From the NCBI GenBank assembly GCA_029932915.1, contig JAOZPE010000027.1, forward strand, positions 1 through 38,945: a stretch of DNA of 38,945 nucleotides, written 5' to 3'. The notes beneath the pieces were generated by a model. That model saw nothing but the letters and a program-made list of their open reading frames with translations. It ran no database searches and was not told where the DNA came from. This document shows positions 1 to 38,945 of this stretch, piece after piece. The stretch comes from Candidatus Krumholzibacteriia bacterium. Its GTDB lineage: Bacteria; Krumholzibacteriota; Krumholzibacteriia; JAJRXK01. The position numbers were made by a program, and so were the translations under genes. Every line of letters starts with the position of its first letter. Position 1 is the stretch's first letter.

Positions 1-2
1 GC

Positions 3-1838
3 TCCATCCTGGTGGCCTACGCCGGGGCCTTCTCCCTGAAGCTGGGCCTGCCCCTGACCAGTTGGTCCCCCTGGTTCTGGCGAGGGCTGCCGGTCGTGGT
101 GGCGGTGAAGGTGGCCGCCCTCGTCTATTTCCGGGTCGATCGGGGCATGTGGCGCTATGCCGACGTGGGCGACCTCATCTCCACCGCCCTGGCCATTTTC
201 AGCTCCAGCGCCCTGCTCATGGGGCTCTGCCTGGCCCTGCGGCTGCCCGCCTTCCTGTTGACCATCCTGGTCATCGACCTGCTCATCTCCCTGCTCATCC
301 TCTCGGCCGCCCGCATGAGCCTGAGGGTGTCGCAGGAGCTGCTGCAGGGGCCCCGGGCCGCCCGCCGGGCCGTCGTCATCGGGGCCGGAGACGCCGGAGA
401 GGCGGCGGTGCGGGCCATGGCGCGCCAGCCTCGGGCCGATCTGCAGGCGGTGGCCTTCGTCGACGACGATCCGCTCAAGCAGGGCCTGCACGTGCACGGG
501 GTGCCGGTGGAGGGGACCATCGACGAGCTTGCCGAGGTGGCCGCCCGCATGCGGGCCGATACCATCCTGGTGGCCATCTGCCGCGATCTGCCCGCCGAGC
601 GCATGCGCGAGATCATGACCATCGCGCGCTCCACGCAGCTTCCGGTGAAACGCATCCCGCCGCTGGACGAGCTCATCAACGGGCGGGCCTTCATCGACGA
701 ATGGCGCGATTTCTCCATGGAAGACCTGCTCAGCCGCGAGCCCGTCCGCACCGAGCAGGAGAAGGTGGGCCGTTTCCTGCAGGGGGAGACGGTGCTGGTC
801 ACCGGCGCGGCCGGATCGATCGGCAGCGAACTGTGCCGGCAGATCGTCGAGCACGAGCCCACGAGTCTCATCCTCCTCGACCAGAACGAGAACGCGCTCT
901 TCGAGATCGAGCACGAGCTGAAGGCCCGCCATTGCGGGGTGCGCTGCATTCCGGTGCTGGCCTCGGTCCGGGACGAGGCCAAGCTCGAGAGGCTGTTCGA
1001 TCAGTACCGTCCGTCGGTGGTCTTCCACGCCGCGGCCTACAAGCACGTGCCGGTCCTGGAACACTTCCCCGAGGAGGCGGTCCGCAACAACGTGCGGGGC
1101 ACGCGCAACGTGGCCCGCCTGGCCGACCGCTTCCAGTGCAGGAGCTTCGTCTTCATCTCGACGGACAAGGCCGTGCGGCCCACCAGCGTCATGGGCACCA
1201 CCAAACGCATCGCCGAACGCATCGTGCACGCGCTGGATCGGAACAGTAAGACCCGCTTCGCCGTCATCCGCTTCGGCAACGTGCTGGGCAGCAACGGCAG
1301 CGTCGTCCAGCTCTTCCGCAAGCAGATCGCCCGGGGCGGACCGGTGACGGTGACCCATCCGGACATCCGCCGCTACTTCATGAGCATCCCCGAGGCGGTC
1401 GCCCTGGTGCTCTTCGCGGCGGCCATGGATCACGAGGGCGGCACCTACATCCTCGACATGGGTCAGCAGGTGCGCATCATGGACCTGGCCCGTCACTTCA
1501 TCCGCCTGCACGGCCTCGAGCCCGACAAGGACATCGCCATCGAGGTCGTGGGCCTGCGGCCGGGGGAGAAGCTCTTCGAGGAGCTGTGGACCGAGAACGA
1601 AGAGCCCGAGCCCACCGAACATCCCCGCATCCTCTGTGCTCTGCGCGAGAGCGAGGCCGACGAGAAGCTCGGACCGCGGGTGGATGCCCTCATCGAAGCG
1701 GCCGAGGCGGGCCGCAGGGACGCCGTTTACGAGCTGCTGCGCGAACTGGTCCCGAGCTACCACGGCGTGCGCCAGCCCGAGGACTCGGCCGATCTGCGGG
1801 TGATCCCCGGACGTTGGAAGGATGTGGCCGGAGCGTGA
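3..1838 (+). CDS. Nucleotide-sugar 4,6-dehydratase, membrane type (PglF/CapD/WbpM family), 5' partial
   Basis: This is probably a UDP-N-acetylhexosamine 4,6-dehydratase that makes a 4-keto-6-deoxy sugar for surface glycan. The reading frame is open to the left edge, so the N-terminus is missing; the first possible start inside the window is a GTG at 12. What remains holds the last membrane segments (to about residue 100) and a CoA-binding-like Rossmann domain (VVIGAGDAGEAAVRAM). An extended SDR domain follows, with VLVTGAAGSIGSELCRQI, FHAAAYKHVP and TDKAVRPTSVMGTTKR. In this family the Met of SVMGTTKR takes the place of the usual SDR tyrosine. The C-terminal half matches PglF/CapD throughout. 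It overlaps the next gene by GTGA, so the two are probably cotranscribed. With the PglE-like aminotransferase and PglC-like transferase nearby, it suggests a bacillosamine-type or other 4-amino-4,6-dideoxy sugar. The family is certain; the exact substrate is inferred. Confidence 0.93.
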   Translation, partial: SILVAYAGAFSLKLGLPLTSWSPWFWRGLPVVVAVKVAALVYFRVDRGMWRYADVGDLISTALAIFSSSALLMGLCLALRLPAFLLTILVIDLLISLLILSAARMSLRVSQELLQGPRAARRAVVIGAGDAGEAAVRAMARQPRADLQAVAFVDDDPLKQGLHVHGVPVEGTIDELAEVAARMRADTILVAICRDLPAERMREIMTIARSTQLPVKRIPPLDELINGRAFIDEWRDFSMEDLLSREPVRTEQEKVGRFLQGETVLVTGAAGSIGSELCRQIVEHEPTSLILLDQNENALFEIEHELKARHCGVRCIPVLASVRDEAKLERLFDQYRPSVVFHAAAYKHVPVLEHFPEEAVRNNVRGTRNVARLADRFQCRSFVFISTDKAVRPTSVMGTTKRIAERIVHALDRNSKTRFAVIRFGNVLGSNGSVVQLFRKQIARGGPVTVTHPDIRRYFMSIPEAVALVLFAAAMDHEGGTYILDMGQQVRIMDLARHFIRLHGLEPDKDIAIEVVGLRPGEKLFEELWTENEEPEPTEHPRILCALRESEADEKLGPRVDALIEAAEAGRRDAVYELLRELVPSYHGVRQPEDSADLRVIPGRWKDVAGA

Positions 1839-3031
1839 AGGGTCGCCGGATAGCCACGGTCTTCCTCCTGGTGGCCATCGCCCTGCTGGCGGTGGGCTTC
1901 CGCTACGTCCTGCGCAATTCGGCCAGCTTCCAGATGCGCCAGTGGATGGAGCCGGCCCAGCGCCTGCTCCTGCTGCTGGCGCTGGGGGCCAATGCCCTGG
2001 CCAACGGGGTGCACCGCCGCCTGCAGCCCTGGCCCGTCTACGTGGTGGGCTTGATGGTGCTGGAGACCCTCCTGCTGATGTGGATGGGCACTTCCATGGC
2101 CCCGGGCATGAACGGCCGGCTCGTCTTCTTCGGCGCCCTGGCCCTGTCCACCCCCTGGCTCTTTCCCCTGGCCCGCCTGGAGAGGGGAACCCGGCGCGCC
2201 TACGCCACCCTCATCGCCCTGCTGCCGACGATCAGCGTCGTGGTGGGGACGATCCTGTACTTCCTTGGCAACCGCATCCTCTACTCCGGGCGTCTGGGGG
2301 CGATCGTGCGGCTGCAGGGCGCCACCAAAGGTGACTATTTCGCGGCCATGGCCTACGCCGGCGTCCTGGTGGCGGTCCACGAGTGGGTGCGCAACCGCCG
2401 CGGCCTGATGGGTTCACTCATCTTCGTCAACCTCATCTACCTCATCTTCAGCGGCGGGAGGATGGCGTTGTTCGCCACCGTCGTGGGCGTGGTGGTGTAC
2501 TTCGCCCGCTCGCCGGTGGGCCGCGACGCCCTGTGGAAACTGCGCGGCTGGGCATATCTCGGCGCGGCCGCGGTGGGGGCGGCCATGGTGGCCTATGCGC
2601 CGATCCTGGCCGATCGCATGTCTGGTTTCGGCAGTGACCAGTTCAGCTTCAGCGGGCGCCGGGCGATCTGGGCCGATTACCTCGACCACTTCCTGGTCAA
2701 CCCCTGGCTGGGCCGCGGTCTCGGGGCGGGCCAGGAGGGCATCCTCAACCGCGCCTTCCCCCACAACGAGTACCTGCGCGTGCTGGTCGAGGGCGGAGTG
2801 TTCGCGGCCGCGCTCTTCCTGGCCGCGGTGGTCCTGTGGTCGTGGCATCTGCACCGGCGTCTGTCGGCCTTCGACCGGCCCTTCCTGGTGGCCTTCATGG
2901 TGTCGGTGGGGATCTACGCCTTCACCGACAACCCCCTGAGCGCGACCTACCTGTCGGGCTTCGTCTATCTGGGCGTGATGCTCATCGAGGGAGAGGCGCT
3001 GCCCTGGGGAGAGGAAGAGGAGGGCGGCTAG
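1835..3031 (+). CDS. O-antigen ligase/polymerase-like membrane protein (Wzy_C family)
   Basis: This is a polytopic membrane protein of about 398 aa that probably polymerises or ligates lipid-linked polysaccharide at the periplasmic face. I chose the GTG at 1835, which overlaps the stop of the dehydratase (GTGA). It gives VKGRRIATVFLLVAIALL, a basic start leading into a membrane helix; the open frame runs further upstream only inside the dehydratase. About ten hydrophobic segments follow. The family's conserved region is visible: SGGRMALFATVVGVVVYFA, then LVNPWLGRGLGAG, and HNEYLRVLVEGG (the H/PN-x-YL...E-x-G pattern of PF04932), followed by a final helix pair. A short acidic tail (EEEEGG) ends the protein. 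It faces the sugar transferase gene tail to tail with 49 bp between stops. Ligase and polymerase cannot be told apart by sequence alone. Confidence 0.8.
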   Translation: MKGRRIATVFLLVAIALLAVGFRYVLRNSASFQMRQWMEPAQRLLLLLALGANALANGVHRRLQPWPVYVVGLMVLETLLLMWMGTSMAPGMNGRLVFFGALALSTPWLFPLARLERGTRRAYATLIALLPTISVVVGTILYFLGNRILYSGRLGAIVRLQGATKGDYFAAMAYAGVLVAVHEWVRNRRGLMGSLIFVNLIYLIFSGGRMALFATVVGVVVYFARSPVGRDALWKLRGWAYLGAAAVGAAMVAYAPILADRMSGFGSDQFSFSGRRAIWADYLDHFLVNPWLGRGLGAGQEGILNRAFPHNEYLRVLVEGGVFAAALFLAAVVLWSWHLHRRLSAFDRPFLVAFMVSVGIYAFTDNPLSATYLSGFVYLGVMLIEGEALPWGEEEEGG

Positions 3032-3080
3032 GTCCCCCCCGGGGGCCGCTGTGCGCCGGGGCTGCCGAAGAGGTGGAGGA

Positions 3081-3707
3081 CTAGGTCCGGAAGACGGCCT
3101 TCTGCAGGGTCTTGGCGATGATGCGCACGTCGGCGCCGGCCGTGCGCCGTTGCAGGTAGGCGCGGCTGAGCGCGAGCTTGCGCGGCAGGATCTTCTCGCG
3201 GTAGTAGCGCTCGGGATCGTCCACCTGGCGCAAGAGTTCGCTCTCGTTGCGGAAGACGATGCTCGCCGGATCGGTCAGACCGGGCCGTACGCTCAAGACC
3301 TCCCGCTGCACACGATCGTCCAGGCGCACGTAGCGCGGCACCTCCGGCCGCGGCCCGACCAGGCTCATTTCCCCCTTGAGGACGTTGATGAGCTGAGGGA
3401 TCTCGTCGAGCTTGCAGCGGCGTAGCAGCGCGCCAAGAGGGGTCACCCGCGGATCGCGCTCGCCCACGGTCAGCAGACGCGATTGGTAGTGCCGGTCGGT
3501 GCGCATGGTCCGGAATTTGAGGATCTCGAAGAGCCGGCCGTTCCGTCCCACCCGATCCTGACGGAAGAGAACCGGCCCGGGTGAGGACAGCTTCACGGCC
3601 ACCGCGATGGCCAGCCACAGCGGCGCCCCCACAAGGAGGCCCGTCGCGGAGACGGCGATGTCGACGATGCGAGGCACGCGTGAAGGCTCCTCGTCGCACG
3701 GGTACAC
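3081..3707 (-). CDS. Small phosphoglycosyl transferase (PglC/WcaJ catalytic domain type)
   Basis: This is probably an initiating transferase that moves a sugar-1-phosphate from a UDP-sugar to undecaprenyl phosphate at the inner membrane face. At 208 aa it is the minimal monotopic form (PglC size), not the long WbaP type. The N-terminal re-entrant helix (RIVDIAVSATGLLVGAPLW) is followed by SSPGPVLFRQDRVGRNGR, ILKFRTM, LRRCKLDEIPQLINVLKGEM and SLVGPRPE, which are the diagnostic bacterial sugar transferase (PF02397) motifs. The catalytic Asp-Glu pair lies in KLDEIPQ. I used the GTG at 3707. There is no good ribosome site there, and a GTG at 3677 (VPRIVDIAVS) is an alternative. It appears to have its own promoter at 3813-3840 and a leader with a long hairpin. 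Together with the dehydratase and aminotransferase it completes a Pgl-like trio. Confidence 0.92.
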   Translation of the reverse strand: MYPCDEEPSRVPRIVDIAVSATGLLVGAPLWLAIAVAVKLSSPGPVLFRQDRVGRNGRLFEILKFRTMRTDRHYQSRLLTVGERDPRVTPLGALLRRCKLDEIPQLINVLKGEMSLVGPRPEVPRYVRLDDRVQREVLSVRPGLTDPASIVFRNESELLRQVDDPERYYREKILPRKLALSRAYLQRRTAGADVRIIAKTLQKAVFRT

Positions 3708-3740
3708 CCGATCGAGACGACCGGCACAAGCGCACAGACA

Positions 3741-3779
3741 GGGGAACCGCCCGCCATCACCGGCGCACGGCGGTTCCCC
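3741..3779 (-). promoter_or_regulatory. Perfect 11-bp inverted repeat in the leader of the sugar transferase gene
   Basis: GGGGAACCGCC (3741-3751) pairs perfectly with GGCGGTTCCCC (3769-3779) around a 17-nt loop that itself holds CGCC/GGCG. It lies between the proposed promoter (-10 at 3813-3818) and the start codon (3707), so it would fold in the mRNA leader. No T-tract follows on the minus strand, which argues against a simple terminator. It could be an attenuator, a protein-binding hairpin, or a factor-assisted terminator for the aminotransferase transcript. Confidence 0.6.
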
Positions 3780-3812
3780 ACTCGGAAGACACAGCAGCAG
3801 ACAGCAAGGCTC

Positions 3813-3840
3813 AGTCTATCGTCGGCGGGGGGCTTGTCAA
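3813..3840 (-). promoter_or_regulatory. Sigma70-type promoter for the sugar transferase gene
   Basis: Read on the minus strand, TTGACA (3840-3835) is separated by 16 nt from TAGACT (3818-3813). The -35 box overlaps the stop codon (TGA, 3839-3837) of the upstream aminotransferase. The expected transcription start is near 3806, giving a leader of about 100 nt. The -10 box shares the TAGNNT form of other candidate promoters in this window. Confidence 0.6.
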
Positions 3841-5045
3841 CCTCCAAACCGACCTTCGTCGGAGCGCACAACTGCAAGAGAATCAACCACTTCGTGGATC
3901 ACACGCTCGACCTGCCCGTCGCTCAGGTCGGGATAGATGGGCAGGGACACCTCCTCGGCGAAGAGGGCCTCGGCGTGGGGGAAATCCTCGGGCCGCAGGC
4001 CGTAGTGGTCGCGGTAGTAGGGTTGGCGGTGCAGGGGGATGAAGTGCACGCTGGTGCCGATCTCGCGGCGGGCAAGTTCGGCGATGAGGGCGTCGCGCAG
4101 CGCCCTTCCTCCGGCCACCCGCAGCGGATAGAGATGCCAGGCGTGCAGGTCGCCGGGCTCGGCCTCCGGCGGTGTGGTCAGGCCTTCCACCGGGGCGAAG
4201 GCCTCGCTGTACGCGCGGGCGATCGCCTCGCGCCGGTCGCGGAAGGCGTCGATGCGCTGCAGCTGGCTCAGGCCCAGGGCGGCCATGATGTCGCTCATGT
4301 TGTACTTGTAGCCGGCTTCGACCACTTCGTAGTACCAGCGGTTCGCCTGCCGGTAGCGCTCGAAGACGTCCTGGTTGATGCCGTGCAGGCGCATGGTGCG
4401 CATGCGCAGGGCCATGGCGCCGTCGCGGGTGACCACCATGCCACCCTCGCCGGTGCACAGGGTCTTGGTGGCGTAGAAGGAGAACGCAGTGGCCTGGCCG
4501 AAGCGGCCGATGGGCTTGCCCTTGCGGTGGGTGGGCAGCGCGTGGGCCGCATCGTCGACCAGACCGAGGCCCTCGGCCTCGCAGAATTCCTCGAGCTTCT
4601 CCATGTCGACGGGCAGGCCGCCGTAGTGGACCGGCAGGATGGCCTTCACCCGCTTGCGGTGCTTCTTGTCCAGCGCCTCGTACGCGCGGATGAAGGTGTC
4701 GGCCCCGACCACGAACTCGCCGGGCTCGTTGTCCACCAGCCAGGGGTCGGCGCCCAGGTAACGGGACACCTCGGCCGATGCGGTGAAGGTGAAGCTGGGA
4801 GTGAGCACCAGGTCGCCCGCTGCGACCCCGGCTGCTTCCAGACCCAGGTGCAGGGCCGCCGTACCCGAATTGACCGCGATGCAGTGCAGTTCCTCGGAGC
4901 CGTCCGGCGCGAGGTAGTGGGCGAAGCCCTCCTCGAACTCGCGGCAGCGCGGGCCGGTGGTGACCCAGCCTTCGCGCAGCACGCCGACGACTGCTTCGAT
5001 GTCGTCCTCGTTCAGGGAGGGCCGGTGGAAGGGAATGGCATCCAT
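3837..5045 (-). CDS. DegT/DnrJ/EryC1/StrS-family sugar aminotransferase (PglE-like)
   Basis: This is probably a PLP-dependent aminotransferase that converts a 4-keto-6-deoxy nucleotide sugar to the 4-amino sugar, acting after a PglF-type dehydratase. The ATG at 5045 (MDAIPFHRPSLNEDDIE) is preceded by GAGGTG and gives 402 aa, the usual size; the frame stays open to 5090 without a better start. NSGTAALHLGL (about residues 59-69), TPSFTFTASAE, VDDAAHALPT with Asp165, and SFYATKTLCTGEGGMVVT with the Schiff-base Lys194 are all present. The C-terminal GTSVHFIPLHRQPYYRD is also typical. It lies 63 bp downstream of the flippase gene. That gap holds a 13-bp palindrome, CCGGACGGTCCGG (5065-5077), of unknown use. 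The class is certain; the sugar is inferred from neighbours. Confidence 0.95.
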   Translation of the reverse strand: MDAIPFHRPSLNEDDIEAVVGVLREGWVTTGPRCREFEEGFAHYLAPDGSEELHCIAVNSGTAALHLGLEAAGVAAGDLVLTPSFTFTASAEVSRYLGADPWLVDNEPGEFVVGADTFIRAYEALDKKHRKRVKAILPVHYGGLPVDMEKLEEFCEAEGLGLVDDAAHALPTHRKGKPIGRFGQATAFSFYATKTLCTGEGGMVVTRDGAMALRMRTMRLHGINQDVFERYRQANRWYYEVVEAGYKYNMSDIMAALGLSQLQRIDAFRDRREAIARAYSEAFAPVEGLTTPPEAEPGDLHAWHLYPLRVAGGRALRDALIAELARREIGTSVHFIPLHRQPYYRDHYGLRPEDFPHAEALFAEEVSLPIYPDLSDGQVERVIHEVVDSLAVVRSDEGRFGG

Positions 5046-5108
5046 GGTCTCACCTCGTGTCGGGCCGGACGGTCCGGGGAATCGGGACATCCGATGCAGG
5101 CAGTCTCC

Positions 5109-6359
5109 TCAACCGGGCTTGCGCGCTCCGTGCAGGAACACCGAGAACAGGATGATCGCATACACCGCGTAGGCGAGCGAGGTGACCTGGCACACCTGGG
5201 TCACCGTTCCGCTGCGGTGGATGATCAGCTCCACCAGCGAGACCTGCAGGGCCAGGGCGAAGGCACTGACCACCAGGTGCTGGCGCTGGTGGCGGATGGT
5301 CTGCAGGAAGTAGGTCGACGGCACCGAGGCCGAGAAGAAGATGACTCCGGGCAGGATCCACCGGGCCGGCTCGATGCCCTGCCGGTAGGCCGGCAGCAGG
5401 GCCCCTACCAGCGGGGGCAGGAGGAACCATCCGGCGACGGCGGCCACCGTCGACAGGACCAGCACCAGCAGGCTCTGGCGCAGCACCCGCCGCTTCAGCA
5501 CGGACGCATCGCCGGTGGCGCCGAAGTCCTGCAGCATCTTCGGATAGGAGGTCACCCCGATCGCCCCGGGGACCACCATGAGGATGGTCAGACCGACCGC
5601 GGCCAGCCCGTAGCGGCTGCCCACCACCGCGTCGCCCCAGCCGGCGGAGATCAGGGCCTTGTTGATGGTGAACTGGAAACTCAGGGCGATCGCGACCGCG
5701 AGCAGGGGGAAGCCGTCGCTGAAGATCTCGCCCCAGCCGCGCTCGAGCAGGGGCCGGGGATGCAGCGGGGCCCAGTACACGGCCAGGGCCAGGGCGGCCG
5801 CCTGCATGATGACGATGCGCACGAAGGCCCCGTGCAGGCCCCACTTCACCACCATGACCAGCAGCAGGAGATTCAGGACCGAGCGGAAGAGCAGCACGAG
5901 CCCGACGCGCCCGAAGCGCGAGTGGGTCTTCAGCAGGCCGAGGTGGTATTGCAGCCACAGCTCGAGGATGACCGCCACGATGAAGGCCGCCGCCCCCTCC
6001 AGGACATGGCGGTAGAAGACGGCCGAGAGGCCGCCGGCCACGAAGACCCACAGCACGCTGAGGACGGCCAGCACGCCGGCGCAGCGGCGCGCGTAGTGCA
6101 GGACCTCGTCCCACCGTCCCTGGCCCATCTTCAGCGGGAGTTGACGGTTCAGCGAGGGGTTCACCCCCAGGTGGAAGTGCTGGCCGTAGTCGAAGAGGAG
6201 GAAGAGCACCAGCCACACCCCGGTGCGCTCGGGGCCGAGGATGCGGAACAACAGGACGCTCTGGATGAGATTGACGAAGAGCGAGCCGTAGAAGGCGCTG
6301 CCGTAGGAGACGGCAGCGGGGATGCGCGAGGGCGGGGGGGATGCGGCTTCGGTGCTCAT
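5109..6359 (-). CDS. Polysaccharide flippase-like membrane protein (Wzx/MOP superfamily)
   Basis: This probably moves a lipid-linked oligosaccharide across the inner membrane. The ATG at 6359 (MSTEAASPPPSRIPAAVSYG) gives 416 aa with about twelve hydrophobic segments. The frame is open further upstream to 6647, but that extension is Arg/Pro-rich and overlaps the inositol synthase gene, so I rejected it. No strong ribosome site is visible. Features that fit polysaccharide exporters are the early VNLIQSVLLFRILGPERTGVW segment, LGVNPSLNRQLP, the central SFQFTINKALISAGWGDAVVGSRYGLA, and the late helix IRHQRQHLVVSAFALALQVS. Sequence conservation in this family is weak, so the call rests on topology and neighbours (aminotransferase, phosphoglycosyl transferase). 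Confidence 0.78.
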   Translation of the reverse strand: MSTEAASPPPSRIPAAVSYGSAFYGSLFVNLIQSVLLFRILGPERTGVWLVLFLLFDYGQHFHLGVNPSLNRQLPLKMGQGRWDEVLHYARRCAGVLAVLSVLWVFVAGGLSAVFYRHVLEGAAAFIVAVILELWLQYHLGLLKTHSRFGRVGLVLLFRSVLNLLLLVMVVKWGLHGAFVRIVIMQAAALALAVYWAPLHPRPLLERGWGEIFSDGFPLLAVAIALSFQFTINKALISAGWGDAVVGSRYGLAAVGLTILMVVPGAIGVTSYPKMLQDFGATGDASVLKRRVLRQSLLVLVLSTVAAVAGWFLLPPLVGALLPAYRQGIEPARWILPGVIFFSASVPSTYFLQTIRHQRQHLVVSAFALALQVSLVELIIHRSGTVTQVCQVTSLAYAVYAIILFSVFLHGARKPG

Positions 6360-6424
6360 CGCCGCGCCACTGTACAGGCAGCTACCGCAGGCTTCAACCA
6401 GCGCCTGCCGTCCCCGAGATGGAA

Positions 6425-6452
6425 GCGCCGCGACCCGGCAGGGCCGCGGCGC
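6425..6452 (-). terminator. GC-rich hairpin downstream of the inositol-3-phosphate synthase gene
   Basis: GCGCCGCG (6425-6432) and CGCGGCGC (6445-6452) form a perfect 8-bp stem with further CCC/GGG pairing inside the 12-nt loop. It begins about 40 bp past the stop of the minus-strand synthase gene. Only TTCC follows on that strand, so if it terminates transcription it is not a classic T-tract terminator. Confidence 0.4.
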
Positions 6453-6490
6453 CGGCTCCACCGCAAGGGATCTCACGGATCGTCGAGCGG

Positions 6491-7807
6491 CTACTCCTCG
6501 TAGTACTCCGTGCCCAGATGGGTGATCAGATCCTCGCCCATCCAGTGACGCAGGGTGTTCTTCAGCTTGGTCTGCTGGATGAAGATATCGTGCTCGGGAT
6601 ACAGTCCCGGCGCGGCCTGGGGGCTCTTGAAGTAGAACGAGAGCCACTCCTGGATGCCGCGCTGTCCCGCTCGGGCGGCCAGGTCCATGAACAGGGCCAG
6701 GTCGAGCACGATGGGCGCGGCCAGGATGCTGTCACGGCACAGGAAGTCGATCTTGATCTGCATGGGGTATCCCATCCAGCCGAAGATGTCGATGTTGTCC
6801 CAGCCTTCCTTGTTGTCCCCACGCGGCGGGTAGTAGTTGATGCGCACCTTGTGGTAGAGGTCCTTGTACAGGCTCGGGTACTTGTCCGGCTGCAGGATCG
6901 TATCGAGCACGCTGAGCTTGCTCACTTCCTTGCTCTTGAAGCTGCCCGGATCGTCGAGGACCTCGCCGTCGCGGTTGCCCAGGATGTTCGTGGAGAACCA
7001 CCCGTGCAGACCGAGCATGCGTGCCTTGAAGCCCGGCGCGAGGATGGTCTTCATCAGGGTCTGGCCGGTCTTGAAGTCCTTGCCCGCGATGGGCACGCGG
7101 TTCTCCATGGCCAGCTCCATGATGGCCGGCACGTCGACGGTGAGGTTCGGCGCGCCGTTCGCGAACGGCACCTTCTTCTTCAGCGCCGCGTAGGCGTAGA
7201 TCTGGCTGGGGCTGATGCGCTCGTCGTTGTTGCGCAGGCCCTCCTCGAAGGCGGCCAGGGTCTCGTGGACCTCGCTGGGCTCCTCGTAGACCTCGGTGCT
7301 CGCGCACCACACCATCACCAGGCGGTCGCAGCCGTTCTTCTCCTTGAAGGTGTCCATGTCGGCCATGAGCTGCTCGGCCAGGTCCATCTTGGTCGCGCCG
7401 GTCTTGACGAACTTGCCCTCGAGCTTCTTCACCCACTTCTGGTCGAAGACCGCGGGCATCGCCTGGATGGCCTCCATCTCGGCCTTGAGGGGAAGCAGGT
7501 CCTTCTCCTGGAGCACGCCGGCGGTCATCGCCGCCTCGTAGGCGTTCTCGGAGATGGGATCCCAGCCGCCGAAGACGATGTCGTCCAGATCGGTCAAGGG
7601 CACGAAGTCCTTGATCAGGGGCTGGCGGTCCTCGGTGCGCTTGCCCAGGCGGATGTGACCCATCTGGGTCAGCGTGCCGACCGGTTCGGTCAGGCCGCGG
7701 CGCAGGGCGAAGACGCCCGCGTAGAAGGTGGTGGCCACGGCGCCCATTCCGGGGGTCAGGACTCCGAGTTTGCCCTTGGCCGGGCGGATATCGATGGCTT
7801 TGCTCAT
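6491..7807 (-). CDS. ino1: Inositol-3-phosphate synthase (myo-inositol-1-phosphate synthase)
   Basis: This NAD+-dependent enzyme converts glucose 6-phosphate to 1D-myo-inositol 3-phosphate in the cytoplasm, the committed step to inositol. The protein is 438 aa. It starts with a Rossmann segment (GKLGVLTPGMGAVATTFYAGV) and contains FGGWDPISENAYEAA, VMVWCASTEV and VPIAGKDFKTGQTLMKTILAPG. The near-universal synthase tail KLKNTLRHWMGEDLITHLG is also present. The ATG at 7807 follows a strong ribosome site (GGAGGAAGCGCC). It is divergent from a LysR gene with about 200 bp between starts, and its control region carries a LysR-type double operator. Likely uses are phosphatidylinositol or other inositol lipids, or an inositol phosphate solute; the window does not decide between these. 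Confidence 0.97.
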   Translation of the reverse strand: MSKAIDIRPAKGKLGVLTPGMGAVATTFYAGVFALRRGLTEPVGTLTQMGHIRLGKRTEDRQPLIKDFVPLTDLDDIVFGGWDPISENAYEAAMTAGVLQEKDLLPLKAEMEAIQAMPAVFDQKWVKKLEGKFVKTGATKMDLAEQLMADMDTFKEKNGCDRLVMVWCASTEVYEEPSEVHETLAAFEEGLRNNDERISPSQIYAYAALKKKVPFANGAPNLTVDVPAIMELAMENRVPIAGKDFKTGQTLMKTILAPGFKARMLGLHGWFSTNILGNRDGEVLDDPGSFKSKEVSKLSVLDTILQPDKYPSLYKDLYHKVRINYYPPRGDNKEGWDNIDIFGWMGYPMQIKIDFLCRDSILAAPIVLDLALFMDLAARAGQRGIQEWLSFYFKSPQAAPGLYPEHDIFIQQTKLKNTLRHWMGEDLITHLGTEYYEE

Positions 7808-7866
7808 GGCGCTTCCTCCACGGTAGCGGATGATCGGGGGAGTGCAGTGGGGCTCCGTCGAAGGAC

Positions 7867-7872
7867 AGGCTA
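7867..7872 (-). promoter_or_regulatory. Candidate -10 box of the inositol synthase gene (activator-dependent type)
   Basis: On the minus strand TAGCCT lies where a -10 box would place the transcription start near 7860, giving a leader of about 53 nt before the strong ribosome site. No TTGAC-like -35 is present at 16-18 nt, as expected of a promoter that needs an activator. TAGCCT is also the -10 of the candidate promoter at 10114. The assignment rests on spacing only. Confidence 0.35.
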
Positions 7873-7895
7873 GAGGGGCGGGAGTTATCGTGCTA

Positions 7896-7933
7896 ATGGA
7901 TAAAACCTGGCATGATATAGGGAAAACCTATAT
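7896..7933. promoter_or_regulatory. LysR-type double operator between inositol synthase and lysR genes
   Basis: A perfect inverted repeat, ATATAGG-GAAAA-CCTATAT (7915-7933), contains ATAG-N7-CTAT and T-N11-A, the standard LysR-family box. A weaker, similar 15-mer, ATGGATAAAACCTGG (7896-7910), lies exactly 21 bp away from ATAGGGAAAACCTAT (7917-7931), two helical turns, so both face the same side of DNA. Relative to the proposed start near 7860 the centres are at about -64 (strong box) and -43 (weak box). That is the usual recognition-site and activation-site layout of LysR activators. The AT-rich island stands out sharply from its GC-rich surroundings. Confidence 0.65.
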
Positions 7934-8007
7934 ACCGGGGAAGAGCCCATCGGCCCCAGTCCTGGATCGACGGGAGGCCGTCAGCCCGATGGGAAAGGAG
8001 GGGAGAC

Positions 8008-8907
8008 GTGAGTCAACGGAGACCGAGTGCTCAGGCGGTCGATCGAACGCCGCCCTTGAATCTGCATCTGCAACAGTTGCGCTACCTGCGCGAGTGGCAC
8101 CGGCGGGGAGGCGTCACCGCCGCGGCGGCGGCCCTGCACGTCTCCCAGCCCGCGCTCTCGCAATCCCTGGGCGAGATGGAGAACCGCCTGGGCCTGGCCC
8201 TCTTCGAGTACCAGGGGCGCAAGAGACGTCTGACGGCCATCGGCCGCGAGGTGCTGGCCTTCGCCGAGGAGGTGCTGGCCAAGGCCGACGACCTGCACCG
8301 CCGTCTGGAGGGACGCCGCCGGGGCGAGCGGGGAGAACTGCGGGTGGGGATGATCGACGCGGCCAGCCTGTACGTGCTGCCCCAGGTGGTTCGCCGCTAC
8401 AAGCAGGAGCGGCCGGAGGTGGAGCTGTCGTTGACCGTGGCTCCGAGCCGGCAGCTGCTGGCCGCCCTGCGCCGCTACCAGCTCGACCTGGTGTTCGCGG
8501 TGGGTCCCCTGCAGGACGAGGCCTTCCAGGCCGAAACGGTCCGCCGTGAATCGCTGGTGGTCTACGCGCCGCCGGACACGCATGGGCGCGATCCCCGCCG
8601 TGCCGAGTGGGTGCTCTATCCACCCGATTCGCGCACCCGGGCGCTCATCGACGCCGCCTTCGAGCGCAAGGGCATCCACCCCCGCATCGCCCTCGAGAGC
8701 GGAAGCCCGGAGGTGATGCGCCAGCTCGTGGCGCTGGGGCTGGGGTGGAGCGTCCTGCCCGAGGCGGTGGCCGCCGGAGCACCCGTTCCCCTGCGGCGGG
8801 TGTGGAAGACGCCGTTGACCCACCGCGAACTGCTGGCCTACCGGCGGCGGGGCGCGCCGAGCGATCCCCTGGCCGAGGCCTTCCTGGAGCGCGCCCGGCA
8901 GGCCTGA
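8008..8907 (+). CDS. LysR-family transcriptional regulator
   Basis: This 299-aa regulator has an N-terminal winged helix-turn-helix (about residues 18-77: LNLHLQQLRYLREWHRRGG, TAAAAALHVSQPALSQSLGE, LGLALFEYQGRKRRLTAIG). A linker helix and a periplasmic-binding-like effector domain (GELRVGMIDAASLYVLPQVV onward) follow. The GTG at 8008 is preceded by AAAGGAGGGG. The protein has no cysteine, so a thiol redox switch like that of OxyR is excluded. It is divergent from the inositol synthase gene, and a LysR-type box pair lies between them, so it probably controls that gene and itself. The effector is unknown; an inositol or sugar phosphate is a reasonable guess, no more. Confidence 0.93.
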   Translation: MSQRRPSAQAVDRTPPLNLHLQQLRYLREWHRRGGVTAAAAALHVSQPALSQSLGEMENRLGLALFEYQGRKRRLTAIGREVLAFAEEVLAKADDLHRRLEGRRRGERGELRVGMIDAASLYVLPQVVRRYKQERPEVELSLTVAPSRQLLAALRRYQLDLVFAVGPLQDEAFQAETVRRESLVVYAPPDTHGRDPRRAEWVLYPPDSRTRALIDAAFERKGIHPRIALESGSPEVMRQLVALGLGWSVLPEAVAAGAPVPLRRVWKTPLTHRELLAYRRRGAPSDPLAEAFLERARQA

Positions 8908-8964
8908 GCCGTGCGCTGGAAATTCTTCTCCACCTTTGCCGGCGCAGGTTGGAAACTGCGCGGC

Positions 8965-10098
8965 ATGCGAAGACACGAGCGAATCCGGGGAGGACGCGCA
9001 GCGGGGGCGCAGGCGCTGCTGCTCTGCGCGCTGTTGTCGATGCTGATGGTGTCGGCTGCGGTAGGGCCGATGGGGGTTGCGCGCGCGGCGGCATTCGGCA
9101 GCGAGTTGCAGGGGCCCGCCCGGGCGGGCTCCTCGCTGTCGGTCCGGGTGGGAAGCGATGCCTTCCTGCCGCCGGAGCATGCGAGGGGCGAGCTCGCCTT
9201 CGGGGGCGAAGGCGGGGAGGGTGCGGCCGGCTGGACCTACGGAGGCTCTTCGGCCGAAAGGGACGGTCAGCCGGTGCCGGGCCAGCTGTCCGGCGAGGAG
9301 GGCTACCACCTGGGCTGGGGTTCACAGGCGATGGTGCTGGCCGGCTACGGCGTCCTCTACGGCATCGCCAGCCACGTGGGCAGCCGTCATCGCAGCGACG
9401 GACAGTTCAAGGTGGTACGCCTGGAGACCGCCTACGCCTACGACTTCGTGGGCCATGCCTTCCTGGTGCGGGAGATGGGAGGCATCGCGGCGGCGCTGCA
9501 GCGCGCGGCCGGGGTGCCGGCCGGCCGGGCGCGCCACGATGGGGTCTGGCTGGGGGCCTTCGGCAGCGAAGTGTACATGGAGGTGCTCAACGGCTTCGTC
9601 CCGGGCATCCGCTTCGATCCGCTCGACCCGGTGGCCAACTTCGTCGGGGCGATGATGGCCACCAAGGGCCGTGACCTGGCCGCCCGCCACGAGTGGATCG
9701 CCCGCATGTCCCTGCAGTTCGGCTACAAGGACTGGCAACGGGCCTTCGAGCCCTCGCGCGACGATGCCACCCTCGGGGCGGTGTGGCACGACCACACCAA
9801 CGGCCGCTTCGGACTGGGATATGACATCGGACCCTTCGAGCGGCCCTGGATCACCGCCTACCTGAGCTATGAGATCACCAGCCTCGACCTCGATGAGCTG
9901 AAGAACCGCTTCGGCGTGGGCGTCGAGCTGGAAGTGGTCAACTGGCTGGCTCCGCTCATCCACCGCCTGCCCGCCGGCGATCTCTTCCTGCAGGGCTACG
10001 ACTGGTTGAACCGGCGCATCCTGATGCCGGTCCTCTACGTGCAGCTCTTCCACGTGGATGCACCGCCCTTCAGCGGCCGGCCGCCCTTCCACGAGTAG
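8965..10098 (+). CDS. Exported DUF2279-like protein, function unknown
   Basis: The protein is 377 aa from the ATG at 8965 (MRRHERIRGGRAAGAQ). That start gives a basic n-region, a hydrophobic core (ALLLCALLSMLMVSAAVG) and a signal-peptidase-like ARAAA site, so it is probably periplasmic or outer-membrane associated. An in-frame GTG at 8911 is possible but would give an unusually long n-region. The middle resembles DUF2279 proteins: AYDFVGHAFLVREMGG, then GVWLGAFGSEVYMEVLNGFVPG and DPVANFVGAMM. The last 120 residues contain aromatic, strand-like stretches (WITAYLSYEITS, GVGVELEVVNWLAPL) that might be envelope anchored. No catalytic motif is recognised. It follows lysR by 57 bp and precedes a DUF212 gene. 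The DUF2279 link is by pattern and needs a profile search. Confidence 0.7.
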   Translation: MRRHERIRGGRAAGAQALLLCALLSMLMVSAAVGPMGVARAAAFGSELQGPARAGSSLSVRVGSDAFLPPEHARGELAFGGEGGEGAAGWTYGGSSAERDGQPVPGQLSGEEGYHLGWGSQAMVLAGYGVLYGIASHVGSRHRSDGQFKVVRLETAYAYDFVGHAFLVREMGGIAAALQRAAGVPAGRARHDGVWLGAFGSEVYMEVLNGFVPGIRFDPLDPVANFVGAMMATKGRDLAARHEWIARMSLQFGYKDWQRAFEPSRDDATLGAVWHDHTNGRFGLGYDIGPFERPWITAYLSYEITSLDLDELKNRFGVGVELEVVNWLAPLIHRLPAGDLFLQGYDWLNRRILMPVLYVQLFHVDAPPFSGRPPFHE

Positions 10099-10113
10099 GA
10101 TTCGCCTGGGCGC

Positions 10114-10142
10114 TTGCCGCAGACGCGGCTTGGGCCTAGCCT
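10114..10142 (+). promoter_or_regulatory. Candidate promoter for the DUF212 gene
   Basis: TTGCCG (10114-10119) and TAGCCT (10137-10142) are 17 nt apart. Transcription would start near 10149, about 34 nt before the ATG at 10183, which also supports that start over the longer open frame beginning at 10114. Confidence 0.45.
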
Positions 10143-10182
10143 TGCCCCGCCGTCGGATCATTCCCCCAACGCAGCGGGCATC

Positions 10183-10626
10183 ATGTTCATCGGAAGCATC
10201 GGCTGGCTGTCGTTGGCCAGCATGGCGATCGCCCAGCTCCTCAAGCCCCTCTTCACCCTGCATCGGGAAGGGGTGCGCTCGCTGAGCCGCATCTTCGACA
10301 CCGGCGGCATGCCGAGCAGCCACAGCGCCCTGGTGACCACCCTGACCCTGTGCATCTACCGGGCCGAGGGCGGCCAATCGATCCTCTTCAGCATCTCCCT
10401 GGTCTTCAGCCTGTACTTCATCTTCGAGGCCACCGGCCTGCGCCAGGAGGTGGGCCAACAGGCACGCGTGCTCAACCGCATGCTCGACGAACTGCACGAG
10501 ACCCACCAGGTGGATCGCCGCCGGCTGAAGGAACTGGTGGGCCACACCTGGCAGGAGGTGCTGGTGGGCATCGTGGTGGGTGTGGTGGTGTACCTGCTGG
10601 GCCGCGGCTGGATCCAGGTCGCCTGA
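10183..10626 (+). CDS. Divergent PAP2-family membrane protein (DUF212, YuiD-like)
   Basis: This is a 147-aa inner-membrane protein of the DUF212 family (PF02681), distantly related to PAP2 acid phosphatases; the substrate is unknown. The ATG at 10183 (MFIGSIGWLSLASMAIAQLL) begins directly with the first membrane segment. The family signature runs through the protein: LLKPLFTLHREG, DTGGMPSSHSALVTTL, GLRQEVGQQARVLNRM, and the C-terminal KELVGHTWQEVLVGIVVGV. PSSHS is the conserved PAP2-like core and the GHT...E..VG segment ends the fold. The length equals that of the usual family member. Its place next to glycan genes fits a role in lipid-phosphate turnover, but that is only an inference. Confidence 0.9.
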   Translation: MFIGSIGWLSLASMAIAQLLKPLFTLHREGVRSLSRIFDTGGMPSSHSALVTTLTLCIYRAEGGQSILFSISLVFSLYFIFEATGLRQEVGQQARVLNRMLDELHETHQVDRRRLKELVGHTWQEVLVGIVVGVVVYLLGRGWIQVA

Positions 10627-10926
10627 ACTGCGGCCGGTCCCAGCTCTCCTGGGCCGCCGTGCACCGGGGCTTCCGCGACGGAGGGTCGAGCCTTCCCGGA
10701 CCGTGGCCACCTCCGCATCCCCTGAAACGATTTGGACTTGACGCTCCGCTACTGACGGGGGAATCTGCCGGGGACAAGGCTTCCGCCAGGTCGCCCCGCG
10801 CATGAGGATCTCCGTGCCCCGCCCGGTGGGAGGACGGTCAACCGCCGAGCCCCCCGCGCCGCGCAACCGTGATCGGACAACGGGCTCCCTTCTGTCTGCG
10901 TCATCTCGCTCGCAGGGGAGGATCCG
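10627..10926. other. 300-bp non-coding stretch before the parA-like gene
   Basis: No supported gene lies here. A TTGACG hexamer at 10738-10743 resembles a -35 box, but nothing close to a -10 box is found 16-18 nt downstream (GAATCT at 10761 is poor). CAGGGGAGGATCCG just before 10927 is a strong ribosome site. An imperfect GCGGCC...GGCCGC fold right after the DUF212 stop could be a weak terminator. No tRNA or riboswitch class was recognised. Confidence 0.5.
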
Positions 10927-12015
10927 ATGCGCGTCGTTTCCGTGGCCAACCAGAAGGGCGGCGTGGGCAAGACCACCGTCGCCGTCAATCTCGCGTCCGC
11001 CCTCGCCCGCCTGGGGCGCGACGTCCTGCTCATCGACAACGATCCGCAGGGACACGCCACCGCGGCCCTGGGCGTCGAGCCGGCCCACTTCGGCTTGAGC
11101 ACCCGCGATCTGTACATCGACGGAGGGGTGAAGGTCCAGGATCTGCGGATCGAGATCACCAATGGGCTGCACCTGGTTCCGGCCGACCTCGACCTGAGCA
11201 CGGTCGAACAGGATCTGGCCGACGAACCGCGCAAGCTGCGCCGTCTGCTCGAGCGTCTGGCCATCTCGCAGATGCCCTACGACGTGGTGCTCATCGACAA
11301 CCCGCCCCAGGTGGGGGTTCTCACCTTCAACGCCCTGTTGGCCAGCTCCGAGGTGCTCCTGCCCGTCGACGCCAGCCGCTTCTCCGTCGAGGCGGTCGAA
11401 CGCTTCGAGGCCACCCTGCGCGGCCTGCAGCAGGAGAGGGGGCATCGTCCGCAGTTGCGGATCGTGGCCACGGGCTTCGACCTGAGGACCCGCTACGCCC
11501 GGCGCGTCCTGGAGGACATCGACGCGCTCGAACCGGGGCGGCGGGTGCGCACCCTCATCCGTCCGACGATCCGCCTGAGGGAGGCCGCCCAGGCGGGCCT
11601 TCCCATCGACCGCTTCGATCCGAGCAGCCACGGCGCACAGGACTTCAGCGCCCTGGCGCGCGAGTTCGAGGGCCACGACTGGATCATCCAGCACGACGAA
11701 CTGCTCGAATGGGAGGAGCTGCTGCACGGGCCGGGTCCGCAGAGTCCGGGCGTGCACTTCCGCGCCTACTTCCCCCATGCCCGGAAGGTGTGTGTCACCG
11801 GCGACTTCACCGACTGGTCGGTGGAGGGCATCGACCTGCGGCCGGAGGGCGATGGACACTGGAGGGTCGAGGTGGACATCCCGCCCGGCTGCTACGAGTA
11901 CAAGTTCATCGTCGACGGCGAGTGGACCCCCGATCCGGAGAACCCCGAGCAGATCCGCAACACCTACGGCCAGTTGAACTCGGTGCTGACCGTGCCCGAG
12001 CGGGACGGCCGATGA
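10927..12015 (+). CDS. ParA/MinD-type ATPase fused to an AMPK/CBM48 glycan-binding domain
   Basis: The protein is 362 aa from an ATG behind GGGGAGG. Residues 1 to about 250 form a ParA-type deviant Walker ATPase: NQKGGVGKTT with Lys10 and Lys15, LLIDNDPQGHATAALG, and VVLIDNPPQVG with Asp124. Residues 280-356 match the glycogen-binding domain of AMPK beta/isoamylase early-set (CBM48) proteins. The glycan-contact residues known from AMPK beta all have counterparts: Trp297 (GDFTDWS), Lys326 (YEYKFIVDG), Trp333 (GEWTPDP) and Asn351 (QLNSVLTV). This suggests a cytoplasmic ATPase that binds or senses alpha-glucan-like polysaccharide. It heads the second glycan cluster and lies just before an unknown gene and a Wzz-type gene whose kinase-like tail lacks a P-loop. 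No ParB partner is adjacent, so chromosome or plasmid partition is unlikely. The domain calls are strong; the role is inferred. Confidence 0.93.
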   Translation: MRVVSVANQKGGVGKTTVAVNLASALARLGRDVLLIDNDPQGHATAALGVEPAHFGLSTRDLYIDGGVKVQDLRIEITNGLHLVPADLDLSTVEQDLADEPRKLRRLLERLAISQMPYDVVLIDNPPQVGVLTFNALLASSEVLLPVDASRFSVEAVERFEATLRGLQQERGHRPQLRIVATGFDLRTRYARRVLEDIDALEPGRRVRTLIRPTIRLREAAQAGLPIDRFDPSSHGAQDFSALAREFEGHDWIIQHDELLEWEELLHGPGPQSPGVHFRAYFPHARKVCVTGDFTDWSVEGIDLRPEGDGHWRVEVDIPPGCYEYKFIVDGEWTPDPENPEQIRNTYGQLNSVLTVPERDGR

Positions 12016-12019
12016 GCTG

Positions 12020-12595
12020 ATGGATGAGGCGAGCGGCCATTCGCTTCAGCAGCGCTGGGAACGGGTGGCCCGCAGCTACCTGCGGCCGGCGCCGGTCGGC
12101 GCCTTCCGGCTGGCGGTGGCCGGAGTGGACGATGGGCTGGAGGTGAGCCGTCTCGCCGCCGATCTGCGCCGCTGCGTGGCCGAACTGGGTCTTCCCCTGC
12201 AGCCGAGCCCGCATGCCTCGTGGGTGGAGATCGTCGAGCTCGGAGGTGTCGACGAACGGCGCCTCGGCGAGCTGGCACTGGAGCGCTCCGGCCCGATCGA
12301 TCTGCTGGTGTGGCGCTTCGTGGGAGAGGGGGCGCCCGGTCCCCGGGCCCTCTACCTGATGGGGGTCTTCGCCTGGGCCAAGGCGGCGGCCGAGCTGGCG
12401 TGTGTGGTGGGGGGAAGGCCTACCCTCGATCGCGAGCTGGAGCTGCTGGCCGCGGCCGGCTTGACGACCCCGGTGCATCTGCACCTGCTGCCCCCTTCGC
12501 CCGCCGATGCCGCCGACGCCGCGCTGAAGGGCCTCGTGCAGGCGGCCCTGGCCCGGGCCGACGCGCGCCGCCGTCTCGCCGCCGCCAAGGGTTGA
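12020..12595 (+). CDS. Unknown cytoplasmic protein, 191 aa, between ParA-CBM48 and Wzz genes
   Basis: I do not recognise this family. The ATG at 12020 follows the parA-like stop by 4 bp, so the genes are likely coupled. There is no signal peptide or membrane helix. FRLAVAGVDDGLEVSRLAADLRR (about residues 28-50) has the strand-loop-helix shape of a P-loop ATPase, but the Gly-Lys-Ser/Thr signature is absent. SGPIDLLVWRFVGEG and PVHLHLLPP look like later strands of an alpha/beta fold. It may therefore be a degenerate relative of the ParA/BY-kinase group, but this is a visual guess and needs a structure prediction. The C-terminus is Ala/Arg-rich and helical. Codon use matches its neighbours. Confidence 0.75.
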   Translation: MDEASGHSLQQRWERVARSYLRPAPVGAFRLAVAGVDDGLEVSRLAADLRRCVAELGLPLQPSPHASWVEIVELGGVDERRLGELALERSGPIDLLVWRFVGEGAPGPRALYLMGVFAWAKAAAELACVVGGRPTLDRELELLAAAGLTTPVHLHLLPPSPADAADAALKGLVQAALARADARRRLAAAKG

Positions 12596-12640
12596 GATCC
12601 TGGGCCGAGGCGCCTGGCCGCCGAGGGTTGAGGTCCCGGG
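12581..12640 (+). repeat. Imperfect 24-bp direct repeat, 36-bp offset, spanning the end of the 191-aa gene
   Basis: Copy 1 (12581-12604) and copy 2 (12617-12640) agree at 21 of 24 positions. Each contains the stop-codon context AGGGTTGAG, so the repeat duplicates the 3' end of the gene into the intergenic region. It looks like a small old tandem duplication. Confidence 0.7.
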
Positions 12641-12722
12641 TGGACCCCGCCGTCCCGCCGATTCCGGCTTGGCGCGGGGGGAGGTCCATGCTACAAGGAG
12701 GGCCGGATACGGGACATGATCC

Positions 12723-14489
12723 ATGAATGAAACACCTCTGGCCCCCTACCTCTCCTTCGCCCGAAGGCACCGCTGGTCGTATCTGGCCGCGCTGCTCGTG
12801 TCCGTGCTGGGCACGCTCGCCTATCTGATCGCCTCTCCCACCCTGTATCGAGCGACGGCCACCACCATCGTTCCCTACCGGCAGGTGGAGGCCGATCTGC
12901 GCTTCGGCAACGGCCGCCCCTTCCCCGTCCAGTATGCCTTCGTGGTGAACAACCACCTGGCGGTGCTGCGCAGCGGATCGACGCACCGGGCCATCCTGCA
13001 GGCGCTGGCCCGGGAGGCCCCCGATCTGCTGGAGGAGCTGCAGGCGGGCGCATCGGGAACGGAGGAGGCGCGGCAGGAGCAGCTCCTGCGCGCCCTGCAG
13101 GGCCGACTGCGGGCGAGTTCGCGCGACAAGACCGGACTGCTGCAACTGGAGGCCACCGCCTCCAGCGCCTCGAGGGCGGCCCGGCTGGCGAACCTGTCCC
13201 TGAAGACCTACGCGGTGGTCCAGGACAGCCTGAACAATGCCGCCCTGGTGGAGTGGCTCGGGAAGCTGAAGGAGGAGGAGCAGCAGTGGGCCCGGACCGT
13301 CGCAGAGAAGGAGGAGGCGCTGCGCCGCTTCCGCAGCCGTGAGCGGGCCATCGACCTGGAGAACGAGGGGCGCGCGGTCATCCACGAGATCCTTCGCCTG
13401 CAGGGCCTGCAGGTGCAGGACACGGCCGAACTGGAGAGCCAGAGGGCCCGCCTGAGCGAGCGCAAGGCGCAACTGGCCCGCATCTACGAGGACTTCCAGC
13501 AGAGTCTGAGCAGCGATGCCGCCTCGGTGGCAGGCAGTCTGCGTCAGCAGCTCAGCCTGGACCAGGCCCGCCTGGAGTACCTTGTGGCCTCGGGCATGGC
13601 CACGGACGACCCGCAGATCGAGGCTCTGCGCGCGCGCATCGCGCGGGCCGGGGCCGTGCTGGAGGAACAGGCGTCGACCCTGCCGTCGGATCCGTCGATC
13701 GAGGGTGACCCGGTGCTCCTGGCCGAGGCCTTGTTGAATGCGATCCGGGAGATCGAACCGGAGATCGCCGGTCGCAAGGCGCAGGTCGCCGAGCTCGACA
13801 CGGCCATCGATTCACTGCAGCAGCGCATGGTCGTCCTGCCGACCCTGGCCTCGGCCGAATCGCGCTACGAACAGGAGCTGAAGCTGGCGCGCCAGATCTA
13901 CGAGCTGGTGCAACAGAGGCGGGTGGAGGCGGAGATGATCGCCCACCGCCATGGTTCCCGCCTGGCCATCATCCATCCCGCCGAACCCCCGCAGAGGCCG
14001 GCCTCGCCGCGGCCGCTGCTGGCGATGGTCTCGGCCCTGCTCATCACCCTGCTGCTGGGAACGGTGGCGGCGGTCGGGGTCGAGGCGGTCGATCCGACGG
14101 TCCGCGATGCCCAGGACGCCGGCCGGATCAGCGGATGGACCGTCCTGTGCCGTCCCCGGCGCGAGGGGGGCGGCGTTGCGCCGGAGGTGGCCGCCGCGGT
14201 CGTTGCCCAGCGTCTGGACACCGGTGGGGCGGGCCTGTGGCTGCTCGATCCCGAGGGCGAGCCGCTGGACACCCTGCAGCGGGCGGTCCAGAACCAGTTG
14301 GCCGCCGCTGAGGCGGGAGTGCGCGTGGGTGCGGGTGATCTGGGAGCGTTGCTCGCCGAGTCGACGGCCAAGGCGTGGGTGGTCGTGGTGGTCGTGCACG
14401 TCCGCAGGACTCGGCGCAGCAGTCTGATCGACACCACCCGCCTGCTCCAACAGGGTTCGAACCTGGCGGGCGGCCTCCTGGTCCAGTGA
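12723..14489 (+). CDS. Wzz/GumC-type polysaccharide chain-length protein with a P-loop-less kinase-like tail
   Basis: This 588-aa inner-membrane protein probably controls chain length and export of the polysaccharide. It has a short cytoplasmic start (RRHRWSYLAALLVSVLGTLAYLI, TM1), a Wzz-like segment (LYRATATTIVPYR), and a long periplasmic coiled-coil region (about residues 110-390, with repeated Glu/Arg/Leu heptads). Then come the GNVR-like part (ESRYEQELKLARQIYELVQQ), the Pro-rich AEPPQRPASPRP, and TM2 (LLAMVSALLITLLLGTVAAVG). The last ~120 residues resemble a shortened tyrosine-kinase domain (GLWLLDPEGEPLDTLQ, then AWVVVVVVHVRRTRRSSLID) but have no Walker A motif and no Tyr-rich tail. AAGGAGGG lies about 20 bp before the ATG, and a weak promoter-like TTGGCG-N17-TACAAG lies at 12669-12697. 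It ends in a GTGA overlap with the next gene. Confidence 0.88.
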   Translation: MNETPLAPYLSFARRHRWSYLAALLVSVLGTLAYLIASPTLYRATATTIVPYRQVEADLRFGNGRPFPVQYAFVVNNHLAVLRSGSTHRAILQALAREAPDLLEELQAGASGTEEARQEQLLRALQGRLRASSRDKTGLLQLEATASSASRAARLANLSLKTYAVVQDSLNNAALVEWLGKLKEEEQQWARTVAEKEEALRRFRSRERAIDLENEGRAVIHEILRLQGLQVQDTAELESQRARLSERKAQLARIYEDFQQSLSSDAASVAGSLRQQLSLDQARLEYLVASGMATDDPQIEALRARIARAGAVLEEQASTLPSDPSIEGDPVLLAEALLNAIREIEPEIAGRKAQVAELDTAIDSLQQRMVVLPTLASAESRYEQELKLARQIYELVQQRRVEAEMIAHRHGSRLAIIHPAEPPQRPASPRPLLAMVSALLITLLLGTVAAVGVEAVDPTVRDAQDAGRISGWTVLCRPRREGGGVAPEVAAAVVAQRLDTGGAGLWLLDPEGEPLDTLQRAVQNQLAAAEAGVRVGAGDLGALLAESTAKAWVVVVVVHVRRTRRSSLIDTTRLLQQGSNLAGGLLVQ

Positions 14490-15973
14490 GCACGATCCCC
14501 GAGCGCCGTTCCCTGTCTCTCTTCCTGACGGATCGCCTTCTGGCGCTCAGTTTCTTCCTGTTGCCGTGGATCGGTGTGGGCGTGATGGCGCTGCTCGGCG
14601 GCAGGAGCCCGGGCACGGGAGCCCAGCCCGCGCTCTTGACCGGGGCCCTGGTCCTGTTGTCGGCGCTCTTCCTGGGCCGCCCGCACGTGGACCGCGACGG
14701 CGAGCGCATCCTGGCCGTGTTGAGCTGGACCGTCCTGGGGGCCGCCGCGGTCTGGGGACTGGACGAGATGGGCCTGCAGGGCGACTGGCCCTGGTTGAAG
14801 GCGCTCAAACAGCTCATCCAGTTGGTCTATTTCTTCGCGCTGGCCTCGGTTCCGGCGATGGTGCTCTCGCGTTCCCCGGATCCGGCCGGTGTGCTGTGGC
14901 GATGGGAGAGGGCGGCCAGCGCGGGCATGCTGGTGGCCTCGACGGTGGGCCTGTACCTGGCCGCTGCGTTCTATCTCGATCTGCCCGGCCGCGACGCCCT
15001 GATGCGCGTCTTCAGCTCGAATCCCTCGATCGCCGCCGGCAGCGACGAGCTCTTCCTGGGCCAGCATTTCGTCGGGATCGTCCGGGTGCGCTCGGGGGCG
15101 GCCGAGCCCCTGTACTTCGGCAGCTATCTGCTGTGTGTCCTGCCCGCGACCGCCGTGGCCTGGGTGGCGGCCGGCCGCTGGGGGCGTCTGTGGAGAGGCG
15201 TGGCCCTCATCCTGGGTCTGGCCTCGATGGTCCTCACCTTCAGTCGGGGCGTCTATCTTGGAGCGGCGCTTTTGCTCACGCTCGTGGCGGTGGCGATGGG
15301 GCGGGGTCTGTTGCCGCGGCCCCGTCGCAGGACCGTGCTCGTGGCGGCCGCCATCGGATTGGTCGGAGGAGGGGGCCTGGCGGCCGTGTTCAGCGGGGTC
15401 GCGCTGTGGGAACTTCCTGCGCTGATGCTGCGGCGGATGGCCCAGTCCTTCGCCTCGCACGATCTGAGCAACCTCACCCGCCTGGCCTCCTGGCACGCGG
15501 CGCTCGTCATGTTCCTGCAGCATCCGCTGCAGGGTGCGGGATGGGGAGCCTTCGGGTTCTGGTTCTATCGCATCGAAGGGGCGAGCGAGGCGCTCTTCGC
15601 CTGGCCGGTGACGAACAGTCTCCTCCTGCGGATCCTCGCCGAGACGGGAATGGTGGGCGCGTTGCTTTGGGCCCTGGCCCTGTGGCGTCCACTCGCGCCC
15701 CTGAGGTGGCCGTGGACGGCGGGTGGAGGCGTCGGTGCAGCGGGCGAGACCATGGGCATGTCCGGGCCGCCGGCGCGGGTCGGGGACGGGCCGGCGGTGG
15801 AGGTGAGCCGCCGGGCGCCATCGCTCTCGCCGGCGGTGGGCTTCGTCCTGGCCGCCACGGTGGCGGCGATGTTGTTGCAGTTGATGACCTTCAGCCAGAT
15901 CAACCTGCCCCACCTGTGGCTGGGTGCGGGGGTGGCGGCGGCCGTGGCGCGCTGTTCGACGGGGGAGGGCTGA
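14486..15973 (+). CDS. O-antigen polymerase/ligase-like membrane protein (second Wzy_C protein)
   Basis: This 495-aa polytopic inner-membrane protein probably polymerises or transfers the repeat unit of the block II polysaccharide. The GTG at 14486 overlaps the Wzz stop (GTGA); the longer frame upstream lies inside the Wzz gene. After a cytoplasmic lead (STIPERRSLSLFLTDR) there are about twelve hydrophobic segments. The PF04932 core is clear: VLTFSRGVYLGAALLL, HPLQGAGWGAFGFWFYRIEG, and NSLLLRILAETGMVGALLW. A Gly/Ala/Pro-rich insertion (about residues 410-450) precedes the last membrane pair. It differs clearly from the shorter homologue at 1835-3031, so the window carries two such enzymes, perhaps one polymerase and one ligase. 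Confidence 0.85.
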   Translation: MSTIPERRSLSLFLTDRLLALSFFLLPWIGVGVMALLGGRSPGTGAQPALLTGALVLLSALFLGRPHVDRDGERILAVLSWTVLGAAAVWGLDEMGLQGDWPWLKALKQLIQLVYFFALASVPAMVLSRSPDPAGVLWRWERAASAGMLVASTVGLYLAAAFYLDLPGRDALMRVFSSNPSIAAGSDELFLGQHFVGIVRVRSGAAEPLYFGSYLLCVLPATAVAWVAAGRWGRLWRGVALILGLASMVLTFSRGVYLGAALLLTLVAVAMGRGLLPRPRRRTVLVAAAIGLVGGGGLAAVFSGVALWELPALMLRRMAQSFASHDLSNLTRLASWHAALVMFLQHPLQGAGWGAFGFWFYRIEGASEALFAWPVTNSLLLRILAETGMVGALLWALALWRPLAPLRWPWTAGGGVGAAGETMGMSGPPARVGDGPAVEVSRRAPSLSPAVGFVLAATVAAMLLQLMTFSQINLPHLWLGAGVAAAVARCSTGEG

Positions 15974-15976
15974 GCC

Positions 15977-17140
15977 GTGCGGGTGCTCGTCTCGGCCCTG
16001 CAGGTGGGACCCGGACAGACCGGGGTGGGACGCTTTGCGCGCGACCTCATCGAGAGCCTGTCGAAGCTGCCTGCGTCGCTGCGCCGGCCGCGAGAGCATG
16101 AATTCGTGATCGCAGCACCCCACCCCGAGGCCTTCGGGTTCCTCGACGGGGTCGAGGGCTTCACCGTGGTGCCCATTCCCCTCTTGCGCGAGGACTCGTG
16201 GGGCCGCATGCTGTGCCTGCACACGACGATACCCCGTCTGGGGACGCGTCTGGCTGTGGACCTGGTGCTGGTCCCGAACTACATCGCTCCGCTGTGGGGA
16301 TCGTTCGCCACGGCGGTGGTGGTGCACGACCTCACCTTCGTCCGCTTTCCCGAGACGATGCCCCCTCTGAAGCGGCTGTACTACCGATGGATGGTCGGCC
16401 GCTCGATGCGACGGGCGGACCTGGTCTTCGTGACCACCGAGACCATGGCCCGGGAAGTCGTCGGCTACGAGCCGAGCGCACTGTACAAACTGCGAAGGAT
16501 GCCGGGAGGAGCCTCGACCAGCTTTCTTGATCCAGGCGGCGAAGAGGGAGAGGACGAATCGGCCGGGTGGAAGACCCCCCGGCATGACTTCCTCTTCGTC
16601 GGCACTTTGGAACCCCGGAAGAATCTCGAGCGGCTGTTGGTCGCCCACGGGCGTCTTTGCCGCTTCGATCCCGAGTTCCCGGGTCTGAAGATCGTCGGGG
16701 GCCGGGGTTGGGAGGACGAAGGCATCCGCAGGGCCATGAGGGCCCATCCCGATCCGTCTCGTCTTCACATCCTGGGTTACCTCGACGAGGAGGAGCTTCG
16801 CCGGCAATACGATGAATCGCTGGCCTTGCTCTTCCCCTCGTTGTATGAGGGATTCGGATTGCCCGTGCTGGAGGCCATGGCCCGGGGATGTCCCGTGCTG
16901 AGTTCGCGGGGGATCGCCACAGCCGAGCTGGTGGGCGACGCGGCCCTGCTGGTCGATCCGCTCGATCTAGGGGAATTGGAATGGGCTATGCGACGACTGG
17001 CCACCGATTCCGCCTTGCGCGAGCGCCTTCGCACGGCCGGAAGGCTTCGACTCCGCGCGTTTCGTTGGGAACGCGGGGCTCGACTCACGATGGAAGCCCT
17101 GCTGGGGTGGTGGACCGCCCGGCAGGAGGATCCGAGGTAG
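15977..17140 (+). CDS. GT4-type glycosyltransferase (GT-B fold, retaining)
   Basis: This 387-aa cytoplasmic enzyme probably adds a sugar to the lipid-linked repeat unit. The GTG at 15977 follows GGGGGAGGG by 7 nt and lies 3 bp after the previous stop. The N-terminal acceptor domain begins RVLVSALQVGPGQTGVGRFARDL, where GVGRF is the loop typical of this group. The donor domain shows DFLFVGTLEPRKNLERLLVA, then LHILGYLDEEELRRQY, and ALLFPSLYEGFGLPVLEAMA, which holds the E-x7-E motif (Glu in SLYEGFG and LEAMA). GIATAELVGDAALLVDPLD follows. These are the Glycos_transf_1 (PF00534) hallmarks. Donor and acceptor cannot be told from sequence. It is part of a tight run of genes from Wzz to the deacetylase. 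Confidence 0.94.
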   Translation: MRVLVSALQVGPGQTGVGRFARDLIESLSKLPASLRRPREHEFVIAAPHPEAFGFLDGVEGFTVVPIPLLREDSWGRMLCLHTTIPRLGTRLAVDLVLVPNYIAPLWGSFATAVVVHDLTFVRFPETMPPLKRLYYRWMVGRSMRRADLVFVTTETMAREVVGYEPSALYKLRRMPGGASTSFLDPGGEEGEDESAGWKTPRHDFLFVGTLEPRKNLERLLVAHGRLCRFDPEFPGLKIVGGRGWEDEGIRRAMRAHPDPSRLHILGYLDEEELRRQYDESLALLFPSLYEGFGLPVLEAMARGCPVLSSRGIATAELVGDAALLVDPLDLGELEWAMRRLATDSALRERLRTAGRLRLRAFRWERGARLTMEALLGWWTARQEDPR

Positions 17141-17147
17141 ACGAGGT

Positions 17148-18446
17148 ATGCTCTCCCTTCCGCATCTGCTGGCTCTGATCGTGGCCACCGCCCTCCTGGT
17201 GCACCTGCTCATGCCCGTGGTGCGGCGGATGGGCACGTCCATGGGCTTGGTCGATCATCCCTCGTGGCGCCGGGCGCAGCGCGAGGCGGTTCCCTGCAGC
17301 GGGGGACTGGCCATCTACGCGGCGGTGGTGATCGCGTCCTGGTCATTGGCCTTCTTCGTCGACCTGCCCTTCAGCGCGCACGCCTTCTTCGCGCTGGGCC
17401 TGGCCGGCTTCGGCACCCTGGTGCTCGGCGTCCTCGACGATCGCTTCGGTCTGCACGCGGAGAAGAAGCTGCTGGGGCAGATCGTGGTGGTGACCCTGCC
17501 CATGGCCGCCGGCCTGACCCTGCAGAGGATCACCCTGCCGTGGCTGGGTACGGTCGAGTTCGGGCTCTTCAGCGGACCGATCACCCTCTTCTGGTACCTG
17601 GGATTCATCAACGCCATGAACCTCATCGACGGGCTCGATGGCCTGGCCGGGGGCATCGTGGTGGCGGTCCTGGCCGCGATGGGTCTCACCCTGTACCCGG
17701 CCGACCCGGTGGGGATGCTCTTCGTCGGCGTGTTCGTGGGCGCGGTATTGGGTTTCCTGAGGTCCAATCTCTCCCACCGCCGCATCTTCCTGGGGGACGC
17801 CGGCTCGATGCTGCTGGGACTGTGGCTGGCCGGTCTGAGCCTGGGTCTGGGCGTGCGGACCCCCTCCTTGCCCCTGGTCGTGGTGGTGGCGATGGCCATT
17901 CCCATCCTGGACACGGCGACGACCATCTGGCGCCGCCGCCGCCGTGGCCTGAGCATCTTCCGGGCGGACGACGAGCATCTGCACCATCGCCTGCTGCGTC
18001 TGGGCATGAGCCCGGGACGTGCGACCGCCACCCTGTGGTTCACCACGGTGGCCTTCGCATCCTTGGGCACGGTCATCGACGGACGGCAGAGTGGAGCCAT
18101 CCTGGCCGTCGGAGCGCTGGTGGCCATGGCCATCGAACTGGCCTACACCCTGCCGCGGGAGGGCCGGCCCCGACCGGCCGAGGCGATCGCCTATCTGCTG
18201 GGCCTGCGCGACCAGCTCGGCGACGGCGTGACCCACCGTCAGCTGGCCGAGATCATCGAGATGCCCCGCTTCTCCAGCCGGCCGGCCGCCACCGGCGAGA
18301 AGCGCGGTGGCGTGAACATGCCCGCCGCGAGCGCTGCGCCGTCGTCGCCCCAACCGGATGAGGCCGCGCTGAAGGCGGCCAAGGCCACCGAGGGAGGCGC
18401 GGCGAAGGACGATGTCGTTCTGGCCCTTGGCGACGAGAATCAGTGA
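17148..18446 (+). CDS. Polyprenyl-phosphate sugar-1-phosphate transferase (WecA/MraY family)
   Basis: This is an integral membrane enzyme that probably starts glycan assembly by moving N-acetylhexosamine-1-phosphate (or similar) from a UDP-sugar to undecaprenyl phosphate. The ATG at 17148 follows GAGGTAGACGAGGT. The protein is 432 aa with about eleven membrane segments. Key motifs are GLVDHPSWRR, LGVLDDRFGL (metal-binding Asp pair), NAMNLIDGLDGLAGG, FLGDAGSMLLGLWLAG and the cytoplasmic FRADDEHLHHRLLRLGMSP, which is the WecA-type His motif. A soluble tail of about 70 residues, rich in Ala, Glu and Lys, extends beyond the usual end. It overlaps the methyltransferase gene by 35 nt. The window thus has two initiating enzymes of unrelated families, one in each block. 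Confidence 0.93.
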   Translation: MLSLPHLLALIVATALLVHLLMPVVRRMGTSMGLVDHPSWRRAQREAVPCSGGLAIYAAVVIASWSLAFFVDLPFSAHAFFALGLAGFGTLVLGVLDDRFGLHAEKKLLGQIVVVTLPMAAGLTLQRITLPWLGTVEFGLFSGPITLFWYLGFINAMNLIDGLDGLAGGIVVAVLAAMGLTLYPADPVGMLFVGVFVGAVLGFLRSNLSHRRIFLGDAGSMLLGLWLAGLSLGLGVRTPSLPLVVVVAMAIPILDTATTIWRRRRRGLSIFRADDEHLHHRLLRLGMSPGRATATLWFTTVAFASLGTVIDGRQSGAILAVGALVAMAIELAYTLPREGRPRPAEAIAYLLGLRDQLGDGVTHRQLAEIIEMPRFSSRPAATGEKRGGVNMPAASAAPSSPQPDEAALKAAKATEGGAAKDDVVLALGDENQ

Positions 18447-19155
18447 TGCCCTCGACGCGGCCGGCCGGATCGGACCGGTGGTGGAGATCGGCGCCGGCGC
18501 CGGTCTCTTCGCGTCGCGATTGATCTCCCTGGGACTCCATCCCATCCTCCTCGATCACGATCTGCAGGTGCTGCAGCAGGCCCCCGTGTCCGGCGCGGGG
18601 AAGCTCTGTGCCGAGGCGCGGGAGCTGCCCTTCACCGATGGCGCCGTGGGCGGTATCGTCCTGGCCGACGTGTTGCGGGTGATGGCACCACCGGAGCGGA
18701 TGCGTCTGGCCCGGGAGGCCTGGCGTGTGCTCGCTCCCGGCGCTTCGCTGGTGGTGGTCGAGGACAGCCCGCAGGCGAGCAGCCCGGCCGAGGACAACTA
18801 CCGCCGGGCGCTGGACCTGTTGAGCCAGGTCCAGGACGACCGGAACCTTCCGGTGATGGCGGCCGGGCAGGCCGAGGAGGTGCTGGTTCCGGTGTTCTCC
18901 CTTCCCAGCGCACGGGGAAGCGAGGAGAATGGGTCCAAGCTGAACGATTTCCTGGCCCCGCTGCGCTGGCTGCGGCAGGGCATGGCCTCGGGCCTGATCC
19001 GCGCGGATCGCCCGGTCCAGCGGCGCTCGTTCCGGCCGGGGGCCCGCCCGCCCCGCAGCGGCCGCCTCCAGGAGGCGGTGGACGAGCTATGGGACGACAT
19101 CGAACGGGACGGAATGGCCCTGGGGCGCTATTGGTTCCTGATCTTCCAGCGATGA
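18412..19155 (+). CDS. SAM-dependent methyltransferase, class I
   Basis: This 247-aa protein has a Rossmann methyltransferase domain. Motif I is VVEIGAGAGLFASRL, the acidic end of the second strand is ILLDHDLQVLQQ, and ARELPFTDGAVGGIVLADVL followed by EAWRVLAPGASLVVVED matches Methyltransf_11. The second half (about residues 130-247) is less typical and Arg-rich, ending in WFLIFQR. The ATG at 18412 lies inside the end of the WecA-like gene, so translation is probably coupled. In this setting it may methylate a sugar or lipid carrier of the polysaccharide, or it may be a general small-molecule methylase; the substrate cannot be read. A perfect 22-bp tandem repeat begins at its last codons. Confidence 0.88.
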   Translation: MSFWPLATRISDALDAAGRIGPVVEIGAGAGLFASRLISLGLHPILLDHDLQVLQQAPVSGAGKLCAEARELPFTDGAVGGIVLADVLRVMAPPERMRLAREAWRVLAPGASLVVVEDSPQASSPAEDNYRRALDLLSQVQDDRNLPVMAAGQAEEVLVPVFSLPSARGSEENGSKLNDFLAPLRWLRQGMASGLIRADRPVQRRSFRPGARPPRSGRLQEAVDELWDDIERDGMALGRYWFLIFQR

Positions 19156-19185
19156 GGGAAAGGTCTTCCAGCGATGAGGGAAAGG
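19142..19185 (+). repeat. Perfect 22-bp tandem duplication at the methyltransferase/deacetylase junction
   Basis: TCTTCCAGCGATGAGGGAAA plus GG occurs twice back to back (19142-19163, 19164-19185). Each copy carries an ATGA and a GAGGGAAAGG ribosome-site-like run. The first copy contains the methyltransferase stop (19153-19155) and a possible ATGA-coupled start; the second supplies the ribosome site for the ATG at 19194. Confidence 0.9.
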
Positions 19186-19193
19186 TGCAGGCG

Positions 19194-20510
19194 ATGCGGC
19201 GTGGTCTGAAGGGTGTGGTGGCCGCGTATCTGCTCCTGGCCGTGGTGCGGGTGCTGGCGGTGCCCAGCCCCGCGGTGGATCCGGGACGCTGGCACCTGCT
19301 GGTCATCGAGAGCGACGACTGGGGACTGGAGGCCTGGTTCCCCACGGTGGAGGCCGCCAACGAGTTGGCCGATCTGGTGCCCTCCCGGCCCGCCTGGCTG
19401 AAGCTCTACGGTCGCTCGTCGCTGGAGAGCGCGGCCGAGGTGGAATCGTTGAGCGTGCTGCTGGCCCGGCACCACGACCGCGACGGCCTGCCCGCGGTGG
19501 TGCAGGCCAACCACATCGTGGCCGCCGTCGACCTGGAGGGCTGTGATCCGCAGGGCCGGCCCTTCGACGCCCTTCCCTTCAAGCTCCGCCGTCCGGGAGT
19601 GTGCGGGGCCTATGAACGGCCGGGACGTGTGGAGGCCATCGACCGGGCCCGCCGGATGGGGGTGTGGAGGGCCGAGCTGCACGGGCTCACCCACTTCGAT
19701 CTGGCTGCCCTGGAGGATGCCTGGGGCGATTCCATGCAGGTGCGGGCGGCGAGGGTGGGTACGGTTGCCTTCCCCGGCTGGCTCACCCGCGGGGAACTCG
19801 GAAGCGGCGACCGTCTGTGGGAGAACGAACTGGTGTTCACCGCCGTGCAGCGTTTCATCGAGCGCTTCGGACGCCCTCCTCGCAGTGTGATCGCACCGGA
19901 CTACACCTGGAACGCCATGGATGAGGATGCCTGGCGTCGCAGCGGCGTCGGCGTGGTCCAGGGCAAACGCGAACAACTCGATCCGGCGCATCCGGGTCGT
20001 GGCGTTACGGGACGGGTGCGCAAGGCGCTGCGCCGGTGGTGGGATCGGCGTCGCGGGACGATGTGCTATCTCGAGCGGAATGCGCGTCTGGAGCCCTACG
20101 GCAGCGACGATCCACAGTGCCCTCAGGGCGCGGTGCACGCGCTCGAGGAGATCCGCCGGGCATGGAGCAGGGGAGAGGCGGCGATCCTGGAGATGCACCG
20201 GGTGCAGTTCTCCCATTTCGACCCGGAGGTGGCGCGGGCGGGGAGGGCGCAACTGGACGAAGTGTTGACGCGACTTGAAAAGGAAGACACAGTGCGATAC
20301 TGTGTGGACATCGAACTGGCGCAACTGATGCGCCGGGGCTGGTCGGTGCTGAAGAGAGGCCCATGGCTGATCGTCCGCAACTACACCGGCCACGTGGTGG
20401 TCATCGATCTTCCCGGCGGAGGGAGCCGGGTGGTGGACACCGGAACCCACATCCTGGAAGCCCAGGGACGGCGCAGCGAGGATTTCCTATCGCCCCAAAG
20501 CTATCGCTAG
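19194..20510 (+). CDS. NodB-like polysaccharide deacetylase-type protein, membrane anchored
   Basis: This 438-aa protein has an N-terminal membrane anchor or uncleaved signal (GLKGVVAAYLLLAVVRVLAVP) and a domain that resembles polysaccharide deacetylases. HLLVIESDDWG gives the metal/catalytic Asp pair (Asp41/Asp42). ELHGLTHFD gives His163 and His167 in the H-x3-H spacing of motif 2. APDYTWNA stands where motif 3 would be, and AILEMHRVQFSH resembles the final Leu-x-His motif. It probably removes acetyl groups from amino sugars of the polysaccharide in the periplasm. The ATG at 19194 follows GAGGGAAAGG; an ATGA-overlapping start at 19152 would add 14 residues. Similarity is by motif only, and overall divergence from NodB is large. 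It is the last gene of block II. Confidence 0.72.
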   Translation: MRRGLKGVVAAYLLLAVVRVLAVPSPAVDPGRWHLLVIESDDWGLEAWFPTVEAANELADLVPSRPAWLKLYGRSSLESAAEVESLSVLLARHHDRDGLPAVVQANHIVAAVDLEGCDPQGRPFDALPFKLRRPGVCGAYERPGRVEAIDRARRMGVWRAELHGLTHFDLAALEDAWGDSMQVRAARVGTVAFPGWLTRGELGSGDRLWENELVFTAVQRFIERFGRPPRSVIAPDYTWNAMDEDAWRRSGVGVVQGKREQLDPAHPGRGVTGRVRKALRRWWDRRRGTMCYLERNARLEPYGSDDPQCPQGAVHALEEIRRAWSRGEAAILEMHRVQFSHFDPEVARAGRAQLDEVLTRLEKEDTVRYCVDIELAQLMRRGWSVLKRGPWLIVRNYTGHVVVIDLPGGGSRVVDTGTHILEAQGRRSEDFLSPQSYR

Positions 20511-20821
20511 TCGTTATCTCATAACAACTTAGCAACAGTGCCCCTTGACTGCCCATGGCTTCATGGGGTAGAATCGCTGATACGATCTCTTCGGACAAGC
20601 GCAGCTGTGTGATGGACAATCTGGGATCGGTCCGCATTTTTCGTCCTGGTCGACGACCCCATGGTTCGGGCTCCCGGCTGTCGCTGTTGAGGCGGCGGAA
20701 CAACGGGCCTTCCGGGTCGACAGAGATGAACACGCCGGGACCGTTTTTCCCCCCAAGCGCAACTCTTGCCTCGGCGCGGAGTCTTCCCCGTACCGGGCTG
20801 CTCACCACGAGGAGGAAGAAC
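20511..20821 (+). promoter_or_regulatory. 311-bp control region and long leader of the first C25 protease gene
   Basis: From left to right it holds an inverted repeat GTTAT-CTC-ATAAC (20513-20525), a -35 TTGACT (20545-20550), an 18-nt spacer and a -10 TAGAAT (20569-20574). Transcription would start near 20581, leaving a leader of about 240 nt. The spacer contains a perfect palindrome CCCATG-GCTT-CATGGG (20552-20567). The leader has several possible stems, including CGGTCC with a later GGACCG that is followed by TTTTT, but I match it to no known riboswitch class. GAGGAGGAAGAAC is the ribosome site at the end. Confidence 0.65.
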
Positions 20822-23800
20822 ATGGACCCCGTTCGCCGGGTTTCATCTCGTCTCGTTCTGGTTTCCCTTCTGATTCTCAGCCTGGCTCCTGTCGCTGCTC
20901 ATGCCGCCGGAATCGATCTGGCGGTTCGTTTCGATCCGCAACAGGTGCAGATCCATCGGGTCGACGGGCAGGTGAGCTATCGGCTCCCCGATACCGTCCC
21001 GCTGTATGCGGACGGCGCACCCGACCTTCCCTTCACCAACTGGAAGGTGGTGGTGCCGCAGGGCATGACCATCGAGAAGGCGGAGATCGTCGACGCCCAG
21101 TGGAAGACGGTGGATCGTCCGGCGGCCTTGCGACTGGCCGGCAAGCTCGTGAGCGACGAGGGGCAGCTCGTCCAGGACACCATGGGCGGACTGTCCTCCG
21201 ATTACGCTCCGGGGCAGGTGTTCCCTGCCCAGGCGGTGCGCAGTCTGGGGGTGTCCATCCTGCAGGGCTACCGGATCGGAGAGGTGCAGATCTTCCCCAT
21301 GCGGGTGAACGACGACGGCTCGGTGCAGGTGCTGCGCTCGGGACGGCTGCATCTGACGCTTGCTCCCAAGGAGATCGACGGTGTGGTGGTGCGGAAGGTG
21401 GCATGGCCGGGTCTGGCCGAGGAGGCGGCCCAGCGGGTGAAGAAGCTGGTGAGGAATCCCGAGCTGGTGGAGAGTTGCGCGCCGCCGGCGGGGATCCTGC
21501 CCGAGCTGATGAACTCCTCCTCGTACAAGTCACCGCATCCGGAACCGGGTGACGAGGTCTTCACCGGGGGACGCCTGGACTACGTCATCGTCACCACACC
21601 GGAGATGGAGGCGGAGTTCCAGCGTCTGGCCGACGACCACATCGCGCACGGTCTGCGCACGAAGGTCGTCACCACCGACTGGATCGTGGCGAACTACCGC
21701 AATGGAAGCGACCTGCAGGAGACGATCCGTTACTTCTTCCAGGAAGCCTATGAGAAGTGGGGCCTTCGCTACGCCCTTCTCGGCGGCGACGCGGAGATCA
21801 TCGCTCCGCGCTATGCCCGCAGCTATTGGTATCCACAGAACGGCTTCACCGACATTCCGTCCGATCTGTACTTCTGCGCGCTCGACGGCAACTGGAACGC
21901 CAACGGCAACGGGATCTTCGGGGAGGCCTACCAGTCCTTCCTCAAGACCGGCGACGACCAGGACATGGTGGCGGAGATCGCCCTCGGCCGCGCTCCGGTG
22001 AAGGATGCCCTGGAGGCGCAGATCTTCGTCGACAAGTGCCTGAGCTACCAGAACCCGACCGACGGGTCGTATCTGGGCCGCGCGCTGTTCATGAGTGAGG
22101 TGCTCTTCCCGTCGGACTGGGATGGCACATCCACTCCGAACCTCGATGGAGCCACCTACAGCGAGGACATCATCTTCAACAAGATCATCTCACCGGGCAA
22201 TCTCATCGACAGCTACCGCCTGTACGAGAACTACACCGCCTATCCGTACACGGTGCAGGAGACCAAGCAGGCATGTATGGATTCGCTGTCGACGGGGAAC
22301 TTCGGTCTGGTGAACCACGTCGGGCACGGCTTCTACTACAACATGAGCGTCGGGGACGGGAACATCTTCACCTCCGACGTGATGAGCCTGACCAACGCTC
22401 CCAACTACTTCGTCCTGTACGCGCTGAACTGCTCGTCGGGCGCGTTCGACTTCGACTGTCTGCTGGAGAGCTACATCCAACTGGGAAGCGGGGGAAGCGT
22501 CGCCAGTCTGGGCTCGGCCCGGGCCGCATTCCCCTCGACGGCGGACAACTACCAGCAGGAGTTCTACCGTCAGATCTTCGTCGAGGGAAACGTCCGCCTC
22601 GGCGATGCGATGAACGGCAGCCGCGACGCCTTCGTGCCGCCGGCGCTGAACGCGGAGGGCTTCGACCGCTGGACCCACTTCTGCTACACCCTGCTGGGCG
22701 ACCCCGCCCTGCGCGTGTGGCGCAAGGCCCCGGTCGCGGCCGAGGTGGCCATGCCGGCCACCGTCCCGCTGGGAACGGACTCGATCATGGTGACCGTCAG
22801 CGTGGGGGGAGCCCCGGTGGACAGCGCGCAGGTGACCCTGCACAAGAGCGGTGACGTGTGGGCGACGGGCATGACCGACAGCAACGGCGAGCTCGCCCTG
22901 CCCTTCCGCCCCAGCAGCGAAGGCCTGATCGACGTGCTGGTCTCCGGCCAGAGTCTGCAGCCCTGGCAGGGAACCATCGTGGTGGGCCCGGCGGTGGGCG
23001 CCAATATGGTGGCCCGCGCGCTGAGCGTCGATGACGGACCTTCGGGCGACGGAAGGGCCGACTCCGGAGAGACCATCGATTGGTACTTCGAATTCGAGAA
23101 CAACGGCGATGCCTCCGCACCGGTGGACATCTCTGCCATCCTGCGTCCGGTCGACGCGGTAGGGGCCACTGTCCTGGACTCGACGATCGTCGTGGGCACG
23201 GTGGCGGTGGGCGCTCCGGTAGCACCGGCCGATCCGGTGACCCTCCAGCTCGACCCGACCATCGCCGACGGATCGACGCTGAGCTTCGACATGGAGTGCA
23301 CCGACGGGATCGACAACTGGACGCAGCGGGTGGAGTTGCGCGTGGTGGCTCCCGAACCGCAGGTGGTCCGGCTCGTGGTGGACGATTCCAACACCGGCAA
23401 CGGCGACGGGGTCATCCAGGCGGACGAGCCGGTCGAACTGCATCTGGAGGTGAAGAACTACGGCGACGGCGAGCTGGTGGGACTCACCGGTCAGATCTAC
23501 GTGTCGACCAATGTCACCGCGTTCAACGACGCCGATTCGTGGCCGGACCTGGGGCTCAAGGAGAGCGCCTACGGGACGACCCCGTTCGTGGTGAGCGAGA
23601 GCGACGTGACGGTGGAGAACTGGATGTACGTGGTGTTGACCGACGCCAAGGGACATCTGTGGAAGCACTGGATGGAGCTGCGCGAGCCTCTGCCGCCGGC
23701 CGATCCCATTCCCAACACCGATCTGGGGCCGACCACGGTGGCCCTGGGGTGGGAGCCGACGCCGCAGGACCACATCTTCGGCTATCGCGTGTACCGCAGC

Positions 23801-25633
23801 GACAGTCCGACCGGTCCCTTCGTGGAGATCGAGCCCGACGTGATCGTGCGCTCGGGCTTCTACCGGGACGAGGATCTGGAGACGCTGACCCGCTACTACT
23901 ATCAGATCGCCACGGTCGACTCGTCCGGTCTGGAGAGCGCGCCGACCGAGGTCATCTCGGCGAGCACGGCACCTCCGGAGATCAACAATGCCTTCCCGCT
24001 GCCGACGAACTCGACGGTGGAGGGAGCGATCGCGGTGGGGGACATCCGCGGTGACGGAACGCTGTTCGCGGTGGTGGGCAGCCATCTGGTGTACGCGGTC
24101 GACGCCAACGCCAATCAGTTGGTCGATGGCGACGGTGATGCCCAGACCCTGGGACCGATCAGCGGCCGCGGAGCGAACTTCTGCTTCGCCGGCATCACCC
24201 TGGCCAACCTGGACGACGATCCGGCACCGGAGATCCTGGCCGGATCGTGGGACTCGACCCTGACCTTCGCGTTCGACAACGACGGCAGCGTGATGCCCGG
24301 CTGGCCGCAGAACACCGGCAGCCAGCACTGGGCTTCGCTGTCGGTCGCCGACATCGACGGCGATGGCGGACCGGAGATCGTGGTCAATACCACCGGGGGC
24401 AAGACCTACGCCTGGAATCCCGACGGCAGCGAGGTCCTCGACGGCGACAACAATCCCTCGACCAACGGGGTCTTCCACGTGCGCAGCGGCGAGATCTTCA
24501 ACCGCTCGACCATCAGCCTCTACGATCTGGACGGCGACGGGGCGAGGGAGATGATCTTCGGCACCAACTGGCGCGATGGAACCGACAACATGGTCTATGC
24601 CTTCCGTTACGACGGAACGCAGGCGCCCGGCTGGCCGCAGAATCTCGGCTCCGGCGGGTATACGACCAGCACGGTGACCATCGCCGACCTCGACCGGGAC
24701 GGAACGGTCGAGCTGATCATGCCGTGTGAGAACGACACCCTGTACATCTGGGAACCCGACGGAAGCAACTTCCCCGGCTACCCGCAGTTCTTCAAGAGCA
24801 ACAGCGGCAACCTCGACGGCAAGACGCCCTCGGTGGCCGTGGGCAACATGGACGCGGATCCGGAGCTGGAGATGATCGCGGTGAGTGTCCTCTCCCGCGC
24901 TGACGCCGACCTGTACGTGATGGACTACGACGGAACCGTCCTTCCCGGTTGGCCGCAGAAGCTGGCGGCCTTCTCGCGTTCGTCGCCCATCGTCGGTGAC
25001 ATGGACGGCGACACGATCCCGGACATCGTCTTCGCCGCCGGCGGCGAGGAAGAGCCCGACATCGTCTACGCCTTCAAGGCGAGCGGTGATCCGGTGGCCG
25101 GTTTCCCCATCGCCCTGGCCGGCACTCCGTGGGGGACGCCCGCACTGGCCGACTTCGACCACGATGGAGACGTCGACCTGCTGCTGGCCGGTTACGACAA
25201 TCTCCTGCACGTGTGGGACCTGCCCGGCGCGTACCGTCCGGAGTACCTGCCCTGGCCGACCTTCCAGGGCAACTACGAGCGGACCGGCGTGTACCGCGAG
25301 AGCACCGCGACCGGGGTCGATCCGGGCACGGGGACGGTGCCGACGGCGCGCCTGGTGATGCACCAGAACGTGCCCAATCCCTTCAATCCGTCGACGGTCA
25401 TCTCCTTCGACGTTCCCGCAGCCCTGGCCGGCTCGAGGGTGACCCTGGAGGTGTACGACATCGCCGGGCGGCGGGTCCGCGGCCTCCTGGCCGGGTCGCT
25501 GCCGGCGGGCCGGCAGCAGGTGCGCTGGGATGGGCGCGATGACCATGGGCAGAACGTGTCCTCGGGGGTATACTTCGCGCGCGTGCGCATGAAGGGTCAG
25601 ACCCAGAGCGTCAAGATGACCTTGGCGAAATAA
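20822..25633 (+). CDS. Gingipain-family (C25) secreted cysteine protease with FG-GAP-like repeats and FlgD-Ig-like C-terminus
   Basis: The protein is 1603 aa, starting at the ATG behind GAGGAGGAAGAAC. A Sec signal peptide (LVLVSLLILSLAPVAAHA) is cut near residue 28, followed by a propeptide-like region to about 230. The peptidase C25 domain (about 250-640) has YALLGGDAEIIAPRY and DLYFCALDGNWNANGNGIFG. The catalytic pair is His502 (VNHVGHGFYYN) and Cys537 (ALNCSSGAFDFD), 35 residues apart, close to the gingipain spacing. Ig-like domains and a CARDB-like region follow, then one fibronectin type III domain (WEPTPQDHIFGYRVYRS). Next come a run of VCBS/FG-GAP-like blade repeats (such as VADIDGDGGPEIVVNT) to about 1490, and the C-terminal PNPFNPSTVISFDVP...WDGRDDHGQNVSSGVYFAR domain. 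It is probably cell-surface or secreted. It is paralogous to the next gene. Confidence 0.92.
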   Translation: MDPVRRVSSRLVLVSLLILSLAPVAAHAAGIDLAVRFDPQQVQIHRVDGQVSYRLPDTVPLYADGAPDLPFTNWKVVVPQGMTIEKAEIVDAQWKTVDRPAALRLAGKLVSDEGQLVQDTMGGLSSDYAPGQVFPAQAVRSLGVSILQGYRIGEVQIFPMRVNDDGSVQVLRSGRLHLTLAPKEIDGVVVRKVAWPGLAEEAAQRVKKLVRNPELVESCAPPAGILPELMNSSSYKSPHPEPGDEVFTGGRLDYVIVTTPEMEAEFQRLADDHIAHGLRTKVVTTDWIVANYRNGSDLQETIRYFFQEAYEKWGLRYALLGGDAEIIAPRYARSYWYPQNGFTDIPSDLYFCALDGNWNANGNGIFGEAYQSFLKTGDDQDMVAEIALGRAPVKDALEAQIFVDKCLSYQNPTDGSYLGRALFMSEVLFPSDWDGTSTPNLDGATYSEDIIFNKIISPGNLIDSYRLYENYTAYPYTVQETKQACMDSLSTGNFGLVNHVGHGFYYNMSVGDGNIFTSDVMSLTNAPNYFVLYALNCSSGAFDFDCLLESYIQLGSGGSVASLGSARAAFPSTADNYQQEFYRQIFVEGNVRLGDAMNGSRDAFVPPALNAEGFDRWTHFCYTLLGDPALRVWRKAPVAAEVAMPATVPLGTDSIMVTVSVGGAPVDSAQVTLHKSGDVWATGMTDSNGELALPFRPSSEGLIDVLVSGQSLQPWQGTIVVGPAVGANMVARALSVDDGPSGDGRADSGETIDWYFEFENNGDASAPVDISAILRPVDAVGATVLDSTIVVGTVAVGAPVAPADPVTLQLDPTIADGSTLSFDMECTDGIDNWTQRVELRVVAPEPQVVRLVVDDSNTGNGDGVIQADEPVELHLEVKNYGDGELVGLTGQIYVSTNVTAFNDADSWPDLGLKESAYGTTPFVVSESDVTVENWMYVVLTDAKGHLWKHWMELREPLPPADPIPNTDLGPTTVALGWEPTPQDHIFGYRVYRSDSPTGPFVEIEPDVIVRSGFYRDEDLETLTRYYYQIATVDSSGLESAPTEVISASTAPPEINNAFPLPTNSTVEGAIAVGDIRGDGTLFAVVGSHLVYAVDANANQLVDGDGDAQTLGPISGRGANFCFAGITLANLDDDPAPEILAGSWDSTLTFAFDNDGSVMPGWPQNTGSQHWASLSVADIDGDGGPEIVVNTTGGKTYAWNPDGSEVLDGDNNPSTNGVFHVRSGEIFNRSTISLYDLDGDGAREMIFGTNWRDGTDNMVYAFRYDGTQAPGWPQNLGSGGYTTSTVTIADLDRDGTVELIMPCENDTLYIWEPDGSNFPGYPQFFKSNSGNLDGKTPSVAVGNMDADPELEMIAVSVLSRADADLYVMDYDGTVLPGWPQKLAAFSRSSPIVGDMDGDTIPDIVFAAGGEEEPDIVYAFKASGDPVAGFPIALAGTPWGTPALADFDHDGDVDLLLAGYDNLLHVWDLPGAYRPEYLPWPTFQGNYERTGVYRESTATGVDPGTGTVPTARLVMHQNVPNPFNPSTVISFDVPAALAGSRVTLEVYDIAGRRVRGLLAGSLPAGRQQVRWDGRDDHGQNVSSGVYFARVRMKGQTQSVKMTLAK

Positions 25634-25665
25634 CCCGCTTGAGGTACCAAGGGGGGGAATGCGCA

Positions 25666-25696
25666 GGGCCCGTTCCGGTCGATCCGGAACGGGCCT
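25666..25696 (+). terminator. Strong hairpin after the first C25 protease gene
   Basis: GGCCCGTTCCGG (25667-25678) and CCGGAACGGGCC (25684-25695) form a perfect 12-bp stem with a 5-nt loop, extendable by one G-T pair. It starts 33 bp after the stop codon. There is no T-run afterwards, so it is terminator-like or an mRNA-stabilising structure separating the two protease genes. Confidence 0.55.
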
Positions 25697-25786
25697 ACGC
25701 TCGGGCCTGGAATCTCCCGCCTGCGGCCGGAGAGGACGGGCCGGGCTTCGGTGGCTCCCAATGAAGCGTCCACCACCGAGGTGACG

Positions 25787-28700
25787 ATGATCCCGCCCAA
25801 CTGCGGTCCAGACCCGAGGACATCGCGGCATCCTTCCGTAACGCCCTTCCCGTCGTGGTCCTTGTCTGGCCGGCGCCTGCTTGCGGGGCTGCTGTTGTCG
25901 GCGGCCGCGCTGGCCACGGCCGGTCTCCACGGGCCGATTGCCTCGACGGGCGACGATCTGCGGGGATGGACCGCTGCACTGACCGATGCGCTGGTCCCAC
26001 CGGCGCAGGCGCGCGAGGCCGAGGCCGGTCTGCTCGTCCGCATTCCCCTTCACATCGAAGCTGCCGAACTGTCCGCCCGGCTCGCACAGGGAGGGGTGGA
26101 GGTCCATCTGCCCGGCTACCGGCTCGACCCGGACGATCCGCGGCCCCTGCGGCTGATGCGCGATCTGGCCGTGGTCATCCCCGCCGGGACCCAGGTGCGC
26201 GCGGTGCGTCTGGAAGGTGGCGCGACGGTGGTGGTGGACGCGGTCATGCCCGAGGACGAGAGCGGGGCGGCCGCAGTGGGACCGGATGGAGACGGCCCGG
26301 GCGCGTGGAGCCGGGGGGACGGCTGGTGGCACGGTGTGCACCTGGCCTTCGTCCGCGTCCGTCCGCTGGGATCGCGTGGCGGCCAGGCGGTGCTGCGCGA
26401 GGGCTGTGATCTGGTGGTGGAACTGGAGCGCTCGGGGGCCACACCGGTGGTGGCCCGACGGCTTCGAGCGGACGCCGAGCAGAGGCTCCATGTCCGCCGG
26501 CTGCTGGAGGCGGCGGTGGCCAATCCCGGCGAGCTGCTGCAGTTTGCTCCGGAGCTCATGGATCCCTGGCTCGCCCGGGCGCAAGCCGGCGGCGGCCTGG
26601 AGCCGGCGGCGGGAGAGCTGGCAGGTGGCGTAGACGGGGCGGAAGGGCTCCTGTCGGAGAAGACTCCGAGCCTGGGAAGCGGACCCTACCGCTACCTGGT
26701 GATCTGTCCGTCCGAGCTGGCCGCGGCCTTCGAGCCCCTGGCCGATTTCCGAGAGAGCCAGGGCCTGCCCTCGCTGGTGGTCACCCTGGACGAGATCCGC
26801 GCTGTCTACCGCGAGGGACTGGATCTGGCCGAGACCATCCGCCTGTACCTGCGGGACGCCTACGAGAAATGGGGGGTCGACTACGTCCTCCTCGGCGGCG
26901 ACACCGATGTCCTTCCCACCCGGCACGTGATCTCCACCTACTACCCGTCGGGCGGGGAGACGGAGATCCCGACCGATTGGTACTTCGCCGGGCTCGATGG
27001 GAACTGGAACGCCGACGGCGACGCCATCTTCGGCGAGGCCTACACCAGCGGCGCCGATCCCGGGGACTACTGCGACTTCATTCCCGAACTGGCCGTGGGC
27101 CGGGCGCCGGTGTCCACCGCACAGGAAGCGGCGGACTTCGTTCGCAAGGTGATGGCCTACGAGCGGGCCGAGGGAAGGGCGCGCTTCAACCGTGTGCTCT
27201 TCGCCAGCGAGGTGCTCTTCCCGCAGGACTGGCAACCGGGCGATACCATCACCCGCGACGGCGCCATCGTCAGCGAGGGTCTGTGGAACACCATCACCAC
27301 CGCTTCGGGTGGATCGTTCGAGGCGACCCGGCGTTATCAGAATTACACCGACTACCCGGGGGCGGTGGAGGAGACCAAGGCCGCGGTCCTCGCCGATCTC
27401 GAGTCGGGCGCGTACGGGTTGTTCCACCACGTCGGACACGGCTTCTACTACAACATGAGCGTGGGCGACAAGAACATCTTCGTGCAGGACGCCGACGGGC
27501 TGACCAACGGCAGTGACACCTTCGTGCTGATGGCACTCAACTGCGATTCGGCCGCCTTCGACTTCGACTGTCTCCTCGAACGCTTCCTTCGCAATCCCGA
27601 TGGGGGTTCGGTGGCTTCCATCGGTTCCGCCAGGGCGGCCTTCGACATCACCACCAACCAATACCAGCAGGCGCTGTACAAGGTGATCTTCGAGGCCCGG
27701 CGGCAGCGCCTGGGCGACGCCATCGTCGAGAGCCGCCGGGGTTTCGCCCAGAACACCTTCTACAACACCATCGACCGGTGGACCCAGCTCGTCTACGCCC
27801 TGCTGGGCGATCCGGCGATGCGGGTGTGGACCGCCACGCCCCGTTCGGTGACGGTCGATGCTCCCAGTTCGGTGACCACCGGCTCGGGTCCGGTGACGGT
27901 GGGCGTGCACGACAGTGGAGGGGCTCCGCTCGATTCGGTGGCGGTGGTGCTGCGCGCCGAGGGGCTTCCGCTGGTGGTGGAATGGACCGGCGCCGACGGC
28001 AGCGCCGTTCTCGATCTGCCGACCGATGTCGCGCGGAGCTGGACCCTGACGGTGAATGGCCGCGACATCCTGCCCTACCAGGGCAGCCTGGCGGTGGTGG
28101 CCGGCTCGGCGGCGCAGTTGTCGGTGGCCGGCTTCTCCGTGGACGACAGCGCCGGCAACGGGAACGGGCGCATCGAAGCCGGAGAGAGGGTCGCCCTGAC
28201 CGCGTTGGTGGTCAACGGCGGGGCCAGTGGGGTGTCCGGAGGCACCCTTCACCTGGAGTGCGACGATCCCTGGCTGAGTGTGATCGATGCGGAGACGGGT
28301 TTCCCTCCGGTGGGTGGCGGAGAACAGGCCACGGCCACCGGCAGCTTCACCGTGGAGGTGGCCGCCGACGTGCCCGACGCCCACTGGGCCACTCTGACGG
28401 TGAGCCTGGACGATGGGAATGGAGGGGTGTGGACCGATGAGGAGAGGCTGCCGATCGAGAACGGAGAAGTGGAGATCGTCGCCCTCGAGCTGGACGACGG
28501 CGCGGGCAACGGCGACGGCGTGGTCGACCCGGGCGAGGCGGTCGCCCTGCGCTTCACCCTGAAGAACTACGGCGCCGCCTCCATCGCGGGAGTGACGGGT
28601 GAGCTGATCTCGCTCGATCCGGCGGCCAGCGTCAGCGACGGAGCGGCGAGCTGGGGTCCGCTGGACGGGCCGCTCAGCACCGCGGTCAACGATGACGATC

Positions 28701-30754
28701 CCTTCGTGGTCGTCGAGGACGACACCACGGTTCCCCGCCTGTATCGCCTGCGGTGGACGACGAGTGAGGGAACGGTCGATTCGATCGACTTCGATCTGAG
28801 ACGGCCGGCGCAGGTGAGCGGCCTGAGCCCGGGTCAGGCCGGCGCGGGCTCGATCGTGTTGAGCTGGGACGCCTCGGCCGATCGCGATCTGATGGGCTAC
28901 GTGGTGTTCCGGCGCGAGGCGGACGGCGGTGTGTGGGAGCGGGTGAAGAACGATGTGCTCACCGCCGGAGCCCTGGTGGTGGACGAAGGCCTTCCCGGCC
29001 GCACGCTCTTCGACTACCGCGTGGAGGCTGTCGATCGCGGCGGTCTGCACGGGCCGGCCTCGGAGGTGGTGCAGGTGTCCACCGCTCCTCCGGAGGTGGG
29101 TTGCTTCCCGCTTCCGATGGGACAGGAGACCAGTGGCGCGCTGGCCGTCGGCAACCTGGACGCCGATGGGGTGCTCGACATGGCCGTGCCCAGCGACTTC
29201 ATCTACGCCATCGACGGGGAGTGCCGCGAGAAGGTCGACGGCGACGACAACGCGCAGACCTTCGGTCCGATCAGCGCGGTCGACGGTGGGTGGGGACCCT
29301 CCGGCCTGTCGATGGGCGACCTCGACGGGGACGGACTCGACGAGATCGTGGCCGAGAACTGGAGTTCGGCACAGATCTACGTGTACGAGGGGGATGGAAC
29401 GCTCCGGACGGGTTGGCCGGTGAAGATGACGGCCCAGGCCTGGACCACCCCGGTGCTGGGCGATCTCGATGGGGACGGGCGTCTGGAGATCGTCACCAAC
29501 GACGTGAATGGGTGGACCTGGGCCTTCCATGAGGATGGAAGTGAAGTGGCCGACGGGGACGGCGACGCGGAGACCGTCGGGCCCATCGCCCCGCAGCGGT
29601 CGGGTGAGGTGTACGGACGCACCACGCCGGCCCTGCTCGATGTCGACGGCGACGGCCATCCGGAGATCCTCTTCGGCTCGAAGTTCCTCGGCGATCAGCA
29701 CGAGTACTTCTACGCGCTGAAGGGCGATGGCAGTGGCAATGCCGGCGGATGGCCGAAGGACATGGGAGTGGACGCGCCGTTTCTCGCCAGCCCGGCCATC
29801 GGCGACGTCGACGGCGACGGGGAGGAGGAGATCGTCGCCCTGTGCGAGAGCAATTGGCTGTACGTGTGGGAGAAGGACGGCAGCGCGCTCTCACCCTTCC
29901 CGGTGTACGTGCTCTCGCGTTCGACCGCCTTCCTTTCCCAGGCCCCCTCGCCGGCGCTATGCGATTTCGAGGGCGACGGCCCGCTGGAGATCGTGGCGGT
30001 GTCGATCGAGGCAGCCAATCTGGCGCGGGTCCACGTCTTCGACCATCTGGGGCAGGAGAGGGCGGGCTGGCCGCAGACCGTGCCCGGCCTGTCCGAGAGC
30101 AGCCCGGTGGTGGCCGACCTCAACGGCGACGGACGGCTGGAGGTGGTCTTCGGCATCGGTGGCGGACAGGACAACCTGCCGAGTCTGCTCTACGCCTGGG
30201 AGGACGACGGCACCCTCCTGGACGGCTTCCCCATCCGTCTGGATGGTTTCGTGCGCGCCACGCCAACGGTCTGCGACTTCAACGGGGACGGCAACGCGAA
30301 CCTGGTGCTGGCCTCATGGGATCGCCTGATCCACGTGTGGGATCTGGGCGCCCCCTTCGACGCCGCCCATGCGCCCTGGCCCACCTTCCATGGGAACAGC
30401 CGACGCGACGGGGTCTACCGCGCCGCAGCGGGCAAGACCGTGACCGGCGGCGAGGGAATGCCTTCGAAGGTGGTACGCCTGCTTCCCAACCACCCCAATC
30501 CCTTCAACCCCTCGACGGAGATCGTCTTCGAGCTGCCGGCGGGTTTCAGCGGGAAGGTTTCACTTCAGATCCACAGCGTCGCCGGCCGGAGGGTCCGGAC
30601 GCTCTGGACCGGGCATCTCGACGCCGGGGTGCACCGCCTGCGCTGGGATGGACGTGACGGAGCCGGTGCGCCGGTCGCCTCCGGAGTGTACTTCGCCCAT
30701 CTGCTCGCCGAGGGCCGCCGCAGCGTCTCCCGCAAGCTCATCCTGGTTCGGTAG
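25787..30754 (+). CDS. Second gingipain-family (C25) secreted protease, tandem paralogue
   Basis: The protein is 1655 aa from the ATG at 25787 (GAGG 5 nt upstream); a GTG at 25751 is less likely. A long n-region precedes the signal core (LLAGLLLSAAALATAGL). Domain order equals that of the upstream protein. The propeptide comes first, then the C25 domain with VLLGGDTDVLPTRHV and WYFAGLDGNWNADGDAIFGE. The catalytic pair is His551 (FHHVGHGFYYN) and Cys586 (ALNCDSAAFDFD), again 35 apart. Ig/CARDB-like regions, a fibronectin-like domain (LSWDASADRDLMGYVVFRR), FG-GAP-like repeats (LGDLDGDGRLEIVTNDV) and a C-terminal PNPFNPSTEIVFELP...SGVYFAHL domain follow. The region before the peptidase is clearly diverged from the first copy. 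Its last 195 bp are overlapped by an opposite gene. No separate promoter was found in the 153-bp gap after the hairpin. Confidence 0.92.
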   Translation: MIPPNCGPDPRTSRHPSVTPFPSWSLSGRRLLAGLLLSAAALATAGLHGPIASTGDDLRGWTAALTDALVPPAQAREAEAGLLVRIPLHIEAAELSARLAQGGVEVHLPGYRLDPDDPRPLRLMRDLAVVIPAGTQVRAVRLEGGATVVVDAVMPEDESGAAAVGPDGDGPGAWSRGDGWWHGVHLAFVRVRPLGSRGGQAVLREGCDLVVELERSGATPVVARRLRADAEQRLHVRRLLEAAVANPGELLQFAPELMDPWLARAQAGGGLEPAAGELAGGVDGAEGLLSEKTPSLGSGPYRYLVICPSELAAAFEPLADFRESQGLPSLVVTLDEIRAVYREGLDLAETIRLYLRDAYEKWGVDYVLLGGDTDVLPTRHVISTYYPSGGETEIPTDWYFAGLDGNWNADGDAIFGEAYTSGADPGDYCDFIPELAVGRAPVSTAQEAADFVRKVMAYERAEGRARFNRVLFASEVLFPQDWQPGDTITRDGAIVSEGLWNTITTASGGSFEATRRYQNYTDYPGAVEETKAAVLADLESGAYGLFHHVGHGFYYNMSVGDKNIFVQDADGLTNGSDTFVLMALNCDSAAFDFDCLLERFLRNPDGGSVASIGSARAAFDITTNQYQQALYKVIFEARRQRLGDAIVESRRGFAQNTFYNTIDRWTQLVYALLGDPAMRVWTATPRSVTVDAPSSVTTGSGPVTVGVHDSGGAPLDSVAVVLRAEGLPLVVEWTGADGSAVLDLPTDVARSWTLTVNGRDILPYQGSLAVVAGSAAQLSVAGFSVDDSAGNGNGRIEAGERVALTALVVNGGASGVSGGTLHLECDDPWLSVIDAETGFPPVGGGEQATATGSFTVEVAADVPDAHWATLTVSLDDGNGGVWTDEERLPIENGEVEIVALELDDGAGNGDGVVDPGEAVALRFTLKNYGAASIAGVTGELISLDPAASVSDGAASWGPLDGPLSTAVNDDDPFVVVEDDTTVPRLYRLRWTTSEGTVDSIDFDLRRPAQVSGLSPGQAGAGSIVLSWDASADRDLMGYVVFRREADGGVWERVKNDVLTAGALVVDEGLPGRTLFDYRVEAVDRGGLHGPASEVVQVSTAPPEVGCFPLPMGQETSGALAVGNLDADGVLDMAVPSDFIYAIDGECREKVDGDDNAQTFGPISAVDGGWGPSGLSMGDLDGDGLDEIVAENWSSAQIYVYEGDGTLRTGWPVKMTAQAWTTPVLGDLDGDGRLEIVTNDVNGWTWAFHEDGSEVADGDGDAETVGPIAPQRSGEVYGRTTPALLDVDGDGHPEILFGSKFLGDQHEYFYALKGDGSGNAGGWPKDMGVDAPFLASPAIGDVDGDGEEEIVALCESNWLYVWEKDGSALSPFPVYVLSRSTAFLSQAPSPALCDFEGDGPLEIVAVSIEAANLARVHVFDHLGQERAGWPQTVPGLSESSPVVADLNGDGRLEVVFGIGGGQDNLPSLLYAWEDDGTLLDGFPIRLDGFVRATPTVCDFNGDGNANLVLASWDRLIHVWDLGAPFDAAHAPWPTFHGNSRRDGVYRAAAGKTVTGGEGMPSKVVRLLPNHPNPFNPSTEIVFELPAGFSGKVSLQIHSVAGRRVRTLWTGHLDAGVHRLRWDGRDGAGAPVASGVYFAHLLAEGRRSVSRKLILVR

Positions 30755-32335
30755 GGACTGCAGGACGGTGGTCCTCGCCTCGATGTAGCGCTTGGCCTCG
30801 TCCAGGCTCATGCCCACCCGTGCCCACAGATTCCCCTGGAACTCGGTGAAGTGGATGTCCACTCCGTCGATCCTTCCGTGGTCGATGAGCAGGGTGGCGT
30901 AGTAGGCCATCCGGTGCTTGGAACGGTTGCCCACCCCGGTGGTCAGACGTCCGGTGGCGGCGAGATCGGGGATTTCCTGGTAGATCATGTCGACCCAGTG
31001 CCCGATTCCCATGCTCAGACGGAGCTGGGGATGAGTGGCCAGGAGAATGCGCGCCCGCGCGCCTTCCCGCCCACCGGTGTTCCACAGCACGTCACTGGCC
31101 GCGGTGGTTCCTTCAAGCTGATTGAGGATGACCAGCACGGGCCGCTCCTGCGGGTTGTCGATGCCACCCAGCAGGTATTCGCCGCGGTGGTCTCCGTCGA
31201 GATCGGTCACCCGCGGGGTGAAGAGTTGTCCGGGATGGACGTAATGCCCCCACTCGTGCCCGTCGCGGCGGTCGATCTCGTACACGAAGGTCGGACTGTA
31301 GCGCGACCACAGGACGGCGAGGATGCCCCGGGTCTCCCGCTCCGGGGCGACGCCCGAGGCGAGCCAGCGCACCATGTACTTCTCCCTGGTCACCGGTTCA
31401 TGGAGGACCCCGGCGTGGGTGAAGCGCTCCTGCAGGGGGGGATCGAAGGAGCGGGACCACAGGATGCGATGCCTGCGGGGGTCCCACTTGATCACCCGCG
31501 TCGCGTCGCTTCCGGAGCGAGAGGTTCCCAGGTAGACGAACTGGTATCCCTCCTCCTCGACGATGGTGGCCGAGCTGTACTCTCCGTCGATGGGGGGCAG
31601 CTCGTCGGGATCGAGGAAACGCCACAGGCTGGTCTCCTTCGGTGGTGGATGGAGGAATGCCGACAGCGAACGGCCCAGCAGTGCGCGGTTGGCGCCCTCG
31701 AGGAGCTCGGGCTGCCCGGAGGGGTGCGAGGCCACGAGCAGGAGCAGGCCCAGCATCAGGGCAACGGAGCCGAGAACGACGAGACGGCGCCGAAAGAGGG
31801 GCCGCCGGATGGAAGGTGGTGGCGGTGGGGCCGGGTCCGGTGGGGCGCCAGCGGAGCCGACAGGGGCCGGGAACCCTGTGGTCTCGGCTTCGCTTTGCGC
31901 GGGCACGGGCTTCTGCGGCGAGGGGGATGGCCTGGCGGCCCAATCCAGGAGGAGCTGGATGGCGGTGTTCTGGCGGTTGCGCAGGGTACGGGCGGACAGG
32001 AGCGGGAGACCGTGTTCGCGGCGGTAGGCGAGGATGGAATCCCAGGTGGCACCTTCCTCGAAGTGATGCTGGCGGAAGATGTCCAGGGGATGGGACTGGT
32101 CACTGCGATCGCGCTCGGGGTCGTCGAGTTCGTCACAGGCAGCGAGAAGGAGGCGGCGGGCCACAGCGGCCACGCTCTGGTAGTTCACCGGATCGAGGGC
32201 GGAGAAGCCGGCCTCATGGATGCGGGGCAGGCGCGACCAGTCGTGCTTCACCACGGCGTGCGCACTCCGCGGCTGCGGATTGCGGACGAGCTCGAGCAGG
32301 GCCTTGAAGGCCGTGCGGTCCGTGGAGCTGATCAT
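30560..32335 (-). CDS. Unknown single-pass membrane protein with possible DNA-binding N-domain and FG-GAP-like periplasmic domain
   Basis: I do not recognise this 591-aa protein. Residues 1-135 look cytoplasmic and helical; [20 protein letters not shown] has a helix-turn-helix-like feel, but this is weak. A Pro-rich linker (about 136-177) leads to RRP...RRR and one membrane helix ([18 protein letters not shown], about 185-203), placing the remaining ~390 residues in the periplasm. That part contains [17 protein letters not shown], an FG-GAP-like metal-binding repeat, and strand-rich segments ([20 protein letters not shown]). The layout resembles a membrane-bound sensor-regulator. The ATG at 32335 lies 42 nt behind the start of a well-formed promoter. 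The final ~65 codons run antisense through the end of the C25 gene, so the true C-terminus is uncertain. Confidence 0.75.
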
Positions 32336-32383
32336 GTCGGGCCCGGCTGCTGAAGTCGTGGTGGGAGCCGACTTACCCAGATG

Positions 32384-32412
32384 ATTCTAACGGAGGTGTC
32401 GGGGGCGGTCAA
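32384..32412 (-). promoter_or_regulatory. Sigma70-type promoter of the unknown membrane-protein gene
   Basis: Read on the minus strand, TTGACC (32412-32407), 17 nt, TAGAAT (32389-32384). The expected start of transcription is near 32377, giving a leader of about 42 nt before the ATG at 32335. This is among the best promoter matches in the window. Confidence 0.65.
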
Positions 32413-32500
32413 ACCGTCAGCGAGGGAGCAAGCGGAGCGTTCGTTCTGAGCGGGGAATCGTCGAGTCGGGGAACCGTGCCACCAGGGCGCGGTCCCTCGT

Positions 32501-32528
32501 TTGCGCCTTCTCTTCCCTTGGATATATT
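32501..32528 (+). promoter_or_regulatory. Candidate clpB promoter
   Basis: TTGCGC (32501-32506) and TATATT (32523-32528) are 16 nt apart, in the only AT-rich patch before clpB. The -10 is good and the -35 poor, and the -10 differs from the TAGNNT form seen elsewhere, which might reflect an alternative heat-shock factor. The leader would be about 140 nt. Confidence 0.4.
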
Positions 32529-32676
32529 GACCACGATCCGCCGGTCGGTGGGGCCTCGTGCCCGCGCCCGGACGCCGCCGGCGGCATCGAGCCCGGAGCA
32601 TCAATCCCGTCGGCGCAGGGATCCCACCCGTGCCGGGCAGTGTTCGACATCGATATTGGAACGAAGGAGACATCCC

Positions 32677-35313
<2,637 letters not shown>

Positions 35314-35332
35314 TCGGGCCGAACGAGGTCCG

Positions 35333-35365
35333 CGGCCGCTGCTTCTTTACTCCCTGCAGCGGCCG
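35333..35365 (+). terminator. Hairpin downstream of clpB
   Basis: CGGCCGCTGC (35333-35342) pairs perfectly with GCAGCGGCCG (35356-35365) around a 13-nt pyrimidine-rich loop, 20 bp after the clpB stop. There is no T-tract behind it. It probably marks the end of the clpB transcript. Confidence 0.5.
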
Positions 35366-35500
35366 GTGTACCCTTGCGGCGCCGTGGAGGAGATCCGCGG
35401 CGCCGTTTCCATGTTCACGAGGAAGAGCCGACGAGAGGGGACCTTTCGTCCGGGTTCCGCTCTCCTCTCCCTGGATTTCCCTGCATGCCGAGGAGAAGCG

Positions 35501-37132
35501 ATGCGATCGCTGCGTCACGCCCTGTTTCCGCTCCTGTTCCTGTCGTTGACGGTGGGTCTTCTCGCCTGTGGCCAGAAGGAGAAGGAGAGCGCGTCCGATC
35601 GAGCGGCGGTGCCGGATCATCCGGTGTACGGGGGCATCCTGAGGGTGGCCTCCAGCGGAGAGCCCGACGTGCTCAACAGCCTCATCACCACCTCCGGATA
35701 CAGCGGCCGTATCCTGGGCATCGTGGGCGAGGGTCTGATCGCGCTGAACCGGCGTCTCGAATGGGAACCGGCGCTGGCCGAGTCGTGGCAGTGGCTCGAC
35801 GATGGTCTCACCCTGCGTTTCCACCTGCGCAAGGGCTTGCGGTGGAGCGATGGCGCACCCTTCAGCGCCTACGACGTGCAGCGCAGCTACGAGTTGTTCA
35901 CCGATCCGGTGATCGCGTCGACCCGCCGCAGCAACTTCGTCGACATGGTCTCCTGTAGCATGATCGACTCGCTGACCGTCGAGATGAAGTTCTCCCGCCG
36001 CAGCCGCGACCAGCTCTTCAACGCGAACCTGCCGCTCCTGCCCGCACACATCGTGGACGATCTCGATCCGGCCCAGGTGGAGAGCTGGCCCATCAACCGC
36101 AAGCCGGTGGGGATGGGACCCTTCCGGCTGAAGCGCTGGGACAGCGGTGAGCGCATCGTCCTCGAACGCAATCCGTACTACTGGGTGGGCAAGCCCTATC
36201 TGGACGGAATCGTCTTCGAGTTCACGCCCGAGCAGACCGTCCGCCTGTTGAAGCTCGAATCGGGCGAGGTGGACATGGTGACGAGCATCGCGCCCAAGGA
36301 TGAGGCCCGGCTGAGGAAGAAGGCCCCCGACATCAAGATCTATGCGCTGTCGGGAAGGCGCTTCGCCTATCTCTGCTACAACCTGCGGCGGCCGTTCCTG
36401 GACGACGTGAGGGTGCGGCAGGCATTCTCGCACGCGATCGACCGGAGGGCCTTCACCGAGAACCTCATGTTCGGGCGGGCGCAGCCGGCGGCCTCGATCA
36501 TCGTGCCGGCTCTGGGCTGGGCCTACGACGCCTCGCTTCCGGTGGACGCCTACGATCCCGAACTGTCCCGGAAGCTGCTGGCCGAGGCGGGTTTCAGCGA
36601 TGAGGACCAAGACGGCGTGATCGAGAAGGACGGACGCGCCTTCGAGGTGGAGATCCTCACCCGCACCGGCGACCCGGTGCGGGAGAACGGCATCCTCATC
36701 CTGCAGCAGAACCTGGCCCGGGTGGGCATCAAGGTGAAGCTGAAGATGATGGAGTTGTCGTCGGCCCTGGCCGAGGTGCGCAAGGGAGAGTTCGACATCT
36801 ACTACGGTCATTACAGCAGCCGCATGAGCGTCGATCCGACGAACATCGCCTGTACCGGGGGGGCGATGAACTGGGGCGGCTATTCCAATCCGCAGATCGA
36901 CCGGCTGGTGCGTCAGGGCCTGGCGGAGATGGACATGGAGAAGGCCAAGCAGATCTGGTACGAGTTCCAGCGGATCTTCGCGCGCGAGCAGCCGTGGACC
37001 ATGTTGTACTACTACGACAGCCTGGTGGGGATCCGCGACACCTTCCACGATTGCACTCCGGACAACCTCTCGCCCTTCTATGACATCCACCGCTGGTGGA
37101 CCTCGGCGCCCGAGGTGGGCCACGTGGACTGA
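35501..37132 (+). CDS. Oligopeptide/dipeptide ABC transporter substrate-binding lipoprotein (SBP_bac_5)
   Basis: The 543-aa protein begins at an ATG behind GAGGAGAAG. A lipoprotein signal ends in LLAC (Cys23), so it is lipid-anchored in the periplasm. The binding domain starts with YGGILRVASSGEPDVLNSL. Typical family-5 features are WEPALAESWQWLDDGLTLRFHLRKG, LRWSDGAPFSAYDVQRSYE, and GMGPFRLKRWDSGERIVLERN. VRQAFSHAIDRRAF and the late FDIYYGHYSSRMSVDPTN segment also fit. Such proteins deliver peptides, or in some cases nickel or sugars, to an inner-membrane permease. No permease or ATPase gene is nearby, so it may work with components elsewhere. The gap from clpB (187 bp) holds two copies of the palindromic GCGGCGCCG (35376-35384, 35397-35405), 21 bp apart, of unknown use. 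Confidence 0.93.
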   Translation: MRSLRHALFPLLFLSLTVGLLACGQKEKESASDRAAVPDHPVYGGILRVASSGEPDVLNSLITTSGYSGRILGIVGEGLIALNRRLEWEPALAESWQWLDDGLTLRFHLRKGLRWSDGAPFSAYDVQRSYELFTDPVIASTRRSNFVDMVSCSMIDSLTVEMKFSRRSRDQLFNANLPLLPAHIVDDLDPAQVESWPINRKPVGMGPFRLKRWDSGERIVLERNPYYWVGKPYLDGIVFEFTPEQTVRLLKLESGEVDMVTSIAPKDEARLRKKAPDIKIYALSGRRFAYLCYNLRRPFLDDVRVRQAFSHAIDRRAFTENLMFGRAQPAASIIVPALGWAYDASLPVDAYDPELSRKLLAEAGFSDEDQDGVIEKDGRAFEVEILTRTGDPVRENGILILQQNLARVGIKVKLKMMELSSALAEVRKGEFDIYYGHYSSRMSVDPTNIACTGGAMNWGGYSNPQIDRLVRQGLAEMDMEKAKQIWYEFQRIFAREQPWTMLYYYDSLVGIRDTFHDCTPDNLSPFYDIHRWWTSAPEVGHVD

Positions 37133-37177
37133 GCCGGAGACGGACGGCCACCATCGCAGGACATCGGGGCGGTCGCG

Positions 37178-37207
37178 TTGACATCACGGGGCCGCCGTCG
37201 CTAGATT
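37178..37207 (+). promoter_or_regulatory. Sigma70-type promoter of the metzincin-like lipoprotein gene
   Basis: A consensus TTGACA (37178-37183), 18 nt, then TAGATT (37202-37207). Transcription would begin near 37214, so the GTG start at 37211 of the longer open frame is excluded and the ATG at 37271 is favoured. Confidence 0.7.
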
Positions 37208-37270
37208 GTCGTGGGATCCAACTCGAGCCGGATGGGTATTCGGCTCCCCCCGCTGGGTCCTCCACCTACC

Positions 37271-38869
37271 ATGCGCACCGTTCCACATTCCCTCCTCCGC
37301 TGGACGCTTGCCGCGGGCATCGCATCGGTGGCTGCGCTCCTGGTCTCGTTGAGTTCGTGCGGGCACGAGGAGGATCCGTGCGCACCGGCGCCGCCGGGGC
37401 CGTCGGCCATCCAGTACGACTGGGTTCCGGCACCGGGGGCGATGACGGTGGCCATCCTCGACACCGTGCGCATCGATCTGCAGCGGCGCGATGGGGAGCC
37501 GGCCGAGGCCACCTTCTTCGTCGACGGCGATTCGGTCTACGTGGGCGAGCACTTCCGCTGGCGCGTGATCCAGCACGGTGGAATCGGGATCGAGGCGCGG
37601 ATGCATCCGCCGCTTCCGCAGGACACGGTGTCGTGGAGCGTGACGGTGGAGGAGTCGGGTCTCGATTCGCTGGTGGGAGTGACCCAGGTGGTGGTGGGCC
37701 GGGGCGACGTCATCGGCAGCATCGGCGTGGGGTGGGAGCGACCGGACGACGGCAAGGACGCCATCGACCACTACATCGTCTACTACGCAACCGGGGCCAT
37801 CACCGAGGCCGGGGCCGGCGGATGCGATTCGGTGGTGGTGGGACACGATCCGCGGGTGGTGGTGCAGCGGCGCCTCATCACCGGGCTGGACGAGCGCACC
37901 GAGTACCACGTCCGGGTGCGGCTGGTGGACGTTCTCGGGCGGCGGGCGGTCTTGAGTCCGGAGGAGGTGAGCCTGAGCACCGGCCACTACGGGCTCTCCG
38001 GGCGGGTGATCCGCCTGAGGGAGAGCGGGGGTGGGGCAGAGGGTTTCCCCGGGGCACTGGTGAAGCTCCACGACCGCCAGACCCTCACCGATGAGGACGG
38101 CGCCTACCGGCTCGATCTCATCCCGGACGTCCTGCAGGACCGGCTGGAGATCCATCCGATCGATCCGGCCGAGAGGAAGGCGTTCTACTGGCTGCGAAGC
38201 GACACCCTGGAGACCGTCGACCAGGACTTCGACGCCCTGCTCTTCCGGGTGGGAACGGTCGCCCTGGACAGCCTGCAGGAGGACGTGTGCAGCCGGCTCG
38301 AGTTCCTGTACATCATGACCGGCCGCTACGAGGACAGCCGCTACGTGCCGCCCATCGAGAAATGGGAGCACTTTCCCATTCCCGTGCGGGTCGATCCCTA
38401 CGTGGTCGATCCCGGCGGTTCGGACGCGGGCCAGTCGCTGGCCGAGGCGATCGAGATCTGGAACCACGAGACCCAGGAGGAACTGTTCACCCCGGTGCTG
38501 GGCCCACTGGACTACGGCGCCGACTATGCCATCATCGTCGGACAGACCACCGGAGGCGGACTGCTGGGGGATGTGAGCATGATCGATCCCCCCGAACCGG
38601 GCTGTCTGTTCCGCTGTGTGCCGCGCAAGGTGCTGATCTCCCTGTCCAGCCAGAACACCCCGTGGGTGATGCTGGCCGTCTCGGTCCACGAACTCGGACA
38701 CGTGTTGTGGATGACCCACAGCCCCAACCCGCAGCACGTGATGTCCGCCGGCGTCTCCCAACTGTCGACGACGATTCCGCAGCCCGACGAGGTGTGGGTG
38801 GCGCGGGTGCTTCGCTACCTGCCCAACGGCACCAATCTGGGCTGGTACAGCGAACCGGAGGTCTGGTAG
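37271..38869 (+). CDS. Lipoprotein with a metzincin-like zinc protease motif
   Basis: The protein is 532 aa. MRTVPHSLLRWTLAAG starts a lipoprotein signal ending in LSSC, so it should be anchored in the envelope. An Ig-like region comes first, then a fibronectin-like domain (GVGWERPDDGKDAIDHYIVY). A carboxypeptidase-regulatory-like segment follows (GLSGRVIRL...GALVKLHDRQTLTDEDGAYRL). The C-terminal ~170 residues hold VSVHELGHVLWMTHS, giving zinc-ligand candidates His473, His477 and His483 and the catalytic Glu474. HVMSAG is a likely Met-turn. Metzincins normally have Gly at the eighth place of HExxHxxGxxH; here it is Trp480, which is odd. AEAIEIWNHETQEELF before it fits the helix that precedes such domains. 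The substrate is unknown. No clear ribosome site precedes the ATG. Confidence 0.8.
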   Translation: MRTVPHSLLRWTLAAGIASVAALLVSLSSCGHEEDPCAPAPPGPSAIQYDWVPAPGAMTVAILDTVRIDLQRRDGEPAEATFFVDGDSVYVGEHFRWRVIQHGGIGIEARMHPPLPQDTVSWSVTVEESGLDSLVGVTQVVVGRGDVIGSIGVGWERPDDGKDAIDHYIVYYATGAITEAGAGGCDSVVVGHDPRVVVQRRLITGLDERTEYHVRVRLVDVLGRRAVLSPEEVSLSTGHYGLSGRVIRLRESGGGAEGFPGALVKLHDRQTLTDEDGAYRLDLIPDVLQDRLEIHPIDPAERKAFYWLRSDTLETVDQDFDALLFRVGTVALDSLQEDVCSRLEFLYIMTGRYEDSRYVPPIEKWEHFPIPVRVDPYVVDPGGSDAGQSLAEAIEIWNHETQEELFTPVLGPLDYGADYAIIVGQTTGGGLLGDVSMIDPPEPGCLFRCVPRKVLISLSSQNTPWVMLAVSVHELGHVLWMTHSPNPQHVMSAGVSQLSTTIPQPDEVWVARVLRYLPNGTNLGWYSEPEVW

Positions 38870-38910
38870 CGGCCGCAGCACTCAGCTGCGACCGGGCTGG
38901 GGGTGAGGGG

Positions 38911-38935
38911 CCGCAGCGGGCAGTGGCCGCTGCGG
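38911..38935 (+). terminator. Hairpin after the metzincin-like gene
   Basis: CCGCAGCGG (38911-38919) and CCGCTGCGG (38927-38935) form a perfect 9-bp stem with a 7-nt loop, 41 bp after the stop codon. The window ends 10 bp later, so a T-tract cannot be judged. Confidence 0.5.
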
Positions 38936-38945
38936 GGCCATTAAC

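Follow-up and report, generated by a model that had tools for sequence, protein, structure and literature searches.

The window, that is the whole stretch of 38,945 nucleotides analysed (contig JAOZPE010000027.1 of assembly GCA_029932915.1 from a Candidatus Krumholzibacteriia bacterium), contains a gene in which a ParA-type ATPase domain is joined to a CBM48 glycan-binding domain. The gene consists of one unbroken open reading frame and is listed together with its neighbours in Table 1. The reading frame of the DUF212 gene opens at 10114, with the ATG at 10183 preferred as start codon.

Table 1. Features at the ParA-CBM48 locus; positions refer to the window.
Feature	Position	Strand	Remarks
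Bacterial sugar transferase	3084-3707	-	
DegT aminotransferase	3840-5090	-	
myo-Inositol-1-phosphate synthase	6494-7807	-	
DUF212 (divergent PAP2-like) membrane protein gene	10183-10626	+	Pfam DUF212 1.8e-36
Shine-Dalgarno-like GGGGAGG	10915-10921	+	before ATG of fusion gene, read in sequence
ParA-CBM48 fusion gene	10927-12015	+	362 aa
ParA ATPase domain, residues 1-250	10927-11676	+	NQKGGVGKTT, D37/D39, D124, R187, R216
Linker, residues 251-274	11677-11748	+	low model confidence; conserved W...LHGP motif at 262-269
AMPK-beta-type CBM48, residues 285-359	11779-12003	+	W297, K326, W333, N351
Gene 2, putative partner	12020-12595	+	191 aa (short member); starts 4 bases past fusion stop
Wzz/chain-length-determinant-like protein	12723-14489	+	NCBIfam TIGR03007 4.7e-22, below its cut-off
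Wzy_C (O-antigen ligase/polymerase family) gene	14375-15973	+	Pfam Wzy_C 1.2e-12; f1/f5 neighbour
GT4 glycosyltransferase	15977-17140	+	f1/f5 neighbour
WecA-like phosphoglycosyl transferase (PGT)	17148-18446	+	f1/f5 neighbour
C25 (gingipain-type) peptidase, T9SS sorting tail	20555-25633	+	homologue downstream of fusion in many loci
C25 peptidase, second of tandem	25751-30754		

Pfam assigned residues 1-177 to AAA_31 (3.5e-40), and a sequence search of the PDB matched the N-terminal part with T. thermophilus Soj (5e-37). By Foldseek, the ATPase fold matched Soj/ParA structures, and FleN-FleQ structures were also among the matches. The deviant Walker A motif at residues 8-17 contains the KGGxGKT core with its signature lysine, accompanied by the switch and Walker B aspartates characteristic of ParA/MinD proteins. 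K10, K15, D37, D39, Q41 and D124 were found in all 44 homologues compared, while the P-loop of most relatives reads NQKGGCGKTT, the valine of the source-genome copy being the exception. The conserved basic DNA-contact residues of the nucleoid-binding ParA subgroup are present as R187 (kept in 41/44 homologues) and R216 (Arg or Lys in 43/44). Based on the alignment and on the Soj numbering, these presumably correspond to Soj R189/R218 and Caulobacter R195/R224. The two positions align with arginines required by Soj and Caulobacter ParA to bind DNA (PMC7229837). The NCBIfam ParA_partition score of the protein was below its cut-off, yet ParA was the best-scoring of the NCBIfam profiles compared. 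Judged by its sequence, the protein is a soluble ParA-family ATPase complete in ATP-binding and nucleoid-DNA-binding residues. The preliminary description had proposed an intact deviant Walker ATPase, and the complete ParA domain with motif residues invariant among homologues confirms this.

The C-terminal tail was identified by Pfam as AMPK1_CBM (residues 285-359, 6.1e-15) with 55.6 bits, twice the curated cut-off of 26.8, and it also matched CBM_48 (5.5e-9). Its sequence matches in the PDB were CBMs of AMPK beta1/beta2, with the AMPK beta1 CBM 1z0m at 4e-8, or 3.7e-9 when the tail alone served as query. The alignment with 1z0m placed W297, K326, W333 and N351 on W100, K126, W133 and N150 of AMPK beta, which we take to be glucan contacts. 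The earlier claim that all four contact residues are matched therefore stands for the source protein, and three of them, W297, W333 and N351, showed no variation across 44-45 homologues. Position 326 is mostly arginine in the relatives (Arg in 40, Lys in 4, Gln in 1). Conservation of the CBM48 equals that of the ATPase (mean entropy 1.37 versus 1.43 in 44 homologues). Three of the four contact positions fall among the 14 invariant CBM columns, an enrichment (hypergeometric p ~0.014) which is supportive but modest, because fold residues are conserved too. An AlphaFold2 model calculated with 20 sequences (mean pLDDT 78, pTM 0.64) revealed separate confident domains connected by a poorly predicted linker. 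As the linker appears disordered in this model, nothing seems to pin the predicted glucan groove against the ATPase.

Both domains were matched by Pfam and by PDB sequence search within a single reading frame, which bears out the proposed join of ParA and CBM48. A spurious reading frame or chance was ruled out, as most relatives encode the full-length protein, with 37-61% identity. The fusion is thus real and well beyond what chance would produce. Whole or as pieces at contig ends, it was detected in 62 of 80 Candidatus Krumholzibacteriota genomes covering seven of eight families (designated f1 to f7); whole fusions occurred in 57 genomes and pieces cut by contig ends in five more. Some genomes carry no copy, notably all four of genus g33; in genome G037, the absence is explained by a contig end beside gene 2. 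In a phylogenetic tree, the ParA domains of the fusions formed one clade (support 85/99, long branches) whose branching follows the families; the fusion was therefore inherited vertically. The single-contig genome G015 contains two fusions, L079 (C1:1.79 Mb) and L078 (C1:0.96 Mb), each followed by gene 2, and these two copies are a duplication within the lineage.

Outside the phylum, no fusion was found among the five candidates scored per genome in 388 genomes of one other phylum. The CBM part beside a ParA gave no match in plasmid records, phage records held no match covering 80% of the fusion query and viral contigs no fusion match. The scan of the genome collection relied on short exact peptides, which miss distant forms, so restriction of the fusion to the phylum is not proven. 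The open-licence papers searched contained nothing relevant on ParA with CBM48, a glycogen-binding domain or AMPK1_CBM, or on positioning of glycogen granules, in agreement with the former statement that no described protein system of this architecture was known.

The gene neighbourhood of the fusion differs between families. In most loci of the class, the fusion is immediately preceded by a DUF212 homologue in the same orientation. In the f1 and f5 loci, genes for Wzy_C, GT4, WecA-like PGT and a methyltransferase are located downstream, whereas the neighbours in f2, f3, f4, f6 and f7 differ from this export-type block: in f3, f7 and genome G027 of f6, an oligopeptide-binding protein is encoded upstream and a matrixin/fn3 protein downstream. 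The Wzz-like gene occurs near the fusion in the source genome only and is absent from the other f1/f5 loci. The placement at the head of a polysaccharide locus, as previously suggested, consequently holds for f1 and f5 and fails for the other five of the seven fusion-carrying families, and tabulation of the neighbours retained the export-type block in f1/f5 without a general Wzz neighbour. A polysaccharide context is thus confined locally to two of the families. Likewise, the fusion gene does not stand directly before Wzz, as gene 2 intervenes.

Several further genes were observed in these loci. Of the two C25 peptidases arranged in tandem in the window, the first scored higher than the cut-off for a T9SS type A sorting tail. 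A small gene of ~110 aa with the conserved pattern PYxxLFxVSVG...IRV and no Pfam match follows gene 2 in 25 loci (e.g. L086:5560-5904). In the f5 loci L062-L073, gene 2 is followed by a protein of ~190 aa (cluster c17) with a signal-like N-terminus, a hydrophobic C-terminal end and no Pfam match. The three genes listed first in Table 1 lie upstream of the fusion in opposite orientation.

Gene 2, which follows the fusion directly in nearly all loci (genome G012 seems to lack it) and has been passed on vertically along with it, is the best candidate for a partner protein. It evolves fast, with a mean column identity of 33%. The motif of its N-terminal helix is VARSYL in the source genome and, for example, LRDISHLFLS or HHISSIAHLFL in homologues, usually preceded by basic residues. 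Partners of A/D-ATPases are described as binding by way of a charged stretch at the N-terminus (PMC10241942), and in Myxococcus xanthus ParB this contact is made by a short N-terminal helix that has a hydrophobic face and a single arginine (PMC12462528). The N-terminus of gene 2 resembled the ParB peptide of the host by eye, though not significantly by shuffling (median p 0.45), and the likeness is therefore an analogy only. The gene 2 profile matched the strand-loop-helix of the fusion P-loop over the P-loop stretch only (E 2e-4, probability 46), the P-loop residues themselves being gone; weak matches were obtained with other ParA paralogues, and one member matched CbiA (1.4e-4, below the CbiA cut-off). 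Structure prediction for gene 2 was confident (pTM 0.79), and Foldseek found no PDB match to the model below 1e-3. Gene 2 probably encodes a ParA-like pseudo-ATPase partner, this fold assignment being weak.

Glycogen genes are present in the source genome as a cluster on contig C30, comprising GH57, GlgA, a GH57 branching enzyme and phosphorylase. With this pathway, an alpha-glucan ligand is expected in the cytosol, where ParA is located. In G012, the genes that come after the fusion, in the orientation of the fusion gene itself, encode a stand-alone CBM48, two starch-synthase-like glycosyltransferases, a GH57 branching enzyme, an alpha-glucan phosphorylase and a further GH57 protein. The assumption that family f6 is devoid of glycogen synthesis was thus wrong for G012. 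In G015, gene 2 and the small gene come after the second fusion copy, and next to them lie a stand-alone CBM48 and a glycosyltransferase. According to the tree, this link to glycogen genes in G012 and G015 arose in a single evolutionary event, and most fusions do not lie beside glycogen genes. Co-occurrence of the fusion with such genes is uninformative, because they are nearly universal in the phylum. It counts against a glycogen role that g33 and others kept GlgA and usually phosphorylase without having the fusion, and that in G015, with its two fusions, neither a branching enzyme nor a DUF3417 phosphorylase was recognised.

AMPK1_CBM is strongly expanded in Krumholzibacteriota (L120, L126, L139 and others), often as tandem repeats in large secreted-looking proteins which include an alpha-amylase-like protein, a possible outer-membrane protein and lipoprotein-like ones. 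Outside the G012/G015 loci, the other CBM48 proteins of the phylum that were examined look secreted or surface-borne.

Among known systems, chromosomal ParA/Soj proteins of ParABS are the best solved relatives of the fusion and share with it the fold, the deviant Walker A and Walker B motifs and the DNA-binding arginines. The fusion differs by its C-terminal CBM48 and by its gene context: no parB was found among its conserved neighbours, and the canonical parA-parB pair of the source genome is located elsewhere (G000:C68), which rules out a canonical partition gene. Homologues standing beside parB/parS rather than glycan genes had been named as an observation that would count against a glycan-related role, and here parB adjoins a different parA. 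McdA/McdB and other cargo ParAs (ParC, PpfA, PomZ) are, like the fusion, non-chromosomal ParA paralogues with a dedicated partner gene adjoining, which in our case is putative, whereas the fusion carries a cargo-type binding domain on the ATPase itself. This domain shares its contact residues with the AMPK-beta CBM48 but sits on an ATPase, not on a kinase scaffold or, as in the plant glucan phosphatases SEX4/LSF1, on a phosphatase. BcsQ of cellulose secretion and the BY-kinases (Wzc/CpsD) are also ParA/MinD-superfamily ATPases in polysaccharide loci, but they have no CBM48, and the genomic setting matches only in f1/f5. Orthology with either was ruled out by the NCBIfam cut-offs (eps_fam 35.7 versus 108 bits, Wzc 26.6 versus 1068, BcsQ equivalog 79.8 versus 157.85); the broad Pfam CBP_BcsQ model was passed.

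Taken together, we tentatively favour, as somewhat short of an even chance, a nucleoid-binding ParA switch with cytosolic alpha-glucan as its cargo or signal, which would position glycogen or glycogen enzymes. The ATP-bound dimer would sit on the nucleoid, as suggested by the conserved DNA-contact arginines and the Soj/ParA fold match, and its CBM48 would bind cytosolic alpha-glucan (glycogen), as suggested by a CBM conserved like the ATPase, by the three invariant contacts and by a host which makes alpha-glucan. Gene 2 would act as the dedicated partner whose N-terminal helix docks on the dimer and triggers ATP hydrolysis, while its body would fix specificity; near-constant adjacency and the conserved N-terminal motif with basic residues point to this role. 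By repeatedly binding the nucleoid and the glucan and letting go again, the system would distribute glycogen particles or the enzymes on them along the nucleoid and divide them between daughter cells. Such a mode of action would resemble that of McdA/McdB for carboxysomes, except that the cargo tag would be part of the ATPase itself. The parts of this scheme read directly from the genomes are domain make-up, conservation, inheritance and gene order. Its most specific form, in which glycogen is a ParA cargo shared between daughters through the built-in glycan-binding domain and an ATPase-dead ParA relative is the activator, is doubtful though conceivable.

The same domain and residue evidence would fit a sensor of glycogen status, whose CBM48 reports alpha-glucan to an ATPase switch controlling transcription, an enzyme or the cell cycle without any positioning. 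AMPK-beta acting on AMPK and FleN/FlhG acting on FleQ are precedents; ParA-family proteins can be regulators, FleN-FleQ structures were among the fold matches, and variable neighbours are expected for a global regulator. We regard this alternative as unlikely, given DNA-binding arginines conserved like those of nucleoid-binding ParAs and the absence of a conserved transcription factor beside the fusion. The invariance of three glucan contacts, together with a fourth position that is nearly always basic, also makes it rather improbable that the CBM48 has turned into a protein-binding module for positioning of a protein complex, since these residues could be lost once sugar binding was no longer required. 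Such a complex could involve the DUF212 protein, gene 2 or the small third gene, the first two being the most constant neighbours and the third being conserved in 25 loci.

The conserved f1/f5 block and the weak BcsQ and eps_fam profile matches would be accounted for if the protein spatially organised the synthesis or export of surface polysaccharide, in the manner of BcsQ or BY-kinases, and if its CBM48 recognised a glycan intermediate in the cytosol. The block is absent from the other five families, these profiles score far below their cut-offs with ParA as the best, and polymer assembly in Wzy systems is periplasmic, beyond the reach of a cytosolic CBM; we therefore assign a low probability to this explanation. 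The role in glycan export considered plausible earlier from the Wzz neighbour is not supported, and a Wzz-coupled regulator was rejected, as Wzz adjoins the fusion in the source genome only and export-type genes in f1/f5 only. The proposal that the ATPase positions or reports on glycogen fares better than export: the glycogen cluster of the host and the lineage in which the fusion heads such a cluster are consistent with what the protein would do.

ParA/MinD ATPases are the main positioning machines of bacteria, and to our knowledge all their cargoes are DNA or protein assemblies. A ParA with a glycogen-binding domain would add a storage carbohydrate to this list or would reveal a direct bacterial glycogen-sensing switch, and the question how bacteria divide their glycogen can be addressed experimentally through a single small protein. 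For a phylum that is represented almost entirely by MAGs, a conserved and distinctive cell-biology gene is gained, and Krumholzibacteriota may be able to place the glycogen inside their cells actively or to sense it.

Follow-up and report, generated by a model that had tools for sequence, protein, structure and literature searches.

A Wzz/GumC-type co-polymerase with a short cytosolic tail lacking kinase motifs, encoded near a ParA-CBM48 ATPase in Candidatus Krumholzibacteriota

According to PMC12004946, the BY pseudokinases EcpK and HfsB work with kinase-less co-polymerases, as stand-alone proteins in the pairs EcpK/EpsV of Myxococcus xanthus and HfsB/HfsA of Caulobacter. The same paper credits Cuthbertson et al. 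with having noted fused co-polymerase/BY-pseudokinase proteins earlier. Experimental support for phosphorylation-independent chain-length control is recent and comes from EcpK. In the portion of a review of capsule chain length that was available (PMC12220298), the word 'pseudokinase' was not found. The literature searched contained no description of CBM48 combined with ParA or MinD and, judging by titles and abstract openings among the matches listed, no paper on polysaccharide in Krumholzibacteriota.

The stretch of DNA analyzed here (the window, 38,945 nucleotides) is the entire contig C77 of a 2.9-Mb genome of Candidatus Krumholzibacteriota. It encodes a co-polymerase between a ParA-type gene pair and a polymerase gene, with the following features:

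10927..12015, + strand: ParA/MinD-type ATPase with a KGGVGKTT P-loop and a C-terminal CBM48/AMPK1_CBM domain (about 11737-12003)
12020..12595, + strand: 191-aa P-loop-less alpha/beta protein, a regular neighbour of ParA-CBM48 (AlphaFold2 model, family profile)
12723..14489, + strand: Wzz/GumC-type polysaccharide co-polymerase, 588 aa (TIGR03007 and PF13807 GNVR matches)
12774..12848, + strand: first membrane helix of the co-polymerase, residues 18-42 (Kyte-Doolittle scan)
14013..14087, + strand: second membrane helix, core residues 431-455 (Kyte-Doolittle scan)
14088..14162, + strand: juxtamembrane segment common to Wzz proteins of the phylum, residues 456-480 (aligned tails of relatives)
14163..14486, + strand: unclassified cytosolic tail without P-loop or tyrosine, residues 481-588 (no Pfam or NCBIfam match)
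14486..15973, + strand: Wzy/O-antigen ligase-like polymerase with a GTG start that overlaps the wzz stop (PF04932, E 1e-12)

Positions 12723-14489 form a single ORF of 588 aa, whose product matched TIGR03007 (the XrtA chain-length family) over residues 7-475 with an E value of 4.7e-22, at a score (77.9 bits) under the curated cut-off of 278.85. Matches to EpsF (E 7.2e-15) and, weakly, to PF13807 GNVR (E 1.6e-4) also stayed below the curated cut-offs. A helix scan combined with the profile match showed the PCP layout, in which two hydrophobic helices (residues 18-42 and 427-458, Kyte-Doolittle scan) flank a periplasmic, coiled-coil-rich domain. The ORF is a Wzz/GumC-type co-polymerase, and the TIGR03007 match and the two membrane helices bear out the assignment made in an earlier sequence-only reading of this DNA. 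Its best family is that of XrtA-type determinants with an adjacent kinase, a layout that also occurs on contig C1 of the same genome; unlike its TIGR03007 relatives, the window Wzz has neither a third membrane helix nor an adjacent kinase. A genome-wide scan of GTDB contigs with the Wzz found no relative.

Residue 460 of the protein falls at base 14100, and 133 residues follow helix 2. The sequence-only reading had described an unusual tail of about 120 residues at this place, but only residues 481-588 proved to be out of the ordinary. Residues 456-480 (the VRDAQDAGRISGWTVLCRPRR region) aligned with the juxtamembrane segment of Wzz proteins of the phylum, whether or not a kinase was present; GWTVLCRPRR of the window aligned with GWSVLASVPR and GWRVLASIPR of the Wzz-kinase fusions of two related genomes, G004 and G008. 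Since these residues form an ordinary juxtamembrane segment, the odd part of the protein narrows to 481-588. A motif scan upheld the earlier statement that the tail has no Walker A and no tyrosine cluster: the Wzz ORF contained no classical Walker A, and residues 456-588 held a single lysine and no tyrosine, leaving no C-terminal tyrosine cluster. In a six-frame scan of ORFs longer than 100 aa, the pattern [GA]x4GK[ST] occurred at two sites only, both in a ClpB-like gene near 33-35 kb. Judged by its motifs, the tail domain would be unable to bind ATP in the usual way. GC contents by codon position in the tail (0.81/0.53/0.86) resembled those of neighbouring genes, and the TGA stop of wzz overlapped the GTG start of wzy at 14486 by four bases. 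Because the codon-position GC remains in frame to the stop and the stop overlaps wzy, residues 481-588 are genuinely coding; a frame-shift or missing-kinase artefact was rejected on the same grounds.

Sequence comparisons of the tail yielded no significant similarity to kinases. Residues 481-588 had no match in Pfam, NCBIfam or plasmids, and the tail had none in viral contigs; the best match of residues 481-588 in 80 genomes of the phylum (E 0.0036) was judged to be chance, and that of the tail among PDB sequences (E 0.23) was unrelated. Two strings in which a rhythm of BY-kinase strands had been seen are both present in Wzz, and the best unfiltered HMM match of the tail was indeed the last strand-helix of a BY-kinase, at the correct end of the protein. 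However, its score of -0.3 bits was equalled or beaten by 87 of 2000 full shuffles and 64 of 1000 local shuffles (of which HMMER reported 1532 and 755, respectively, unreported ones being taken as lower-scoring), and was equalled by 12 of the 236 real-protein windows reported by HMMER. Measured against the shuffles, the tail-versus-kinase score therefore reached no better than the top 4-6%. Alignment with hhalign gave a probability of 0.3%, on a different part, none of the pairwise tail-kinase alignment scores was significant against shuffles, and an alternative MAFFT alignment set a valine strand of the tail on the Walker A' strand.

Structure prediction of the tail, proposed earlier for comparison with kinase folds, returned alternating strands and helices but no P-loop match. 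The single-sequence AlphaFold2 model of residues 458-588, an Ala/Leu/Val-rich region, had a pLDDT of 59.2 and a pTM of 0.47. Against the PDB, this low-confidence model gave a best VIA Z of 3.4, to unrelated chains; no kinase or P-loop family was among the matches listed, which means little at pLDDT 59. The model does not decide for or against a P-loop-like fold.

The head of the protein pointed more clearly toward kinases. The best matches of the protein in the phylum were the Wzz-kinase fusions of G004 (E 3e-10, 781-aa frame) and G008 (E 3e-7, 779-aa frame), which have the juxtamembrane GWxVL..PR in common with the window Wzz but, unlike it, carry a full kinase domain with a P-loop and C-terminal tyrosines. 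Among the Wzz proteins of the phylum that were read, these two were kinase-fused forms with a P-loop; most of the proteins had a third membrane helix, and a kinase gene adjoined in the pairs that were located. All 13 plasmid matches of the window Wzz stopped at residues 465-476, and 11 of them were annotated as tyrosine autokinases. Head trees were built from rows picked from the loci by a motif filter (28 of the 36 extracted rows were kept after duplicate removal). The first placed the window Wzz with both fusions, together with a protein from locus L006, at a support of 97/96; a second tree, without L006 and L013, again placed it with both fusions (99/97). The branch of the window row was very long (3.2-3.9 changes per column), which makes its position unsure. 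Descent of the window Wzz from a fused-kinase lineage is supported by these sequence comparisons but uncertain.

We assign a probability of about 45% to the reading that the tail of this PCP-2 co-polymerase is a kinase-derived pseudokinase remnant. The PCP-2 (Wzz/GumC) protein would descend from a tyrosine-kinase-fused form, and we infer that the kinase domain shrank to a non-enzymatic cytosolic remnant, residues 481-588, that folds alpha/beta and acts as a scaffold. Control of the Wzy polymerase encoded next door would then run through assembly and contacts between proteins, in the way proposed for EcpK/EpsV, with no cycle of ATP and tyrosine phosphorylation. The pseudokinase proposed in the sequence-only reading survives in part: the motifs are absent and the head is nearest to Wzz-kinase fusions, whereas a significant kinase similarity and a fold match did not emerge. 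A remnant would also require the loss of much of the kinase domain, which speaks against this reading. Fused BY-pseudokinase PCP-2a proteins (SMc01795 and others), as listed in PMC12004946, resemble the window Wzz in their two helices, periplasmic domain and motif-less cytosolic C-terminus; the window tail differs from them in its length of about 108 aa and in having no detectable kinase similarity. The window Wzz is probably a short divergent variant of this already described co-polymerase/pseudokinase arrangement. Should the tail be a kinase remnant, it would be a very short example of chain-length control independent of phosphorylation.

Tentatively, the tail may instead have no kinase origin and be an unrelated or new extension into the cytosol, part of which may be disordered; the co-polymerase would then need no kinase, in the manner of the PCP-1 type. 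The lack of significant kinase similarity, the low-confidence model with its unrelated fold matches and the occurrence in the phylum of Wzz proteins that stop soon past helix 2 and have no kinase (421 aa in G017, 452 aa in G010) are all consistent with such an extension. The kinship of head and juxtamembrane segment with the fusions speaks against such an extension, as does a composition rich in Ala, Leu and Val with alternating predicted strands and helices, which is not obviously that of a disordered region.

The ParA-CBM48 protein encoded two genes upstream of wzz had been proposed to form a split control module with it. Its domain matches were PF13614 (E 3.5e-40), PF16561 (E 6.1e-15) and PF02922 (E 5.5e-9), and its nearest named relative, from a Candidatus Krumholzibacteriota MAG, was 61% identical. 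Full-length relatives (residue 1 to at least 353) were found in 57 of 80 genomes of the phylum and partial ones in five more. Three Omnitrophota loci (L128, L129 and L130) also encode full-length relatives, at 34-35% identity. Gene neighbourhoods were compared in 23 distinct Krumholzibacteriota loci, comprising surroundings from 20 of the 57 genomes with a full-length protein and three further ones, after five duplicates had been dropped. By tblastn and HMM searches, a co-polymerase was found near ParA-CBM48 in none of these 23 other loci. The tblastn search for Wzz also spanned all 80 loci of the wider ParA locus set, and no homologous locus bearing a Wzz came to light. The window row had gone into the Wzz HMM, which makes the HMM's match in the window circular but not its misses in the other loci. 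In an HMM search for BY-kinases in the 23 loci, nothing scored but ParA itself. Given the 0/23 count and the wide distribution of ParA-CBM48, the proposal of a Wzz/ParA-CBM48 split module is not supported by co-occurrence.

Co-occurrence of the three genes across genomes, which had also been put forward, held for ParA and the 191-aa gene (21/23 loci) but not for wzz. A match to the 191-aa family lay directly 3' of ParA in those 21 loci, of which 14 had been used in profile building and seven were independent. The regular partner of ParA-CBM48 is the 191-aa gene family, not Wzz. The family was absent from the three Omnitrophota ParA-CBM48 loci. It is fast-evolving, with an N-terminal motif kept (HHIxxIAHxFLS type); its sites include window 12020-12595, L041 8741-9703, L045 11214-12116 and a position 3' of ParA in L043. 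The AlphaFold2 model of the window protein (pLDDT 84.2, pTM 0.76) is a five-stranded alpha/beta structure with strands at residues 29-35, 69-76, 95-100, 125-131 and 152-157. Foldseek returned no match at E 0.001 or better. Among the structural neighbours listed, a CpaE-like domain was best (Z 12.2, rmsd 2.6, 121 aligned), EF-Tu and small GTPases followed close behind, and no BY-kinase appeared. Because CpaE-like domains, EF-Tu and small GTPases are all near, the predicted fold is the common doubly wound type, from which kinship with BY-kinases does not follow. Two family members without an intact P-loop, from G008 and G004, matched the MinD/ParA nucleotide-binding model at sub-threshold levels (E 1.1e-3 and 1.4e-4, respectively), and some 191-aa relatives look, by their sequences, like ParA minus its P-loop. 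The window resembles EcpK/EpsV and HfsB/HfsA in that a co-polymerase without an active kinase is encoded alongside a P-loop-less alpha/beta protein, here of five strands. Unlike EcpK and HfsB, the 191-aa protein goes phylum-wide with an active ParA-CBM48, usually with no co-polymerase near.

With only four bases between the ParA stop and the 191-aa start, a 127-base gap before wzz and an overlap of wzz with wzy, the four genes are close-packed. This packing would suit a split module in which ParA-CBM48 serves as an ATP clock and the 191-aa pseudo-ATPase and the Wzz tail make non-catalytic contacts, together replacing the kinase cycle. Glycosyltransferase and WecA-like genes were present in only 13 of the 23 ParA loci. 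By ORF reading, 11 of these 13 encode, between the 191-aa relative and wzy, a small membrane protein that starts with a signal-like helix, continues with a beta-rich part and ends in a membrane helix. The window lacks this protein and Wzz fills its place; a search elsewhere in the window genome, run with no positive control, gave no match to it. In G002 and G003, the small membrane protein is fused in frame with a 191-aa-like domain, a hint that the products of both positions may touch. The fusion frames (L037 8375-9589 and L038 8317-9507; 405 and 397 aa) belong to the genus of G002 and G003. Its position, taken together with this fusion, is the sole indication of a link between Wzz and the ParA pair. 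We consider the split module unlikely, with no co-polymerase near ParA-CBM48 in the other loci and with only 13 of them carrying glycosyltransferase and WecA-like genes, which implies that the ParA pair has a use without polymer control. It is likewise quite improbable that ParA-CBM48, whose CBM48 domain is glycogen-binding-like, and its P-loop-less partner form, across Krumholzibacteriota, an envelope glycan or cargo control module in which the ParA cycle replaces tyrosine phosphorylation; its membrane partner would be exchangeable, being the small membrane protein in most lineages and a kinase-less Wzz in the window. Should the ParA pair drive the co-polymerase, a Wzy polymerase would be under the control of a nucleotide clock that is not a BY-kinase.

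Contig C1 encodes a normal BY-kinase, its end rich in tyrosine, beside a second, normal Wzz and an export protein, but service of the window Wzz in trans by this kinase, with the tail merely docking it, is highly improbable, as the kinase has its own adjoining Wzz partner and the genes of the other Wzz/kinase pairs that were located in the phylum adjoin each other. Another Wzz is encoded on contig C63 of the window genome.

At locus L211 of G010, a 238-aa protein without Walker A or Pfam match (10686-11402) adjoins the 452-aa kinase-less Wzz (9331-10689), and an SLBB export protein is also encoded there. This arrangement looks like an EcpK/HfsB-type pair. Downstream in the window, positions 20555-25633 and 25751-30754 encode a tandem pair of giant C25-family peptidases, which carry FG-GAP repeats and FlgD-like C-terminal domains; most relatives have similar genes close to ParA-CBM48.
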